Positions 1 to 64,000 of a stretch of DNA of 64,000 nucleotides are shown in pieces. The stretch covers positions 2,950,501 through 3,014,500 of the forward strand of contig NZ_CP016020.1 of assembly GCF_001889165.1 (NCBI RefSeq), read 5' to 3'. Numbering within the stretch: the stretch's first letter is position 1; each line of letters opens with the position of its first letter. A model generated the notes under the pieces. It saw only the letters and a program-made list of their open reading frames with translations, was not told the origin of the DNA and ran no database searches. The translations under genes and the position numbers were made by a program. Origin of the DNA: Bacillus weihaiensis. Its GTDB lineage: Bacteria > Bacillota > Bacilli > Bacillales > Bacillaceae.

Positions 1-204
1 AGTGAAAAAACTGGTAAACGTAAGCAAGAGTGGCAAACAATTAATATGAAGCTTACACACGCTGATATTGCCAATATGATTGGCTCAACAAGAGAAACAA
101 CCAGTGCAATCCTGAGTCAGCTTAAACGTGATGGGTTTATTAAAAAGGGCTTAAAATTGTCAGTACATGTAGAAAAAGTTGAGGGGATTTTAGAAGAGCT
201 CTAG
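1..204 (+). CDS. Crp/Fnr-family transcriptional regulator, C-terminal part
   Basis: The frame is open from the first base and stops with TAG at 202-204, so only the last 67 residues are present. They contain a winged helix-turn-helix typical of Crp/Fnr regulators: LTHADIANMIGSTRETTSAI, then LSQLKRDGFI. The recognition-helix pattern (STRETTS.ILSQL) matches the family well. The cyclic-nucleotide or Fe-S sensing domain lies outside the window, so the effector cannot be judged. The gene ends about 180 bp before a hairpin at 385-419. Confidence 0.8.
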   Translation, partial: SEKTGKRKQEWQTINMKLTHADIANMIGSTRETTSAILSQLKRDGFIKKGLKLSVHVEKVEGILEEL

Positions 205-384
205 CATATAGGAAAGTCTACAAAACTACTACAATAGTGCTTTTGCAACCTCAAGGTAGTCTAAAAGCACGGCATCACGCACTTAGTAGCTATCTGCCTT
301 CTCTTACCGAACAAATTACTGAGAATTGACTATCAAAGATGTAGAAATGATCGATGTCTTTTATCATTTCCTAATAAAAAAAAA

Positions 385-419
385 GAAAAATAGCAACAAT
401 GAAGTCGTTGCTATTTTCC
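385..419. terminator. Bidirectional hairpin between convergent genes
   Basis: The arms AAAATAGCAAC (387-397) and GTTGCTATTTT (407-417) form an 11-bp perfect stem with a 9-nt loop. It is flanked by an A-run on the left and TTTTCC on the right, so it can end both the Crp/Fnr transcript (+) and the chemoreceptor transcript (-). A weaker inverted repeat, GTGCTTTT/AAAAGCAC (237-270), lies upstream without a T-run. Confidence 0.65.
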
Positions 420-475
420 TTTGCTATATTATAACCGTGTAGATGATGTACCCTTATTCCCCTACACTCTTACAA

Positions 476-1951
476 TCATTTTTGCTCCAAAATATCCTTA
501 GCATGACCAGATGTTTGATTCATTGCCAGCGAAATCTTTTCACTGTCTGATGTAAGTGATTCAACAGTTGCGTTCATTTCTTCTAAGCTTGCACTTGATT
601 CCTCAATAATAGCCGCTAATTCAGAGGTTGATTTTTCTACCTCGTGACTATTTGAAACCACCTCTTCCGTGAATTTCTCAGCCTTAAGGAAATTGTTTGT
701 TATTATCGAGAACATATTTTTTAGCTGTTCAAAATATTGGACAATTTCCTCTGATGAGTGGAACATGTGGTTTATTTTCACTTCACTAGCTTCCATCTTA
801 TTTAACGTACTTTTGTTTTCTATATTTACTTGATCAAGATTAGATGTAATATTTGCTGCTGTTGTTTTGGTGATTTCGGCAAGCTTCCTAATTTCATCTG
901 CTACAACAGAGAATCCTTTTCCAGCTTCTCCCGCTCTCGCTGCCTCAATTGAAGCATTTAGGGCAAGTAAGTTCGTTTGCTCAGATATTTGTTTAATACT
1001 GTCAGAAAATGAATTCGTTTCTTCAATCTTGTGACTAAGCTCTAAAAATGTCTTATTTAAATCAAGAATAAAGGTTTGAATTTCCTTTACATCTTGATTA
1101 AAGATTGCCACCTTTTTTTCACCATTCGACGTGATGTCAAGGGTTTTCCCAGCACTCGACGATAATTCATTCATAAAGGAACGAAGGTTTGTCATAATCT
1201 CATGTGTTGTTTTTGCATGCTGAGAAATCGTGGAGATTTGTTCGCTTTGTTGATTACTCCCAACAGCAATTTCACCTAAGGCAGCTTTCATTTCATCTTG
1301 TGAATATAAATTTCGTTGGATTCTTTCACTTGATTCTGTGACATCCTTTAAGATGATTGACATCTTTGCTTCTAATTCTTCTTTTGCTTTCTTTTGTTGT
1401 TCCGCATTTTCGTTTGACATAGCCACTAAGCCTTTAATATTCTTGTCTAACTTTCCATTTAGATGAATTAGGACAATTAACATTAGACCAGTTAGCACAT
1501 AGATTAATACGACAGTTGCTATATTCGCTCTAATTGACTCGACATCTTTCGTGCTCATCAAAATCGCGACGATAATTGTTACAAAGCCTAGCAAATAGCC
1601 TATTGTGAAAATGATTTTATTAAACGGTATAACAGAAAAGACGGCAAGGAAAAACGTAACAATGATAACCGTCCAGCCACCACCTGCAACAAAAACACCT
1701 GCCATAGTAAACAGATTGACAAGAATAACTCCGCTATACTGAAAATAGAATCTCTTTTTCAGCATTTTTTCTCCTATTAAATAAATAGCTATAAAACTTA
1801 TGAGTTCAACACTAAATAAAAGAATCGTTGACAATTCCTTTGTTGCTAGAGATTTCCCAAGCGCTGCTAGAATTGATAGAGAAAATACACAAAACATGAG
1901 TAGGTTTTTACTACGTAAATCTTGATCAATCATTTTATTAATATCTACCAT
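476..1951 (-). CDS. Methyl-accepting chemotaxis protein, six-TM sensor
   Basis: Chemoreceptor of 491 residues. The N-terminal 165 residues hold about six hydrophobic helices (for example [15 protein letters not shown] and [19 protein letters not shown]) with no large external ligand domain and no obvious HAMP domain. The rest is a long cytoplasmic coiled coil with the signalling hairpin tip, [20 protein letters not shown], followed by [14 protein letters not shown]. The tip is diagnostic for MCPs, which bind CheW/CheA. A membrane-embedded sensor suggests detection of membrane or intracellular cues; the ligand is unknown. A GGAGG ribosome site precedes the ATG. It stands alone. Confidence 0.93.
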
Positions 1952-2010
1952 AATTGTTCCTCCATTTTATTATAGAAGGTCATCATATCCTAACGCTCAA
2001 TTTATGAAAA

Positions 2011-2045
2011 GCGCAAGTACCTTGGTCACACTCAGGCACTTGCGC
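2011..2045 (-). terminator. Terminator of the SDR gene
   Basis: The arms GCGCAAGT (2011-2018) and ACTTGCGC (2038-2045) pair perfectly. Read on the minus strand, the stem is followed by TTTTCATAAA. It lies about 70 bp past the stop of the gene at 2119-2886. Confidence 0.6.
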
Positions 2046-2118
2046 AGGATGTTTTCATTTACAAGGAACATCATTATCATGTTAAGGGAACAAACGTTAG
2101 TGCTTAGACCTGTCTATC

Positions 2119-2886
2119 TCAAGGTCTTACATCTGATTTAAAGCTAGAAAAACCATCATCCGCCATTACGACAGAACCATTTAATACACGAGCTTCATCT
2201 GTACCTAGGAACGCCACAACATCTGCAATCTCTTCTGGTTCAATTAATTCTCTCGTCATTTGTTGTTGTTTCATATAGTCAAGTAATCCCGCATCTCTAT
2301 AGCCTTGGACAATCTTAGTATTAACCGCTGCAGGTCCAACGCCAACTACACGAATACCAAGTGGAGCAAGCTCAAGTGCTCCATGCTTCGTTAGCATAAC
2401 AACCGCACCTTTTGCTGCTTGATACCCTGTAATGCCTAAAGTTCCAACGAAACCGAATACAGAAGCATTGTTAATAATGACACCTTTTACTCCCAATTCT
2501 TTCATCTTTCTACCAGCAGCTAGCATTCCATAATAAACTCCGTGCTGGTTCACATTTACAACCTTATGGTAGTCTTCTGGAGTATGCTGAAGAAACGGCT
2601 TTGTAATTCCAATTCCTGCATTGTTAAACATAACATCAATCGTGCCATATGTTTCGACCGCGAAATTCACTAACCCTTCTACTTCTTCAAATACTGTTAC
2701 GTCGACCTTAGTGAAAACAGCTTGTCCACCTTGTTCAACGATTTCACTTACTACAGCTTGTCCAAGCTCTTCGTTCACATCAGCGACAACAACTTTTGCT
2801 CCTTCTTTTGCATATTTCAAAGAAGTCGCTTTCCCAATACCTTCTGCTCCACCTGTAATGACAGCTACTTTATTTTCTAATTTCAT
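2119..2886 (-). CDS. SDR-family NAD(P)-dependent oxidoreductase
   Basis: Classical short-chain dehydrogenase of 255 residues. The NAD-binding glycine motif is GGAEGIGKA near residue 12, the NNAG motif is near residue 90, and the catalytic Ser/Tyr/Lys set appears as NNAS and YQAAKG. The acidic residue after beta-2 (VVVADVNEE) suggests NAD rather than NADP. Substrate is not readable; the sequence resembles the glucose/cyclohexanol dehydrogenase-like SDR group. AGGAGG precedes the ATG. A 14-bp palindrome sits just upstream, so a small dimeric repressor may control it. Confidence 0.9.
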   Translation of the reverse strand: MKLENKVAVITGGAEGIGKATSLKYAKEGAKVVVADVNEELGQAVVSEIVEQGGQAVFTKVDVTVFEEVEGLVNFAVETYGTIDVMFNNAGIGITKPFLQHTPEDYHKVVNVNQHGVYYGMLAAGRKMKELGVKGVIINNASVFGFVGTLGITGYQAAKGAVVMLTKHGALELAPLGIRVVGVGPAAVNTKIVQGYRDAGLLDYMKQQQMTRELIEPEEIADVVAFLGTDEARVLNGSVVMADDGFSSFKSDVRP

Positions 2887-2913
2887 AAGAATTCCTCCTT
2901 TTGTTTAAACACA

Positions 2914-2927
2914 ACTATACGTATAGT
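2914..2927. promoter_or_regulatory. Perfect 14-bp palindrome upstream of SDR gene
   Basis: ACTATACGTATAGT is a perfect palindrome about 28 bp upstream of the SDR start codon, in the expected operator position. A partial echo (ATATAGT) follows at 2934-2940. It resembles a TetR/MarR-type operator; the regulator is not in the window. Confidence 0.45.
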
Positions 2928-3128
2928 ATCGACATATAGTAAAAAATGTTTATAGTTAACTTGGTAAATATTCTAAAATAATAACAAAAAATTGAAAAGT
3001 CTTCTTAAATCCTTGTTTACAAGGCATTATTTTAGCTTTTATTTTTTCTACTATAAGAATTTCTTTGCGTTTCTCCTTCTATTCTCTACTATTCCCCATT
3101 CCGTGTGTTAAGGCAAATACGGGAAAAA

Positions 3129-3152
3129 AAACCCCTTCTTAACAAAGGGTTT
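3129..3152 (-). terminator. Weak minus-strand terminator-like hairpin
   Basis: AAACCC (3129-3134) pairs with GGGTTT (3147-3152). On the minus strand the stem runs into an 8-base T-run. It follows the stronger terminator at 3272-3307 and may be a second stop for the same transcript. Nothing else is evident in the 2930-3270 gap. Confidence 0.4.
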
Positions 3153-3271
3153 ACTTCACTAATTCAGATTATGTATTGTATGAGACTGGCTAATACATTA
3201 ACTTACTGACACTAAATTCTACTAACAATAACTACTAAAGAATGAGGAACGAATCTTTACTATGCAAACAA

Positions 3272-3307
3272 AACCGCTTGGATCTTTTGATAAAAATCCA
3301 AGCGGTT
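3272..3307 (-). terminator. Intrinsic terminator of the metallopeptidase gene
   Basis: AACCGCTTGGAT (3272-3283) and ATCCAAGCGGTT (3296-3307) form a 12-bp perfect stem with a 12-nt loop. On the minus strand it is followed by TTGTTTGC. It lies 36 bp past the stop of the gene at 3343-4245. Confidence 0.75.
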
Positions 3308-3342
3308 ATTTAATTCTCAATTTATTTTTTACTATACTAAAT

Positions 3343-4245
3343 CTAGTTTTCTATTTTAACACTCTGAATTACTTGCTCCTCTAATTTAACTAAAGGTATT
3401 CCCGTTACATTTTCAAACCCCTTATTAAAGTCACTATGAGATTTTGTCGCTTCTAAAATCTCAACGATTACTTCTTTTCCATATTCTCCAATTAAAAAAT
3501 CAATAGTAAGGTAACTTTGTTTATATGGCTCGATATCATCAATAGTACGTGCATGGTTCCAATCCTCATAGCTAGTCAATTCATTCAATGGAACAAATGT
3601 AAAAGGACTAGGACTTAATATGGTTTGGTCATAGCTAACATATTCGCATACACCTTCTTCAAACCATTGGGGAATAGTAGTTGTAATCTTCAACTGGTTT
3701 AACTTTTGATTAAAAGCATAGTGTGTATACTCGTGAAGTAAAGTTTTCTGAAAATGAAACAGCGGTGTTTCTACCCTTTTCACAATTCCTTCTTTACCTT
3801 CAGTTATAATTCCAATCACTTTATCAAAATCTGAATAATATCCACTAATATTGTTCAACGATGTGAAATGTGACAATTCTTCAGTATCTTTAAAGTAAAT
3901 CAAATCTAATGGTCTTTTCTTATAGTCTCCAAGAAGGTCATCATTCAATTCTATTGCCCAATCTAGTGTTTCATTTGTAATAGGTAACAGCACAGCATCA
4001 TCTTCAAAATAGTAAATGGACACATGCTCAACATTCATCATACTTCTTTCTTCTTTTAGTTGCTTCTCCTTCTCTCCATCAAAATTAAGGGTTAGAAAGG
4101 AGTCAACTGTTTGAAGGAGACCTACTTTCTCATTAACACTCTTTTCAAAAAAATGATGTAGGAAATAAAGACCAATTCCAAGTATTAATAGAAAAACACA
4201 CCCTATTCCACTTATCAAAAATATTATCTTTTTTCTTTTATTCAC
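3343..4245 (-). CDS. Membrane-anchored gluzincin-type metallopeptidase-like protein
   Basis: Protein of 300 residues with one N-terminal membrane anchor (residues 7-28) and the bulk predicted outside the cell. The central motif LLHEYTHYAF is an HExxH zinc site, and PQWFEEGVCEYVS about 25 residues later supplies the third ligand glutamate. This arrangement matches the peptidase MA-like (gluzincin) families of Bacillus. It could be a true protease or a non-peptidase member; the substrate is unknown. The start is an ATG close behind GAAAGGTG. It has its own terminator and no operon partner. Confidence 0.75.
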   Translation of the reverse strand: MNKRKKIIFLISGIGCVFLLILGIGLYFLHHFFEKSVNEKVGLLQTVDSFLTLNFDGEKEKQLKEERSMMNVEHVSIYYFEDDAVLLPITNETLDWAIELNDDLLGDYKKRPLDLIYFKDTEELSHFTSLNNISGYYSDFDKVIGIITEGKEGIVKRVETPLFHFQKTLLHEYTHYAFNQKLNQLKITTTIPQWFEEGVCEYVSYDQTILSPSPFTFVPLNELTSYEDWNHARTIDDIEPYKQSYLTIDFLIGEYGKEVIVEILEATKSHSDFNKGFENVTGIPLVKLEEQVIQSVKIEN

Positions 4246-4441
4246 CTTTCTCCCCCTAATACATACTCTCCTACTATCTCCTCTATCGATTATACCATAG
4301 AGCTTATCCTTATATTACCAATTATTAACATGCTACTGTCAGACTATAGACAAATTCCGGAGATAATAGGGCTTGAATTGTGACCATTCCAAACCCTTAT
4401 CTCTTCAAACCCTGTCATTCGCCTACTACTCTCTTATTTGT

Positions 4442-5305
4442 CTATTCTTTTAGAAAATCATCTAGAAAAATCCGTTGTTTTAAGTCACTCATTCCTAATA
4501 AAAGGCGTTGACTGTTTGCACATATAACCTCATCTAGTTCCTCATCGTACTCCATATTTTCTACACGTTCGATTTTCTTTTTCCAGTTTCTTTTTTGTTC
4601 TTGATCAAATGTATTATATTTTATGTACGCTGTTCGTCCTTCTCTTTTTAAAAAGTCATAGTTTTCCTCGCTACCATAGCCAGAATCGGCAATTTTCTGG
4701 TTTCACTCCGTGCTCCCTCAGGTGTTGAAGATGAGAGATTAAGCAGCCTGGATCACCTGCTCTTTGATGTAGTGAGAAACCTATAATAAACTGACCTTCT
4801 GTTCCTGTTTGTACATTATATCCTGGTTTTAATTGCCCATTTCGCATATGATCTTCCTTCAGTCTCATAAAGGTCGCATCAGTATCTGTTTCGAGAAACT
4901 ATTTCTTCCATTGAATAGTCGATTTTGTTCTTCATATTTCATCTTTCGAGGAAGATAGTCTTTTTTTAGTAATCGAACAACTTTTTTCGCCTCTTTATTT
5001 TTGGGTTCTGTTTCTAAATGTTTTTCTAACTTTTTAATACTATGTTCAATCTGTTCTGAAGTAATCGGTGTTTCTTTCAGCTTTTCTTCTAGCCCCGCGG
5101 AAGGAGCGGACTTTTCCTCTTCTTCAAGGATTTGCTCAATTTGTAAAGCGAGTTGACGATATTGGTCATCTAAACTTTTTTCGTACTTTCCTGTCGCTTT
5201 TCTCCAAACAAATGTATATTGATTTGCATGATTTTTTTGTTGTTTAATTATTCTTTTAAAAAGGCTCAGCTTCCTCCCCGCGGAAAGCAAGTGACTGGAG
5301 CGCAA
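4442..5305 (-). pseudogene. Decayed IS1182-family transposase
   Basis: Three consecutive reading frames on the minus strand join into one IS1182-type protein. The first (4865-5305) ends in MKYEEQNRLFNGRNSF; a missing A in the run near 4903 throws it out of frame, so the expected SKTDTDATFMRLKEDH is split. The second (4671-4868) carries the family block EDHMRNGQLKPGYNVQ. A further frameshift near 4693 leads to ADSGYGSEENYDFLKREGRT, which runs to TAG at 4442. The N-terminal ~200 residues and much of the C-terminal region are missing, so the element is dead. No clear terminal inverted repeats were found. A GC-rich segment (CCGCGG, 5268-5313) marks the truncated 5' side. Confidence 0.85.
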
Positions 5306-5356
5306 TGGAACGTCCCGGTTTTTACGTTAACTGAATTAATAAGATAAAAGTATGAA

Positions 5357-5405
5357 AAGAGGCTAACCCAAGGTCTAAAATCTAGACTTTTGGGTCAGCC
5401 TCTTT
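5357..5405 (-). terminator. Terminator of the ynjBCD-like operon
   Basis: A long stem: AAGAGGCTAACCCA (about 5357-5370) pairs with TGGGTCAGCCTCTTT (5391-5405) with one G-U/mismatch, and the inner loop also folds (TCTA/TAGA). On the minus strand the stem leads into TCTTTTCATACTTTT. It lies 48 bp past the last gene of the six-gene operon. Confidence 0.75.
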
Positions 5406-5452
5406 GTCCCTTATTTAAGTTTTAGTTCAAAAGTTCAATCTCTTTTTTTTGT

Positions 5453-6877
5453 TTATCTGAACCACTTAATATATGTTTTAGTAAGCTTTGGAATAATTCC
5501 ACTAAACAGCTTCTCTCTCCAGTACAAGTCGGCTGTTCGTTGAATGGCAGCTGCATGGTTTGGGTATGGAAAAATCATTTGAGATAGATCACCTATTTTT
5601 TTCTTGTTCTTCATAGCAAAGATGACCGTTTGCATCCAATCTCCAGATCCATTACCAATTGCGTGAGCTCCGATCATATTCCCTTTTGAATTTGTAATTA
5701 TTTTAACAAGTCCTGAAGTATCGTGATCCGCTACAAAACGATCAACATCTTCTAAAGAAACTTTATACACTGAGTATTCAATTCCCTTGTTCTTTGCTTC
5801 CGCTTCTGTAATTCCTACATGAAAAATTTCAGGATCTGTATAAATTATCCAAGGGATCTCATTGTAGCTCATTTTTTTCGGTATTCCCAAGACTACATTT
5901 TGGACAACTGTTTTCCCTTCTTCACCGGCCACATGTGTAAAAGGATATTTCCCATTAATATCACCAATGGCATAAATGTGTTTTACATTCGATTGTAGCC
6001 TGTCATTGGTTGGAACAAACCCTTTCTCATCCATTTGAACACCTGCTCGTTCAAGCTGAAGTTTGTCACTATTTGGGGTACGTCCTACAGCAACAAGAAT
6101 TTCATCGAATGTGAATTGCTTCATTGTACCTTTTACGTCAATCATAACGTTCTTTTTCCCATTTTCACGCTTTACTTCCTTCACTTCGGACTCTAAAAGA
6201 AAGGTCAATTCTCGTTCAAGGTTCTTACTTGCCACATGGCTAATATCACTGTCTTCTTTGCTAAGCAAAGTAGGTGCACGCTCTACAACTGTTACATTTG
6301 AACCAAGTCTTGCCATCGCATGAGAGAGCTCTAATCCAATTGGTCCTGCCCCAATCACAAGTAACTCCTTCGGTAAATGCTCTTGTTTAAAGATCGTTTC
6401 ATTTGTCCAATATCCAGCTTCTTCAAGTCCTTTAATAGGAGGGACAAAGGGTCTTGAGCCTGTTGCAATCACAATTCTTTTTCCGTATATTTCTTCGTTA
6501 TGAATGAGTACAGTATGGTCAGACGTAAAGCGACCATATCCTTTGTACAAATCAATCCCCATACTTGTAAATCGTTCATCTGAATCATGCTCTTGAATGA
6601 CATCGATTGATTTCTTCACACGCTCGTTCACTTGCTTTAAAGTTGTTTCTCCACTTACCGTTAATCCTAAGCTTGTTGCCTTGTTTCTTGCCGTATATAG
6701 CTCCTTCGCTGCCTGAATAAATGCTTTTGAAGGAACACATCCGACATGAAGACAATCTCCCCCAAGATTTTGTTCTTTTTCAATTAAAGCAACCTTTGCT
6801 CCTAAAGAACTAGCGCCTGATGCAACCGTTAAACCACCAGCTCCACCACCAATGATAATGACGTCATACTTCTTCAT
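5453..6877 (-). CDS. MerA/lipoamide-dehydrogenase-like flavoprotein disulfide reductase
   Basis: Class I pyridine nucleotide-disulfide oxidoreductase of 474 residues. The FAD fingerprint is IIGGGAGGLTVASG (residues 7-20), the redox-active pair is GGDCLHVGCVPSK (CxxxxC), the NAD(P) fold is VIGAGPIGLELSHA, and the second FAD motif is HIYAIGDING. At the C-terminal dimer interface the usual His-Glu pair is absent: the region reads IFPYPNHAAAIQ where lipoamide dehydrogenases have HPT..E, as in MerA. The C-terminal CysCys pair of true mercuric reductase is also absent, so neither lipoamide nor mercury is a safe substrate. It is the last gene of a tight operon with an ABC importer, a TVP38 protein and a CDP-alcohol transferase. 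RBS GGGAGGTG. Confidence 0.9.
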   Translation of the reverse strand: MKKYDVIIIGGGAGGLTVASGASSLGAKVALIEKEQNLGGDCLHVGCVPSKAFIQAAKELYTARNKATSLGLTVSGETTLKQVNERVKKSIDVIQEHDSDERFTSMGIDLYKGYGRFTSDHTVLIHNEEIYGKRIVIATGSRPFVPPIKGLEEAGYWTNETIFKQEHLPKELLVIGAGPIGLELSHAMARLGSNVTVVERAPTLLSKEDSDISHVASKNLERELTFLLESEVKEVKRENGKKNVMIDVKGTMKQFTFDEILVAVGRTPNSDKLQLERAGVQMDEKGFVPTNDRLQSNVKHIYAIGDINGKYPFTHVAGEEGKTVVQNVVLGIPKKMSYNEIPWIIYTDPEIFHVGITEAEAKNKGIEYSVYKVSLEDVDRFVADHDTSGLVKIITNSKGNMIGAHAIGNGSGDWMQTVIFAMKNKKKIGDLSQMIFPYPNHAAAIQRTADLYWREKLFSGIIPKLTKTYIKWFR

Positions 6878-6892
6878 GATTTCACACCTCCC

Positions 6893-7477
6893 TTATGATT
6901 GTAGGATTTTTTTTGCTTCCATTAGTCGTTGAAATGCAGTATATAGCTCGATTCCAAAGAAAATCAATGTAACAATCGTTAAATAAGGACTCAAAAGAAT
7001 CATGAGGGAGAATAATATAAATCCTTCTGTTCTTTCAGCTAACCCTGCTTGATAATAAAAAGATTTCATTCCTTGCTTTTCTGTTACCGCACCGACTGTT
7101 AAAAAAATCGTCATAGATACAATAATAGATACACTTAATAATAAGAGGGCCCATTGTGAATCTGGAAAGGCAAATGCTAATCCTAAAATCACACTGATTT
7201 CAACTATCCGATCAAATGTAATATCAAGCACCGTTCCCCAAGAGGAAGGCTTTGTTAATCTCGCCATCGTTCCATCTACAGCATCTAAAAAGCCCGAAAA
7301 CCATAGGGTCAATACAGCTAAAATCGGTTGCTCTAAGAAAATAAACAATCCAGATGATGCCCCTATACCAAATGCAATCCATGTTACTTGGTTGGCTGTT
7401 AAACCAAGATTAACTAAGCCCTTTGCTGTTTTCTCAATGGACGGCTGAACATATTTACGTGCATGTGTATCAAGCAT
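6893..7477 (-). CDS. CDP-alcohol phosphatidyltransferase family protein (YnjF-like)
   Basis: Integral membrane enzyme of 194 residues. It carries the complete family signature D-x2-DG-x2-AR-x8-G-x3-D-x3-D, read as DAVDGTMAR then G-TVLDITFD at residues 71-96. Such enzymes transfer a phosphoalcohol from a CDP-alcohol, usually to make phospholipid head groups. Several hydrophobic helices follow (for example WALLLLSVSIIVSMTIFLTV). It sits 9 bp downstream of the TVP38 gene and 15 bp upstream of the flavoprotein. The acceptor is unknown; position and size match E. coli YnjF, which also travels with ynjBCD. Confidence 0.85.
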   Translation of the reverse strand: MLDTHARKYVQPSIEKTAKGLVNLGLTANQVTWIAFGIGASSGLFIFLEQPILAVLTLWFSGFLDAVDGTMARLTKPSSWGTVLDITFDRIVEISVILGLAFAFPDSQWALLLLSVSIIVSMTIFLTVGAVTEKQGMKSFYYQAGLAERTEGFILFSLMILLSPYLTIVTLIFFGIELYTAFQRLMEAKKILQS

Positions 7478-7486
7478 ACTTCCACC

Positions 7487-8143
7487 TCACTTTTTTTCTT
7501 GTTGATCTAAGAAGGCTTTGAATTTATTTTTAAATAAAGCAGGAATCATCATAACAAGTAAGAAAATAATCACCGCTCCTACGATTGTGACCATGCTATT
7601 AGTTGTAGTACTTGCCCCTAAAAAATTATAAGCAAATGTTCCTGGAATAATCCCAATTAACGTCCCCAGTATAAAATGCCATCCTTTTATCTTAGATAAT
7701 CCTGCTGCATAGCTAATCAGATCAAACGGAAATAAAGGAATGAGGCGTAAAAGAAGGATCGCTAGCAACCCATTTTTCTCTAAAATTCTTTTTATCCTTT
7801 CCATTCGTTCCCCAGATTTTTTCTCAACCCATTTCCCACCTATTTTACGTGATACTAAAAAGGAGAGATAGGCTCCTAACGTCGCTCCAGTTATTGTAAG
7901 AAGCGTTCCATATAAGGGACCGAGTGCAAGACCTCCAGCTAGAGATAAAACAGAAGCTGGAAATAAAATGAACGGTCGAACCGTATATAGGATGATATAA
8001 ATGATGGGAGCGAGTATCCCTAATGACAGTATCCATTTTTGTATCATATCAGGAGTGAAATTTAGAACCCTTTGATTGATAAGAATGATAAATCCAACAA
8101 CCACGATAAGACTTAACATGACGCCTATTGTTTTCTTGTTCAT
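7487..8143 (-). CDS. TVP38/TMEM64 (VTT-domain) membrane protein
   Basis: Protein of 218 residues with an N-terminal helix and a VTT/SNARE-associated Golgi-type domain: FPASVLSLAGGLALGPLYGT, then GATLGAYLSFLVSRKIGGK, then LRLIPLFPFDLISYAAGLS. These are the conserved re-entrant and arginine-proline blocks of the DedA/TVP38 superfamily, members of which act as lipid scramblases or flippases. Being next to a CDP-alcohol phosphatidyltransferase suggests a joint lipid-related role. RBS AAGGTGG; 15 bp after the ATPase gene. Confidence 0.88.
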   Translation of the reverse strand: MNKKTIGVMLSLIVVVGFIILINQRVLNFTPDMIQKWILSLGILAPIIYIILYTVRPFILFPASVLSLAGGLALGPLYGTLLTITGATLGAYLSFLVSRKIGGKWVEKKSGERMERIKRILEKNGLLAILLLRLIPLFPFDLISYAAGLSKIKGWHFILGTLIGIIPGTFAYNFLGASTTTNSMVTIVGAVIIFLLVMMIPALFKNKFKAFLDQQEKK

Positions 8144-8157
8144 ACGTTCACCACCTT

Positions 8158-9102
8158 TTAAGTACTACTCTCATATAAGTAAACCTCTTGTCCTACCTTA
8201 AGTTTTATATCTGTTTCAAGAGTAACTTGTTCGTTAGTGAATTGGATGTCAAAAACAAGCTTAGTCTTTCCACCTTCAAAATACCCTTCAATTACCTCTG
8301 CTTTCCAAAAATCACTTTGACCAGAAGGAGGGTGAATAGAAAAGCAGAGTTTTCCTTTCGAAACAAATCGATTATCCCTCCATAAACCACTTCGTAAAAA
8401 ATGTGATACATATTGATTTTGGGGATATTGATCCAACACTTCCGGTTGTGCCACTTGCTGAATTCGCTTTTCTCCTAATATGGCAATTCGATCACTAAAT
8501 GCCATGGCTTCCTCCAAATCATGTGTGACGAATAGGACTGTCATCCCTTCATCCTTTAACAACCCTTTCATCCACCGTCTTGTTTCTTTTCGTAGCTCCT
8601 TATCAAGGCTTGAAAAGGGTTCGTCTAACAGAAGAACTTTAGGCTTTACGAGCAATGATCGACCTAACGCAACTCGTTGTTTTTGTCCACCGGAAATTTC
8701 ATGAGGGTAACGTTTCTCAAGATTGAGTAATCCTACTCTTTCAAGCATCTCTTTTCCTAACCGTTCACGTTCTTTACGCCTCATCTTTTGCATCTTCAAA
8801 CCAAAGGTAATGTTTTCAAGCAAATTCATATGAGGAAACAATAGAGATTCCTGAAACATATACACAACTGGGCGTTTCTGCGGTGATAGCTCTGTTACGG
8901 TTTGGTCATCAATAATGATATCTCCACAATCCTGTTCTTCAAGACCAGCCACCATTCTAAGTAAGGTTGATTTCCCGATACCTGAAGGGCCTATGATGGA
9001 GAGAATCTCCCCTTTATGAATTGACAGTTCATCAACGGAGAGTACGAGTTCTTCCTTATATGATTTTTGTATTTTCTTAAACTGTATATAAACGTTTTCC
9101 AT
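8158..9102 (-). CDS. ABC transporter ATP-binding protein (YnjD-like)
   Basis: ATPase subunit of a binding-protein-dependent importer. Walker A is GPSGIGKST, the signature is ISGGQKQRVALGRSL, Walker B is VLLLDEPFSSLD, and the switch histidine lies in VTHDLEEAM. The C-terminal extension after residue 230 is a short TOBE-like regulatory region. I place the start at the ATG of MENVYIQF (9102): the upstream GTG at 9111 overlaps the ribosome site AGGTGG. The permease stop is 10 bp upstream, so translation is coupled. Closest by organisation is E. coli YnjD; thiamine and Fe3+ importers have similar ATPases. Confidence 0.9.
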   Translation of the reverse strand: MENVYIQFKKIQKSYKEELVLSVDELSIHKGEILSIIGPSGIGKSTLLRMVAGLEEQDCGDIIIDDQTVTELSPQKRPVVYMFQESLLFPHMNLLENITFGLKMQKMRRKERERLGKEMLERVGLLNLEKRYPHEISGGQKQRVALGRSLLVKPKVLLLDEPFSSLDKELRKETRRWMKGLLKDEGMTVLFVTHDLEEAMAFSDRIAILGEKRIQQVAQPEVLDQYPQNQYVSHFLRSGLWRDNRFVSKGKLCFSIHPPSGQSDFWKAEVIEGYFEGGKTKLVFDIQFTNEQVTLETDIKLKVGQEVYLYESST

Positions 9103-9111
9103 ACGTACCAC

Positions 9112-10779
9112 CTAATTTTTTATCATAAGAATAACTTTCAACATCCCTTCTAACAGGAGCCAAATAATAATAGGGACGATAACAAACAGAATCGCAAAAC
9201 TCGCTATTAATGCATCATCTGCCGTTTGGAAGAAGGGAAAAAAGATTATAGCCATAGTCGTAACACTTCCTCCACCAATCAAAGCTGTTAGCAAATATTG
9301 TCCTAACGAAATAACTGTCACTAAAAAAGTAACACTACGAATACTTTGCCGAAGCTGGGGAAGATAAACGGCTAGAAAAACACGTACAGAATTTGCACCT
9401 AGTGAGATAGCCACCTCTTCTTGCTTTTTCCCTATTCTTTCAAAAGCAGCGCGTAATATCTTAATCGTATATGGAAGTGTCGGTAAAAGGTGAACCAGTA
9501 CAACGCCAAAAATTGTATTAGTTAGACCTAGTTGAATAAATACTAAATGAAGTCCCATCGCTACTGTAATTGTCGGTATTAAGATAGGAGCTAAAAGAAT
9601 CGCTGCTATGGTAGCTTTCCCTTTAAATTGATAAAAGGCCATGGCTTTTGCAGCTGGTATTCCCATAATTAAATTTAGCAACAAAACGAATAAAACAATG
9701 AAAACACTTGTTGATACTGCTTCCCAGATTGCTGTTTGATTGTCAAAAAGAACACTCCAGGCTCTCAAACTTACCTCTATCGGAAACAACTCCCCAAAAT
9801 TCCACCTTCTCACGAAACTAGTCAAGATTAGGAGAATTGTAGGACAAAGAATGAAAAAAGCTAGAATGTAAAATGTCATCTTTGAAAGAGATGTATTCAC
9901 TGGTTTTCGTTCTACAGTTCCATAAGATTGGCCAAGATAGTCTCTTTGTTTTTTTGTAAGGAAAAACGTAACGAAAACAAAGAATAGGATGGTAATGGTT
10001 GTAACAATCATTGAAGCAAATGCGTATGGCTGCTTCGACCAATCAGAACCAAAAAACCAATCATAGCTTAATACTGGTAGCATCTTTGGATAGGTTGCGT
10101 CCAATAAAGCAGGCACTTCATAAGCTGCAATGACAAAAGCAAAGATGATAAAAAACGTTTCAAGCAAAACGGGGATCACAAATGGCCATTCCACATATCG
10201 GAATACTGCCCATTTCTTGCCTCCTAATGTGTAGACAAGCTCTTTTTGCGAAAAAGAAAGCTGTTGATAAACTGGCAATAGCATTAAAATAACAAATGGA
10301 ACTTCCTTGGCTACATAGGTAAGGATTATTCCAATTCCATGTGGATCCTTAAAGAAAATAGGAAAATCACTAGCTTGGTTCGTTAATCCCAGCCAAAGAG
10401 AAATGGAGGAAAGGATTCCTGTTTGTGAAAATAGTAGAAAGAGCATATACCCCCAAATAAAATGGGGAAAAAGCATCGGTAACCATGCTACTAATCTTGG
10501 GAAAAAGCGCTCTAATATCGGATAGCTTGCTTTTACTAGGAAAAAACCAATCACAATAGAGAGTAATGTAGAAAAAAACGCTATTTTCAAACTATAAAAT
10601 AATGAATCTGTGAATGTTCTTTCATTTATTAAATCTACATAGACCTCAAAGGTCGGTGTTTGATTGTATTGAATACTTTCTAAAAACGCCATCATCATTC
10701 CGCAGCAGACAAACAAAACGGTGAATAGTACGGCTGGTGCTAATAATAGATAGTGTTTATTTTGTTTGTACCACTTCAT
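9112..10779 (-). CDS. Fused two-domain ABC permease (YnjC-like)
   Basis: Membrane protein of 555 residues with about 12 helices arranged as two consecutive BPD-type permease domains, so one chain supplies both halves of the channel. Each half has an EAA-type coupling loop: KELVYTLGGKKWAVFRYVEW near residue 190 and QEEVAISLGANSVRVFLAV near residue 465. Fused permeases of this kind occur in the YnjBCD, thiamine and Fe3+ importers. The start overlaps the end of the binding-protein gene by 23 bp, with AAGGAG ten bases ahead of the ATG. Substrate unknown. Confidence 0.88.
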   Translation of the reverse strand: MKWYKQNKHYLLLAPAVLFTVLFVCCGMMMAFLESIQYNQTPTFEVYVDLINERTFTDSLFYSLKIAFFSTLLSIVIGFFLVKASYPILERFFPRLVAWLPMLFPHFIWGYMLFLLFSQTGILSSISLWLGLTNQASDFPIFFKDPHGIGIILTYVAKEVPFVILMLLPVYQQLSFSQKELVYTLGGKKWAVFRYVEWPFVIPVLLETFFIIFAFVIAAYEVPALLDATYPKMLPVLSYDWFFGSDWSKQPYAFASMIVTTITILFFVFVTFFLTKKQRDYLGQSYGTVERKPVNTSLSKMTFYILAFFILCPTILLILTSFVRRWNFGELFPIEVSLRAWSVLFDNQTAIWEAVSTSVFIVLFVLLLNLIMGIPAAKAMAFYQFKGKATIAAILLAPILIPTITVAMGLHLVFIQLGLTNTIFGVVLVHLLPTLPYTIKILRAAFERIGKKQEEVAISLGANSVRVFLAVYLPQLRQSIRSVTFLVTVISLGQYLLTALIGGGSVTTMAIIFFPFFQTADDALIASFAILFVIVPIIIWLLLEGMLKVILMIKN

Positions 10780-12001
10780 TCACCCAATTCTCCTTCAGCC
10801 ACGTTACATACTCTGCATGTATTTCTGGTTTGATATATTTTTTTAACGTTTCAGCTGGTAACACAGAATCTCCACGATCAATAGCTTCTAAGCTTGCTTT
10901 TTCTTCAGACGAAAGCTTTAAAGGATCTAATACTGTATTATCTCCCCAATATGTTGAATCCAGCTTGGTTAATTGTGCATCAGGTGTAAGAAGGAAATTA
11001 ATAACAGTCATAGCTCCTTGCTTATTTGGACTATTGAACGGAATCGCTAAGAAATGAGTATTCCCAATCGAGCCTGATTCAAGAATAAAGGATTGCGTTG
11101 ATTCAGGAAAAATGCCTTTTTCAATAAATTTTTCCGCTCTCGCCTCATTGTAGCCCATGGTCATATATACCTCACCTTGACTATATAATCGATCAAGCTC
11201 CGTTAAATTGTTAGGATAGGTTTTCCCTTCTCTCCAAAGATATGGCTTTACTTCATTAAGGTACTCCCACATTTCTTGACTATTTTCTTTTGCAAAATTT
11301 TCGTCATAGCCTGTATCTAAAATCTTTTGCACATCACCAACAGATTCATAGAACAATTGGCGTAAAAAAGCATTTCCGGAGAAATCTGATGGATCAGGAT
11401 ACGTAAATTTACCAGGGTTCTCTATTACCCATTGCTTTAATTCTTCGAACGTACTTGGAGGATTTTTCACTTTTTCCTCATTATATTGAAAGGCAAATTG
11501 AACCTTTCCCCACGGCACTTCTAACCCCTCAACTTCTGTTCCAAAATCATATTGAACGTCTAACGCTTCCATATCTACATATTTTTGGACATTGGGAAGT
11601 ATTTCTGTAAAAGGTCCATATATAAGCTCGTTTTCCTTTGCATTTTTAAAATTCTCACCATTAATCCAAATAATATCCATATTTCCTTCTGTTTGGTTCG
11701 CTCGCTTCTCGTTAATAAGCTTCTTCAATTGCTCTGGTGTATCCATTGGGACTCTCTCGAAAGTAATACCGTATTTCTCTTCCACACGAGGTGCCACCCA
11801 TTCATCCATGTAGCGATTAATTCCTTCATCTCCACCCCACATGTACATTCTTACCGTTGTTCCCTCTGCCTCGTTTTCAATGTCTGTCCATTCCATTTTT
11901 TGTAGACTATTTGTTTCCTTATCTCGATCACTTTCATTTGCACATGCTGTTAAGACGAATAATAATATCAACATGCTTCCGACAATTTTTATTTTTTTCA
12001 T
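10757..12001 (-). CDS. ABC transporter substrate-binding lipoprotein (YnjB-like)
   Basis: Lipoprotein of 414 residues: signal peptide MKKIKIVGSMLILLFVLTAC with lipobox LTAC, cysteine 20 being the lipid site. The mature part looks like a type II solute-binding protein with blocks such as TTVRMYMWGGDEGINRYMDE and VPWGKVQFAFQYNEEKVKNP, typical of COG4134/YnjB proteins. First gene of the operon ynjB-ynjC-ynjD-TVP38-CDP-alcohol transferase-flavoprotein. RBS AGGGG before the ATG. The ligand is not established for this family. Confidence 0.88.
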   Translation of the reverse strand: MKKIKIVGSMLILLFVLTACANESDRDKETNSLQKMEWTDIENEAEGTTVRMYMWGGDEGINRYMDEWVAPRVEEKYGITFERVPMDTPEQLKKLINEKRANQTEGNMDIIWINGENFKNAKENELIYGPFTEILPNVQKYVDMEALDVQYDFGTEVEGLEVPWGKVQFAFQYNEEKVKNPPSTFEELKQWVIENPGKFTYPDPSDFSGNAFLRQLFYESVGDVQKILDTGYDENFAKENSQEMWEYLNEVKPYLWREGKTYPNNLTELDRLYSQGEVYMTMGYNEARAEKFIEKGIFPESTQSFILESGSIGNTHFLAIPFNSPNKQGAMTVINFLLTPDAQLTKLDSTYWGDNTVLDPLKLSSEEKASLEAIDRGDSVLPAETLKKYIKPEIHAEYVTWLKENWVNEVVQTK

Positions 12002-12116
12002 ATCATCAACCCCTTTTCATTACGAAATCCATCATTACCCTTACAGATAATTTGCCAAACCGACCTCTTAAATGACATAAGGTAAACCAATCATAGCAAA
12101 CGATTGCGTCTCAAAC

Positions 12117-12132
12117 TGTAAGTCGGATTACA
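12117..12132. promoter_or_regulatory. Inverted repeat TGTAA-N6-TTACA upstream of ynjB-like gene
   Basis: TGTAAGTCGGATTACA has perfect 5-bp arms and sits about 115 bp upstream of the ynjB-like start. The position suits an operator. No regulator gene is adjacent and the motif is short, so this is a weak call. Confidence 0.3.
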
Positions 12133-12494
12133 TTTATTACTCTTTACACCTCTTGGCATTAAACTGTTTTCTTACATGTTGATTTTATCTACTAACTAGA
12201 TTCTTTAATTAAAGTATTCTGGAAAGGAAGAAAAAGCTATGTACAACACAGGGGACTCCTTACTCAGCACTTCAAGGGATCTATTATGTAAAAACATCTA
12301 GCCTATAGAAAACAGTAAACTCATCTTTCTCCTCATTTATACGAGAATACTGTTTACTTGATTTGTTCTGCAAGCTTCGATGGGTTTAAAGCAACTTACT
12401 ATTCCCTTATTTTCTTTTACATAAACGAATAATAAAGAAGACCAACGGGAAAGATACTTGTAGCTTTTAAGACACTAAAGCCTTCAAGCTATTT

Positions 12495-12526
12495 AAGAAG
12501 CGAATTCTCCTTAGAATCCGCTTCTT
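12495..12526 (-). terminator. Hairpin after msrAB
   Basis: AAGAAGCGAATTCT (12495-12508) pairs with AGAATCCGCTTCTT (12513-12526) apart from one mismatch. The stem lies 20 bp past the msrAB stop. It lacks a strong T-run on the minus strand, so it may terminate poorly or stabilise the 3' end. Confidence 0.5.
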
Positions 12527-12545
12527 ATTTAGTCCTTCTTACTTC

Positions 12546-13676
12546 CTAATTGAATTCATCAATAAATTCGCTATATCCCTTTTCTGCTAGCTTTTCTTTT
12601 GGAATAAATTCCAACGCAGCAGAATTCATACAATAGCGTAAGCCTGTTGGTTCAGGTCCATCATTGAAGACATGACCTAAATGTGAATCCGCATGCTTAC
12701 TTCTAATCTCCATTCTCTTCGTGAAAAGGGTATAATCCTCTTTTTCAATAAGATTCTCCGGCGCTAAAGGCTTGGTAAAGCTAGGCCAACCTGTTCCACT
12801 ATCATATTTATCCTTCGAACTAAAAAGTGGTTCACCTGATACAATATCAACATAGATTCCCTCATCTTTTAAATCCCAGTATTCATTATCATAAGGCTTT
12901 TCGGTATCATCCTCTTGTGTGACACGGTATTGAATATCCGTTAGCTTATCTTTTAGCTCTTCGTCTGTGTAGGTAGGATACTTGGCGTTTGTAACGGGCT
13001 TATACTTTCGATCCTCTCCCCAAACGTTATCAAGAAAATCATCCCTTCCAGAATTATTTCGATAGTATGAGTATTGAAGCTCATTTTTCTTATAATAATC
13101 TTGATGATAGTCTTCCGCCTGATAAAAAATCTTTGCTTGCATGATATCTGTGACAATTTCTTTAGTAAACCTTCCAGAATCAATTAAATGCTTCTTTGAT
13201 TCTTCCGCTAGCTCTTTTTGTTCTTCATTATGATAGAAAATCGCACTAACATATTGTGGACCACGATCGACAAATTGTCCGCCTCCATCTGTCGGATCTA
13301 TTTGTCTCCAGAACACCTCTAATAGCTGATCATACGAAATAATCTCCGGATCATATTCGATTTGAACAGCTTCTACATGTCCTGTTTGCTTTCCAGAAAC
13401 TTCATTATAAGTGGGGTTTTTCTCCTCTCCACCTGTATAGCCACTAGTAACTGAATAAACACCATCCAGCTTTTCAAACGGAGGCTCCATACACCAAAAG
13501 CACCCTCCCGCAAATGTTGCAATCTCATGTCCTGATAGTGTTTGACTGTTATCAATAGGCTCACTACCTACTGATTTTTCTGTGAAGCTTGCATATATGT
13601 TTGGGCCAACTAAAACAACGAGAGCTAACAAGCAAAGAATTCCAATCGTACGTAAGATTTTTTTCACCTTTATCAC
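12546..13676 (-). CDS. msrAB: Membrane-anchored bifunctional methionine sulfoxide reductase MsrAB
   Basis: Fusion of 376 residues: an N-terminal membrane helix (9-31), then MsrA with the catalytic [11 protein letters not shown] motif (about 57-67), then MsrB with [11 protein letters not shown] and the catalytic [11 protein letters not shown] near the C terminus. MsrA repairs the S and MsrB the R epimer of methionine sulfoxide. The anchor and lack of a cytosolic start suggest action on the outer face of the membrane. It starts 4 bp after the histidine kinase stop, so it belongs to the RR-HK operon. The zinc cysteines of one MsrB subtype are absent. Confidence 0.93.
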
Positions 13677-13680
13677 ACCC

Positions 13681-14712
13681 TTATCTTATCGGTAATATAA
13701 ACCAGAATATACTTCCCTTTACTCCATCACTTTGAACACCGATTTTCCCATCATGTAGCTCAATGATTTCTTTGCAAATGGCTAACCCTAATCCAGATCC
13801 ACCCATTTTTTTATTCCTTGATTTTTCCACTCGATAAAACCGTTGAAAAATCTCATGTTGTTCTTCTTTAGGAACACCTGGCCCCTCATCTTCAATTGAA
13901 AAATTAAATTGATCGTCTTCTATCCAGCTCCTTATAGTGATGTAGGACTTTAGTGATGAAAAATGGATAGCATTTTGTAAAAAATTTGTCATGACCCTCT
14001 TAATATGTAGAGGCATTAATGGAATAGCTGGCATATCTTCTTCGAGACTAACAGTAATATTTATCCCTTTACCTTCTAATTTTCTTTCAAACTGTTGTAA
14101 CGTTTCAATAATCATTCGATCAATCGATGAAGGAACAGGTGAATACGGAATTTTATTTGTTTCAAGCTCTGATAACTCTAACACCTCTTCAATTAGAGAG
14201 CTTAGACGATTTGTTTCTGTTAAGATTGTTCGATAATAATGCTTTCGCGTTTTCTCATCTTCTATAATGTCATCATTAAGTGCAGCCACAAATGAATGTA
14301 TTGCTGATAGTGGTGTACGTAGGTCATGAGAGACATTGGCAATTAGTTCGCTTTTAAATCGCTCCGATTTCTTTAACTCTTCGAACATGAATTCAATCTT
14401 TTCTGACATGTGGTTAAAATTTACGGCTAGTTCCTTCATTTCTGCTGGACCTTCCTCTATCACCTTACTATTAAAATCTCCATTTGCCATTTTTCTTGCT
14501 TCCCTTGTCATTTGTTTAACAGATTTTAATAAGGGAGATGTAATAAAAAGATTTACACCAATTGATAGAATACCTGCTAGTAACGTAATAATGGTTAAGA
14601 TGAGAATAACCTCATTTGAAAAAAACATCTTTGCATAGGCAAAACTGAGGAAAACTAAAATAACAAGTAAGGAGATTATATTGGCTAACAGTAGTAATGT
14701 TCTAATTTTCAT
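13681..14712 (-). CDS. Sensor histidine kinase
   Basis: Kinase of 343 residues from the chosen ATG. Two N-terminal helices are separated by a very short external loop; then come a HAMP region ([17 protein letters not shown]), a HisKA box ([20 protein letters not shown], phospho-accepting His), an N box ([13 protein letters not shown]), and G boxes ([23 protein letters not shown]). The short loop suggests sensing in or at the membrane. I start at 14712 (MKIRTLLL) because AGGGAG sits 7 bases ahead; the upstream TTG has no ribosome site. It overlaps the regulator gene by 11 bp. Confidence 0.92.
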
Positions 14713-15397
14713 CTTTAGCTCCCTCAAATTTATAGCCAATTCCCCAAATTGTTTTTATCCATTGTGGCTGTGAGGGATCCTTTTCAATCTTCTCCCTTAA
14801 TCTACGAATATGAACATTTATTGTGTTCGCATCACCAAGATATTCATAGCCCCACAACGTTTCGAGTAACTGAGATTTTGAAAAAACCTGTAATGGGTGA
14901 AAGGCTAATAAAGCTAACAAATCAAATTCTTTCACCGTCATATCAATGGGTATGTCATTTACCGTGACAAGTCTTTTCTGTTTATCAATATAAAGGTCAC
15001 CTTGCCGGAAGATACTACCTTTTTCCTCCTCAACACTGCTTTTCATTCTTCTTAATACATTCTTTACTCGAAGAAGAAGCTCTCTCGGACTAAATGGCTT
15101 AGTAACATAATCATCCGCTCCAATGGTCAGCCCATAGATCCGGTCTTTCTCTTGCCCAAGAGCTGTTAACATAATAATCGGAGTATCATGTTGCTTTCTT
15201 ACTTCCTCCGCAACCTGCCACCCATCCATATGAGGCATCATAATATCTAGTATGATTAGGTCAGGTGAATGCATTCTATATTGGGTCAAAGCATCGTTCC
15301 CATTTAGAGCGGAAAGAACCTCATACCCCTCCAATTCCAGATAACGTGTACAAACATCGATAATATTCTCTTCATCATCCACAATCAACACTTTCAT
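14702..15397 (-). CDS. OmpR-family response regulator
   Basis: Response regulator of 231 residues. The receiver domain has the acidic pocket DDE (residues 6-8), phospho-acceptor in LIILDIMMPHMDGW, the conserved T in MLTALG and K in YVTKPFSP. The C-terminal winged helix ends in INVHIRRLREKIEKDP and WGIGYKFE, as in OmpR/PhoB proteins. The start is set at 15397 (MKVLIVDDE) with AAAGGAG nine bases upstream; a longer frame has no ribosome site. First gene of RR-HK-msrAB. A direct repeat about 340 bp upstream suggests autoregulation. Confidence 0.93.
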   Translation of the reverse strand: MKVLIVDDEENIIDVCTRYLELEGYEVLSALNGNDALTQYRMHSPDLIILDIMMPHMDGWQVAEEVRKQHDTPIIMLTALGQEKDRIYGLTIGADDYVTKPFSPRELLLRVKNVLRRMKSSVEEEKGSIFRQGDLYIDKQKRLVTVNDIPIDMTVKEFDLLALLAFHPLQVFSKSQLLETLWGYEYLGDANTINVHIRRLREKIEKDPSQPQWIKTIWGIGYKFEGAKDEN

Positions 15398-15695
15398 TCT
15401 TACAATCTCCTTTAACCACATCTTCTGATTCAAATGAACAAAATCACTCTTCCTAGGAAAGCAGAAGCGATGTTTCCTTACACATATATTTTCACTAAGA
15501 CTGAACATTTTCTTATAGAAATCTCGATTCCGATTCGTTATTTATCGGCTTCTGTTGGTAAATTTGCGATAACTATAGTGTTCTGTATGAATAAAAAATC
15601 ACCATACACACCACCTTACATGAAGCAAAACGAAGAAATCAGCTATATGGATCACTATTTTTAAAGTAAAATGTTCTTGTTTCTCCTTTAAAGAT

Positions 15696-15749
15696 AGTAT
15701 AAAAAGAAAACCTTATACAAACTTTACGCAATTCTTAACTTTTTCTTAA
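15696..15749 (-). promoter_or_regulatory. Putative RR-HK-msrAB promoter with OmpR-type direct repeat
   Basis: On the minus strand two TTAAGAA copies (15732-15738 and 15743-15749 on the plus coordinates) are spaced 11 bp apart, one helical turn. This is the usual layout of OmpR/PhoB-family binding sites. About 30 bp downstream is a -10-like TATACT (15696-15701), with no good -35, as expected for an activator-dependent promoter. The leader to the ATG would be about 290 nt, in which I see no gene. Confidence 0.4.
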
Positions 15750-15848
15750 ATCAAATGAATGTTGACCATGGGGGATTTTTATAGAGGTATTGATGAAAAA
15801 CGAGGAAGGCGCAATCTGTTATGATTACACCTAAAATGAGTATGCTAC

Positions 15849-16262
15849 CTAGGATTGTTTTGTAAAATTCAAATCCCAAATGACACCAAAAATATCTTTT
15901 ACCTTAGCAAATTTAGCTCCCCAGAAGGTATCTTGAAGTTCCATCAAAACGGTTCCTTCTTTACTAAGTGATTGATAAACAGCTAGAATTTCTTCTTCTG
16001 ATGTAAACTCAAGTGCAAGTGAAATGTTGTTCCCTACTTCAACTATTTGGTTTAGAAATACATCAGAGAACATTAAAAGCAAGCTTCCCTTTTCAAGTCG
16101 AGCATGCATAATTTTGTCATCCATTTCAGGTGGTGTAGGGAAATCAGCTTCCCCAAATGTTTGTACGTTTGTTATTTCCGCTTGAAAAAGATTTTTGTAA
16201 AATTCTATCGCTTCTTTTGCATTTCCATTAAATGTTAAGTAAGGTGTTGCTTGCTGATTCAC
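15849..16262 (-). CDS. VOC-superfamily protein, PhnB-like
   Basis: Protein of 137 residues with a glyoxalase/bleomycin-resistance-type fold. The N-terminal TPYLTFNGNAKEAIEFYKNL and the C-terminal FWGAKFAKVKDIFGVIWDLN are typical of PhnB/YjdN-like proteins. Their biochemical roles vary and are mostly unknown. The start codon is GTG, supported by AAGGAG seven to eight bases upstream. Single gene with no evident partner. Confidence 0.85.
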   Translation of the reverse strand: MNQQATPYLTFNGNAKEAIEFYKNLFQAEITNVQTFGEADFPTPPEMDDKIMHARLEKGSLLLMFSDVFLNQIVEVGNNISLALEFTSEEEILAVYQSLSKEGTVLMELQDTFWGAKFAKVKDIFGVIWDLNFTKQS

Positions 16263-16423
16263 TTAAACCACTCCTTCGTATAGTATGAATTCATTACTAG
16301 TATATCCTATTTTACATGCAATATAAAGAACGTACGTTCGATAAAGCGTGCAAATCTATGATTTTCTCAAACCATATTCCATAGTAAAATAAAGGAGATT
16401 TTATTTAAGGGAGTAGGTAAATA

Positions 16424-17530
16424 ATGAGAATGGTATCGATCCATAATTGTGAGGAAGGAATGATTTTGGCTAAGCCGATCTATGATGAAAAAGCTAGAAT
16501 TCTTCTAAACATCGGAACTAACTTAACTGCCAACCATATTGATCGATTAAAAAAACGAATTTCGTTTCTTTATGTAAAATCAGAAATGACTGATGATATC
16601 GTTCAAATTAAAGAAGATATACCTTTTGAACTGCGCCTAAAAACCGTTTCTTCAATATCAAGCGTTTTCACTGACTTATCCAAAGAGAAACAGCAGACAA
16701 AAAAGACAATTACATCTCGTGTTAATAACTTTAAAAATCTAAAGGAAACATTCACAAAGGTCGTTCATGAATTACAGCATTCACACGATCATCTCAATCT
16801 CATCTCGCACTTACAACTCAATAACGACTCTATTTTTGAGCATTCATTAAATACTAGCTTGTACTCCCTCTCCATTGGAAAAACGCTAGGTATACCAGAG
16901 AAATCTCTACATATTTTAGGGCTTGGAGCTCTTTTTCATGACATCGGGAAATTACAATTACCTAAATCATTCATGACAAAGAAAGAGTTGACAGCGGAAG
17001 AAAAAGAGATCATGAAAATACATACTGAATTAGGCTTTGAAATGTTAAGAAAGGAATCTGACTTCCACCTGCTAATTGCTCACTGTGCCTATCAGCATCA
17101 TGAATATATTGACGGAAGTGGCTATCCAAGAGGATTGAAAGGGAATGATATTCATCAATTTGCCAAAATAGTCGCTGTTGCAGAAAAATTTGACGATCTT
17201 ATTCGACATAAAGCTCTCCTCCCTCATGAGGCGATGGAGGTATTATATGGGTATTGCTATATAAGGTATGACAGAGAAATAATTGATGCCTTTAAAAAAG
17301 CCATTGCCATCTTCCCTATTGGTGTCACCGTTACATTAAGCACAGGTGAAAAAGGTGTAGTAGTGGGCTACAACCAAAAGTACCCACAAAGACCAAGGGT
17401 ACGAATCTTTATGGATAAAGAGGGAAATAAGCTTTCCATTGCTGATTTTTATGATATTGATTTATTAAAGGAATTAACAACCATGATTGTGAAATGTGAT
17501 GCGGTTGTGGAGCGAAGGGTCGAGAGCTAA
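16424..17530 (+). CDS. HD-GYP domain protein, probable cyclic-di-GMP phosphodiesterase
   Basis: Protein of 368 residues. An N-terminal region of about 110 residues (DUF3391-like in position) precedes an HD-GYP domain: EHSLNTSLYSL, LFHDIGKLQLP, HTELGFEMLR, HHEYIDGSGYPRGL and VAVAEKFDDL. The HD pair and the GYP motif are intact, consistent with hydrolysis of c-di-GMP. A small C-terminal beta region (FPIGVTVTLSTGEKGVVVGY) follows. Soluble; no membrane segment. RBS is weak (AGGGAG about 10 bases upstream). Confidence 0.9.
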   Translation: MRMVSIHNCEEGMILAKPIYDEKARILLNIGTNLTANHIDRLKKRISFLYVKSEMTDDIVQIKEDIPFELRLKTVSSISSVFTDLSKEKQQTKKTITSRVNNFKNLKETFTKVVHELQHSHDHLNLISHLQLNNDSIFEHSLNTSLYSLSIGKTLGIPEKSLHILGLGALFHDIGKLQLPKSFMTKKELTAEEKEIMKIHTELGFEMLRKESDFHLLIAHCAYQHHEYIDGSGYPRGLKGNDIHQFAKIVAVAEKFDDLIRHKALLPHEAMEVLYGYCYIRYDREIIDAFKKAIAIFPIGVTVTLSTGEKGVVVGYNQKYPQRPRVRIFMDKEGNKLSIADFYDIDLLKELTTMIVKCDAVVERRVES

Positions 17531-17616
17531 TAAGTAAGTAAAGTACAAGGCGCCTATTTGCCATTTGAGTGGAGCACCAAGTGGCTTGAGTTCGTCACTT
17601 TTATCTACATAAAAAA

Positions 17617-17657
17617 GCTCCTTTTGATTTTGAAGAAAGTTCAAATTCAGAAGGAGC
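17617..17657 (-). terminator. Minus-strand intrinsic terminator
   Basis: GCTCCTT (17617-17623) and AAGGAGC (17651-17657) close a stem that continues with TTTGAA/TTCAAA. On the minus strand it runs into six Ts. It backs up the terminator at 17701-17747. Confidence 0.65.
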
Positions 17658-17700
17658 ATATAAATGTAAGCCTCATTTTAAGCACTATCTACTCAAAAAC

Positions 17701-17747
17701 TTATATTCATAGAAATTATCTGGAACCGACTATCTCTATGAATATAA
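17701..17747 (-). terminator. Terminator of the rpsN2 operon
   Basis: TTATATTCATAG (17701-17712) and CTATGAATATAA (17736-17747) are a perfect 12-bp inverted repeat. On the minus strand it is followed by GTTTTTGAG. It lies 16 bp past the stop of the gene at 17764. Confidence 0.65.
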
Positions 17748-17763
17748 CCTAAGGAAAAAAGGT

Positions 17764-18114
17764 TTAAAATTTTACTACATATGTTTTTTGCTTTTTTTCA
17801 GTACGATTATTTACTTTAACATCAGTTACTTCTATCCAGCGATAATCCTTTAGTTTTTCTTCAAGCTTTCTATTTATTTCATCCTCAATTTCATGCATAA
17901 AGTGCATCAGATGTTCAAATGACATATGAAACTTATTGGCAGCCTGCTTGTGTGGTGACTGCTCTTTTAGCAACGTCATAAACTGTTCCTTCGTGGTACA
18001 TTGCTGTGCTAACTGATCCTCTATTTCGACAATAAATTGATACACCTTCTTCTTTTGCCTAGGTAGAGCCGCAATGATGGCTTTGGAAAGGACATTCATG
18101 ATTTTCTCATTCAT
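17764..18114 (-). CDS. Uncharacterised protein in the Zur-controlled rpsN2 operon
   Basis: I do not recognise this 116-residue protein. It is mostly helical and charged, with no membrane segment and no cysteine zinc site (only one Cys, in QQCTTKEQ). The stretch SPHKQAANKFHMSFEHLMHF looks like a helix-turn-helix, and the C-terminal half (KDYRWIEVTDVKVNNRTEKK) like a beta hairpin. It begins 6 bp after the stop of the zinc-free S14 gene, so it should share its Zur regulation. A role in zinc starvation or in DNA/RNA binding is inference from context only. Confidence 0.7.
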   Translation of the reverse strand: MNEKIMNVLSKAIIAALPRQKKKVYQFIVEIEDQLAQQCTTKEQFMTLLKEQSPHKQAANKFHMSFEHLMHFMHEIEDEINRKLEEKLKDYRWIEVTDVKVNNRTEKKQKTYVVKF

Positions 18115-18120
18115 GATGAG

Positions 18121-18390
18121 TTACCAGCTTGCTTTCTTCACACCTGGAATTTGCCCTTTATGAGCTAATTCACGAAAGGCGATTCGAGACATAGCAAACT
18201 TACGCATATATCCCCTTGGTCTTCCTGTTACTTGACAACGATTGTGAAGTCTTGCAGGCGCTGAATCTTTAGGTAATTGACTTAACCCAACATAATCTCC
18301 TTTTTCTTTCAGTTCTTTTCTTATCTCGCTATAACGCTCGACCATTTTCTGGCGCTTTAACTCTTTCGCAACTTTTGATTTTTTTGCCAT
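18121..18390 (-). CDS. rpsN2: 30S ribosomal protein S14, zinc-independent paralogue
   Basis: Protein of 89 residues, [20 protein letters not shown] at the N terminus and RNRC-equivalent [18 protein letters not shown] in the middle. It lacks the CxxC pairs of the zinc-binding S14, so it is the long C-minus form that replaces S14 during zinc shortage. The start is at 18390 behind AAAGGAGAG; the longer upstream frame is ignored. A Zur-like box lies upstream (18612-18629), as expected for this paralogue in Bacillus. Confidence 0.93.
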
Positions 18391-18611
18391 AATTTTTCTC
18401 TCCTTTAGTGTAGGCTCTACTATGGGCTCTGATTGTTGACTATGTGTTAGATAGAGGCATTCATTCCCGCTCTCAGACCATAAGCCCCTGCGATTTCGCT
18501 CCAATCAGTGTTATAAACAACATGAAAACAGCCATAGTTTAAAAAACTTGAAATAGAAAAAAGATACCTGCTACTCTCATCTCAGCAAGTATTCTTCCTC
18601 CTGCAATTAAA

Positions 18612-18629
18612 TAATAATCATTACGATTT
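18612..18629. promoter_or_regulatory. Zur-like box upstream of rpsN2
   Basis: TAATAATCATTACGATTT keeps the right half ATTACGA exactly and the left half as TAATAAT, against the TCGTAATNATTACGA consensus. It lies about 220 bp upstream of the rpsN2 start, in the gap following rpmE2. It is one side weaker than the box at 18963. Confidence 0.6.
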
Positions 18630-18667
18630 AGATTTGATTAATCCGTCTTACTTAAAGCTTTAATCTA

Positions 18668-18922
18668 TTATTCACTTTTTTTCATCTTGTATTTTTCTAA
18701 GAAGCGATCGACCCTTCCACCTTTATCAGTGAACTTCTGTACACCTGTGTAAAAGGGATGAGTGTCAGAGCTTATCTCAACCTTAAGTAATGGGTACGTG
18801 TTTCCATCCTCCCACTCTATTGTTTCATTTGATGTTTTCGTCGATCCTGTTAGAAAAGTAAATCCACTGTTTGTGTCCATAAAAACGACTTTTTGATAAT
18901 CTGGATGAATAGATGGCTTCAA
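18668..18922 (-). CDS. rpmE2: 50S ribosomal protein L31 type B, zinc-independent
   Basis: Protein of 84 residues: [20 protein letters not shown], then [20 protein letters not shown], the type B L31 pattern without the CxxC zinc motif. It replaces zinc-bearing L31 when zinc is scarce. The start codon is TTG at 18922, supported by AGAGGTG eight bases upstream and by the conserved N terminus. A perfect Zur box lies 40 bp upstream. It is followed by the rpsN2 operon on the same strand. Confidence 0.95.
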
Positions 18923-18962
18923 TTTAACAACACCTCTTTTTTATTTGTTATTTATATATTAA

Positions 18963-18977
18963 TCGTAATGATTACGA
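18963..18977. promoter_or_regulatory. Perfect Zur box upstream of rpmE2
   Basis: TCGTAATGATTACGA matches the Bacillus Zur consensus TCGTAATNATTACGA at every position. It lies 41 bp upstream of the rpmE2 start codon, in the promoter region. Confidence 0.9.
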
Positions 18978-19294
18978 ATTGCAAATAAAAAGCAAATCAC
19001 TTTACTTCTTGAAACTAAATTCACCTTATTCCTTATACTTAATACCGCTTAAATATTCGTGCATTCTAATTACAAGCTATTATCACTAGTTTATTTATAA
19101 GTAAGATGATAGAGAGTTCCTAATTTGTAACGATTTACAATTGAAAGCGCATCATCTTATTCTATATGAAATAATATTAAAATTTATCTACTTTTTATTA
19201 TCATTTTCTATTTACAACCATGCCTATACCCATTATAATCTGTTCATTGTAGTACAACATTGTTCTACAATTTATACAACAGGAGGTTTTCATC

Positions 19295-20143
19295 ATGTCT
19301 CGTACTCTAAAAGAATTTCTTCTTTTAAATGTTGGCTTACTTTTAGTCACGATAAATATCCATTTTTTCTTAGTACCAAATAACTTTATCATCGGGGGAA
19401 TTAGCGGTCTTAGTATTATGATTCATCAATATTTCCCTAACATGCCAGTTGGCCTTATTTTATTAATTTTAGAGTTATGTTTATTTATTCTTGGGCTTAT
19501 CTTATTAGGTTTTAAATTTGGGATTAAAAGCTTCTATTGTAGTGTTATGCTTTCTTTGTACATATGGTCATTCGAGGAATTTCTTCCTCTAGCTGCACCA
19601 TTAAGCGACGATCGCATTATCCAACTAATCATCGGTTTATTTATCGATGCAATCGGACTTGTGTTAATTTTTAAACAGAACGCATCATCAGGTGGTACCG
19701 ATATTGTGGCAATGATTTTGAATAAATTCTTCTCCATCAATGTTGGGACAGGGATTATCATCGCAGACCTTGTTATTGCGTCTGGATCTTTTTTCGTGTT
19801 TGGAATTGAAAACGGAATGTATGCAATTCTAGGAAATTTCATGTTAGGATTCTTTATTAATTTCCTCCTCACTCAAACGAATCTTTCTAAGCAAGTTATG
19901 ATTATTAGCACGCAATCTGAGCTTATTAAACGATATATTGTAAAGGATTTAAGTAAAGGAGCAACCATTCAACAGGCAACAGGGGCATTTACAAATGAAG
20001 ATCGCGATATCATTACCACCTATGTGGGACGAAAAGAGTTTTTAAAGCTTAAAAAATATATTTCTACTATTGACCAGAAAGCATTTGTCACGGTTCATAA
20101 TACAAGTGAGATTATTGGGAACGGATTTAGAAAGCTCATGTAA
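19295..20143 (+). CDS. YitT-family membrane protein (DUF2179 C terminus)
   Basis: Protein of 282 residues. Five to six N-terminal helices carry the family blocks FLVPNNFIIGGISGLSIMIH and NASSGGTDIVAMILNKFFSI; the last 90 residues form the soluble DUF2179 domain (MIISTQSELIKRYIVKDLSK, GATIQQATGAFTNEDRDIIT). Function of the family is not known; transport has been suggested. AGGAGG precedes the ATG by 8 bases. Single gene with its own upstream AT-rich promoter region. Confidence 0.92.
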   Translation: MSRTLKEFLLLNVGLLLVTINIHFFLVPNNFIIGGISGLSIMIHQYFPNMPVGLILLILELCLFILGLILLGFKFGIKSFYCSVMLSLYIWSFEEFLPLAAPLSDDRIIQLIIGLFIDAIGLVLIFKQNASSGGTDIVAMILNKFFSINVGTGIIIADLVIASGSFFVFGIENGMYAILGNFMLGFFINFLLTQTNLSKQVMIISTQSELIKRYIVKDLSKGATIQQATGAFTNEDRDIITTYVGRKEFLKLKKYISTIDQKAFVTVHNTSEIIGNGFRKLM

Positions 20144-20212
20144 TCGAACTCCTAACGTATACCATTCATATCCATAAGGCATTTATGGTACTATTATGTA
20201 AAGGATAATAGA

Positions 20213-20899
20213 ATGGCGGTATGTTTTATGAAGAAGTCAATGGAGCAATTCGTCTATACAACAATTACCGAAGCAATCGTCAAAAGGAAGCTGGCACCTG
20301 GTACGCAGCTAATTGAAATGTCTATTGCGGAACAATTGAATGTAAGTCGTACACCTGTGAGAAATGCAATTAAACGTCTCGAAAACGACGGATTCATTAA
20401 TGTGATTCCAAATAGAGGAGCGTTTGTCATTCACCCTTCGTTAGAGGAAATGGCACAGGCCTATTTTATACGAAAAGAATTAGAACTCATTTCTGTCAGA
20501 GAAGGGTTTCCTCTTATGACAACTCACCATACAGACAAAATGAGCGCACTCATTCAACAGGAAAAAAAAGCACTAAACGAATCGAATATTATGGCCTACC
20601 TTGAAATTAATAAACAATTTCACATGGTCATGGCGAATGCATGTGGAAACAAGTTCTTAACGGATTACTTAGATAAAATTCTGAATCAAATTGATCTTTA
20701 TTTACTAATTTACAATGCGATTCACGAATTAGAAAAAGAATTTGATACAGGCTGGGAGGAACATACGGACCTTGTTGAAGCCATTAAAACAAATGACATG
20801 GAAGCGTACCAATCGATCTTAATCAAGCATTTAGATTTTAGTCTTGAGGAATTAAAATTCAATACTATGAATTATAAGCCTTTAGCAAATTTGTTCTAA
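20213..20899 (+). CDS. GntR-family transcriptional regulator, FCD type
   Basis: Regulator of 228 residues. The winged HTH (IVKRKLAPGTQLIEMSIAEQ, then LNVSRTPVRNAIKRLENDGF) is followed by an all-helical FCD effector domain with metal-binding candidates (N..FH in NKQFHMVMANACGN). FCD regulators usually sense carboxylates or sugar acids. It stands alone, so the target is not evident; self-control or the sugar-acid operons further right are possible. A GGATAA element precedes the ATG. Confidence 0.88.
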   Translation: MAVCFMKKSMEQFVYTTITEAIVKRKLAPGTQLIEMSIAEQLNVSRTPVRNAIKRLENDGFINVIPNRGAFVIHPSLEEMAQAYFIRKELELISVREGFPLMTTHHTDKMSALIQQEKKALNESNIMAYLEINKQFHMVMANACGNKFLTDYLDKILNQIDLYLLIYNAIHELEKEFDTGWEEHTDLVEAIKTNDMEAYQSILIKHLDFSLEELKFNTMNYKPLANLF

Positions 20900-21086
20900 T
20901 GTCTGTACTTAGCTTTATTAATCGCTCTTTTTTAAACGCTGTTCCTAGATCGTAACATCTAAACAATAAAGTCATCGCTCACACGTAATACCCTGGTAAG
21001 CTATGCTTTAAACGAACAGCCCTTTTCAATGAAACGACACAACAACAACAACAGTTTGACTATCTAATAAATAGCTCATAAAAGTA

Positions 21087-21116
21087 AAAGGGTCTCGGAA
21101 CTTTCCGAACCCTTTT
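21087..21116. terminator. Bidirectional terminator
   Basis: AAAGGGT (21087-21093) pairs with ACCCTTT (21109-21115), extended by TCGGA/TCCGA inside after one bulge. T-runs exist on both sides. It serves the GntR gene (+) and the small membrane protein (-), whose stop is at 21120. Confidence 0.7.
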
Positions 21117-21119
21117 TAC

Positions 21120-21317
21120 TTATTTTCTTTCTTCATCCTCATGTTTGTTATTCATCGAAAGAAGATAGGTAATCCCTCCAGAAAGAAGAGCACCACCAAG
21201 CGCAATCAAGATTCGAATAGACACAGCGATCTCCGAGAAGTCTTTTGCTAGTATCCATAATGATACGGCTCCAACAAATAACATAGTAGATAGTATGAGT
21301 GTTTTTTTATTATTCAT
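21120..21317 (-). CDS. Small two-helix membrane protein
   Basis: Protein of 65 residues with two hydrophobic helices (TLILSTMLFVGAVSLWILA and IRILIALGGALLSGGITYLL) and a charged tail (NNKHEDEERK). A plausible ribosome site (AGGTTGTGA) precedes the ATG and a terminator follows directly. I do not recognise the family. Confidence 0.6.
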   Translation of the reverse strand: MNNKKTLILSTMLFVGAVSLWILAKDFSEIAVSIRILIALGGALLSGGITYLLSMNNKHEDEERK

Positions 21318-21373
21318 GCTTCACAACCTATTCTAATATTCTTCTTTCTTCATTCTACTATAAAATAGAAAAA

Positions 21374-21492
21374 GAGGCTGGGACAGAAGTGCCTGGCACC
21401 TTATCGTAACGACTATATGTACGCACTAATTTATCTAGTGCACACAATAGATTGTATCGGAGGGTGCCTGGCTCTTTGTTTTGTCCCAGCCT
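21374..21492. repeat. Palindromic ~120-bp intergenic repeat, copy A
   Basis: The ends GAGGCTGGGACA and TTGTCCCAGCCT form terminal inverted repeats. Inside are GTGCCTGGCACC and a central GCACTA/TAGTGC hairpin. It is the reverse complement of copies B (33057-33176) and C (45595-45714), with only a few differences. Here it follows the hydrolase gene (minus strand) and probably acts as, or contains, its terminator. Confidence 0.85.
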
Positions 21493-21516
21493 TCTCCTCT
21501 AATTCAATAATCATTC

Positions 21517-23385
21517 TTAATACTGAGTTAATGTATTTGTCACCATCATGATTGTGACGATAATGGCATAAATAATACCACCAAGATACGGGTTCTTTGT
21601 AACCCTGAATATTTTTCTGGTAATAATTGCAGCAAGTGGTATAATAACAATAATTGGGAACAACCATATCCCTACAATATTAGATACATCTGTAAAATAC
21701 ACATCACCTTGAATAAAGAAATGTGTGTATTGAATCAGGACGATAACCGCTGCACTTAAACCATTAAAAATTGCAAGTAAACTAGTATTAACCCATTCTC
21801 TTGATTTTGAAGATGCGATAAAATTAAAGCTATTAACAGCAATTGAATTTGCAACATAGAAGATTAAAAAGAATGGTAAATATTTAAGAGCTTCTACTAA
21901 TTTATCTGGAGTGAATGCTTTTATCGCAATTACCCATATTCTAAAGTCTGTTTTGAAGAAATAATCAGCTATAAACACTAAACTGTATGCTGCGCTCGAT
22001 ACAATAACAGCTAACACTATGGTTTTCCATAATGATTTAAGACTAATTACTACACCTACTTCACGTAAATCCAAGCCCTGACCTTTAGAGAAGAACTTAT
22101 AAGATAGGAAGAGAATAACAAGCGTCACGATCCCCATGACCACTGACCAAGCTCCTATATAGAAGACAGGCGATTGCGTGAAGAATGCTGGGCGATTTTC
22201 TATGCTCCAATTATAAAGTGCTAAATAAGAGTAACCAGATATGATTGCACTTACAATTAGACCACCCCAGAACCATAGCTGTCCTTTCTTACCTTGTACG
22301 TTTGAAGCAACAGCCTCTTTTTGAGCTTTTAGAGATCTAAACGCTTCGGTAGAGAGCATAAATTTAGTAAAGGTTACAATAAACATAAAGAATCCAACTA
22401 ACCCAAGGAAATTAAAGAATACTTTCCATTGCCAAACCTGACTAGAAGGTTCAATTGAATTTGGCGCACCGATTGATTCATCAAAATATTCAATCGTATC
22501 GTTTACAACATTAGCAGAGAAATGATTCCAAGGATGAATTTGGTTTGGTGTATAAATGACTCTTAGAGCCTCGACACCATCTATTGATTGCTTATAGAAA
22601 GTAGATTGATCACGTGTTTCTTCCTCACTAGGATCAATACCAAAATTCAAAAATGATTGTGCATATTCTGTATGAATATACTCACGTGGAGGAGTTACAG
22701 TACCATCTTCTTGTAAGCTACGGAAGAAGAATTCATCATATTGCGCAGCAATAATACCGACATCTCTCGTTCCATAGACATTCGCATATTGCTGTTCATC
22801 ATTTCGTAAAGACCAATATAGCGGTTCACCCGGGTCATTAGTATACATTGCATCGTTTGCAATAAGCAAAGCAGATGAAATTAATTGATCCTCAATTGGC
22901 TTTTTATTATCTTCTAAAATTGACCAGTTTGCAGCTCTTGCGCCATTTGAATGTCCTGTTACCGCAATATTTTCTTTATCAACATAAGGAAGATCTGCCA
23001 TCAACTCGACCGCATCATACATACCTGTGCCACGATTTTGCCACTCTGTTGCTGCGATTGCATCAGAATTCCCATGACCATACATATCAATCGAGATCAC
23101 GACATAACCACGTCTCGACAATTCTACATAATTTAAATCTTGCATTTCACGGTTATTGTACCAGCCATGACTTGTCACGATACCGGGTGCTGGATTCTCC
23201 TTTGTTACTCCATAAGGTACAAACAATAAAGCACTCATTAAATGACCAGATGGTGTTTCCCAACGTAAATCTTTTACCGTTACTTTTCCACCAGAAGTTT
23301 GTACGAATGATGCTCCAATCATACTGACCAAACATAAAATTAATGCAAAAACTAGAAACTTTGAATTTTTACTGATTCCTTTCAA
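21517..23385 (-). CDS. Membrane alpha/beta hydrolase with polytopic C-terminal domain
   Basis: Protein of 622 residues. After an N-terminal signal-anchor (LVFALILCLVSMIGASF), residues 35-310 form an alpha/beta hydrolase: oxyanion region GIVTSHGWYNN, nucleophile elbow VTGHSNGARAA, acid in IDMYGHGNS and a late histidine in NQIHPWNHFS. Residues 310-620 hold about eight membrane helices. The hydrolase part should face outside. It uses a TTG start with GAGGGGG nine bases ahead. A cre-like box lies 77 bp upstream, so carbon catabolite control is possible. Substrate unknown; an esterase or acyl hydrolase is likely. Confidence 0.8.
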   Translation of the reverse strand: MKGISKNSKFLVFALILCLVSMIGASFVQTSGGKVTVKDLRWETPSGHLMSALLFVPYGVTKENPAPGIVTSHGWYNNREMQDLNYVELSRRGYVVISIDMYGHGNSDAIAATEWQNRGTGMYDAVELMADLPYVDKENIAVTGHSNGARAANWSILEDNKKPIEDQLISSALLIANDAMYTNDPGEPLYWSLRNDEQQYANVYGTRDVGIIAAQYDEFFFRSLQEDGTVTPPREYIHTEYAQSFLNFGIDPSEEETRDQSTFYKQSIDGVEALRVIYTPNQIHPWNHFSANVVNDTIEYFDESIGAPNSIEPSSQVWQWKVFFNFLGLVGFFMFIVTFTKFMLSTEAFRSLKAQKEAVASNVQGKKGQLWFWGGLIVSAIISGYSYLALYNWSIENRPAFFTQSPVFYIGAWSVVMGIVTLVILFLSYKFFSKGQGLDLREVGVVISLKSLWKTIVLAVIVSSAAYSLVFIADYFFKTDFRIWVIAIKAFTPDKLVEALKYLPFFLIFYVANSIAVNSFNFIASSKSREWVNTSLLAIFNGLSAAVIVLIQYTHFFIQGDVYFTDVSNIVGIWLFPIIVIIPLAAIITRKIFRVTKNPYLGGIIYAIIVTIMMVTNTLTQY

Positions 23386-23461
23386 AGTAAAATCCCCCTC
23401 TTATTCTATTTTTTTATAACGGATTCCCAACTCTTCCCCCTTTCAATCATTGTATTTTTTG

Positions 23462-23475
23462 TGTAAGCGCTTTAT
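23462..23475. promoter_or_regulatory. cre-like CcpA box
   Basis: TGTAAGCGCTTTAT agrees with the cre consensus TGWAARCGYTWNCW except at the C near the 3' end. It lies 77 bp upstream of the hydrolase TTG start. Confidence 0.5.
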
Positions 23476-23550
23476 TCATACTACAAGAGACCTTCTTTCC
23501 TATACACTGACACAAGGTAAGAAAAGTTACCTTTTCATTTTTATAAAAAA

Positions 23551-23607
23551 AAGAGAGCATACGAAGCAATTCTAGATAGGACTAGAATTTGAAACGTGTG
23601 CTCTCTT
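23551..23607 (-). terminator. Minus-oriented terminator-like hairpin
   Basis: AAGAGAGCA and TGCTCTCTT close a 57-nt hairpin whose interior also pairs (ATTCTAG/CTAGAAT). On the minus strand it ends in eight Ts. No minus-strand gene lies directly upstream, so it may end read-through from the gal side or an unannotated transcript. Confidence 0.55.
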
Positions 23608-23751
23608 TTCTCCACCACTAATCATTAACTTATTTAATACGTTAACACAAAGGTGTAAACGGTGTCAAAGGATATGATCTTTATTAGGACATTATTCTTA
23701 AACGATACTGCAATACAATAAATGCTGCTCACCTTATACTTAGGGTGGAAT

Positions 23752-23818
23752 ATCCGTCACTACGGATTTTTTTAAGGAAAGCAACAATCTATACGAAAAA
23801 CAGCCTTTAGATATAAAA
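23752..23818 (+). repeat. Noncoding repeat with terminator-like head, copy 1
   Basis: Begins with a small hairpin, ATCCGT-CACT-ACGGAT, followed by seven Ts (23752-23773). The segment GGAAAGCAACAATCTAT, then AAAACAGCCTTTA, recurs at 34403-34472 behind a comparable hairpin and T-run. No protein gene ends at either hairpin, so both may be the 3' ends of small RNAs or remnants of a repeat. Confidence 0.5.
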
Positions 23819-23989
23819 TACAATCAAAAAAACCTTAATTATTTATTATGATCAAAGGAAACATCTCTTCCATTCTCACGAATAAAGAAAGTTTGCTAGA
23901 GGTCAAAGTTTATTTTATACTCTCACTCTCTATATAAGGGCTTTTCTCCATGCAAGGATCAGAGAATTTTTTATGAAGTTGATATAAAT

Positions 23990-24265
23990 ATGTTATTTGA
24001 ATTGAACTCTCTAATTGATAAAACTAGAGTTTGTGATAACGCGATAAAAGCTGTTGTATTAAGGTATAAGGCAGATAATAAGGCTTTAAACACGCTAAGC
24101 GTTAATAGGAATGAAAGTGATAAAGAAGTGATATCTCAAGTTGAGGTTAAGGAGGTAAAAGAAATTGTGCGTCAGCAGAATGAATTGCTACAGGAATTAA
24201 TGAAAAAGATGGATCAGCAACAGAAGTACATAGAAGAACGATTGGAAAAACAAGGGGAACGTTAG
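23990..24265 (+). CDS. Small coiled-coil protein, possible DUF3967-type fragment
   Basis: Frame of 91 residues. The C-terminal half (VKEIVRQQNELLQELMKKMD, then QQQKYIEERLEKQGE) is a coiled coil resembling the tail of Bacillus DUF3967/MerR-like plasmid proteins, but the N-terminal DNA-binding domain is missing. The ribosome site is poor. It is either a decayed fragment or a small stand-alone protein. The gene-poor flanks (23.4-24.7 kb) fit remnant DNA. Confidence 0.4.
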   Translation: MLFELNSLIDKTRVCDNAIKAVVLRYKADNKALNTLSVNRNESDKEVISQVEVKEVKEIVRQQNELLQELMKKMDQQQKYIEERLEKQGER

Positions 24266-24335
24266 GAGAGTAATATCAAAAAGGATATTTCGAAGGTTAT
24301 TTTGAAAATAAATAATCTTACTTTTAAAAAAAGAT

Positions 24336-24369
24336 CCCACACACTTTAAATTATTAATTAGAGTGTGGG
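24336..24369 (-). terminator. Intrinsic terminator after the 53-residue gene
   Basis: CCCACACACTTTAA (24336-24349) pairs with TTAGAGTGTGGG (24358-24369) apart from a bulge. On the minus strand it is followed by ATCTTTTTTT. It lies 13 bp past the small gene at 24382. Confidence 0.75.
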
Positions 24370-24381
24370 GGAGTTGGGAAT

Positions 24382-24543
24382 TTATTTATTTTTATCTATA
24401 AATGAAAACAAAAACTCTCTTATTATCAATATAAGTAAAGCTCCAATACTTACATAGATAACGTCAGGAAATTCAGGGTTAAACAGAAAATATACTAATC
24501 CAAAAAGAATAGATAAAACTAGTAATGAAACTATTTTAGTCAT
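24382..24543 (-). CDS. 53-residue membrane protein
   Basis: A small frame with an ATG behind AAGGAGAGGTCTT, an excellent ribosome site, and a terminator directly after the stop. The protein begins MTKIVSLLVLSILFGLVYFL and has a second hydrophobic helix (VIYVSIGALLILIIREFLF), ending in DKNK. Two helices joined by NPEFPD suggest a hairpin membrane protein. Family not recognised. Confidence 0.6.
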   Translation of the reverse strand: MTKIVSLLVLSILFGLVYFLFNPEFPDVIYVSIGALLILIIREFLFSFIDKNK

Positions 24544-24719
24544 AAGACCTCTCCTTTTTTTGGAACAATGTTGCTTTTTTCCACCGATATACTAGAATTA
24601 AATATGTAAATAAATTCAAAATATTAACAAGAGGTGGAATTAGAAATGCAGAGTATATTGACAAAGATTATAGTAACACTAGTATCTATCAAATTAATTA
24701 ATGCAAAATTGCAATCCTT

Positions 24720-25766
24720 TTATCTACCCTTAAATGCATAAACAGTAGACGTGTGATAGCGTTCTCCCTTATTTAAAATAATAGAAGGAAATTCAGGATG
24801 ATGAATAGCGTCAGGTAACCCTTGTGTCTCAAGGCAAACGCCTAAGTATTTACGTGAAGGATGACCATAAAAACTGTACTCGTCGCTGAGATGGTTGGCT
24901 GTATAAAGAACAACAGAGGGTTGATCCGTTTTGATTTTCACTTCACGTCCACTCTCTTCATCATATAATGAAATAGTAAAATTACAATCATCTTGTAATA
25001 GAAAAGGATGATCATACCCATTCCCAGCAAGCTGATTCTGCTCATGAGTGGAAGCTACACCATCTTGAAGCTTTCTCCCATTTCGAAAATCAAACGGAGT
25101 ACCAGTGACATGCAGTTTCTTACCTGTAGGTAATGATTCATGATCTAACTCAAGGAATTGATCGCTTTCCATTTGCAAAGTATGTGAAAGTACATCTCGC
25201 TTACTATTTCCACTAAGGTTAAAATACGTATGATTTGTTGGATTAAGAATCGTCTTCTTGTCCGATTGTCCATTATAATCAATCTTTAGTTCATTCTCAT
25301 TCGTTAAGGAATATGTCACTTTTAGTTGAAGATTACCTGGATACCCTGCTTCCCCGTCTTTACTTACATAAGAGAAAACTACGGCTACACAGTCCTTTTC
25401 TTCGACAGTTTTTGCCTCCCACACTTTATGGCTAAATCCTTCGTTACCTCCGTGGAGATGATTATTGGCATCATTTTGATCGAGCGTGTATGTTTTATCA
25501 TCCAATTGAAAAGATGCGCCTTTAATTCTTCCTGCTACTCGACCGACAACAGCTCCAAAGTATGGTGCATTCACCTGATATTCCTCTAAAGAGGATAAAC
25601 CAAGAACAATGTTCTCATGTTGCCCTTGTTTATCTGGCATCATTATTTCGGTTACGATACAGCCATAGTTAAGGATTGCTACTTCTAGGCCCTTATCATT
25701 TTTGAGTCGATATTGATAAATGGTTTGTTCTTGTATATGTCCATATTCTGTTTTTGTAATATTCAC
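24720..25766 (-). CDS. galM: Aldose 1-epimerase (galactose mutarotase)
   Basis: Enzyme of 348 residues interconverting alpha and beta galactose. The family motifs are NPTNHTYFNLSG (catalytic His), GNGYDHPFLL (second His region) and ETQGLPDAIHHPEFP (catalytic Glu). The start is GTG, behind AAAGGAGTGATG. Last gene of galKETM, separated from galT by a hairpin that could attenuate it. Confidence 0.95.
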   Translation of the reverse strand: MNITKTEYGHIQEQTIYQYRLKNDKGLEVAILNYGCIVTEIMMPDKQGQHENIVLGLSSLEEYQVNAPYFGAVVGRVAGRIKGASFQLDDKTYTLDQNDANNHLHGGNEGFSHKVWEAKTVEEKDCVAVVFSYVSKDGEAGYPGNLQLKVTYSLTNENELKIDYNGQSDKKTILNPTNHTYFNLSGNSKRDVLSHTLQMESDQFLELDHESLPTGKKLHVTGTPFDFRNGRKLQDGVASTHEQNQLAGNGYDHPFLLQDDCNFTISLYDEESGREVKIKTDQPSVVLYTANHLSDEYSFYGHPSRKYLGVCLETQGLPDAIHHPEFPSIILNKGERYHTSTVYAFKGR

Positions 25767-25786
25767 TTACATCACTCCTTTATAAA

Positions 25787-25818
25787 AGAAGTTGAAAGGT
25801 ACATCCCTTCAACTTCTT
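25787..25818 (-). terminator. Hairpin between galT and galM
   Basis: AGAAGTTGAAAGG pairs with CCCTTCAACTTCT across a 4-6-nt loop; on the minus strand the stem leads into TTTTATAAAGGAG, i.e. directly into the galM ribosome site. It may reduce galM expression relative to galT. Confidence 0.6.
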
Positions 25819-25841
25819 ACCACTTTATAGTATTCCAAGCT

Positions 25842-27350
25842 TTAATTGCTCGCTAAATATTCAGTAAAACGCTTAAAGGCCGATAAACCAGCTTCATCAC
25901 GCTTAAACACACCCGCATCTTCAAGAACTCGTAGGAATTTCTTCCCGACCTCTTTCTCAACAATATCAGCAACTGTCTCTTTTGTTAAGTTCTTTTGATA
26001 ATGCTGTTTCAGATCATCTGCCCAGCTCTTATGATAAGCAGGTACTTCGTTTGTTCCATCCACTAAATATGCTTCAACGCTCTTTAACTCCGTTTGCAAT
26101 CGGGCAGGTAAAACAGCTAAGCCCATCACTTCGATTAGCCCGATATTTTCTTTTTTAATATGATGCACATCTTCATGAGGGTGAAAAATTCCAAGTGGAT
26201 ATTCCTCTGTCGTACGATTGTTTCGTAACACTAAATCTATCTCAAATTCCCCATCTCTCATTCTAGCGATAGGTGTAATTGTATTGTGAGGGATCTCACC
26301 AGAATAAGCTTCAATCTCTACTGTTGGGTCTGAATATTCCTTCCAAGTATCTAGCACCTTAGTAGCAGCAGCTATGAGCTGTTCTTTATTGGTCCCCTTC
26401 AGACGAATAACAGACATCGGCCACTTAACCGTTGCAGCACGCACTTTTGGAAATTCATTTATTGAAAAAAGGATTTCCTCTTTTGCCTTCGCCATGGCAA
26501 ATTCATAGTTTCCACCTTGATAATGGTCATGCGTTAGGATTGAACCACCTACGATTGGTAAATCCGCATTCGAACCAATAAAGTAGTGTGGAAATTTTTC
26601 GACGAATTCTATTAAACGCTCAAAGCCTTCTTTGCTTATTTTCATATCACGATGCTCTGTTGAAAGAAGGATACAATGCTCATTGTAATAAACGTACGGC
26701 GAGTATTGAAGGGCCCACTCTTCTTTTCCTAACTCCATTCGAATCACACGATGATTCGAACGTGCTGGGTGACCAATCCTTCCCGCATACCCTTCATTCT
26801 CCACACATAGTAAGCACTTAGGATAATGACTTGTCGGCTTTTTCATTTCTTTTTCTAATGCTATTTGCTTTGGATCCTTTTCAGGCTTTGACAGATTAAT
26901 GGTGATATCTAGTTCACCATATTTAGTATCCACTTTATAGCTAATATTCTTTGCAATTCGCTTCGTTTGAATGTAATTACTGTCCTGACTTAGCTTATAA
27001 AAATACTCCGTTGCTTTCTTCGGACTAGCTTTATAGTTATCATAAAAAGCAGCATTAACATCAGAAGGTCTTGGCATAAAAACGTTCATGATTTTACTTG
27101 CAACAATTTCTCTTTCATCAAGTATATCTGGAATAAGTTCCATTTCAACTGCATAATCAACTAGCTTCTCAACTAGGTCGGGTATATCTAGGGTCTGTTC
27201 TTGTTCAAGAGATGCTCCTTCTTTGAAATCAACAAGTTTAAAGATTTCCATCAATTGATTCCGTGAATAAAGCTCATCTAAAGATGAAATTAATTGTGCA
27301 TCAATCGCCTTTTGAACGAGTTGCTGTATGGTTGAAATTACCTCAGTCAT
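25842..27350 (-). CDS. galT: UTP-hexose-1-phosphate / UDP-glucose-hexose-1-phosphate uridylyltransferase
   Basis: GalT of the Gram-positive class (502 residues), which differs from the short E. coli-type enzyme. Recognisable blocks are FMPRPSDVNAAFYDNYK near residue 90, PYVYYNEHCILLSTEHRDMK, and GSILTHDHYQGGNYEFAMAK, the HxHxQ-type uridylyl site. It moves UMP between glucose 1-phosphate and galactose 1-phosphate in the Leloir pathway. It follows galE by 15 bp. Confidence 0.96.
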   Translation of the reverse strand: MTEVISTIQQLVQKAIDAQLISSLDELYSRNQLMEIFKLVDFKEGASLEQEQTLDIPDLVEKLVDYAVEMELIPDILDEREIVASKIMNVFMPRPSDVNAAFYDNYKASPKKATEYFYKLSQDSNYIQTKRIAKNISYKVDTKYGELDITINLSKPEKDPKQIALEKEMKKPTSHYPKCLLCVENEGYAGRIGHPARSNHRVIRMELGKEEWALQYSPYVYYNEHCILLSTEHRDMKISKEGFERLIEFVEKFPHYFIGSNADLPIVGGSILTHDHYQGGNYEFAMAKAKEEILFSINEFPKVRAATVKWPMSVIRLKGTNKEQLIAAATKVLDTWKEYSDPTVEIEAYSGEIPHNTITPIARMRDGEFEIDLVLRNNRTTEEYPLGIFHPHEDVHHIKKENIGLIEVMGLAVLPARLQTELKSVEAYLVDGTNEVPAYHKSWADDLKQHYQKNLTKETVADIVEKEVGKKFLRVLEDAGVFKRDEAGLSAFKRFTEYLASN

Positions 27351-27365
27351 AAGAATCAGTTCCCC

Positions 27366-28355
27366 CTATTTTTTATAACCATTTGGATTTGCTTTATGCC
27401 AATTCCATGCATCTTGGATAATTTGTTCAATTGACGTACGAGTTGGAGTCCAGCCGAGTACATTCTGTGCTTTTTGAGAAGAAGCGATAAGCTTTGTTGG
27501 ATCTCCCGCTCTTCTTTCAACTGTTTTTGCAGGGATGTCGTGTCCTGTTACTTTTCGTGCTGCATCAATAATTTCTTTCACCGTGAAGCCTTGATTTGAA
27601 CCAAGGTTAAATACCTGGCTATCTCCACCTTGTTTAAGATAGGTAAGAGCTAGAATATGGGCGTTAATTAAATCCTCTACGTGGATATAATCTCGGATAC
27701 ACGTTCCATCCTTTGTGTCATAGTCTTCACCAAAAATGGATATTTTCTCACGTTGACCTAATGCCACTTGAAGAACAACAGGAATTAAATGTGTTTCTGG
27801 ATCATGATCCTCACCGATTTCACCAGTTGATCTAGCTCCTGCCACATTAAAATAACGAAGGGAAACAAATTTTAAATCATGCGCTGTATCACACCATTTC
27901 ATCATTTTTTCCATTGTTAATTTTGTCTCACCGTACGCATTCGTTGGAGTTGTGTCCATTTCCTCTGTAATTGGCATAATTTCCTGCTCCCCATAGGTCG
28001 CAGCTGTTGAAGAGAATACAATGTTTTTCACTCCAAACTCAATCATGACATCAAGTAGAACTTGTGTACCATACACATTGTTATCAAAATATTTAATTGG
28101 ATTCGTCATCGATTCACCAACTAAAGAGCTTGCCGCAAAGTGAATAACACCATTGATTTGTTCTTTTGCAAACACACTTTGTAAAAATGCTTTATCACGA
28201 ATATCACCTTGATAAAAAGTCGCTTTTGGATGAATGGCATCCTCATGACCTGTCAAAAGATTATCTACTACGACTACGTCTTCATCCTGATCAATTAATT
28301 GATACACAGCATGTGAACCAATATATCCTGCTCCACCTAAAACTAATATACTCAT
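27366..28355 (-). CDS. galE: UDP-glucose 4-epimerase
   Basis: Extended SDR of 329 residues: GGAGYIGSHAVYQL at the N terminus, the catalytic serine in VFSSTAATYGEQE, YGETKLTMEKMM with the YxxxK pair, and LRYFNVAGA. It interconverts UDP-galactose and UDP-glucose. Its ATG overlaps the galK stop (ATGA), which points to coupled translation. RBS GGAGGA. Confidence 0.97.
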   Translation of the reverse strand: MSILVLGGAGYIGSHAVYQLIDQDEDVVVVDNLLTGHEDAIHPKATFYQGDIRDKAFLQSVFAKEQINGVIHFAASSLVGESMTNPIKYFDNNVYGTQVLLDVMIEFGVKNIVFSSTAATYGEQEIMPITEEMDTTPTNAYGETKLTMEKMMKWCDTAHDLKFVSLRYFNVAGARSTGEIGEDHDPETHLIPVVLQVALGQREKISIFGEDYDTKDGTCIRDYIHVEDLINAHILALTYLKQGGDSQVFNLGSNQGFTVKEIIDAARKVTGHDIPAKTVERRAGDPTKLIASSQKAQNVLGWTPTRTSIEQIIQDAWNWHKANPNGYKK

Positions 28356-29542
28356 CGTGATTCCTCCAATTTTAATTCTTTAGTCCCGTCTCCAATACTC
28401 GCCACATAGAAGGTTGCTTCATAGCCAATTTGCTCCGCATATTTTCTCCCAACAGCTTCAATAAACGCTTGAACCTTCTCTGTTTCAACAATGGCAATGG
28501 CACAACCGCCAAAACCAGCACCTGTCATTCTTGCTCCAATAACGCCATCTTGCTCCCAAGCAGCTTCAGCAAGGGCATCTAGCTCGGTTCCTGTCACCTC
28601 GTAATCATCACGTAATGAATAATGCGATTCATTCATAAGCTGACCGAATACGTTTAACTCCCCGTTGTTTAATGCTTTAAAGGCTTTAAAGGTCCTTTGG
28701 TTCTCATACACTGCATGCTTTGCTCTTTTTTCTAAAATGTCATCTCCAATAAGGTGACGATTCTCTTCAAATTGCTCTTCCGTTAAATCTCCTAATGATT
28801 CAATTGAAAGCTTTTGCTGTAGACGCTCAAGGGCTGTCTCACATTCTTTACGTCTTTCATTGTATTTAGAATCCGCTAGCTCACGTCGTTTGTTTGTATT
28901 CATAATAATAATTTGATAGTCATCTAGCTTTAGTGGTGAATATTCATATTCTAATGTTTGACAATTAAGAAGGATTCCACAATCCTCCTTACCCATACCA
29001 ATTGCGAACTGATCCATAATGCCACTATTCACACCAATAAATTGATTTTCTACTTTTTGACCAAGCTTCACAAGATCTAATCTCTCACTATGAAGGTCAA
29101 ACATTTCTGTGACAATCACACCTACTAACATCTCAAGTGATGCTGAGGAAGAAAGCCCTGCTCCATTAGGAATATTCCCTTCAATAAGAAGATCAAAGCC
29201 ATGAGGTAGCTTGGCGGTAGATTCTTGTAAATAACGAATCATCCCCTTCGCATAGTTCCCCCATCCATCTGACTTTTGAAAATCTAATTCATCTAATGAA
29301 AATTGAATAATCCCTTGATCTTCAAAGTTCAAAGAATAGAGCTGAATAAGCTGGTCATTTCTTTTTCTTGCCACACCGTATGTTCCATACGTAATGGCAC
29401 ATGGAAATACATGACCACCATTGTAGTCAGTATGTTCACCAATTAAATTAATTCGTCCTGGTGAAAAAAATAGTCTCGTTGAATTTGTCTCATCTTTATG
29501 AAATATTTCATGAAATTTTGTTAGTAGTGTTTGTTCGTTCAT
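28352..29542 (-). CDS. galK: Galactokinase
   Basis: GHMP kinase of 396 residues. The substrate motif is GRINLIGEHTDYNGG, the phosphate loop PNGAGLSSSASLEM, and the third motif MTGAGFGGCAIAI. It phosphorylates galactose at C1. I start at MNEQTLLTKF (29542) behind GGGGGA; the upstream in-frame TTG has no ribosome site. First gene of galKETM. Confidence 0.97.
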   Translation of the reverse strand: MNEQTLLTKFHEIFHKDETNSTRLFFSPGRINLIGEHTDYNGGHVFPCAITYGTYGVARKRNDQLIQLYSLNFEDQGIIQFSLDELDFQKSDGWGNYAKGMIRYLQESTAKLPHGFDLLIEGNIPNGAGLSSSASLEMLVGVIVTEMFDLHSERLDLVKLGQKVENQFIGVNSGIMDQFAIGMGKEDCGILLNCQTLEYEYSPLKLDDYQIIIMNTNKRRELADSKYNERRKECETALERLQQKLSIESLGDLTEEQFEENRHLIGDDILEKRAKHAVYENQRTFKAFKALNNGELNVFGQLMNESHYSLRDDYEVTGTELDALAEAAWEQDGVIGARMTGAGFGGCAIAIVETEKVQAFIEAVGRKYAEQIGYEATFYVASIGDGTKELKLEESR

Positions 29543-29593
29543 TTCTAATTCCCCCAATATTTAATCCTATGAGTGGTAGCCATTTGTAAATTA

Positions 29594-29607
29594 TTTTAAC
29601 GCTTACA
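29594..29607. promoter_or_regulatory. cre-like box in the galK leader
   Basis: On the minus strand TGTAAGCGTTAAAA agrees with TGWAARCGYTWNCW except for one base. It lies about 30 bp downstream of the predicted galK start point, a position where CcpA blocks transcription. Confidence 0.55.
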
Positions 29608-29639
29608 TCTATAAGATCCTTCATCATTCTGTTACCTTC

Positions 29640-29668
29640 ATTGTATTTCACACATAAAAATTAGGCAA
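29640..29668 (-). promoter_or_regulatory. galK promoter
   Basis: On the minus strand TTGCCT and TACAAT are 17 bp apart. The -10 is about 98 bp upstream of the galK ATG, and GalR half-sites abut the -35. Confidence 0.6.
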
Positions 29669-29672
29669 TAGT

Positions 29673-29719
29673 TTTAGTAAAGTTTTATTAATTAATTTTA
29701 CTAAAATTAATTAATAAAA
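29673..29719. promoter_or_regulatory. GalR operator region and long palindrome upstream of galK
   Basis: TTTAGTAAA (29673-29681) and TTTACTAAA (29697-29705) repeat the half-sites found upstream of galR. The second lies in a perfect 37-bp palindrome centred on C29701 (29683-29719), made of alternating TTAATTAA-like sequence. Confidence 0.6.
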
Positions 29720-29720
29720 A

Positions 29721-29758
29721 ACAGCCAAGATAATCGACTGTTCGAAAATCCTGGCTGT
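29721..29758 (-). terminator. galR terminator
   Basis: ACAGCCAAGAT pairs with ATCCTGGCTGT apart from one mismatch; on the minus strand a run of Ts follows. It lies 7 bp past the galR stop. Confidence 0.7.
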
Positions 29759-29764
29759 CTTTTT

Positions 29765-30825
<1,061 letters not shown>

Positions 30826-30866
30826 AGGAGAATTTAAATCTAGTAAAAGCTCTTATCCCTATTCTC

Positions 30867-30895
30867 TTTAGTAAAAACCACCATTATTTACTAAA
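30867..30895. promoter_or_regulatory. GalR half-site pair, distal
   Basis: TTTAGTAAA (30867-30875) and TTTACTAAA (30887-30895) face each other across 11 bp, upstream of galR. A lone TCTAGTAAA occurs near 30838. Confidence 0.5.
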
Positions 30896-30896
30896 A

Positions 30897-30933
30897 AAAA
30901 GAGCAAAAGTGATTTTCTCACCTTTACTCTTTT
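30897..30933 (-). terminator. Terminator of the PepSY-YtkA operon
   Basis: AAAAGAGCAAAAGTGA pairs with TCACCTTTACTCTTTT with two mismatches; on the minus strand it is followed by a long T-run. It lies 10 bp past the YtkA-like stop. Confidence 0.75.
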
Positions 30934-30943
30934 TCTATCAATC

Positions 30944-31420
30944 TTAGTGATGATGCTCTCCACCAGATTCCTCTTCTCCTGTACCTTCCTGCAGGAATTC
31001 TACTTCAGCTTTTGATAATTCTCCAACAATAAATTGCTTTTTCGGCATGATAATGGAATCTTCATAACCTGCATGAACTTTTACAAAATATAAGCCTTCT
31101 TCATCTAGTTTCTTAGTTAGCTCAAACAAGCCATTTCCTACACTATTTCCTTCTACCATGTCATATGTGACGGAATGATCGTATTTCCAGATTTCAAAAT
31201 GGACATACTCTGGTGAATCAATCTTTGTTTCACCTTGTGTCAAGCTCACTTGAAAGAGTGTTTCTTTCTCTGTTGTAATCGTCTCAGGTAATATGATATC
31301 TGCTACTAACGGGTTTTCTTCCTTATATTTTTCTTCCGTATTCTCGTTCACTTCGAGAGAACACGCACTCATTGTAAGAAAGACGACAAAGAGTAACGAT
31401 AGTGATGTCATTTTTTTCAC
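30944..31420 (-). CDS. YtkA-like (FixH-type) lipoprotein
   Basis: Lipoprotein of 158 residues with lipobox MSAC at the end of the signal peptide. The mature part is a beta-sandwich of the YtkA-like type (PEYVHFEIWKYDHSVTYDMV, then GLFELTKKLDEEGLYFVKVH), ending in a GEHHH tail that could bind a metal. I take GTG at 31420 as the start, seven bases behind AAAGGAAG. It directly follows the PepSY protein and is probably exported with it in a metal- or redox-related role at the membrane. Confidence 0.8.
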   Translation of the reverse strand: MKKMTSLSLLFVVFLTMSACSLEVNENTEEKYKEENPLVADIILPETITTEKETLFQVSLTQGETKIDSPEYVHFEIWKYDHSVTYDMVEGNSVGNGLFELTKKLDEEGLYFVKVHAGYEDSIIMPKKQFIVGELSKAEVEFLQEGTGEEESGGEHHH

Positions 31421-31444
31421 AAGCCTGCTTCCTTTCTCCGCCAA

Positions 31445-32821
31445 TTATGCGTTAAAAAATCTTTTAAAGAATGGGATTCTTTTAATAACGATTAAATCTA
31501 GTAGCCATACAGCTAAAATGGATAGACCGACTAGTGGAAATAGGAAACTTAACACAACGATAATAAATAGAAATGGTCCCATTTTGAACATTCTAGGTGC
31601 CTTTGGTGCTCCCATTTCTTGTTTTGGTTTACGCTTTAACCACAAATAAAATCCGCTAGCCACTATAAGGATAATCCCTAGACATATGAAAAGACTGATT
31701 AGCTGATTAAATAAGCCAAACTGAGTTCCTTTATGTAAGGTAATCCCCAGTGCTACTGCCTTCCCAACAGCTCCATAATTATCAAATCTATAATCAGCTA
31801 AAACTGCACCAGAGTATTGATCAAGATGAATGGTTGCTTCATCCTCTGCTTTAGGTGGGTAAGCTGACAGGGTATACACGCCTTCTTTCTCACTCGGAAT
31901 ACTAATAGCATATGTCGGATGCATTCCTTCCCGATTCGCAATTTCAACTACTTCATCAATTGAAAGTGGGACAAATCCTTGTAGATCAGACTTAGGTACA
32001 TCCAATGTTTCTGCAGCCCACGGTACTTCAGCTACATCCTTTGTTTGAACTATCGATGTCGGCGCACTTCCTCCCCAAATAGATGGTGGATAGCCTACAC
32101 CAGCATTTGTTGCAAGAGATTGAAAATTACTTCCCCAAAAACCTGACCATGGTAAGCCAGTTAAGATTAGAAATAGCATTCCTGCTGAAATCCAAACCGC
32201 TGGCACAGCATGTAAATCTCTTAAAAAGACCTTTTTCCCTTTGTTCACCCTTGGAATTAACACACCTGAGAGATCTTTTTTCTTTCTCGGAAACCACAAG
32301 TAAAGACCTGTAACAATCAGAACAATTGCCCAACAAGCAGCTAACTCCACTATTCTGTCACCAAGTGTTCCCGCCATTAATTCCCCATGAATCTCTTCAA
32401 TTTTGTTCATAATTTTATCTTCACTATTTAATTCTCCAATAATTTTTCCTGTATAAGGATCGACAAACACTGTCAATGAATCTTCATTATTAATAATGGA
32501 GAATTCACTCGATCTTGTATCTGAATCTCCCGGTCGATACCTTTTAACCATTGCGTCAGGATACTCCGCCTTTACATTATTTAGCTGTTGAGTAGCTGAG
32601 ATTTTTTCCCCTTGTTCCTGCACTTCATAATATTCTTGATAAAGAATATTCTCAATTTGTGGCTTAAAAAGATAAACCGCCCCAGTAATTGAAAGAATAA
32701 TAAGAAACGGGGCAAAGATAATCCCAGCATAAAAATGCCAACGCCAAATCGTTTTATAAATGGATTGACTTTGTTTCTTCTCTACTTTGTTTTTATTTTT
32801 AGATCCTTCTGTCACTGTCAT
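31445..32821 (-). CDS. PepSY-associated transmembrane protein
   Basis: Protein of 458 residues with four main helices, and histidines in or near them (WRWHFYAGIIFAPFLIILSI, IEEIHGELMAGTLGDRIVEL, LRDLHAVPAVWISAGMLFLI, and ITLHKGTQFGLFNQLISLF). PepSY segments lie in the outer loops (VKAEYPDAMVKRYRPG; IDEVVEIANREGMHPTYAIS). Relatives include membrane ferric reductases with bis-heme histidines, so iron or copper reduction is a reasonable guess. Operon with the YtkA-like lipoprotein, stop and downstream frame almost touching. Confidence 0.85.
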   Translation of the reverse strand: MTVTEGSKNKNKVEKKQSQSIYKTIWRWHFYAGIIFAPFLIILSITGAVYLFKPQIENILYQEYYEVQEQGEKISATQQLNNVKAEYPDAMVKRYRPGDSDTRSSEFSIINNEDSLTVFVDPYTGKIIGELNSEDKIMNKIEEIHGELMAGTLGDRIVELAACWAIVLIVTGLYLWFPRKKKDLSGVLIPRVNKGKKVFLRDLHAVPAVWISAGMLFLILTGLPWSGFWGSNFQSLATNAGVGYPPSIWGGSAPTSIVQTKDVAEVPWAAETLDVPKSDLQGFVPLSIDEVVEIANREGMHPTYAISIPSEKEGVYTLSAYPPKAEDEATIHLDQYSGAVLADYRFDNYGAVGKAVALGITLHKGTQFGLFNQLISLFICLGIILIVASGFYLWLKRKPKQEMGAPKAPRMFKMGPFLFIIVVLSFLFPLVGLSILAVWLLDLIVIKRIPFFKRFFNA

Positions 32822-33056
32822 ATGCTCCTTTTATTGTTATCTGTTATGAATAATAGGATTATAGATGGTATTTGTGAGGAAAGAATGAAGTTTACTAGAT
32901 TAGGTATAAAAAAATGATAGAGAGGGGCTCAATCGGATATTTTCGGTTTTAGCTAGTTTATTTTCGAATTTACCACCTTTATTCACGCTTTCACTATGTT
33001 TATTTTCGAAAAAACGCTATGTATTAACTTTTCGACAAAAATCAACATTAATAATA

Positions 33057-33176
33057 GAGGCTGGGACAAATCAAAGAGCCAGGCACCCTCCGATACAATC
33101 TATTGTATGCACTAGATAAATTAGTGCGTACATATAGTCGTTACGATAAGGTGCCAGGCACTTCTGTCCCAGCCTC
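33057..33176. repeat. Palindromic ~120-bp intergenic repeat, copy B
   Basis: Starts GAGGCTGGGACA and ends TGTCCCAGCCTC. Internal GAGCCAGGCACC and GGTGCCAGGCAC arms and a GCACTA-N7-TAGTGC core hairpin are shared with copy C (same orientation) and copy A (inverted). It lies just downstream of the peroxiredoxin-like gene on the minus strand (gap 18 bp). Confidence 0.85.
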
Positions 33177-33194
33177 GCGTCATCAAACTTACTA

Positions 33195-33836
33195 TTACAT
33201 ATTCTTTACGATTTCAATTACTTTAGCTGGCTCAACACGTTTTGTATAATCAGAATCTACATCTGCAAACACAATGCTTCCTGATTGATCAACAACAAAC
33301 GTAGCAGGCTTAGGTAATTCCCAATCCGCATTTCCGTTATGTGCTTCAACATCTAAACCTGACTCTTTATAAATATCAATTAAGTAATCCGGCATTTTAA
33401 ATACAAGATTAAATTGCTCCGCTACTTTATTGTCTTCATCGCTAAGAACGATAAATTCTAGGTCATTCTTTTCCTTTGTTGTCATTGAAGCATCAGGCTG
33501 TTCAGGACTAATTGCTATTAAGGTAGCACCAGCCTCTTTAATTGCTTCAAGCTCACGTTGATACGCTTTTAACTCTAAATTACAGTAAGGGCACCAGCCA
33601 CCACGGTAAAAAGTTAAAATAACAGGACCTTTTGCAAGCTCATCTTTAATGGAAACTGTTTCTCCTGTTGCAGAAGGAAGCTGAAAATTGGGAATTTTCT
33701 CCCCCTGTTTTAGCCCTTGCGCAACTCCTGATTCTTCTAATTCCTTTGTTGCTTGTGCCATTAATTTTTGTTTTTCCTCTGGTGCTTTTTGCTTGAATGC
33801 TTCTTTGTAAGCAGCTATATCATTAAGTAGTGTCAT
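33195..33836 (-). CDS. Peroxiredoxin-like (AhpC/TSA) protein
   Basis: Protein of 213 residues with a thioredoxin fold. The active site region is FYRGGWCPYCNLELKAYQ, a CxxC rather than a lone peroxidatic Cys in the PxxxTxxC context, which is typical of the alkyl-hydroperoxide-reductase-like group with CxxC. The C-terminal half has PKPATFVVDQSGSIVFADVD. It probably reduces peroxides or disulfides in the cytoplasm. RBS AAGGAGG. Confidence 0.88.
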   Translation of the reverse strand: MTLLNDIAAYKEAFKQKAPEEKQKLMAQATKELEESGVAQGLKQGEKIPNFQLPSATGETVSIKDELAKGPVILTFYRGGWCPYCNLELKAYQRELEAIKEAGATLIAISPEQPDASMTTKEKNDLEFIVLSDEDNKVAEQFNLVFKMPDYLIDIYKESGLDVEAHNGNADWELPKPATFVVDQSGSIVFADVDSDYTKRVEPAKVIEIVKNM

Positions 33837-34402
33837 CGTTATATTTCCTCCTTTTTTTATTCATCTACCATCCTATCAAGTATCGAGATAAATTTCATTT
33901 ATTTTGCTTAGCTAACTAACTAATCGCAGACGAAGCGTCTACTACTATTCACGAGTCGTCCTACGATACGTGGGCAATAAGAATAAAAATAAAAAATAAA
34001 AAGAATAAGATATTTACCCATGACAATTGGTAGGTAAAAGGATCAACCTCCTACTAATTTATACATTTCTGTCTACGTTTTATCGATTACGCTACTCTTC
34101 CCATATCATCGTCTATTTATCATATGAAGGACAAAGATGTCAAATTTCTTTGACTGGTTCTGGGTCAAAAACCAAAAAAAGCTAATGAGTACTAGTAGAA
34201 AAAATAAGAAGGTGTTAATCAGTATGATTCTTTTTAATAATAACTCGAATACGCATCCAAAACTCTTATCCAAACAAAAGGGATTAGGCTTCAAACAAAC
34301 TCTATTCCTAAGTAATATTCACCTTAAAGAATATAGTCATCATTCATCCCTCCAAGCGCTGCTCTCCCTATACATACAGAAGAACCTTGTACCCCGCTGA
34401 AA

Positions 34403-34472
34403 CATCCGGCACTTGGGACTTTTTTTTAGGAAAGCAACAACTATGTGAAAACAGCCTTTATTCATGTTAACA
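34403..34472 (+). repeat. Noncoding repeat with terminator-like head, copy 2
   Basis: TCCGGCACTTGGGAC with eight Ts, then AGGAAAGCAACAACTATG and AAAACAGCCTTTA, matches copy 1 at 23752-23818. Upstream, GCTGCTC and CTATAC words are also shared with the copy 1 flank. Confidence 0.5.
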
Positions 34473-34530
34473 GTAATAAAAATTAACCTTTTCTACATCT
34501 AAATCTCGAGTATCCTATGAACGTAAAATA

Positions 34531-34563
34531 AGCAGAAAGGGTACACATAGTATCTCTTCTGCT
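34531..34563 (-). terminator. Terminator of kduD-kduI
   Basis: AGCAGAA (34531-34537) pairs with TTCTGCT (34557-34563), with GTAC/GTAT extending it. On the minus strand it leads into TATTTTACG. It is 41 bp past the kduI stop. Confidence 0.5.
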
Positions 34564-34603
34564 CACTCACCTTTATTAACCTATAACCTTTGACACTTAA
34601 AAA

Positions 34604-35434
34604 CTACTTTAATTCATCCATACTTACCGCGTCCATATCGGTAAACGTATAGTTCTCTCCAGCCATCGCCCAAATAAAGGTATAGTTGCTCGTACCAACA
34701 CCTGAATGGATGGACCATGGTGGGGAAAGAACGGCCTGTTCATTCTTGACAAGTAAATGACGAGTTTCGTTTGGTTGACCCATGAAATGAAAGACCCTTG
34801 AATTTTCATCCATATCAAAATAGAGATACACTTCCATACGTCGATCATGAAGATGGGCAGGCATAGTATTCCACATATTATTCGGCTCTAAAAGTGTCAT
34901 GCCCATCATTAATTGACAGCTTTGAATCCCATCGGCATGAATATATTTATAAATCGTCCGTTTATTTGACTCACTATCGGCCCCTAAATGTGTAGGCTCC
35001 GCATCCTCAATTGGTGCTTTTTTCGTAGGATATTGTTTATGAGCTGGAGTGGAAACAAGGTAAAACTTCGCAGGATTCTCTGCATTTGCGCTTTCAAATA
35101 CTACCTCTTCATTCCCAAGTCCCACGTATAAGCAATCTCTCTTATTAAGTGTGTAGGATTTCCCGTCAACTACCACATTACCTTCTGCCCCAATGTTAAT
35201 AATGCCTACTTCACGTCTTTCTAGGAAGTAGTTTGTTTTAAGAGAATCCTGGTCTTCTAATTTAAGAGGTTGACTAGTTGGAATAGCTCCACCTGTTACA
35301 ACACGATCATAATGAGAATAGGTCATTTTCAGTTCACCTTGAACAAATAAAGACTCTATTAAAAAGTCATGTCTTAGGCTCTCTGTCGTATATGATTTAA
35401 AATCTGTTGGATTTGTCGCATGTCTAATTTCCAT
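34604..35434 (-). CDS. kduI: 5-dehydro-4-deoxy-D-glucuronate isomerase
   Basis: KduI of 276 residues: EIRHATNPTDFKSYTTESLR at the N terminus, RREVGIINIGAEGNVVVDG, and the zinc cluster region MPAHLHDRRMEVYLYFDMDE (HxH..E). It converts 5-keto-4-deoxyuronate from pectin or other unsaturated uronides to 2,5-diketo-3-deoxygluconate, the substrate of KduD. It follows kduD by 18 bp. RBS AAAGGGG. Confidence 0.96.
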   Translation of the reverse strand: MEIRHATNPTDFKSYTTESLRHDFLIESLFVQGELKMTYSHYDRVVTGGAIPTSQPLKLEDQDSLKTNYFLERREVGIINIGAEGNVVVDGKSYTLNKRDCLYVGLGNEEVVFESANAENPAKFYLVSTPAHKQYPTKKAPIEDAEPTHLGADSESNKRTIYKYIHADGIQSCQLMMGMTLLEPNNMWNTMPAHLHDRRMEVYLYFDMDENSRVFHFMGQPNETRHLLVKNEQAVLSPPWSIHSGVGTSNYTFIWAMAGENYTFTDMDAVSMDELK

Positions 35435-35452
35435 TTCATTTACCCCTTTCCA

Positions 35453-36208
35453 TTATGAACTCATCCATCCGCCATCTACACATAAAATATGTCCATTTAC
35501 ATAGCTACCTGCGTTAGAAGCCAAAAAGATAACGGCTCCTTTTAAATCCTCTGGAGTCCCCCAACGACCTTGCGGAATTCTTGAAGTGATATATTCATTT
35601 CGCTCTTTGTTTGCTCTTAGCTGACTTGTATTATCCGTCTCCATATATCCAGGCGCGATAGCGTTTACATTAATTCCCCTACTTGACCACTCATTAGCTA
35701 ATGATTTCGTTAAGCCTGCAACTGCGTGTTTACTAGCTGTGTAGGCTGGTACCCTTAATCCACCCTGGAATGACAGCATAGAGGCCACGTTAATGATTCT
35801 TCCAGATTCATGCTCAAGCATATGCTTCCCTACTTCTCTACAGAGCTGAAACACAGAATGCTGATTAACCTTAATCACTTCATACCAATCATCATCTGAA
35901 AAATTCTCTGCATTCTCACGTCGAATAATGCCCGCGTTATTTACTAAGATATCAATCTTATTTGTTACCTCTAACGCCTCTGAAACTAGTTGTTTAGCAG
36001 CTTGCTCCCTGGATAGATCCACTTTTAGATCATGAAAGGTTCCACCAATTTCTTCAATCTTTTGACGTGTTTCTGACATATCACTCATACCAGCTCCAAT
36101 GACAGTTGCACCAGCTTCTGCTAGCCCAACCGCCATCCCTTGGCCTAAGCCCCGACTGGCACCAGTTAAAAGCGCTACTTTTCCTTCTAAAGAAAAAAGT
36201 GATTGCAT
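35453..36208 (-). CDS. kduD: 2-dehydro-3-deoxy-D-gluconate 5-dehydrogenase
   Basis: SDR of 251 residues: GASRGLGQGMAVGL (cofactor), NNAGIIRRENAENF, catalytic NVASMLSFQGG and YTASKHAVAGL, and GYMETDNTSQLRAN, which is characteristic of KduD. It reduces 2,5-diketo-3-deoxygluconate to KDG. First gene of kduD-kduI, RBS GGGGAGG. KDG kinase and aldolase are not in the window. Confidence 0.95.
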   Translation of the reverse strand: MQSLFSLEGKVALLTGASRGLGQGMAVGLAEAGATVIGAGMSDMSETRQKIEEIGGTFHDLKVDLSREQAAKQLVSEALEVTNKIDILVNNAGIIRRENAENFSDDDWYEVIKVNQHSVFQLCREVGKHMLEHESGRIINVASMLSFQGGLRVPAYTASKHAVAGLTKSLANEWSSRGINVNAIAPGYMETDNTSQLRANKERNEYITSRIPQGRWGTPEDLKGAVIFLASNAGSYVNGHILCVDGGWMSS

Positions 36209-36269
36209 ACTCTACCTCCCCTTTCCACCACTATGTACTTTAATGTTCATTTTTGTTCGTTATAGTTTG

Positions 36270-36297
36270 ATTATACCATAGATAAGCAAAATGACAA
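36270..36297 (-). promoter_or_regulatory. kduD promoter with TGTTC direct repeats
   Basis: On the minus strand TTGTCA and TATAAT are 16 bp apart, 62 bp upstream of the ATG. Just downstream, between 36243 and 36260, TGTTCATTTTTGTTCG on the plus strand gives two TGTTC units 10 bp apart, a possible operator. Confidence 0.65.
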
Positions 36298-36423
36298 TGT
36301 GCTAGTCACTTATTTTTGCAAAATGACGTTTCACTACTTTCTTTTCTCAGAATTTGCTTTAATTTAATATGAATGGGAAACATATAGGTATTCGCTCTAT
36401 GCGAAACTTGTTGAAAGAACCCG

Positions 36424-36696
36424 AATCGCGGATAGGGCTCCCGGAATCGCGGATAGAACCCTCATAATCGCGGATAGAACCCTCATAATCGCGGATAGAG
36501 CACTCATAATCGCGGATAGAGCACCCTTAATCGCGGATAGAGCACCCTTAATCGCGGATAGGGCACCGGGAATCGCGGATAGAACTCCCTTAATCGCGGA
36601 TAGAGCCCCCTTAATCGCGGATAGAACACCCTTAATCGTGGATAGAGCTCCCTTAATCGCGGATAGAGCCCCCATTATCGCGGATAGAGCTCCCAA
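36424..36696. repeat. 21-bp tandem repeat, 13 units
   Basis: Thirteen head-to-tail copies of AATCGCGGATAGAGCNCCCT-type units, exactly 21 bp each with no spacer. The core ATCGCGGATAG is almost invariant (one copy has ATCGTGG), while the last six bases vary. Because 21 is divisible by three, a spurious minus-strand frame with ALSAIKG repeats results; it has no credible start. It is more GC-rich than its surroundings. Confidence 0.95.
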
Positions 36697-37000
36697 AACA
36701 GTGAAACGAACTCGCATTTAACGCTAAAAGCCCTAACTAAGAAAGTTAATGACATCTATAGACTTAAAGAGGATCATTTCATCATATCTTTGACCAGAAA
36801 CGCAGTAAAAAAGGGATAATTTGTCCATTTCAAAGGCTGTCTTCTACTATGTTGTTGCTTTTTATTAAATTCCCATGCGAAAATGATCGATATGTACGTT
36901 TTCATTCCTTCATTGGTATTCCATTGAGATTTCCTCCGCTGTTGGAATGCAGTCCTATCTTTGTATCTTTGCCTAAGCATATGACACCCACTCCGATCGT

Positions 37001-37035
37001 AAAAATAACCGCTATTGATCTTATCAACAGCGGTT
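37001..37035 (-). terminator. Terminator of the pdxA2 operon
   Basis: AACCGCTATTGAT (37007-37019) pairs with ATCAACAGCGGTT (37023-37035) with one mismatch; on the minus strand ATTTTTACG follows. It lies 135 bp past the pdxA2 stop. The gap 36697-37169 holds no other clear feature. Confidence 0.7.
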
Positions 37036-37169
37036 CCATATAAGTTTCTTAAAAATCTAAGACATGCCTTCTCCAATTATTTTTCAGTGCCAGTCTAGTA
37101 GTTCCTTCGCTTTTATCTACTAAGAGTGTTTCATAGCCTAACTGCCATGCGCTTTGTGTAACCTCTTCA

Positions 37170-38171
37170 TTATTTTTTTGGAGCGAGCTCCACTCCTTTT
37201 TTTATCGCTTCAAGTAGACTTTTTTCATCCGCCATCCCTTTTCCTGCAATATCAAACGCCGTGCCATGATCTACACTTGTTCTAATAATCGGAAGGCCTA
37301 CTGTAATATTGACACCTGTATCGAGCCCAAGTACTTTAACTGGTCCGTGCCCTTGGTCATGGTACATAGCAACAACAATGTCAAAATCCCCACGGACTGC
37401 TCGGAAAAATAATGTATCAGCCGGCAGCGGACCCTTGACATCCATTCCTTCACGTAGAGCTTTTTCCACAGCAGGAACTACTTTTTCCTCTTCTTCCCCA
37501 TAACCAAATAACCCATTTTCTCCAGCATGTGGATTAATACCACAAACCGCGATTTTAGGATGAGGACAACCTGCTTTCTCAAGTGTCTCGTGGGCAAGCT
37601 TTAGTACATGATACACTCGGTCTGGATTGATTAACTTTACTGCATCTATAATCCCCACATGGGTTGTAACATGAATCACATTCAAGTTTGGTGCTGATAA
37701 CATCATGGAGAAATCCTTCGTATTAGTTAAATCTGCTAAAATTTCTGTGTGACCTGGATATAGATGACCACCTTTATGTAGGGCTTCTTTGTTTAGTGGT
37801 GCTGTACAAATCACATCAATTTGCTTTTTATTGGCTAACTCTATTCCAGTTCGTAAATATTCATAGGCAGCATGACCTGCTTCTGCAGATACTTTCCCGA
37901 TCGGTAGAGTAGCTGGAAGCAAATCTAAATCTAAGCAAAAAACCGTTCCATATTTGTACGACATTCTTTCAAGTTCGGTAACTGAAATGGATTGAATCTC
38001 TAGTTCACTTTTCACATAACTCTTTGCCCGTTCTAGAATCTTTCTATCTCCAATAACGAATGGATGACAGCTATCATAAATTTCTTCATGAGCGAGACTT
38101 TTCAAAATGATTTCAGGACCAATTCCTGCGCCATCTCCCATTGTTATTCCGACTACTGGCTTATTTGCCAT
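37170..38171 (-). CDS. pdxA2: PdxA2-type 4-phospho-tetronate dehydrogenase (decarboxylating)
   Basis: PdxA-family dehydrogenase of 333 residues: GITMGDGAGIGPEIILKSL, metal and substrate residues in TAPLNKEALHKGGHLYPGHT and VAMYHDQGHGPVKVLG, and GLPIIRTSVDHGTAFDIAGK. True PdxA acts on 4-phosphohydroxy-threonine in vitamin B6 synthesis; the pairing with a DUF1537 kinase marks PdxA2, which oxidises and decarboxylates D-threonate or D-erythronate 4-phosphate to DHAP. The ATG at 38171, behind AGAGGGTGA, overlaps the kinase stop by 11 bp. Confidence 0.9.
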   Translation of the reverse strand: MANKPVVGITMGDGAGIGPEIILKSLAHEEIYDSCHPFVIGDRKILERAKSYVKSELEIQSISVTELERMSYKYGTVFCLDLDLLPATLPIGKVSAEAGHAAYEYLRTGIELANKKQIDVICTAPLNKEALHKGGHLYPGHTEILADLTNTKDFSMMLSAPNLNVIHVTTHVGIIDAVKLINPDRVYHVLKLAHETLEKAGCPHPKIAVCGINPHAGENGLFGYGEEEEKVVPAVEKALREGMDVKGPLPADTLFFRAVRGDFDIVVAMYHDQGHGPVKVLGLDTGVNITVGLPIIRTSVDHGTAFDIAGKGMADEKSLLEAIKKGVELAPKK

Positions 38172-39468
38172 CCTGATCACCCTCTCTTGTCATGAATTTC
38201 AAAGCAGACACTAGAGCATCTTCGTTTCCAAATCCTCCTGCTTTCGTTACTGTCCAGAACGTCCGCTCTCCTGTGTTTATCTTCCCAAATGGTAAGCCAG
38301 GCTCAATCTCTGAAATGAGCGATAGGGTTGTTACTCCTAAAGCGGAGCACACAGATTTAGCTGTGTCTCCTCCTGTTAAGATGAATCCATTTATCTCTTC
38401 TTCCTTTTCTATAATTGAAGCGACGATGAGTCCCAGTTCACCTGAAAGTCTTTCACTCACCTGATGATGATCATATCCAAGCATAGCTCCTGTAAGTTTT
38501 GCTTCACGTCGATTTTCACCTGAATTGTCCAAATAGAGGACAAGATGCTTCTCTTTCCTACCATTTAGCTTTTCTAGTATATCTGTACTAGTAAATGTCT
38601 TGGTTAGTAATTCAACTGGATTGAGTTCAATAACAGCACAATCCTCTTCTGTTCGTAGTCTCTTAATCTGTTGTTGTGTGTTTTGGGATAGGCTTCCTGA
38701 TACTGTTAAAATCTTATTTATTTCATGCTGTTCATATCCATTCTTTTTCCCTGGAGATAGTCCTAACACTTCGGGGATATAGTCAATTAATCCACCTGAC
38801 CCAGACCAAAGAATACGTTCACTAAAATTTGCGAACAGCCTAACAATTTTAACAAGGTCCGCTTCTGTTTCAGCATCACATATAAACCACCGACTTGCCA
38901 ATAGAGCTTTCTTAATCGTATTAATTCCCTCTTCATGCGAACTACGAATTGCCGCAATATTTAAAAGAAACAGCTCTTCATCTACCTCTGACTGCAAAAG
39001 ATCTGGGATAGAACTTGTCGCCACTGGTGTTTTAGGATCATGAGCAAATTCTGTTTCGTGTAGTAGTACGTTATGTACAAAATGATTTCCGTTTTTAGTT
39101 GTTCGATTTAGCTGAGGAAATGCCGGGGCAAAAACGACAATTTCTGGTTGATAAATAGCAACAGCTTCTTTTAATTCAGCTGCTATATTTCCTCTGAGTG
39201 TAGAATCTACTTTTTTATAAAGATAGGTATATTTTTCTTCTAGTAAAAAAGAAGCTGCCATAGCCGTTCTTTCACACGCTTTACACGGATCCATCGCCCG
39301 GCTATCACTATCAATAACAAGGACCTCGGTACCTTCTCCCACAGTCGACTGAACTAGCCCATTTATGTCTATCATGACTGTTGTAGAAAATCCTTTTTTT
39401 GCTAATTGAACGCCTGAATCATTGGCCCCTGTCAAATCATCAGCTATGATTCCAATTCTCTTATCCAA
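38161..39468 (-). CDS. Four-carbon acid sugar kinase (DUF1537; DtnK/OtnK-like)
   Basis: Kinase of 435 residues: IGIIADDLTGANDSGVQLA at the N terminus, YKKVDSTLRGNIAAELKEA, and the C-terminal nucleotide site GFILTGGDTAKSVCSALG. The family phosphorylates D-threonate, L- or D-erythronate, or related acids at C4. With PdxA2 next to it, the pair should give DHAP. TTG start at 39468 behind AGGGGGA. Which stereoisomer is used cannot be read from sequence. Confidence 0.9.
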   Translation of the reverse strand: MDKRIGIIADDLTGANDSGVQLAKKGFSTTVMIDINGLVQSTVGEGTEVLVIDSDSRAMDPCKACERTAMAASFLLEEKYTYLYKKVDSTLRGNIAAELKEAVAIYQPEIVVFAPAFPQLNRTTKNGNHFVHNVLLHETEFAHDPKTPVATSSIPDLLQSEVDEELFLLNIAAIRSSHEEGINTIKKALLASRWFICDAETEADLVKIVRLFANFSERILWSGSGGLIDYIPEVLGLSPGKKNGYEQHEINKILTVSGSLSQNTQQQIKRLRTEEDCAVIELNPVELLTKTFTSTDILEKLNGRKEKHLVLYLDNSGENRREAKLTGAMLGYDHHQVSERLSGELGLIVASIIEKEEEINGFILTGGDTAKSVCSALGVTTLSLISEIEPGLPFGKINTGERTFWTVTKAGGFGNEDALVSALKFMTREGDQDGK

Positions 39469-39513
39469 CTAACATCCCCCTAGTTGCTGACTTTAGCTTT
39501 CGTTTCTTCCCAA

Positions 39514-40341
39514 CTACACTCTCTCTACCTGCTTTACACTGTCTTTAAGCAGTTTATTCATACTTCCACTTTTGTATCCTGACATATCTAGTGTTACATA
39601 CGTATATCCATTCCCCTTTAAGATGTGTACGATTTCTTCATGATTCTCAAGTAATCTTTTGAAGTCAGCCGGTTCTACTTCAATTCTAGCAATCTCTCCA
39701 TGATTCCGTACTCGAACTTGACGAATTCCAAAGGCTCTTACTGCTTGCTCTGATTGATCAATTCTTCTTAGTTTTTCAATAGTGATTTGCTCACCGTATG
39801 CAATTCTTGAAGAAAGACAGGCAAATGATGGCTTATCCCATGTGGGTAGGCCCATTTGCTGCGAGAGCTCTCGTATCTCAGCTTTATATAGATTTGCTTC
39901 CTGAAGAGGACCTCGCACGTTATATTCCTTTGCCGCTTTTGTTCCGGGTCGATGCTCACCAAGGTCATCAGCAATCAATCCGAAGATGACATTTTTATAT
40001 TGATTCTCATGCATGATTGGAATTAAATGCTCAAACAAGCTTTTCTTACAGAAGTAGCAACGGTTAGAAGTATTCTCGGCATATCCTAAAATGGCGAGCT
40101 CGGACGTTTGGATAACTTCATGACGCGCTCCGAGAGCTTCAGCAAGCTTTATCGCTTCCTGAAGCTCTTCAAATGGATATGTCTCACTATCCGCAGTAAC
40201 TGCCAACACATTTTCTCTACCAAGTGTATCAAGTGCTGCTTTTAACAAAAATGTACTATCAACTCCACCTGAAAAGGCAATGACTACAGTTCTCATTTCT
40301 TTCAAGATTTCTTGTAATCTTCCATATTTATTTTCAATCAT
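39514..40341 (-). CDS. larE: LarE, nickel-pincer cofactor sulfur-insertion enzyme (copy 1)
   Basis: LarE of 275 residues. The PP-loop ATPase motif is FSGGVDSTFLLKAAL. Three cysteines stand out: RCYFCKKSLF (CxxC) and KPSFACLSSR. The single-Cys LarE of Lactiplantibacillus sacrifices its cysteine; the three-Cys type is known to carry a [4Fe-4S] cluster and can act catalytically, so I infer the latter here. Start at 40341 (MIENKYG) with AAGGAT eight bases ahead. It inserts sulfur to make the dithio-pincer ligand of LarA enzymes. Paralogue at 50253. Confidence 0.95.
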   Translation of the reverse strand: MIENKYGRLQEILKEMRTVVIAFSGGVDSTFLLKAALDTLGRENVLAVTADSETYPFEELQEAIKLAEALGARHEVIQTSELAILGYAENTSNRCYFCKKSLFEHLIPIMHENQYKNVIFGLIADDLGEHRPGTKAAKEYNVRGPLQEANLYKAEIRELSQQMGLPTWDKPSFACLSSRIAYGEQITIEKLRRIDQSEQAVRAFGIRQVRVRNHGEIARIEVEPADFKRLLENHEEIVHILKGNGYTYVTLDMSGYKSGSMNKLLKDSVKQVERV

Positions 40342-40423
40342 TTGGATCATCCTTACCATTAGTTGATTTGAGTCAGATGTTGTTAGTCTGCAAATTGTCT
40401 ATTTGTTTTCTCTTTAGCCTGTT

Positions 40424-41686
40424 CTACTCCTCTACATAAGGGATTGTTAAGGGTCCTAGAGGTAAGACAGCAATGGTCATATTTTCCCCATACACTTGTT
40501 TTAGCTCTTCAAGCGTTTTTTCTATATTGTGCGTAGGCTTGAGCATTGTCGAACGAACTTGTTCGTCTGTTAGCTTTGAGTAAACATGAATATCAGCCCA
40601 AACCTGGGTAACGGCCTGTTTTTGAACCTGCCATTGGTCAAACATTTTAAATTCAGGGTCTTCTATCAAATCTAGTAATGCCTGCGGGCTATCAGCAAAC
40701 TCAAAGATTTTTGAATAGTTTCCATGATCAGGTAAACCATCCGAGCATTCTGAAGCGACAATAATCGTTCCACCCTTCTTCACAATCTTATGAGCAGCAC
40801 TCATCCCTTTTACAGCCTGGTAGAGATTCTGGTCAAGTGGATACCCAGAATTAGAGGTGATAACAACATCAAAGCGTTCTTCACAGCGAATCATTGCATG
40901 TTCCTTCACGAATTCACAGCCTTTATCATGTGCCTCATACAATTCCCCAGCAAATACAGAGGTGATTTCTTTCTCACGATTCAACGTTACATTTAGCATA
41001 AAATGAGGTTTGCACATCCGATTAACTTCCCTTGTCATATCTTGAACCGGATTTTCGTTCATATTACCCCAAGTAGAACGAGCATCACCAATCATCCGAG
41101 CATTATGGAATGTCATAATCGTTTCAATTCCAGCTATTCCTGGCATAATACCTTTTGGGCCACCGGAGAATCCCGCAAAGAAATGCGGTTCAATAAATCC
41201 AGTGACAATTCGAAAATCAGCTTCCACGTATTCTTTATTCAAATAAACATCACAGCCAAATTTGCTTTTTCCTACATTCACATGTGTCTCTTTCTCATGG
41301 CACTGGTTATTAATAATTCGAATATGATTCACTACCCACTCACCAAGCATTTGGATAAATTCTTCTCTCGTTTGATCACGATGTGTTCCAGTACCGTTGA
41401 TAATAACAAAATTTTCAAGCGGTACATGCTTTAACTCATCAAGGAGAGCGGGAACTAATTTGTGATTCGGTGTTGGCCTTGTAATATCACTAATCGCGAT
41501 CGCAACCTTATCTGTCGATTTCACCATTTCTCGTAAAGGTGGAGTGCCTATTGGATTGTTCAATGCATCCTTTAACGCCTCCATATCATTTTCCACTCTA
41601 GATAGGTTATTAGGCTCTACTACAAATGTGTTATCTGGTAGAGTAAGAGATAATCCTGTTTTTCCATATAATAATGTTGTTTCCAT
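40424..41686 (-). CDS. larA: LarA-family nickel-dependent hydroxyacid racemase/epimerase
   Basis: LarA homologue of 420 residues. Using the ATG at 41686 as residue 1, I see R70 in DITRPTP, H102 in GTGTHRDQT, H168 and K178 in EPHFFAGFSGGPKG, and H194 in MTFHNARM. The spacing of the cofactor lysine and nickel histidine (16 residues) equals K184 and H200 in L. plantarum LarA. It therefore should bind the nickel-pincer nucleotide. The GTG at 41698 overlaps the ribosome site and is rejected. Context (DtnK-like kinase, PdxA2, KdgT-like permease) points to a sugar-acid C2 epimerase rather than lactate racemase, which is inference. Confidence 0.9.
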   Translation of the reverse strand: METTLLYGKTGLSLTLPDNTFVVEPNNLSRVENDMEALKDALNNPIGTPPLREMVKSTDKVAIAISDITRPTPNHKLVPALLDELKHVPLENFVIINGTGTHRDQTREEFIQMLGEWVVNHIRIINNQCHEKETHVNVGKSKFGCDVYLNKEYVEADFRIVTGFIEPHFFAGFSGGPKGIMPGIAGIETIMTFHNARMIGDARSTWGNMNENPVQDMTREVNRMCKPHFMLNVTLNREKEITSVFAGELYEAHDKGCEFVKEHAMIRCEERFDVVITSNSGYPLDQNLYQAVKGMSAAHKIVKKGGTIIVASECSDGLPDHGNYSKIFEFADSPQALLDLIEDPEFKMFDQWQVQKQAVTQVWADIHVYSKLTDEQVRSTMLKPTHNIEKTLEELKQVYGENMTIAVLPLGPLTIPYVEE

Positions 41687-41921
41687 TTGAATCTTCACCT
41701 CTAAATTTGACTTTGTTATATCCTGTAGTATGACGTTACATGAATCCAGTTTCCCAAGAAAAAGAAACGTTCGGTTATAAGATAACTACGTTTTAGAATT
41801 CTTAAAACACACTTCTGTAAGAATGAGTCTAATCCCTTTAATTACCTTAATCATGTGGAAGTTGATCATCTTTTTACATGTATCGTACTAATCAACATAG
41901 TTGATGAAAAGTGCCTATTAA

Positions 41922-41967
41922 AAATAAGCCTACCCCTGAGATTCCCAGGGGTAATGTAGGTTTATTT
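41922..41967 (-). terminator. Terminator after the KdgT-like permease
   Basis: AAATAAGCCTACCCCTG pairs with CAGGGGTAATGTAGGTTTATTT (three extra bases bulge). On the minus strand it is followed by TTATTTTTA. It overlaps the permease stop codon and separates glxK-permease from larA. Confidence 0.75.
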
Positions 41968-43083
41968 AGCAATAGATTCCTCACCAGTTTCCACGAAAGT
42001 AGAATTGCCCTGCTCTTGTTTCCCGTCAATTCCCCTTTTCCTTTGCCACTTATCAACAAGGATGACAACAATCGGACAAAGAATAGCTGTCGTCAAGGTT
42101 GAAATGGAGATTTGCGCTGTTGCAATGTTGACGATTCCTGCATAGGCCGCTGCTTCGGCCTCTGTCATCATTCCAGCGTTTGCTGCAACTGCAGCAGCTG
42201 CGGCTATTGCGGCTGGTGTACCAACTGCGTTTCCAGCAGTAGATGCTTCTGAAACTGGAGCAATAAAGCTTTTTTCTCTAAACGCCTTAAAGACGAGAAT
42301 TCCTGTAAGCGCTGTTAAACCTGTTGTCAAAAAGCCAAGTGTTAGCCCTGCAGCTAATACTTCTAAGTTAAAGAATGTAGCGAAGTTCATACCCGCTCCT
42401 AATGCAAAAGCGAAAAATGGAACCGGGAGAATCTCACCAGGCTTTAAAAACTCACGAATATCAGAATCAAGATTACCTAATAGCATCCCTATTAAGATTG
42501 GAAGTAAGACGGCAATAAACGAGATAATTGGAAATTGAGATCCTAGTAAACCTAAAGACATGAGAGTAAAAAACGGGCCATCATTTAAGGAAAGAACGGC
42601 TACAGCCCCTACATCAGATCGGTTGCCATATTGACTAGTTAGTGCTGCAAACATACCACCATTACCGTTTGTCATGGCCGCAATGATTGCGACAGTAGAT
42701 AAACCGAATAGTCCTGACATTGGATCAAAAAGATATCCGAATAAAAGTCCTATAGCTAAACCAGTTAAATATTTTGAAGAAGTAAGAAGAACACCTTTTT
42801 TCAAGGCGGTACCTCCTACGCGGAAGTTCATTTGGCTACCTGCACAGAATAGGAACAATGCAATTAACACAAGTGCACCATCTTTAAATAATTGTTGAGA
42901 AAAACCCCCAATTCTTAAGAATTCATAATGCCCATCCGCTGTTGGAGACACCCCTAGTGACTTCAAGCCTTCCATTATAAACGGAAGATGCATTTGGTCA
43001 ATCGTGTTGAGGGCTGCACCTAACATAAGTGGGACAACCATAAGACCACCTGGGATTTTTTCAATTGATTGTTTAATTTTCAT
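41962..43083 (-). CDS. KdgT-family 2-keto-3-deoxygluconate-type permease
   Basis: Permease of 373 residues with about ten helices. KdgT family blocks: IPGGLMVVPLMLGAALNTI, FCAGSQMNFRVGGTALKKG, MTNGNGGMFAALTSQYGNRS and EASTAGNAVGTPAAIAAAAA. The family imports KDG and related sugar acids with protons. Its ATG overlaps the glxK stop by 11 bp with AAAGGTGG ahead. In this operon it may import the tetronate or glycerate used by the neighbours. Confidence 0.92.
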   Translation of the reverse strand: MKIKQSIEKIPGGLMVVPLMLGAALNTIDQMHLPFIMEGLKSLGVSPTADGHYEFLRIGGFSQQLFKDGALVLIALFLFCAGSQMNFRVGGTALKKGVLLTSSKYLTGLAIGLLFGYLFDPMSGLFGLSTVAIIAAMTNGNGGMFAALTSQYGNRSDVGAVAVLSLNDGPFFTLMSLGLLGSQFPIISFIAVLLPILIGMLLGNLDSDIREFLKPGEILPVPFFAFALGAGMNFATFFNLEVLAAGLTLGFLTTGLTALTGILVFKAFREKSFIAPVSEASTAGNAVGTPAAIAAAAAVAANAGMMTEAEAAAYAGIVNIATAQISISTLTTAILCPIVVILVDKWQRKRGIDGKQEQGNSTFVETGEESIAK

Positions 43084-44245
43084 TATTTAGAACCACCTTT
43101 CGTTTTTGAAATTCATGGTTACAAAAATAAGAACGAACAACTTGTTCCGTAGAAAATTCAATGAGTTCACCGGCATTTTCCATTGCTTCATGTAATGTCA
43201 TCGGCCGATTAATAATACTATTCACACTTACCACACCATAACGATGAAGAACCTCAATTCCTTTTCCAATAGACCCCGCAAGAATAATCGTTGGGATTCC
43301 ATAGGATTGGGCAGCCTGTGCAACCCCCATTGGCGTTTTGCCTGAAGCGGTTTGATCATCAACTTGACCTTCTCCTGTAATAACTAAATCTGCTCCGTCA
43401 ATTGCCTTATGAAATCCAATATGGTCAATGACAACATCTATCCCTCTTCTCATTTCTGAAGGAAAGAAAACTTGGAATGCACCGCCAATACCACCAGCAG
43501 CCCCTGCTCCTTTTACGTCATGGATTCTACTACCTGTTGCGTTTTCCACACAATCTCCCCAGTGGGACAAGTTGGCATCAAGTGTTCTAACCATATCCAT
43601 AGTTGCTCCTTTTTGAGGCCCGAATACATGCGAAGCACCATTAGGTCCAACGAATGGATTCTCTACATCAGAAGCGATTAAAAACGTTGAAGTCTGGATA
43701 CGAGGGTCAAACTTAGTTGCGTCTATCCTGTGGACCTTTGCAAGTTCGCCCCCACCATAACCAATCTCTTCCCCTCTCACATCTACCACTTTTAAACCAA
43801 GTGCCTGTAGCATTCCAACTCCACCATCATTTGTTGCAGAACCACCTAATGCTAAGATAAAAGAGGTATAGCCATCATCTAACGCCTGGCGGATTAGTTC
43901 TCCTGTGCCATAGGTCGTTGTTTTTAGTGGATTCAAATCCTTCTCATCAACAAGTGCAAGTCCAGAGGCTTTTGCCATTTCGATAATACAGGTCTTACCA
44001 TCACCAAGGACTCCATATTCAGACATAATTTCATGTCCTAAGGGTCCAGTTACTTTTATTTGCTTCGTTATACCATTTGTAGCCGTAATCAATGTTTCAA
44101 GTGTACCTTCACCACCATCACCGATTGGCATACAAATTGTTTCCGAATTAGGAAACGCTTTTTTAATTCCCCTTTCCATCGCTAGTGCGACCCCAACTGC
44201 ACTTAAACTACCTTTAAATGAGTCAGGTGCAAGTAGAATCTTCAT
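43073..44245 (-). CDS. glxK: Glycerate kinase (GlxK/GarK class)
   Basis: Glycerate kinase of 390 residues: MKILLAPDSFKGSLSAVGVA, CMPIGDGGEGTLETLI, YTSFILALGGSATNDGGVGM and DLVITGEGQVDDQTASGKTP. Class I enzymes give 2-phosphoglycerate. I use the ATG at 44245 behind GGAGGGA; the TTG at 44260 overlaps the ribosome site. Head of the glxK-permease transcript, facing the CdaR gene, with a perfect cre box just upstream. Confidence 0.94.
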   Translation of the reverse strand: MKILLAPDSFKGSLSAVGVALAMERGIKKAFPNSETICMPIGDGGEGTLETLITATNGITKQIKVTGPLGHEIMSEYGVLGDGKTCIIEMAKASGLALVDEKDLNPLKTTTYGTGELIRQALDDGYTSFILALGGSATNDGGVGMLQALGLKVVDVRGEEIGYGGGELAKVHRIDATKFDPRIQTSTFLIASDVENPFVGPNGASHVFGPQKGATMDMVRTLDANLSHWGDCVENATGSRIHDVKGAGAAGGIGGAFQVFFPSEMRRGIDVVIDHIGFHKAIDGADLVITGEGQVDDQTASGKTPMGVAQAAQSYGIPTIILAGSIGKGIEVLHRYGVVSVNSIINRPMTLHEAMENAGELIEFSTEQVVRSYFCNHEFQKRKVVLNNEN

Positions 44246-44263
44246 TCTATCCCTCCTCAAAAA

Positions 44264-44277
44264 AGAAAACGTTTACA
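44264..44277. promoter_or_regulatory. Perfect cre box upstream of glxK
   Basis: On the minus strand TGTAAACGTTTTCT matches the cre consensus TGWAARCGYTWNCW at all 14 positions. It lies 19 bp upstream of the glxK ATG. Confidence 0.8.
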
Positions 44278-44394
44278 TCTTATAACTTATTATACTAAGC
44301 TTGTTATAGGAAAACATCGTGTGTACAATATGAAATATAGTAAGAAAATTAAGAATTTTTTGTGTGCTATAACTAATTTTGCGGAGGAAAAGCT

Positions 44395-45474
44395 ATGTTA
44401 ACAAAAGAAATAGCCCAGACCATTGTCAATGAAACCTCAAATAAATTAAATCGAAATATCAATATCATGAATGATACAGGTATCATCATTGCTTCTACTG
44501 ATCCAAAAAGAATTAGCGATATTCACGAAGGTGCCCAGGAAGTAGTAAAAACCCGTCAACCCCTTACAATTTCAGCTGATAACAAACATGGTTGGCGCGG
44601 TTCTCATCAAGGAATTAATCTACCAATTGAATTTCAGGAAGAAATTGTAGGAGTTATTGGGATTACAGGAAATCCAGAAGAAGTAAAAGACTTTGCCGGG
44701 ATTGTCAAAATGATTACAGAGCTTATGATTAAGCAAAAATTTATTGCTAATCAGTTAGAGTGGCAGCAACGGACGAAGGAAATGATTATTGAGGAATTAT
44801 TAAAGGAAGCTCCTTCTTATAAAAATGTAGACCGTGGTCTACATTTACTTGAAACAACACTTAATGGACCGTTTACCATTCATGTTGTTCAGCTATTCGA
44901 CAGATCCATTTCCAATCAAACAATTCTTCAACTAACAGAAAGAATGATCGGTGATGGCCATGGATTTTCATGTTTTATAAACATCAATCGACTTTTCTTT
45001 GTTTTTTCAGGAATTTCAGAGGCTGAGGTCGATAAAAAACGCATGCTAATTTATAAGGAATTAAAGAAGAAAAAGTTAGCATTTAAACTAGCGTTTAGCA
45101 CCCCTTTTACACTCCTTGAAGATTTCAAGCATTCGTACACTAGCTGTGAACTTGCCTTGAAGATTAGCTCCGCTGATGAAGATTTTATATCATTTGCAGA
45201 CATTGAGGCAGAAGCACTCATTCATCTAATTGATCCAGCATGGACCCAAAAATTCTCAGACCGGGTCATGAACAAAAGCGTAAAAAAATACTCCCATACA
45301 CTAGGAACTTTTTTCAATAAGAACTTAAACATTCAGCATACAGCAGATGAACTCTTTATCCACCGTAACACTTTAATTTACAGATTAACAAAAATACATG
45401 AAGAAACAGGCTACGATCCGAAAAACTTTAAAGATGCCCTTACTCTTCAGCTTGCTCTATGGTGTTCAAAGTAA
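44395..45474 (+). CDS. CdaR-type sugar-diacid regulator
   Basis: Regulator of 359 residues. The N-terminal sensory domain has MNDTGIIIASTDPKRISDIH and GINLPIEFQEEIVGVIGITG, as in CdaR/SdaR; the C-terminal PucR-type HTH is TADELFIHRNTLIYRLTKIH. CdaR proteins activate glycerate, glucarate or galactarate genes. It is divergent from glxK, so I infer that it activates glxK-permease and perhaps larA-larE-kinase-pdxA2. GGAGGA precedes the ATG. Confidence 0.92.
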   Translation: MLTKEIAQTIVNETSNKLNRNINIMNDTGIIIASTDPKRISDIHEGAQEVVKTRQPLTISADNKHGWRGSHQGINLPIEFQEEIVGVIGITGNPEEVKDFAGIVKMITELMIKQKFIANQLEWQQRTKEMIIEELLKEAPSYKNVDRGLHLLETTLNGPFTIHVVQLFDRSISNQTILQLTERMIGDGHGFSCFININRLFFVFSGISEAEVDKKRMLIYKELKKKKLAFKLAFSTPFTLLEDFKHSYTSCELALKISSADEDFISFADIEAEALIHLIDPAWTQKFSDRVMNKSVKKYSHTLGTFFNKNLNIQHTADELFIHRNTLIYRLTKIHEETGYDPKNFKDALTLQLALWCSK

Positions 45475-45594
45475 GCGAGCCTACTAATAACAGCGACTAG
45501 GAACAAAAGCGTAATTAGCTTCATCTGTACTTATTCTTGAATTGATCTAGCAACATTTGTCACATTTGAAGCTCTATAGCTAAGCATTGAAAAA

Positions 45595-45714
45595 GAGGCT
45601 GGGACAAAACAAAGAGCCAGGCACCCTCCGATACAATCTATTGTGTGCACTAGATAAATCAGTGCGTACATATAGTCGTTACGATAAGGTGCCAGGCACT
45701 TCTGTCCCAGCCTC
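45595..45714. repeat. Palindromic ~120-bp intergenic repeat, copy C
   Basis: GAGGCTGGGACA to TGTCCCAGCCTC, differing from copy B at few positions. It ends in seven Ts on the plus strand and begins with five As, so it can terminate in either direction. It lies between the CdaR gene (+) and the nickel-transporter-like gene (-), both of which end toward it. Confidence 0.85.
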
Positions 45715-45743
45715 TTTTTTTGGTATTTCACCATTCATTTACA

Positions 45744-46388
45744 TCATTTTAACCATATCGTAAATAAACCCTCATTCACTCCTAAATTGTACATATAATA
45801 AAGACCAAATCCAAAGCTCACTGCCCCGGTGAGCATTGTTAGTGAACGGCTTACTCCTATGTTTTTTCGGCTGTATACAAAAGGAAGTCCAATAATCGTT
45901 GTAAAGAACATCATTCCTAGAATGGTTCCTACACCAAAAACTAAAATATAAATGATACTTTCCCAAACAGAGTTCACGGTTGATATTGTTAATAAAACCA
46001 TTGCTGCACTACCGGCAAGACCATGAATAAACCCGATAAATGTTGATTTTACATACGAATGTTGATGGAGCTGTGTATCTTGTAGCTGTTCTTTTTTAGT
46101 CAGAATGCTTTTTACACCAAAATAGACTAGCATTATTCCTACAAGGAATTCTAATGACATTGCCCACTCGGCAGATATACCACCTTTTAAGAGAATAATA
46201 GCAATTCCTACTATAAAGAGTGTCAATGTATGGCCTATCCCCCAAAAAACTCCTGTTAATGTAGAAATCCACAGCTTTTTACCCTTTCCTGCAACAGTTG
46301 CAACCGCAATGACATGGTCCGGCTCTAATGAATGTTTAATTCCCATCAACAACCCAAGGAATAAAACAGAAAGAAAACTAATTGTCAT
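45744..46388 (-). CDS. Nickel/cobalt transporter-like protein (UreH/NicO type)
   Basis: Membrane protein of 214 residues with six helices. The first helix has GIKHSLEPDHVIAVAT, an Hx4DH motif as in nickel transporters, and HGLAGSAAMVLLTISTV follows in the second half. The family includes UreH and related nickel permeases. It is the last gene after larC2, where a nickel importer makes sense for making the nickel-pincer cofactor. Specificity for nickel is inferred from motif and context. Confidence 0.8.
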   Translation of the reverse strand: MTISFLSVLFLGLLMGIKHSLEPDHVIAVATVAGKGKKLWISTLTGVFWGIGHTLTLFIVGIAIILLKGGISAEWAMSLEFLVGIMLVYFGVKSILTKKEQLQDTQLHQHSYVKSTFIGFIHGLAGSAAMVLLTISTVNSVWESIIYILVFGVGTILGMMFFTTIIGLPFVYSRKNIGVSRSLTMLTGAVSFGFGLYYMYNLGVNEGLFTIWLK

Positions 46389-46446
46389 AGTTACTTACCA
46401 CTCTTTCATTAAGAATACTTTTATAATAATGTGAAACCATAGATGG

Positions 46447-46911
46447 CTATTCTATGAGCTTCCAAACCTGCTCGTACACTTTTTTTAATGGAAGCTGATG
46501 GGCATCCGCAATTTTTTTGCACTCTTCAAATTCTGGAGATCTTTGAATTACTTGACCATCATAGATCCCTTCCTTAACGGTTATAGGCCCCCATTCCGTT
46601 TGGACCTGTGTGAACCTTCTCTCGGCTCTAAACACAGTCAACGGATAATATCTTATTCCAAGTGTAGTTGTTTCTTTTACTAATATTTCTCTCATAGCTG
46701 TAAGCTTATCGCGGTGACAAAGTAACTGAAGTAGGACACCAGGTCTATTTTTTTTCATATAAATAGGCGTATAAAATACATCATTAGCACCGGATTCGAA
46801 GAGTAAATCCATGACATAACCAAGCCATTCTCCTGATATATCATCAAGATTCACTTCAACCTTAAGCATTTCATCATCAATATGCTCCTCATTAGGTGGA
46901 TGAGAAATCAT
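46447..46911 (-). CDS. larC2: LarC2, C-terminal half of nickel insertase LarC
   Basis: Protein of 154 residues matching the C-terminal domain of LarC: LKVEVNLDDISGEWLGYVMD and IYMKKNRPGVLLQLLCHRDK. LarC inserts nickel into the pincer nucleotide. I start at the ATG at 46911 behind GAGAGGGGG. The frame is open back to 46959 and overlaps the end of larC1, displaced by one base. In L. plantarum LarC1 and LarC2 are joined by ribosomal frameshifting; here the same could happen, but the separate ribosome site also allows independent translation. Confidence 0.9.
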   Translation of the reverse strand: MISHPPNEEHIDDEMLKVEVNLDDISGEWLGYVMDLLFESGANDVFYTPIYMKKNRPGVLLQLLCHRDKLTAMREILVKETTTLGIRYYPLTVFRAERRFTQVQTEWGPITVKEGIYDGQVIQRSPEFEECKKIADAHQLPLKKVYEQVWKLIE

Positions 46912-46948
46912 CTGTATCCCCCTCTCACTTACACAGTTAATGATTAGC

Positions 46949-47863
46949 CTATTCTCCAATCACTACTCGAAGTACGTTTGGATGATCTTTAAACGTTTTC
47001 GTTCCTGCTCCATATCCAATCGCTTTCACTTCCATAGATGGAAGAGTACTAAACTCTTCTGTTAAAACCGCTACGATTGCCGCTCCAGTAGGAGTCGTTA
47101 ATTCAAACCGAACATCACTCTGCTCAATGGGAACCCCCTTTAACATCTCTAACGTTGCAGGTGCTGGAACTGGATAAATTCCATGATCAATACGAATTCT
47201 TCCTGTACCAACAGGGATTGAAGAAGAGATTACTTTCTTTATTTCCAATTGATGAATTAAAATAGCTGTCCCAACAATGTCAATGATAGAATCGACAGCT
47301 CCCACTTCATGGAAATGGACCTTGTCCAAAGGCACACCATGTATATGTCCCTCTGCTTCACCAATCTTCTTAAAGATCTGTAATGCTGTTTCTGTCACTT
47401 CACTTGAGAAGTCAGCAGACTCAATTAGCTTTACGATATCTTTATATGTCCGATGATGGTGATGATGAGTATGGTGGTGATCATGCTCATGATTGTGGTC
47501 ATGAGCATGATTGTGGTCATGAGCATGATTGTGGTCGTGCCCATGGTCGTGACTATGTTCATGGTTGTGGTTGTGGTTGTGGTCGTGCTCATGGTCGTGA
47601 TTATGCCCATGGTAGTGGTCGTGGCCATGGTCGTGATTATGCTCATGGTGGTGATCATCTTTCAATAGCACATCGAATTTTGTACTAGTAATCCCGTTCT
47701 TTACAACTTTCTCCCATTGAAGCTCATATTCTTCATCGATTTGGAGTTTTTTTAATTCACTTTTTAGCCACTCTGGATCTCCACCTATATCGAGAAGAGC
47801 ACCAATCATCATATCACCGCTAATTCCTGAGAAACAATCTAGATAAAGAGTTTTCATTGTCAT
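46949..47863 (-). CDS. larC1: LarC1, N-terminal part of nickel insertase with histidine-rich loop
   Basis: Protein of 304 residues: TLYLDCFSGISGDMMIGALL at the N terminus and PNVLRVVIGE at the end. Residues 71-137 are an extreme His/Asp/Asn repeat with about 38 histidines, a likely nickel store or chaperone loop. After it come LDKVHFHEVGAVDSIIDIVG and RIDHGIYPVPAPATLEMLKG, the conserved LarC core. Its start overlaps larB (ATGA); the ATG at 47857 is an equally good start. The gene ends at TAG where the larC2 frame is already open. Confidence 0.95.
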   Translation of the reverse strand: MTMKTLYLDCFSGISGDMMIGALLDIGGDPEWLKSELKKLQIDEEYELQWEKVVKNGITSTKFDVLLKDDHHHEHNHDHGHDHYHGHNHDHEHDHNHNHNHEHSHDHGHDHNHAHDHNHAHDHNHEHDHHHTHHHHHRTYKDIVKLIESADFSSEVTETALQIFKKIGEAEGHIHGVPLDKVHFHEVGAVDSIIDIVGTAILIHQLEIKKVISSSIPVGTGRIRIDHGIYPVPAPATLEMLKGVPIEQSDVRFELTTPTGAAIVAVLTEEFSTLPSMEVKAIGYGAGTKTFKDHPNVLRVVIGE

Positions 47864-48609
47864 CTATCTCCTTTCTGGGCCATTTGATGGATTAATACAG
47901 CATTATAAGCAGCTCCAAAGCCATTATCGATATTGACTACACTAATGCCGGAAGCACAGGAATTTAACATTGTTAATAATGCAGATAACCCGTTAAAATT
48001 CGCGCCATAGCCTACACTTGTTGGGACAGCAAGGATGGGATGACTAACAAGTCCACCTACTACACTTGGAAGGGCACCTTCCATTCCAGCCACTACAACG
48101 GAAACGGTTGCTTGTTGAATTTCTTCAATTGAAGCAAATAAACGATGGATTCCTGCTACGCCCACATCATAAAATCTTCTTACTTCACTTCCTAAAGCTT
48201 CTGCTGTAACAGCGGCTTCCTCTGCTACCTTTAAATCTGACGTTCCTGCACAAACAATGGCAATATACCCTTCAGATGCTACGGCTTTTTTTTCATCCTT
48301 CCAGAACAGGATTTGTGCGATTTCATTATACGTAAACTCAGGATATTCCTTTAGGATATATTCTGCTTTTTCTTTAGAAATTCTTGTTGCTAGTACATCA
48401 TGATCATTAGAACGAATGGACTGAATAATTGAAAGAATTTGTTCTTTCGTTTTTCCCTCACCGTATATAACTTCAGGAAACCCTTGACGCTTTTTTCGAT
48501 GATGATCGACTTTTGCAAATCCTAAATTTTCAAAGGTTGATAGTTGTCCCTTTGCTTCGTCGATACTTAATGATCCAGATTGTACTTGTCTTAAAATGTC
48601 TTCTAGCAT
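47860..48609 (-). CDS. larB: LarB, pyridinium-3,5-biscarboxylic acid mononucleotide synthase
   Basis: LarB of 249 residues. The PurE-like C-terminal domain has GYIAIVCAGTSDLKVAEEAA, VVVAGMEGALPSVVGGLVSH and TSVGYGANFNGLSALLTMLN. It carboxylates and hydrolyses nicotinic acid adenine dinucleotide as the first step toward the nickel-pincer cofactor. RBS AAGGGTGA. It overlaps larC1 and follows gntK. Confidence 0.96.
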   Translation of the reverse strand: MLEDILRQVQSGSLSIDEAKGQLSTFENLGFAKVDHHRKKRQGFPEVIYGEGKTKEQILSIIQSIRSNDHDVLATRISKEKAEYILKEYPEFTYNEIAQILFWKDEKKAVASEGYIAIVCAGTSDLKVAEEAAVTAEALGSEVRRFYDVGVAGIHRLFASIEEIQQATVSVVVAGMEGALPSVVGGLVSHPILAVPTSVGYGANFNGLSALLTMLNSCASGISVVNIDNGFGAAYNAVLIHQMAQKGDR

Positions 48610-48682
48610 TGTTATTCACCCTTATTAAAAGATTTAAGCTGCATTCATTCCACTATTCATAGTTGTAAAAAACTTAAGATTA

Positions 48683-50155
48683 TTAGAAATGCTTTACTAG
48701 ATCATTTACTAGTAGCTCATATTTTTTATAGAGCTCTCTATACGTTTTATGATTTGACTCATTTGGAACAATAGGTGTACTCATTGGAATGTTTTCCTTT
48801 ATCTGTTCAAAAGAAGCCACTTTATTAAGTGCAACTAATCCTGTCCATGCTGCTCCCCATGCTGCACTATGATGGCTTTCTGATACATACACTTCTTTCC
48901 CAAACATATCAGCAAGCATTTGTAGCCACAGACTTGATCTGGCCAATCCGCCATTTACATAGATTTTATCGGGTGCTCCAGCTAAGTTCTCTAAGCTTTG
49001 TCCGATTTGATAGAGGTTCAATGTGATTCCTTCTAATACTGCGCGAACGAAATGTTCTCTTTTATGAGTAACAGACATTCCAAAAAAGTTCCCTTTTGCC
49101 TGCTGATTCCATAGTGGTGCTCTTTCACCATTTATGTATGGGAGAAACAATAATCCTTCTGCACCAGGTGCTACTTTTTCTGCTTTTTGTGTAAATTCAT
49201 TAAAACTACCTTCATAATTGAGGAGTTCCTTTAACCATTGTAACGCGATTCCACCATTGTTTGTAGGTCCACCTATAATAGAGAACTCTTTTGTAAAAGC
49301 ATAGCTGAACGTATCGTGCTTTTCTGTAATGTTGAATCCATTTGCAAATTGGCGAATCGCGCCACTTGTCCCGGCTGTAATCGCAACTTCACCGGGAGAT
49401 ATCGCTCCGATTCCAAGGTTAGCTAATTGACCATCAGCAGCCCCCATAACAAAAGGTAAGTCACTGTCTACTCCCATTTCTCCCGCAATATGTTCTTTTA
49501 GCCCAGTAAGAATAGTAGTCGGTGAAACAACCTCTGAAAGCTGATTTCTTTGAATGTCTGCAAGCTTTAAAAGATCTTCGTCCCAGTCAAGTGAATGAGC
49601 GTTAAGCAATCCCGTAGAAACAGCCATTGAGTAATCAACAATGCGTTGATCAAACCATTTTAACAGAAGATATTCTTTAATTGATAAAAAATAAGCTGCG
49701 CTAAGGTATGGTTCATAGCCAACTTCTTTCATCCAGATAAGCTTTGAGAGTGGAGTCATAGGATGAATGGGTACACCTGTTTTCTCAAATAGCATTTTAC
49801 CCTTTTCTTGCTTCACTTTTTTAGCTTGTTCACTACTTCTACCATCTGCCCATATCAGTGCAGGTGATAATGGCTGACGATCCTTTCCTATACAGATAAG
49901 AGAATGCATAGCAGAAGAAAAGCCAACGGTAAGTATCTCCGTATTGTTGATATCCCCTTGCTCTATGGCAGTCCGTACTACTTTGACTGCTAACCGTTCA
50001 ATTTCGTCTGGATCTTGCTCCACCCATCCTTGCTTAGGATAATAAGAGGTAATCAATTCCTCTGACTCAGAGACAACTTTACCATTCAATTGAAAAACAA
50101 CTGCTTTTACACTTGTTGTACCTATATCAAGTCCAATTACTACTTCTCTTGTCAT
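48683..50155 (-). CDS. gntK: Gluconokinase (FGGY family)
   Basis: Kinase of 490 residues, the size of Bacillus GntK. Motifs: VIGLDIGTTSVKAVVFQLNG (phosphate 1), MHSLICIGKDRQPLSPALIW, VMGAADGQLANLGIGAISPG and IYVNGGLARSSLWLQMLADM. It makes 6-phosphogluconate. I start at 50155 (MTREVV) behind GAGGA. Embedded between larE and larB, it links gluconate to the Lar machinery. A related FGGY substrate such as xylulose is possible but the sequence reads as gluconate type. Confidence 0.9.
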   Translation of the reverse strand: MTREVVIGLDIGTTSVKAVVFQLNGKVVSESEELITSYYPKQGWVEQDPDEIERLAVKVVRTAIEQGDINNTEILTVGFSSAMHSLICIGKDRQPLSPALIWADGRSSEQAKKVKQEKGKMLFEKTGVPIHPMTPLSKLIWMKEVGYEPYLSAAYFLSIKEYLLLKWFDQRIVDYSMAVSTGLLNAHSLDWDEDLLKLADIQRNQLSEVVSPTTILTGLKEHIAGEMGVDSDLPFVMGAADGQLANLGIGAISPGEVAITAGTSGAIRQFANGFNITEKHDTFSYAFTKEFSIIGGPTNNGGIALQWLKELLNYEGSFNEFTQKAEKVAPGAEGLLFLPYINGERAPLWNQQAKGNFFGMSVTHKREHFVRAVLEGITLNLYQIGQSLENLAGAPDKIYVNGGLARSSLWLQMLADMFGKEVYVSESHHSAAWGAAWTGLVALNKVASFEQIKENIPMSTPIVPNESNHKTYRELYKKYELLVNDLVKHF

Positions 50156-50220
50156 AGCTTCATCTTCCTCTTCAAAAATATTGTACCAACCTGCACCACT
50201 TCGCTTTCTCACCAAAGAAA

Positions 50221-50246
50221 AGGCCTTGGAAATAACTCCAAAGCCT
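50221..50246 (-). terminator. Terminator between larE and gntK
   Basis: AGGCCTTGGA pairs with TCCAAAGCCT except for one bulge or mismatch; on the minus strand TTTTCTTTGG follows. It sits between the larE stop (50253) and the gntK start, so expression downstream would be reduced or need its own promoter. Confidence 0.6.
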
Positions 50247-50252
50247 GTTTGA

Positions 50253-51050
50253 TTATGAAAGAACCTTGTTCATACTCCCACTCTTATATCCGATTAAATC
50301 TAACGTTATATATTTATAACCATATTCAAGTAGCTTAGTGGCAATCTTCTCATGATTTTCTAGTATGATTTTCATATCGTCTGGCTCCACTTCAATCCTC
50401 GCCATATCCTGATGGGTTCTGACTCGAACTTGACGAATACGAAGCGTTTTTAAATAAGCCTCTGCTTTTTCTACTTTCGTTAGCTTCTCAATTGTAATTT
50501 TGTCACCATACGCAATTCTAGATGAAAGGCAAGCAAAGGACGGCTTGTTCCATGTAGGCAAATCCATTTCCTTTGACAGCTCTCTTATTTCTTCTTTAAA
50601 TAAGTTTGCTTCCTGTAATGGCCCACGTACTCCCTTTTCCTTTGCAGCTTTCATCCCAGGTCGAAATTCATTCATATCATCTGCGATGACGCCATATACT
50701 ACATTGTTCAAGCCCTCTTTTTCCATAACAGGGATAATCTGTTCAAATAAGCTATTTTTACAGAAGTAGCATCGATTTCGATCATTTTCTGTATATCCTG
50801 GAATGGCTAGCTCTGATGTTTCAATGACTCGATGTGTAGCGCCAATTCTTTGTGCTAACTCCTTTGCCTCTTGAAGCTCGCTCGATGGGTATGTCTCAGA
50901 GTCAGCCGTTACAGCTAACACTCGGTCGGTCCCCAATGTATCTACGGCAACCTTTAACAAAAAGGTACTATCCACTCCACCTGAAAATGCGACAACAACT
51001 GATTCCATCTCTTGGAGAATAGACATTAAATTAAGAAGTTTTTCATTCAT
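50253..51050 (-). CDS. larE: LarE, nickel-pincer cofactor sulfur-insertion enzyme (copy 2)
   Basis: LarE of 265 residues, clearly paralogous to the gene at 39514: FSGGVDSTFLLKVAVDTLG, RCYFCKNSLF and NKPSFACLSSRIAYGDK. The same three cysteines are kept, which suggests the [4Fe-4S] type. It sits inside the glucuronate/gluconate operon with larB and larC. RBS GGGAGAAG. The two LarE may be differently regulated copies serving different LarA enzymes. Confidence 0.95.
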   Translation of the reverse strand: MNEKLLNLMSILQEMESVVVAFSGGVDSTFLLKVAVDTLGTDRVLAVTADSETYPSSELQEAKELAQRIGATHRVIETSELAIPGYTENDRNRCYFCKNSLFEQIIPVMEKEGLNNVVYGVIADDMNEFRPGMKAAKEKGVRGPLQEANLFKEEIRELSKEMDLPTWNKPSFACLSSRIAYGDKITIEKLTKVEKAEAYLKTLRIRQVRVRTHQDMARIEVEPDDMKIILENHEKIATKLLEYGYKYITLDLIGYKSGSMNKVLS

Positions 51051-51128
51051 GCTTGTCTTCTCCCTTCTACATCTATAAAACTAGTAAACTACTCAATAGT
51101 ATACCGAAAATATCTGAATATTTACAGA

Positions 51129-51899
51129 TTAAATTGTCATGCTGCCGAATCCACCATCAACACGAATCAGTGCCCCTGTAACGAAACTTGACGCTTTCTC
51201 AGATGCAAGCCAAACCGCTGCTCCCTGTAGCTCATCAGGGGTACCAAAACGATTCATTGGCGTATGATTCATAATTGAATCAATTCGTTCTTCACTTAAG
51301 ATTTTTCTATTTTGTTCGGCTGGGAAGAAGCCAGGAATAATCGCGTTCACACGTATGCCATTTGGAGCAAGCTCTCTTGCTAAGAATTGTGTCATGCTAT
51401 TAACTCCAGCTTTTGAAACAGAATATGTAAACACCTTTGAAAGCGGAGTTGTTGATGATACAGACGAAATATTAATAATACTTCCTTTTCTTCCTTGCTC
51501 AATCATTTTCTTAGCGAAAATCTGGCAAGTAACCATCATTCCTTTTAAATTAACATCCATAATGTCATCCCACTCTTCTTCCCCTAACTCAAAGAAGGGA
51601 GTTGCACTATTTTTACCCGGTGCATTTAGAAGAATATCGAAGCCACCCGCCCATTCCTCAATTTCCTTAGCTACATCTTCTAAAGATTCTCGCTTACTAA
51701 CATCAGCTTGAAATGCTTTTGCCTTTCCACCGGCTTCTTCAATTTCTTGGACAACTTGTTTTGCTTTTTCAATATTTCTTCCTACAATGGCAATGTTCGC
51801 ACCATGTTCAGACATTCCTTTTGTGATTGAGGATCCTAATACACTGTTTCCTCCAAAAGCTACGACTGTTTTTCCTGTTAAATCAAATAAATTTGACAT
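51129..51899 (-). CDS. uxuB: SDR-family D-mannonate (fructuronate) oxidoreductase
   Basis: SDR of 256 residues. Cofactor motif FGGNSVLGSSITKGM, catalytic NISSVSSTTP and YSVSKAG, then IPGFFPAEQNRKILSEERID and NHTPMNRFGTPDELQGAAVW. The GFFPAEQN and HTPM.RFG blocks are those of Bacillus UxuB/YjmF-type enzymes, which interconvert fructuronate and mannonate. Start at 51899 behind AAGGGGGA; the long N-terminal extension to 52067 is not translated in my view. It sits between the LarA-like gene and larE. Confidence 0.85.
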   Translation of the reverse strand: MSNLFDLTGKTVVAFGGNSVLGSSITKGMSEHGANIAIVGRNIEKAKQVVQEIEEAGGKAKAFQADVSKRESLEDVAKEIEEWAGGFDILLNAPGKNSATPFFELGEEEWDDIMDVNLKGMMVTCQIFAKKMIEQGRKGSIINISSVSSTTPLSKVFTYSVSKAGVNSMTQFLARELAPNGIRVNAIIPGFFPAEQNRKILSEERIDSIMNHTPMNRFGTPDELQGAAVWLASEKASSFVTGALIRVDGGFGSMTI

Positions 51900-52189
51900 A
51901 TAGATCATCCCCCTTAAATTGTTTTTACATCTTTTATTGATTTTCTTTAAAATGACTAAATTAAACTTTGTTTGTGATTCGATAAAAGCATTCTCGATCC
52001 ACTTGCTGTCTTGGAGCCTCTTATTAAAAGCACAGGACAGCTTCTCCCGAAGGAGTGTCCATGCCATTTACTCCAATTACCAATGTGCTAAAATTTAAAA
52101 TCAACCATACGCTTTAAACATAGACTTAAAAAGATGAAAAAGATTCCATTATAATCCACTAGGTTGTGTACTAAATTCAAGAGAATCAA
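51900..52189 (-). other. 290-nt leader or spacer upstream of uxuB
   Basis: Unusually long gap inside an otherwise compact operon. It has a minus-strand TATAAT at about 52150, and CTCC-N5-GGAG (52042-52055) as a short hairpin. I could not match it to a known riboswitch. It may hold a secondary promoter. Confidence 0.3.
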
Positions 52190-53458
52190 TTAGTTTAAAT
52201 TTCCGTCCTGATTAAAGGAAAGCTCATATAAATCTGATAGTAAGTCCATATCAGGATGATTTTTCACATAATCAACTAAAGCTTCCGATACTTCAATTTC
52301 TGCGATTTCTAACGTATTTTTAATCCGAACCATTTTGACTTGTGTAAAATCTAAAATATTACAGGTTTTAATGGCCGCTTTCATTGCATCTTCATCATTT
52401 GCTAATGTTGTAGCAATTTTTGTCGGTGCACAGACTGTTGATGTTAATCCGTTTGCATAGGTTACTTCACGATCCATCTTGTCAACTAAACGCTGGGTTG
52501 TGAAATCAGCTGTTCCAACTCCATTGGCATTTCCTTCTGTTTGATGAGTTAAATCAAGAACCACCATTTTATTTACGTCAGGACCACCCTTAGCGTAAGG
52601 TGTTGGATAACGCCCTGTAATATTCGGATCCATTCCGTCACCGCTAATGTTTTTTCCAATTTCATCAATAACAAGGACGTCGATTTGCTCAAAAAACAAT
52701 TTAGGTAGAAGCTGTTTGGCTAATGCTTGGAGATCTGGCTCCTTTTCTTCAATTTCTTCCACGGCTAACACCTCTACTTGAACCACCTTATCAAATGCAT
52801 TTTCAAGTGTAGCCACTCCAAAAAGAATCGGTGTTTTTTGCATCATCATTTTAGCCATAGCCGGAACATTTTCCGCCATATATTTAAAGCCAAGTTGATG
52901 TGTTGCTTCTGCACCCTTTTGCTTACCTAAGCCTATACTAATCATTTTCATTATGCCGCTTTCAACTGGACCTCTGAATGCCGTATGTGGTTTAATTCTG
53001 TTGATAACGATGATTCCATCTGCCTCTGAGGCATATTTGTCAATATAAACTGGTAAGCCATTCGGTAGCTCACCTAGTTTAATTACTTCCATTGACGATC
53101 GTATTTCTGCTTTTACACTCTCTTCTGTTACACCAAGATGGGCTAATACCTCTTTTTGCCCTTCTGCCGTTGCTCCCCCATGACTTCCCATACTAGGAAC
53201 AATAAATGGCCTTGCACCTAAATCTTTCAAAAACTGCACGGTCGTTGCTGTTACTTCAACTAGACGATCCATCCCTCTGCTGCCTACCGCAATCGCAATT
53301 TCCATCCCAGGCCTTACTTTTGAACGAATCGTTTCTACCTGTAATTTTTCATTAATGGCTTGTTCTACATCCTCAATTTTAGTTTGATCAAAGTTTTGCT
53401 TTACCTTCGCCATTTTCGGAACCGGAATGTCCTTTAGTAGATCTTTAAGAATTCCCAT
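52190..53458 (-). CDS. Divergent LarA-like nickel-dependent epimerase, probable gluconate/mannonate 2-epimerase
   Basis: Protein of 422 residues of the DUF2088/LarA superfamily, far from the canonical LarA at 40424. Residues matching the cofactor site: R61 (VGSRGMDR), H93 (GSHGGAT), H158 (RIKPHTAF), K171 (GIMKMIS) and H187 (AEATHQLG); the K-to-H distance of 16 is conserved. Some members of the superfamily are known to be D-gluconate 2-epimerases. Between uxaC and uxuB, and with gntK and gndA in the same region, epimerisation of mannonate to gluconate is the best guess. RBS AAGGAG. Confidence 0.8.
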   Translation of the reverse strand: MGILKDLLKDIPVPKMAKVKQNFDQTKIEDVEQAINEKLQVETIRSKVRPGMEIAIAVGSRGMDRLVEVTATTVQFLKDLGARPFIVPSMGSHGGATAEGQKEVLAHLGVTEESVKAEIRSSMEVIKLGELPNGLPVYIDKYASEADGIIVINRIKPHTAFRGPVESGIMKMISIGLGKQKGAEATHQLGFKYMAENVPAMAKMMMQKTPILFGVATLENAFDKVVQVEVLAVEEIEEKEPDLQALAKQLLPKLFFEQIDVLVIDEIGKNISGDGMDPNITGRYPTPYAKGGPDVNKMVVLDLTHQTEGNANGVGTADFTTQRLVDKMDREVTYANGLTSTVCAPTKIATTLANDEDAMKAAIKTCNILDFTQVKMVRIKNTLEIAEIEVSEALVDYVKNHPDMDLLSDLYELSFNQDGNLN

Positions 53459-53483
53459 CGCTTTTATCTGCTCCTTTAAGTAA

Positions 53484-54887
53484 TCATCTTAACGAGAAAT
53501 ATTCTTTTGCGTTATGAAAACCAATATTTTTGACCATTTGATGTAAAATCGCTTCATCATTCGGAACTTTTCCATCTTCCACCCATTCACCAATGATCGT
53601 ACATACAATTCTTCTAAAGTATTCATGACGAACATATGAAAGAAGACTACGAGAATCTGTTGTCATTCCGATAAAGTGGCTGAGTGAGCCTAAGTTCGCT
53701 AAATCTGTCATTTGATTGAGCATGCCATTGTATTGATCATTAAACCACCAGCCAGAACCAAATTGAACCTTACCAGGAATACCCTCTTCAAAGAAATTCC
53801 CAATCATCGTTCCAATTACATAATTATCACGTGGATTTAAATTATAAAGAACAGTTCTTGGAAGCGACCTAGCTTGATCAAGGGTATCTAGAAAACGCGA
53901 CAAACCTTCAGCTAGTAATTGATCACCGATTGAATCAAAGCCACCATCTGCACCAATTAATTCTTTCATATACGTGTTATTATTTCTCAATGCACCCATA
54001 TGTAGCTGCATAACCCATTCTTTCTCTGCGTACATCTTTCCTAATTCAACTAAAAGATAGGAGCGATAACCAATAATTTCCTCAGCTGTAAGCTCTTCAT
54101 TCTGTAGACGTTTAGTAAAAATCTCTTCTACTTCAGCCTTTGGAAGATCTTTGTATACCATAAGTGGGATATCATGATCAGATGCATAGCAGCCGTTTTC
54201 AGCAAAATAATGAACTCTTTCTTTTAAGGCCTTTACTAAACCATCAAGTGTATCAACCTTTAGGTTAGTGGATTTCTCTAGTTTAGTAAGCCATTCTTTG
54301 AAACTAGGTCTTTCAAGAAACAGCGCTTGATCAGGACGAAATGTTGGACCTACTTCCACAGAAAATTCTTCATCCTCTTTTAATAGCTTATGATAGTCTA
54401 GAGAATCAGTTGGGTCATCTGTAGTCCCAACAAATTGTACTTGTGACCGTTCGATAAATCGGCGGGGCTTAAAGTCATCAGTTTGCAACTTTTCGTTACA
54501 TTCTTCCCAAATTTCTTTTGCTGTATCCGCAGATAAAAGCTTCGAAATACCGAAATAGGTTCTTAGCTCCATGTGCGCCCAGTGGTAGAGCGGATTTCCG
54601 AATAAATAAGGCATTGTTTCAGCCCATGCGGCGAATTTCTCCCAATCACTCGCATCACCAGTAATTAAGTGTTCATTTACTCCGTGAATACGCATAGCAC
54701 GCCATTTATAATGATCACCAGCAAGCCAAAGCTGTGTCATATTTTCAAACGATTGATTTTCATAGATTTCCTTCGGACTTAGATGACAATGATAGTCGAA
54801 GATCGGTAAGTCTTTCATTACTTGATGATAAAGCTTCTCTGCAGTTGAATTTGTTAGTAAAAAGTTCTCATCTAAAAACGTTTTCAT
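53484..54887 (-). CDS. uxaC: Glucuronate isomerase (uronate isomerase)
   Basis: UxaC of 467 residues, amidohydrolase fold: LPIFDYHCHLSPKEIYENQ (HxH metal site), NPLYHWAHMELRTYFGIS, VQFVGTTDDPTDSLDYH and MTTDSRSLLSYVRHEYFRR. It converts D-glucuronate to D-fructuronate (or galacturonate to tagaturonate). Start at 54887 behind GGAGGAG. First gene of the operon toward larC2 and the nickel transporter; divergent from the ROK regulator. Confidence 0.97.
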   Translation of the reverse strand: MKTFLDENFLLTNSTAEKLYHQVMKDLPIFDYHCHLSPKEIYENQSFENMTQLWLAGDHYKWRAMRIHGVNEHLITGDASDWEKFAAWAETMPYLFGNPLYHWAHMELRTYFGISKLLSADTAKEIWEECNEKLQTDDFKPRRFIERSQVQFVGTTDDPTDSLDYHKLLKEDEEFSVEVGPTFRPDQALFLERPSFKEWLTKLEKSTNLKVDTLDGLVKALKERVHYFAENGCYASDHDIPLMVYKDLPKAEVEEIFTKRLQNEELTAEEIIGYRSYLLVELGKMYAEKEWVMQLHMGALRNNNTYMKELIGADGGFDSIGDQLLAEGLSRFLDTLDQARSLPRTVLYNLNPRDNYVIGTMIGNFFEEGIPGKVQFGSGWWFNDQYNGMLNQMTDLANLGSLSHFIGMTTDSRSLLSYVRHEYFRRIVCTIIGEWVEDGKVPNDEAILHQMVKNIGFHNAKEYFSLR

Positions 54888-54928
54888 TTCTTTCTCCTCC
54901 AAATTCCTTTAGTATGTATTCTTAGATT

Positions 54929-54991
54929 CTATATAACAAGTGTTAGTAATAGTTGAATACCGAAACTCTTTGCTCTTTTTACGTGAGCCAT
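54929..54991 (-). CDS. Possible 20-residue leader peptide upstream of uxaC
   Basis: A short frame, MAHVKRAKSF then GIQLLLTLVI, with GAGGGG seven bases ahead of its ATG, ends 41 bp before the uxaC start. It is basic then hydrophobic. It may be a translated leader, or chance. Confidence 0.25.
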   Translation of the reverse strand: MAHVKRAKSFGIQLLLTLVI

Positions 54992-55058
54992 AGAAATCCC
55001 CTCGGTGAAAGGCCTGATTTTTTTCATTTTCCTAGCTTTTAGTAAATCATTTCTGTGC

Positions 55059-55102
55059 TATAATTACCTTATTACATTAGTTAGTTTACAAAACAAATTA
55101 AT
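55059..55102 (+). promoter_or_regulatory. Promoter and ROK operator in the uxaC-ROK intergenic region
   Basis: An extended -10, TGCTATAAT (55056-55064), precedes a 27-bp operator at 55076-55102: left arm ATTAGTTAGTTT, centre ACA, right arm AAACAAATTAAT (10 of 12 positions symmetric). It resembles XylR boxes and recurs almost identically upstream of gndA. A ROK repressor bound here would block its own start point. Confidence 0.65.
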
Positions 55103-55271
55103 GTGTTATCAGTAGAATATCACTTCTACTACTACCCGTCAATGATTTGATTTTTACATTTCTCCCCTTATGTCATGATTGATTTTCTAGTGTAATGGTA
55201 GAATGTATAATGATTTTATTGGCAATTTAGAGCGTATTCTCTACCACATATATTAGAAGGGTGATTACAAC

Positions 55272-56441
55272 ATGGCAACAGGCGATGCTGCTTATATTAA
55301 AAAAATTAATAGAAGTTTGATTATAAGTAAAATTATTGAAGAAGGAATGATTTCAAGAGCCGATTTATCAAAGATCACTAACCTTACAAGAGCTACAATC
55401 TCCGTTCAGGTAGCAGACTTGTTAGAAGAAAATTTGATAGTGGAATCTCAACAGGAACATAACCATGTAGGAAGAAAACCAATCATGCTTTCACTTAATC
55501 GTCTTTCCGGATTTGCATTAGGGATAGACTTAGATTACAAACAGGTGACATTTACCTTATCTGATTTAGCTGGAAACCCTGTTCAAACAGAAGTAGTTGA
55601 GCTGAAAAACTCCCTATATGAAAATGCACTTGAATTACTTAAAAGCCAAATTAAAGCTTTTGATGATCAATGTTCAGACAGTCACTTTGGTCTTATAGGG
55701 GTTGTAATTGGCGTACACGGGATTGTTACAAAAGGTCAAATGATTAATTTTGTTCCTCAGCATAAATGGGAACACAAACATCTAAAGGAAGATCTAGAGA
55801 AGGACCTCAATATCACTATACGTATTGAGAATAACGCAAATTTATGCTCATTTGCAGAGAAAGTCTACAAGCGTCATCAAAGTGAGAATTTAGTGAGTGT
55901 TAGTATGTACTCTGGCATCGGATTAGGCATCTTAATCAACGGGGACCTGCTTAAGGGATACCATGGATACGCTGGTGAAATGGGGCACATGATCGTCGTT
56001 CCTGAGGGTAAAGCCTGTAATTGTGGAAACTCAGGTTGCTGGGAACTATATGCTTCTGAAGCTAGCTTCTTTCGTCAGCTACATGAATTGCAGCAAACTC
56101 AAGAACTAACCTATAAGGATGTAAAAAAGCTTATGGATGAACAAGAGCCAGCTACGCAAAAGCTACTAGAAGAATTTATAAACTATGTAGCCATCGGTCT
56201 AAATAACATTATCAATTTATTAAACCCTGAAACATTAGTGTTAAATAGTGAGCTATTAAAGCTAGATCCGCATGCTATTGATAAGATTAAGGCTAATCTT
56301 ACTTCATCCGTCAGCTATTATCATGAATTGTTTATCTCAGATTTAGGAAAAGATGCTGCTGTAATGGGAGCCTGTGCGTTGGCGATTAAAAGCTTTTTAG
56401 ACATTCCTGATCTAAGACTACACATTGAGGATGTTCAATAA
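55272..56441 (+). CDS. ROK-family repressor, XylR-like
   Basis: Regulator of 389 residues. The N-terminal HTH is SRADLSKITNLTRATISVQV; the ROK domain follows with GLIGVVIGVHGIV, IRIENNANLCSFAEKVY, SMYSGIGLGILINGDLLKGY, GYAGEMGHMIVVPEGK and the zinc motif CNCGNSGCWELYAS. Overall it is closest to Bacillus XylR. The same operator occurs in front of itself and gndA, so it probably controls the uronate-to-pentose-phosphate genes; the inducer (a sugar, uronate or intermediate) is unknown. Confidence 0.9.
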   Translation: MATGDAAYIKKINRSLIISKIIEEGMISRADLSKITNLTRATISVQVADLLEENLIVESQQEHNHVGRKPIMLSLNRLSGFALGIDLDYKQVTFTLSDLAGNPVQTEVVELKNSLYENALELLKSQIKAFDDQCSDSHFGLIGVVIGVHGIVTKGQMINFVPQHKWEHKHLKEDLEKDLNITIRIENNANLCSFAEKVYKRHQSENLVSVSMYSGIGLGILINGDLLKGYHGYAGEMGHMIVVPEGKACNCGNSGCWELYASEASFFRQLHELQQTQELTYKDVKKLMDEQEPATQKLLEEFINYVAIGLNNIINLLNPETLVLNSELLKLDPHAIDKIKANLTSSVSYYHELFISDLGKDAAVMGACALAIKSFLDIPDLRLHIEDVQ

Positions 56442-56560
56442 GATAAGCATAAGGCGACAAGGGCTAGACACTGAAACGACAAATATTTACTACACCCTTT
56501 TATGTTTGATTAAGCTTGCAAGTGCCTTAGGTAGCAAAAACTACGATAGAACACTCCAAC

Positions 56561-56600
56561 ACATGTAACCCCACTCTTTATCTTGAGTAGGGTTACATGT
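56561..56600. terminator. Hairpin between convergent ROK gene and gndA
   Basis: ACATGTAACCCC and GGGTTACATGT pair, extended by ACTC/GAGT around a short loop. It lacks strong T-runs; it could end either converging transcript. Confidence 0.5.
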
Positions 56601-56662
56601 GTATCTAGTACATTATCCAATATGGATGACGAAATATCACCTCTGCTAGCTTAATGATGTTC

Positions 56663-58078
56663 TCATTCCATCCAATTTGTATGAAATACTCCTTCTTTAT
56701 CAATGCGTTGATACGTATGAGCTCCAAAGTAATCACGTTGAGCTTGTAAGAGATTCGCTGGTAATCCTTCACTACGATAACTATCATAATAAGCGATAGC
56801 ACTTGAAAATGCTGGTACTGGAATACCATTTTCTACTGATAAAGATATCACTTGGCGTAAGGCTGATTGATACGTTTCTACGATTTCTTTAAAGTATGGA
56901 TCTAAAAGAAGATTTGCAAGGCTCGGATCACGATCGTATGCCTCTTTAATCTTTTGTAAGAATTGAGCACGGATAATACAGCCACCACGGAAGATCATGG
57001 CAATATCTCCATAGTTAAGGTCCCACTTGTATTCTTCTGATGCTGCCCGCATCTGAGCAAAGCCTTGAGCATATGAAACAATTTTACTTAAGTAAAGAGC
57101 TTTCCGAACAGCTTCAATCAAGTCTTCTTTCTTTCCATTAAAGGAAGTAGGCTTTGGTCCTTTTAACAGCTTACTAGCTTTTACTCTCTCATCCTTCATA
57201 GCCGAAATGAAGCGAGCGAAGACTGACTCCGTAATAATTGGAAGGGGAACACCTAGATCAAGGGCATTTTGACTTGTCCACTTTCCTGTCCCTTTTTGTC
57301 CTGCGGTATCAAGGATTAAATCAACTAAAGGTTTACCGGTTTCTTCGTCTACTTTTGTGAAAATGTCAGATGTAATTTCGATAAGATAGCTGTTAAGCTC
57401 TCCTTTATTCCAGTCGGCAAAAACCTGATGGAGCTCTTTTGCACGTAAGCCAAGTACGTTTTTAAGAATAAAGTAAGCTTCACAAATTAATTGCATGTCA
57501 CCGTATTCAATCCCATTGTGAACCATTTTCACATAATGACCTGCACCATTTGGTCCAATATATGTCACACATTCCTCTACTCCAACTTTAGCTGAAACCG
57601 CTTTTAAAATGGGTGCAACTAGCTCATAAGCTTCCTTCTGTCCACCTGGCATAATAGAAGGTCCTTTCAATGCTCCTTCTTCCCCACCTGAAACACCAGT
57701 CCCAATAAAATGAATGCCTGTTGATTCTAATTCTTTATTTCGTCTGATTGTATCTTCGAAAAATGTATTTCCACCATCTATTAAAATATCACCTTCTTCA
57801 AGATATGGTCGTAATGATGCAATTGTTGCATCTGTAGCTGCACCTGCCTTTACCATCAACAAAATTTTACGTGGTTTTTCCAAAGAAGTAACAAACTCTT
57901 CGATCGTTTTTAACCCCACAACATTTTTTCCTTCTGCTTCATTTTTTAAAAACTCTTCTGTTTTCTCATATGAACGGTTGAAGACGGAAACAGAATACCC
58001 TCTGCTTTCAATGTTTAAGGCCAGATTTTTTCCCATTACAGCTAATCCAATAACACCTATTTGTTGTTGTTTTGACAT
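56663..58078 (-). CDS. gndA: 6-phosphogluconate dehydrogenase, decarboxylating
   Basis: Enzyme of 471 residues: [20 protein letters not shown] (NADP site), [39 protein letters not shown] and [15 protein letters not shown]. It yields ribulose 5-phosphate, CO2 and NADPH. I start at 58078 because AGGAA is too close to the first ATG (58084). It has its own promoter region with the ROK operator. In this setting it completes the gluconate branch; it may also be the cell's general Gnd. Confidence 0.97.
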
Positions 58079-58152
58079 ATCCATTTCCTTTCTTAATAGA
58101 AGAGATAGACTCTATAAATCACTCAAAAAGATTCAACAGACTATCATCATCT

Positions 58153-58179
58153 ATTAATTTGTTTTGTAAACTAATTAAT
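58153..58179. promoter_or_regulatory. ROK (XylR-like) operator upstream of gndA
   Basis: On the minus strand: ATTAATTAGTTT, ACA, AAACAAATTAAT, differing at one base from the box at 55076-55102. It is centred about 88 bp upstream of the gndA start. Confidence 0.7.
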
Positions 58180-58223
58180 ATGAGAATATCATTTCCCTTT
58201 ATCCTTCGTCAATAAAGAATAGA

Positions 58224-58253
58224 TTTGGGTACCATTTTATTATAGTACCCAAA
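58224..58253 (-). terminator. Terminator of the GH31 gene
   Basis: TTTGGGTAC (58224-58232) pairs perfectly with GTACCCAAA (58245-58253). It lies 8 bp past the GH31 stop, with a U-rich stretch (AAATCTATTCTTT) beyond on the minus strand. Confidence 0.6.
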
Positions 58254-58260
58254 ATCATCC

Positions 58261-60660
58261 TTATATCTTTACCACGTATCCTTTATTTTCCTTCGTTAAC
58301 TCTTTCCCATTCACAAGTAATTTTCTCTCATCATTTTCAGGTAGATAGAATCGAATGGTTTCGTAAGGAAGTTTGTATGCTCCCTCAATACTGTAGTGAA
58401 CATTTATTACATCTGAACTCGCTTCCATTTTGACTGAAACAATTGTGTGATTTTCTTGATAATCAGCGGATATACCATCATCCTCGAAAAGATCATAAGT
58501 CGTCACTCCAGCGTCTTTTTGTGGGAATAAAAAGAATCCACGTTCATCCTTAGTTTTATCTGCAAATGAAGAGTCAGCATCATTCATCGGAATGATACTT
58601 CCTGCTTTTATTAATAAAGGATTATATTCCAATGGTGCGGGGATCCTTACTGTTTGCCCACCTTCATACCATTGGGAAGTGTGGTAATCATACCAACCAT
58701 CTTCATATTTCGGTAAATAAACCGTTCTTTCTCTTTGACCCTTTTCAACAACTGATGCAACGAGCATTGATTCACCTAACATGAAATCATCATTTTCTTC
58801 AAACGTTTTTTCATCATGTTCGAATTCATAGAAAGTTGGACGAAGAATCGGTTCGTATTTTTCATGTGCATTGTATAATGCCGTATATAAATAAGGAATC
58901 ATCCGATGACGGAACTTAATTAAATCTCGGATGAGACCTGTTGTTTCTTCATACATCCAAGGGACATTGACCGTTTTATCATCATTCCATGAATGAATGG
59001 TAAAACGGGGATGGAAGATACCGTTCTGTACCCATCTCACTAATAGCTCTTGCTCTGGAGCTGGGCCTGAAAATCCACCAATATCATGGCCAAGGTTATA
59101 AATACCAGATAGACTTAAGCCAACTCCCATTTTAATATTGTATTTTAATGATTTCCAGCTTGTATAGTTATCTCCTGACCAAGTCTGGACATAGCGTTGC
59201 ATCCCAGGACTTCCTGAACGAGAAATTAAATATGGTCTAAGTTCTGGAGCATACTCCTTTTGTGCTTCATATGAAGCCTTCATCATTAAAAGTGGTTGTA
59301 AGGAGCGCACATTTTCAAAATTCGTTTGTTCACCGAACCCATTACAAACAGCATTTTTTGACCATACTTCAAATTCATTATTATCGTTCCATGTGGAATC
59401 GATTCCAAACTCTAATAACTGCTCCGTCACCTTTTGCTTCCACCACTTCACTGATTCTTCATTTGTAAAATCAATGTACGCGCCAACTTCATCCCAAAAT
59501 TGTGCCATTTCAATTTCGCCAGCTTCATTCAAAATAAACATGTTTTTTTCTTTTAATTCATGAAACAGAGGATGATCCTTCAATAATGCTGGCTTAATAT
59601 TTGCACATAGCTTTACACCTTTATCATGAAAGTCATTAATAAATCCCTTTGCATCAGGAAATTTATCCGTATTCCAATTGAAGACATAACGCTTATCTCC
59701 TATTGAGGTATATCCTGAAGATAATTGAAACGAATCACATATGATATCGTTTTCTTCACAGCTATTAATGAATTTCTTTACTTGTTCCTGTGCATCAGGT
59801 GCATCCGTATAAGTCATTGTTGAACCTGAATAACCGAAACTCCATTTAGGGGCAAAAATGGTTTTACCTGTTAACCAAGAATATTTCTTCACAACATCTT
59901 TTACTTCAGGTCCTAACATAACATAGTAGTCTAAATCGCCTGCCATTGATTGATAATATCTATACCATCCATGGTAGTTATCCATTTCGTTTCCCATATC
60001 AAAAACACTCTGAGCCATATTATCATAGAAAATTCCAAACGAGATCTTTGTTTGCTTATTTCGAGTAATATAAAATGGAATATGCTTATACAGGGGATCC
60101 GTGTGCTGAGCATCATAGCCCATTGGATCAACACTTAGCATACGGTAACGCTTACCATATCGATCTGTTTCTCCAGCTTTTTCCCCTAACCCAAAATATT
60201 GTTCTTCTAGTGTTCGTTTTTGATAATGATAAATCCCTTCACCTAGTGACCCATCGAAGTTATATGCTTGTGTTTGACGATCCGAGGCAATTTGTTGCAC
60301 ATTTCCTGATGAATCTTTTGCAAACCACGTTAGTTTAAATCCATCTAAGTTAATGTTCACCTTTACACGAGCTGTTTCAATCGTAAAGGTGCTCCCTTCA
60401 TTTTTATAACGATAGTGTGGGAGTGAATATGGGGTTAAGTCAAATCGATCTCTCCCTTCCATAGGGACATCATCCATACCTGGAGCGACAAGCCATGTCT
60501 TCTTAACCTCAAGCTCTTCACCTTTCGTCATCATCACACGTAGCATATCTTCTTCTAATACAAATACTCTTGCGATCACATCTGATTGATCTAATTGAAA
60601 CATGAGCGTATTGTTTTTTTCTGCTAAAAATTGAAACTGGTATCTTTCTCTTAATGACAT
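58261..60660 (-). CDS. GH31 family alpha-glycosidase
   Basis: Enzyme of 799 residues: N-terminal beta-sandwich, TIM barrel from about residue 260 (FAPKWSFGYSGSTMTYTDAP), then C-terminal beta domains. The nucleophile region is FGIDSTWNDNNEFEVW (Asp of the WxDxNE motif) and the acid/base region QTWSGDNYTSWKSLKY. No signal peptide, so it works in the cytoplasm on an imported glycoside. The motif is closer to alpha-glucosidases than to YicI (KTDFGE). The start at 60660 avoids the GTG overlapping AAGGTG. Between TRAP transporter and gndA it may free a uronate-linked sugar; xyloside is an alternative. Confidence 0.88.
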   Translation of the reverse strand: MSLRERYQFQFLAEKNNTLMFQLDQSDVIARVFVLEEDMLRVMMTKGEELEVKKTWLVAPGMDDVPMEGRDRFDLTPYSLPHYRYKNEGSTFTIETARVKVNINLDGFKLTWFAKDSSGNVQQIASDRQTQAYNFDGSLGEGIYHYQKRTLEEQYFGLGEKAGETDRYGKRYRMLSVDPMGYDAQHTDPLYKHIPFYITRNKQTKISFGIFYDNMAQSVFDMGNEMDNYHGWYRYYQSMAGDLDYYVMLGPEVKDVVKKYSWLTGKTIFAPKWSFGYSGSTMTYTDAPDAQEQVKKFINSCEENDIICDSFQLSSGYTSIGDKRYVFNWNTDKFPDAKGFINDFHDKGVKLCANIKPALLKDHPLFHELKEKNMFILNEAGEIEMAQFWDEVGAYIDFTNEESVKWWKQKVTEQLLEFGIDSTWNDNNEFEVWSKNAVCNGFGEQTNFENVRSLQPLLMMKASYEAQKEYAPELRPYLISRSGSPGMQRYVQTWSGDNYTSWKSLKYNIKMGVGLSLSGIYNLGHDIGGFSGPAPEQELLVRWVQNGIFHPRFTIHSWNDDKTVNVPWMYEETTGLIRDLIKFRHRMIPYLYTALYNAHEKYEPILRPTFYEFEHDEKTFEENDDFMLGESMLVASVVEKGQRERTVYLPKYEDGWYDYHTSQWYEGGQTVRIPAPLEYNPLLIKAGSIIPMNDADSSFADKTKDERGFFLFPQKDAGVTTYDLFEDDGISADYQENHTIVSVKMEASSDVINVHYSIEGAYKLPYETIRFYLPENDERKLLVNGKELTKENKGYVVKI

Positions 60661-60755
60661 TTGATTCACCTTTTTCTGTAGTTATCTGATTATAAGTGTG
60701 TCGTCATCTTTCTTTCATAGTAGACTAGCAGGCTATGAACCTGCTTCTCTACCCT

Positions 60756-62051
60756 TTAATAACCGAGCATTCTAGGAAGCATCATACTGATTTCTGGAAT
60801 ATACGTAACCACTAGTAAAACGATAATAATGACAACGTAGAAAGGAATTAATGGTTTGATTACATCCTCTAAATCTAAATTTGCAATACTCGCCCCAACA
60901 AATAAGGCACTTCCAACTGGAGGAGTGATATTACCGATACTCAAATTTAGTACCATCATAATTCCAAAATGAATGGGATCCATTCCAAAACTCGTTACAA
61001 TCGGTAAAAAGATTGGTGTGAAAATAAGCACAGCTGGAGTAATATCCATAAATGTACCAATTATTAATAAGAAGATATTTAAGATTAATAGAATGATAAT
61101 AGGATTATCCGAAATAGACAGGATCAATTCACTAATCGCTGTAGGAATCCCTGTAAATGCCATGACCCATGACATAATAGATGAAGCAGCTACAAGTAGC
61201 ATGATGACTGCTGTAATCTCAACTGTTTCCATGATAATACGAGGTAAATCAGTTAGCTTAACTGTTCGATAAACCATTGCCAAAAGAAATGTATACGCAA
61301 CTGCTACTGCCGCAGCTTCAGTCGCTGTAAAAATCCCACCTAAAATTCCACCAATGACAATAACAATTAAAAGTAAGCTTGGGATCGCATCTAAAAATGT
61401 TTTAACAGCTACTATAAATGGTACTCTTTCAGACACAGGATAATTTCTACGTTTTGCGATAATATATCCAACTACAATACAGGCTAAGCCCCATAAGATA
61501 CCTGGTAAATAACCTGCAATAAACAACGCAGCTACTGAAGTTCCACCACTTACTAATGAGTAAATAATTAAAACGCCACTTGGTGGAATAATTAATCCCG
61601 TTGGAGCAGAAGCAATATTAACTGCTGCTGAAAATTTCGGATCATATCCTTCCTTCTTTTGTAAAGGTCCCATTGTTCCTCCGATAGCTGCTGCTGCTGC
61701 AACAGAAGAACCCGAAAGAGAGCCAAACAACATATTACCTAATACATTTGCATGAGCTAAGGATCCAGGCATTTTCCCAACAAGTACTTTTGCAAAATTG
61801 ATAAGACGCTCAGCGATTCCACCATTATTCATTAAAATTCCTGAAAGGATAAAAAATGGAACCGCCAACAGTGTAAAACTATCAAGTCCTGTTACCACTT
61901 TCTGAGCTGCCGTGAAAATGGCCATATCCATGGGCAAAATCGTTAAAATCGTAACCATTGAAGCAATCACGATACTAACTGAAATCGGCACACTTAGAAC
62001 AAGCATTAGAAAAAATACAATGACTAAAACAAGTCCAGCTTGTAATGCCAT
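60756..62051 (-). CDS. dctM: TRAP transporter large permease subunit (DctM)
   Basis: Membrane protein of 431 residues with about 12 helices. Family blocks: FFILSGILMNNGGIAERLIN, GNMLFGSLSGSSVAAAAAIG, TGLIIPPSGVLIIYSLVSGG and GNITPPVGSALFVGASIANL. It forms the sodium-coupled channel. Start at 62051, behind AAAGGAGTGA; the GTG at 62060 is in that site. It follows dctQ by about 40 bp. Confidence 0.95.
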   Translation of the reverse strand: MALQAGLVLVIVFFLMLVLSVPISVSIVIASMVTILTILPMDMAIFTAAQKVVTGLDSFTLLAVPFFILSGILMNNGGIAERLINFAKVLVGKMPGSLAHANVLGNMLFGSLSGSSVAAAAAIGGTMGPLQKKEGYDPKFSAAVNIASAPTGLIIPPSGVLIIYSLVSGGTSVAALFIAGYLPGILWGLACIVVGYIIAKRRNYPVSERVPFIVAVKTFLDAIPSLLLIVIVIGGILGGIFTATEAAAVAVAYTFLLAMVYRTVKLTDLPRIIMETVEITAVIMLLVAASSIMSWVMAFTGIPTAISELILSISDNPIIILLILNIFLLIIGTFMDITPAVLIFTPIFLPIVTSFGMDPIHFGIMMVLNLSIGNITPPVGSALFVGASIANLDLEDVIKPLIPFYVVIIIVLLVVTYIPEISMMLPRMLGY

Positions 62052-62092
62052 ACTGTTCACTCCTTTAGACTAAATACATAGGGTAAATTGCC

Positions 62093-62566
62093 TTACTCTG
62101 CTATTTGCTCTCCTTTTGTAAAATACTCTTTCACATGAAGAATTAAATAGAATAAGAATAAAACTCCTGAAACGATAAGACTTAAATATAAATACTGCAT
62201 CGGCATTCCAAGCGCAGATGAAACTTGACCTACTGCATTTTGGTAAGCTTGTGTTCCTCCAAAAAGCAGAATAACCACAATAAACACCAACACGACTGCT
62301 TCTACAAGTAATTTCACAACAATTTGATATTTTTCTGGAATTTTTCTTGCAACAAACACAACAGCTAAATGCTTCTTTTTACCGTAGGCATACGCAGAAC
62401 CGAGCATGGTTAGCCAAATTAATGCATATCTCAGAAACTCCTCTGATACAGTACTAGGAGAATTTAACACAAAACGTGTAAACACTTGCCAGCAAGCAAT
62501 TAACACCATAACGATCATTAAGGTGCATGTTAAAAACGCTGTAACCCTATCCACTGCCTTTCTCAA
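62093..62566 (-). CDS. dctQ: TRAP transporter small permease subunit (DctQ)
   Basis: Membrane protein of 157 residues with four helices; YALIWLTMLGSAYAYGKKKH is the typical DctQ block. The reported start is TTG at 62566, nine bases after AAGGAG; the ATG at 62575 touches that ribosome site and is less likely. Partner of dctM and dctP. Confidence 0.9.
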   Translation of the reverse strand: MRKAVDRVTAFLTCTLMIVMVLIACWQVFTRFVLNSPSTVSEEFLRYALIWLTMLGSAYAYGKKKHLAVVFVARKIPEKYQIVVKLLVEAVVLVFIVVILLFGGTQAYQNAVGQVSSALGMPMQYLYLSLIVSGVLFLFYLILHVKEYFTKGEQIAE

Positions 62567-62595
62567 TAGGATCATCTCCTTCTTCTATAATGTAG

Positions 62596-62639
62596 AGGCC
62601 TCTATTTCTGAATGTCATACAATCAGAAAGTAGAGGCCT
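62596..62639 (-). other. Hairpin between dctP and dctQ
   Basis: AGGCCTCTATTTCTGA pairs with TCAGAAAGTAGAGGCCT with one bulge. It has no T-run, so it looks like an mRNA-stabilising or attenuating hairpin that would give more binding protein than permease. Confidence 0.65.
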
Positions 62640-62653
62640 ATTATTCCTATACC

Positions 62654-63694
62654 TTATTTTAGATGACTTTGGAACTCATCAAAGTATTTCACATTCGTTT
62701 CATTTTCTGCTTTGAAGGTATCATGTAAAGGTGTTGCAGCATCAATAAATGATTGCTTATCAATCGTATAGAATGTTACACCCATTTCCTCTGATGCCTT
62801 AATTGATTCTTCAATAGCACTTTCCCATACATCTTTATGACTTTCTGTTGAAGCACTAGCTGCATCTTGAATCGCTTTTTGTTGGTCTTCAGAAAGTTTA
62901 TCCCACATTTTCGTGCTGACAATCAACACATCAGGTACATACTGGTGCTCTGTATAAGTGTAAGCCTTCGCAACTTCACCATGTTTACTGTTTGTTAATG
63001 CTGTTTCATTATTCTCTGCACCGTCAATAACACCTTGTTGTAGAGACGTATATACTTCACCATAAGACATAGGGGTTGGTGCTCCACCCATAGCTTCAAT
63101 CATAGAAATGGATGTTGGACTTTCTTGAACACGAATTTTCATCCCATTCATATCTGCTGGAGATTCTACTTTTTTATCTGCTGTATAAATACTACGTTGA
63201 CCTGCATCATACCAACCAATTCCTACAAAGCCGTCATCTTTAGTTCCTTGAAAAATCTCCTGTACAGCCTCACTGTTATCCATTACTTCATAGTAATGCT
63301 CCTTGCTTTGGAATACATATGGGAGCGAGAAGATTGCATAATTAGAATCAAACGCTTCCAATGCACTGGCACTTACCTTCGCCATATCAAGAGTACCTGA
63401 CTTTACAAGCTCAATGACATCGCGCTCTTGTCCTAATTGACCATTCGGGAACAATTCTATCTTGACATTGCCATCTGAGTTTTCTTCTGTAAGAGTTGAT
63501 AGCTCCATTAATGAAGTATGAACTGGATGATCCTCAGGCTGATTATGTGCCAAGCGTAATGATACAGCTTCTGCACTTTCTGAGCTCCCTCCATTTTCTG
63601 CATTCTCACTTGCACTATTAGATCCACATGCCGCTAGAAGTGATAAAGATAAAACGCCAGTTGCTGCTACTGATAATAACTTTTTCATTTTCAT
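62654..63694 (-). CDS. dctP: TRAP transporter substrate-binding lipoprotein (DctP)
   Basis: Lipoprotein of 346 residues with lipobox LAAC. Core motifs: LRLAHNQPEDHPVHTSLMEL, GMKIRVQESPTSISMIEAMG (the carboxylate-binding Arg), and YGEVYTSLQQGVIDGAENNE. The ENN version is common in uronate/sugar-acid DctP proteins. First gene of dctPQM-GH31. Its promoter carries a cre-like box and a LacI-type palindrome. Confidence 0.94.
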   Translation of the reverse strand: MKMKKLLSVAATGVLSLSLLAACGSNSASENAENGGSSESAEAVSLRLAHNQPEDHPVHTSLMELSTLTEENSDGNVKIELFPNGQLGQERDVIELVKSGTLDMAKVSASALEAFDSNYAIFSLPYVFQSKEHYYEVMDNSEAVQEIFQGTKDDGFVGIGWYDAGQRSIYTADKKVESPADMNGMKIRVQESPTSISMIEAMGGAPTPMSYGEVYTSLQQGVIDGAENNETALTNSKHGEVAKAYTYTEHQYVPDVLIVSTKMWDKLSEDQQKAIQDAASASTESHKDVWESAIEESIKASEEMGVTFYTIDKQSFIDAATPLHDTFKAENETNVKYFDEFQSHLK

Positions 63695-63807
63695 ATCTCT
63701 TTTCCCCCTAATGAATTGTATGTTAAAACCAACGCCAGATTTGTAACCCCTTTCAAACTCTTTTAAAAAATAAAGACATTTAAATGAGTTTTGCTAGCTT
63801 CACCACT

Positions 63808-63821
63808 CGCAAACGTTTTCA
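63808..63821. promoter_or_regulatory. cre-like box upstream of dctP
   Basis: On the minus strand TGAAAACGTTTGCG matches the cre consensus at 13 of 14 positions. It lies 114 bp upstream of dctP, downstream of its promoter. Confidence 0.6.
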
Positions 63822-63858
63822 AATAATCTTAAAAATAAAGGGGTCTTACTAATCTCTT

Positions 63859-63880
63859 TAAATAACAACGTTGTTATTTA
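63859..63880. promoter_or_regulatory. Perfect 22-bp palindromic operator upstream of dctP
   Basis: Centred on AACGTT, with arms TAAATAACAAC and GTTGTTATTTA. A CG-centred perfect palindrome is typical of LacI-family regulators such as KdgR. It starts 8 bp downstream of the -10, in a repressing position. The regulator is not in the window. Confidence 0.75.
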
Positions 63881-63887
63881 TATTATT

Positions 63888-63916
63888 ATCCTACCTTACT
63901 ATTTAGAACTTTTCAA
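63888..63916 (-). promoter_or_regulatory. dctP promoter
   Basis: On the minus strand TTGAAA and TAGGAT are 17 bp apart. The leader to the dctP ATG is about 190 nt and contains the LacI-type operator and the cre-like box. Bases 63917-64000 hold no gene that I can support. Confidence 0.5.
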
Positions 63917-64000
63917 GAGAATTTTTCTACTTTTTTAATAATTCACCACCTCTTGAGAGCGTTTTATTTTTCTGGTAAACTGTAAAAATATGATATTATC

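Follow-up and report, generated by a model that had tools for sequence, protein, structure and literature searches.

A group 22 nickel-pincer isomerase proposed to stand in for mannonate dehydratase in a uronate cluster of Bacillus weihaiensis

What becomes of the products of uronate isomerase (UxaC) in a genome that lacks both mannonate dehydratase and altronate dehydratase? The question is raised by a gene cluster of Bacillus weihaiensis, which we analyzed in a 64-kb window (the whole stretch of DNA under study). The cluster has UxaC and a UxuB-related SDR in common with the canonical UxaC-UxuB-UxuA-KdgK-KdgA pathway, whereas its genome is without UxuA and the product that we propose is gluconate, not 2-keto-3-deoxygluconate. 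We consider it likely that a LarA-like enzyme of nickel-pincer nucleotide (NPN) isomerase group 22 stands in for mannonate dehydratase and that the cluster turns glucuronate into gluconate.

Gene content and operators of the cluster

An earlier note on this DNA described a cluster of UxaC, an SDR, a LarA-like protein, a kinase, Gnd and lar genes. Profile scores confirm these families, and the genes all lie on the minus strand of the window at the coordinates given here. UxaC, which converts glucuronate to fructuronate, occupies 53484-54902 (probable start 54887, judged by eye; PF02614, 705 bits; NF002794, 639 bits) and is followed by the LarA-like gene at 52190-53458 and by the SDR, a proposed fructuronate reductase yielding D-mannonate (called at 51129-52067, probable start 51899). 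LarE, the sulfur transferase for the NPN cofactor (50253-51050; TIGR00268, 368 bits, cut-off 150), and an FGGY kinase, the proposed gluconokinase (48683-50215, probable start 50155), precede the NPN biosynthesis genes LarB (47860-48609; NF033503, 316 bits, cut-off 175), LarC1 with a histidine-rich insert (46949-47863; TIGR00299, 228 bits, cut-off 90) and LarC2 (46447-46959; NF052512, 148 bits, cut-off 50). The last gene, at 45744-46388, encodes a membrane protein whose HX4DH motif we take as a hint of nickel import. The gene that the earlier note called a nickel importer is thus in place, but its identity is weak, with 19.7 bits to PF13386 (DsbD_2; cut-off 24.9) and homologues at just 6 of the 62 full-flank loci. 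Judging by strand and spacing, the genes from 45744 to 54902 would form one operon. A second LarA (40424-41698) and a second LarE (39514-40359) lie about 10 kb away in the window, so the NPN cofactor genes may serve both LarAs.

Divergent from uxaC is a gene for a ROK-family regulator (55272-56441, plus strand; PF00480, 198 bits), a homologue of which is present in 48 of the 62 full-flank loci. Beyond it, on the minus strand, lie Gnd, a 6-phosphogluconate dehydrogenase (56663-58084; TIGR00873, 766 bits) with a second full copy elsewhere in the genome (G000:C1:1482519); a glycosidase of the alpha-glucosidase/alpha-xylosidase kind (58261-60669; NF040948, 352 bits, below the cut-off of 800), which we take to be GH31; and a TRAP transporter, DctM, DctQ and DctP, as a candidate for uronate uptake (60756-63694; the DctQ match is weak, 49 bits). 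With the divergent ROK gene in between, gnd falls outside the uxaC transcription unit; the two share an operator. One copy of this ROK-type operator lies upstream of uxaC and the ROK gene (55077-55101, minus strand), with 1 mismatch to the copy upstream of gnd (58154-58178, plus strand), and no further copy occurs in the genome at up to 3 mismatches. Of 80 named loci, 62 have the same palindrome, at up to 5 mismatches, in the 400 bases upstream of UxaC, group-22 LarA or Gnd. The ROK protein is the probable ligand of this putative operator.

Family, fold and conserved residues of the LarA-like protein

The LarA-like protein scores 562 bits against the curated cut-off of 400 for NPN isomerase group 22 (NF052515) and belongs to clade A; we assume that the NCBIfam group number follows the numbering of PMC7583248. 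Its predicted structure has the LarA fold, with a poorly modeled stretch at residues 268-292. In phmmer matches to 2yjg and 5huq that are themselves weak (E 0.04 and 0.21), H93 and H158 correspond to LarA H108 and H174, and hhalign pairs H158 with the second such histidine in the LarA of the window. Both histidines are invariant in 60 of 60 group-22 proteins. K171 and H187, which align to the NPN-binding K184 and the nickel-binding H200 of 5huq, are kept in all 60, while R61, aligned by hhalign to the R75-equivalent arginine of the window's LarA, is kept in 58 of 60, some rows being truncated. The equivalent of Asp D72 is absent: S60 stands there beside a two-residue gap, in a weak hhalign alignment (probability 54%). 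K269, a candidate for the C-terminal catalytic lysine (K298 of LarA), is invariant in group 22; it lies where the model is poor and beyond the end of the hhalign alignment to the window's LarA, which spans 152 columns only. The protein probably binds the NPN cofactor, the synthesis genes for which sit in the same cluster.

GntE enzymes (LarAH groups 18-20) carry a signature of E and V/S right after the second catalytic histidine (PMC7583248, PMC11770544; here and below, partial texts of these papers). This signature is missing from the LarA-like protein, in which T159 and A160 follow H158; two alignments gap this loop differently, and neither gives E and V/S. The protein may therefore work like GntE, yet is not to be filed as GntE. 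A PDB search with the group-22 profile brought up TAL repeats and other matches by chance, along with two LarA-like entries that are very weak (E 0.73 and 1.5). Within the partial texts of the GntE/LarA literature, we found no published activity for group 22, and none of the tested enzymes is labelled as such. The single-histidine LarA-like subfamily described in PMC12611868 (partial text) also has the LarA fold and is an unassigned group near carbohydrate genes; its second catalytic histidine is replaced by Asn, whereas group 22 retains both histidines.

Co-occurrence with UxaC and exchange with UxuA

Searching the whole genome (99.99% complete) for UxuA (PF03786) gave no match, and hence no uxuA operon elsewhere, which answers a check proposed in the earlier note; a control search was positive in 5 of 14 genomes. 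Neither altronate dehydratase (PF20629) nor an enolase-type mannonate dehydratase was found in this genome. The enolase superfamily is represented there by one MenC-like gene and one match below the cut-off (G000:C1:497231). As the sole match above the cut-off is MenC-like and stands, by eye, beside a MenE-like gene, we rejected a mannonate dehydratase of this superfamily. For lack of PF20629 we likewise rejected a role of UxaC in galacturonate use via altronate dehydratase. With neither UxuA nor altronate dehydratase in the genome, the UxaC reaction would lead nowhere were it not for the LarA-like enzyme. The earlier note had also remarked that KDG kinase and KDPG aldolase are missing, which is true of the window; both are encoded outside it, at about 522-524 kb (G000:C1). 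They possibly serve KduI/KduD, which lie in the window at 34604-36208, and since KduI/KduD can account for both, we dropped KdgK and KdgA as a sign of a UxuA route.

Among 299 surveyed genomes, which are related to one another, UxaC was matched in 88 and kept in 83 after removal of 5 fragments or matches below the cut-off. It is present in 19 of 19 clade-A genomes as against 64 of 280 others. All 49 further clade-A genomes also carry it, giving 68 of 68; these 49 were obtained from 50 of the 80 named loci, picked so as to leave out recognized overlaps with the survey, and other overlaps are possible. UxuA was matched in 85 of the 299 genomes, 8 weak matches (G035, G235, G093, G212, G273, G125, G092 and G056) were removed, and the 77 kept include fragments in G262 and G283. 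Full-length UxuA occurs in 9 of the 19 surveyed and 29 of the 49 further clade-A genomes (31 matches, less the partial ones in G311 and G344). Clade A and UxuA thus do not strictly exclude each other, and in these genomes the clade-A route would be a parallel one, not a replacement.

UxuA is borne by 50 of the 64 UxaC genomes without clade A, or 49 with G262 set aside for the distance count. In 33 of these 49, UxaC and UxuA are no more than 20 kb apart, as against 0 of 9 surveyed genomes with clade A; in the 29 further clade-A genomes with UxuA, where distances were read by eye, a UxaC copy adjoins UxuA in two (G309 and G318). PF20629, scored in 34 genomes that do not include G283, is also missing from 6 of the 10 surveyed clade-A genomes without full-length UxuA, these 6 coming from six families. 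Among genomes that have UxaC but lack both clade A and any form of UxuA, 14 of 14 carry it. Two of the six are weak cases: G180 is 87% complete, and G246 has genes with stop codons. In clade-A genomes, several of the PF20629 matches counted as present are about 400 residues long and belong to loci of clade-B type; these are unlikely to be altronate dehydratase.

Clade-A LarA directly precedes a UxuB-related SDR in 60 of the 62 full-flank loci (the adjacency rule gives 59, and L154, with an overlapping called start, makes the sixtieth), and most clade-A loci also carry a gluconokinase-like kinase and NPN genes. In two Paenibacillus loci (L175 and L178), clade-A LarA and NPN genes stand without a neighboring SDR or kinase. 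Of 9 UxaC loci examined for split operons, 5 have LarC2 no more than 7 kb from UxaC, and in 2 the two genes are direct neighbors. A locus from the same family as B. weihaiensis (L180) reads DctP-Q-M, GH31, UxaC, UxuA, SDR, with UxuA confirmed, and thus holds UxuA in the slot of the LarA-like gene of an otherwise matching TRAP-GH31-UxaC-SDR locus. Its glycosidase is 64% identical to that at 58261-60669, and DctM, DctQ and DctP are 71, 50 and 53% identical.

Proposed pathway, alternatives and known systems

UxaC co-occurrence, the failure to find the known alternatives in the genome, the UxuA swap, an SDR tree, the operator, and the LarA fold with its histidines all support the earlier note's idea that the LarA-like enzyme replaces mannonate dehydratase; the reaction itself we infer. 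The cluster would be a uronate-utilization regulon in which the TRAP transporter probably takes up glucuronate or a glucuronate oligomer, UxaC would form fructuronate, and the SDR would reduce this to D-mannonate. LarB, LarC and LarE would make the nickel-pincer nucleotide with which the LarA-like enzyme is loaded, and the latter would then take the hydride off C2 and return it to the opposite face, giving D-gluconate. Phosphorylation by the FGGY kinase would yield 6-phosphogluconate, which the dedicated Gnd would channel to the pentose phosphate pathway, and the ROK repressor would govern both transcription units through the shared operator. A warning in PMC7583248 (partial text) applies here, as genomic context failed to predict activity in several LarA groups.

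The SDR and the kinase bear on the order of these steps. In a phylogenetic tree, UxuA-linked SDRs form the sister group of this SDR (support 100/99) and E. coli IdnO and KduD fall outside, consistent with the UxuB type proposed in the earlier note, but the SDR's score to its best family, D-mannonate oxidoreductase (PRK08277), is just under the cut-off (278 vs 281 bits; the L042 orthologue reaches 282.3) and compares with 434-444 bits for four UxuA-linked SDRs. That shortfall, a second-best match to gluconate 5-dehydrogenase (214 bits) and the gene order UxaC, LarA, SDR, kinase would suit a swapped sequence in which the LarA-like enzyme epimerizes fructuronate (5-dehydro-D-mannonate) to 5-dehydro-D-gluconate, which the SDR then reduces to D-gluconate; by the stereochemistry worked out here, 5-keto-D-gluconate is the epimer of fructuronate at C2 (acid numbering). 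In the PDB, 1vl8, an entry named gluconate 5-dehydrogenase, scores 158.6 bits, on a par with the 158.4 bits of 4wuv, which is the best match of a UxuA-linked SDR. We regard the swap as unlikely, given the position of the SDR in the tree, the SDR of UxuA-linked type (417 bits) inside the group-22 LarA cluster of G246, and the use of mannonate and gluconate by known GntE enzymes. The gluconokinase of the earlier note likewise holds as best family (gntK_FGGY, TIGR01314) and by its best PDB match, the gluconate kinase 3gbt, though at 478 bits it falls short of the cut-off of 648. Such a score would leave room for a kinase that acts first on mannonate, followed by epimerization of 6-phosphomannonate by the LarA-like enzyme. 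Extracts of Lactobacillus suebicus form 6-phosphomannonate and then 6-phosphogluconate (PMC6978723, partial text), a route that also joins the isomerase pathway to 6-phosphogluconate via C2 inversion; there, however, a mannonate kinase precedes a 6-phosphomannonate 2-epimerase, both known from extract activities, not genes. With gluconate kinase as the closest solved relative, and tested GntE-group LarA enzymes using unphosphorylated hexonates (PMC7583248, partial text), we think this order quite improbable in B. weihaiensis.

A substrate other than mannonate was also weighed. The LarA-like enzyme could act on another sugar acid, its place in the operon being incidental and the NPN genes serving mainly the second LarA at 40424-41698; the nearness of that LarA and its LarE, the UxuA of many clade-A genomes, and the tetronate-type or dehydratase genes that adjoin other group-22 clades would all fit. 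This reading is highly improbable when clade A comes with UxaC in every genome checked and almost always precedes the SDR, UxuA occupies its slot in L180, and the B. weihaiensis genome shows no other exit for the UxaC products.

The preferred route, D-mannonate to D-gluconate by the LarA-like enzyme, is not new in kind, given the Thermotoga maritima precedent. That bacterium's GntE2 (LarAH20, PDB 4nar) is an NPN enzyme that converts D-mannonate to D-gluconate (kcat/KM 11 +/- 5 per s per mM; PMC7583248, partial text), and its gene is flanked by those for fructuronate reductase and gluconate kinase (PMC6978723, partial text, which credits the pathway to Rodionova et al. 2012), the same LarA-family logic as proposed here. 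Epimerization of gluconate by members of the LarA superfamily, which the earlier note invoked, is proven for other groups: Corynebacterium glutamicum GntE1 (LarAH19), LarAH15 and LarAH10, all from groups other than 22, are NPN enzymes that interconvert D-mannonate and D-gluconate at C2 (PMC7583248, PMC11770544; partial texts), although GntE1, with its very high KM, may have a different real substrate. What we add is a distant enzyme group in this proposed role, its exchange with UxuA, and the regulon. Our literature search, with the supplementary tables of PMC7583248 and the group-22 contexts they may hold outside its scope, turned up the GntE and LarA papers and general work on uronates; none of the papers listed ties uronate use to group 22 or to NPN enzymes of Bacillus.

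The clade-A reading offers a testable substrate for a LarA group known in NCBIfam by number only, and hints at how the other group-22 clades might be assigned. In a broader proposal that we hold as evenly balanced, group 22 would be a separate family of sugar-acid C2-epimerases whose gluconate 2-epimerase activity evolved independently of GntE, with clade A replacing UxuA in hexuronate breakdown, clade C acting in tetronate breakdown with a DUF1537 kinase and PdxA (e.g., of D-erythronate or D-threonate), and clade B in a dehydratase and aldehyde-dehydrogenase route for another aldonate. On the preferred clade-A route itself, a nickel-cofactor enzyme would fill the place of a classic dehydratase across many species of Paenibacillus and Bacillus-like bacteria. 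Uronates would then enter the pentose phosphate pathway rather than 2-keto-3-deoxygluconate, and their use would be nickel-dependent.

The gene cluster and its enzymes

The genes listed in the earlier note were confirmed: UxaC, the LarA-like protein, an SDR, LarE, an FGGY kinase, LarB, LarC1, LarC2 and a small membrane protein are all encoded on the minus strand where it had placed them. A ROK regulator is divergent, and Gnd, a GH31-type glycosidase and a TRAP transporter follow in turn beyond the ROK gene, so that the window reads DctP, DctQ, DctM, GH31, Gnd, ROK, UxaC, LarA-like, SDR, LarE, kinase, LarB, LarC. The LarA-like protein (52190–53458) matches NCBIfam nickel-pincer nucleotide (NPN) isomerase group 22 with 562 bits (cut-off 400). 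LarA proper, also in the window (40424–41698), scores 553 bits to the LarA model and 19 bits to the group-22 model; judged by sequence, the two proteins are very distant from each other. The LarC1 and LarC2 reading frames overlap within 46900–47000, and LarC1 contains a long histidine-rich insert. In another species, LarC arises through a programmed frameshift. An oligopeptide/nickel-type ABC transporter, accompanied by an MFS gene, was seen outside the window (L094:13241–18827 and L179), and farther along lie CobW-like and ZnuA-like genes identified by eye; these are possible metal uptake candidates near the NPN cluster.

The SDR, which the earlier note called UxuB-type, is sister to the UxuA-linked SDRs (support 100/99), with IdnO and KduD outside the joint group, but has a shorter chain and a lower score (278 versus 434–444 bits). 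A UxuA-type SDR (417 bits) lies inside the LarA22 cluster of genome G246 (locus L063), where stop codons interrupt the LarA22 and UxaC reading frames, so that decay of the locus or faulty assembly is possible. Together, the sister position and the SDR of G246 favor a sequence in which fructuronate would be reduced to mannonate and then epimerized; the reverse order, through 5-keto-gluconate, is a less probable alternative. The kinase, annotated earlier as gluconokinase, does resemble gluconate kinases most closely, but falls below the curated cut-off.

The window holds a second NPN set on the minus strand (37170–43083), comprising LarA proper, a second LarE, a DUF1537 protein resembling D-threonate kinase (297 bits, under the cut-off), a PdxA-like dehydrogenase and a KdgT-like permease, and adjoined by a glycerate kinase and a CdaR-like regulator. 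It is possible that this set includes an NPN epimerase that feeds a tetronate, e.g., D-erythronate, into the D-threonate route. KduI and KduD (34604–36208, minus strand) could form an unsaturated-uronate route with KdgK/KdgA, located elsewhere in the genome at about 522–524 kb of G000:C1.

Distribution of group 22 and its relation to UxuA

Group 22 scores above cut-off in 47 of 299 surveyed genomes of the same order. In a tree of 60 group-22 proteins, the window protein falls in a clade of 19 members (clade A; SH-aLRT 100; 70–83% identity to the window protein). Seventeen of the 18 others adjoin the same SDR type, the exception being L063 with its UxuA-type SDR, and LarE, the FGGY kinase and LarB or LarC also adjoin most members. 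TRAP genes accompany 14 of the 15 rows of a second clade, whose one checked locus (L051:9070–17296) carries an EDD-type dehydratase, an FAH hydrolase, a GD_AH dehydratase, an aldehyde dehydrogenase and an IclR regulator, making this group-22 member a candidate aldonate C2-epimerase. The third clade (16 rows: L046, L055, L056, L061, L065, L067, L069, L070, L071, L073, L074, L076, L077, L078, L081 and L090) always has a DUF1537 kinase and PdxA nearby (16 of 16), with TRAP genes near 13 members and LarB/C/E genes near 14; its proteins are candidate tetronate C2-epimerases.

A scan of named genomes, from which the best 80 of 401 relatives were kept, returned proteins 76–92% identical to the window protein, from Bacillus-like genera and Paenibacillus according to record titles. 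Among the 62 of these 80 loci with full flanks, which are closely related and not independent, the neighbors are SDR (60), LarE (55), kinase (54), LarB (53), LarC1 (49), ROK (48), LarC2 (46), UxaC (35), Gnd (33) and the small membrane protein (6). In 59 of the 62, no more than 400 bases separate the LarA gene from the start of the SDR, and in one more (L154) the called SDR start overlaps the LarA gene. Six loci from Lederbergia and some Bacillus (L121, L124, L129, L132, L166 and L177) keep UxaC, LarA22 and SDR together, with no FGGY kinase or LarB/LarC seen in the available stretch, which in several ends at a contig end; the kinase may lie elsewhere in the genome or belong to another family. 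In two Paenibacillus loci (L175 and L178), the clade-A LarA is followed directly by LarE, LarB and LarC, with no SDR or kinase nearby. Plasmid records of very large size from Paenibacillus cellulositrophicus (NZ_CP045296.1, 77% identity) and Niallia taxi (NZ_CP102590.1, 76%) also carry clade-A-like LarA genes, and many Sulfitobacter-type and haloarchaeal plasmid records contain more distant group-22-like relatives.

UxaC is present in 19/19 clade-A genomes of the order survey versus 64/280 others (Fisher p 5e-12), and in 49/49 further clade-A genomes. Of these two clade-A sets, 10 and 20 genomes, respectively, have no full-length UxuA. Pooled, UxuA occurs in 38/68 clade-A genomes versus 49/64 UxaC genomes lacking clade A (p 0.017), so its loss is moderate and many species keep both. 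UxaC and UxuA lie within 20 kb of each other in none of nine survey genomes having clade A and UxuA, versus 33 of 49 genomes that lack clade A (p 0.0002); in the named set this holds for 2/29 (G309 and G318, each with further UxaC copies).

The absence of uxuA, noted earlier for the window, extends to the whole genome (99.99% complete), where a search found neither UxuA nor altronate dehydratase (PF20629) and, for the enolase type, turned up only a MenC-like gene and one match under the cut-off. Of the ten clade-A genomes that lack full-length UxuA, six, from six families, lack PF20629 too; it is present in 14/14 UxaC genomes lacking both UxuA and clade A. Both dehydratases are missing in 6/19 clade-A versus 0/63 contrast genomes (p 8e-5, or 0.006 with G180 and G246 dropped and G283 counted against). 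In those six genomes, UxaC would have no known onward path without the LarA-like route.

One relative in the same family, G082, was compared for a UxuA version of the locus. Its order (L180) is DctP, DctQ, DctM, GH31, UxaC, UxuA, SDR. In that order, the first five proteins are 53%, 50%, 71%, 64% and 52% identical to their window counterparts, and the SDR is 40% identical; the identity of UxuA was confirmed. The pair represents a natural swap of UxuA and the LarA-like gene. Nine UxaC loci standing apart in clade-A genomes were also compared; in five of them (L190, L192, L193, L194 and L196) the distance from LarC2 to UxaC is at most 7 kb, and in L193 and L194 the two genes directly adjoin, so that UxaC is linked to NPN synthesis also where the operon is split.

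A candidate operator and the proposed route

The gnd gene is preceded by the palindrome TTAATTTGTTTTGTAAACTAATTAA (58154–58178), and a one-mismatch copy lies between uxaC and the ROK gene (55077–55101). No further copy occurs in the genome at up to three mismatches; a reversed control gave none, and 100 shuffles of the window yielded no such palindrome. Among the 80 named loci, it precedes UxaC, LarA22 or Gnd by at most 400 bases in 62 at up to five mismatches and in 48 at three, versus at most three loci for 40 shuffled patterns; some of the 101 real matches fall elsewhere. The palindrome resembles ROK/XylR operators, and the window ROK protein is predicted to bind it. Although gnd, one of two full copies in the genome, forms a separate unit, the shared palindrome indicates that it probably belongs to the same response as the uxaC cluster, as a gluconate end product would predict. 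Two further palindromes lie between gnd and GH31 (58224–58253) and upstream of DctP (63857–63882).

In the parts of the literature consulted, GntE1 and GntE2 (groups 19 and 20) epimerize D-mannonate to D-gluconate (PMC7583248, which cites Rodionova et al. 2012 for an earlier proposal of this role in T. maritima), as do LarAH15 and LarAH10 (PMC11770544); in L. suebicus phosphorylation comes first (PMC6978723). The single-histidine LarA-like subfamily (PMC12611868) differs from group 22, which does not appear in Table 1 or the other examined text of PMC7583248, and our literature search found no paper linking NPN enzymes with uronate use in Bacillus. Taken together, these results make it likely that the cluster encodes a nickel-dependent route from glucuronate to gluconate, the substrate being inferred. 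The type of pathway is known; what is added, as far as we have seen, is the enzyme group, its hosts, the exchange with UxuA and the operator.
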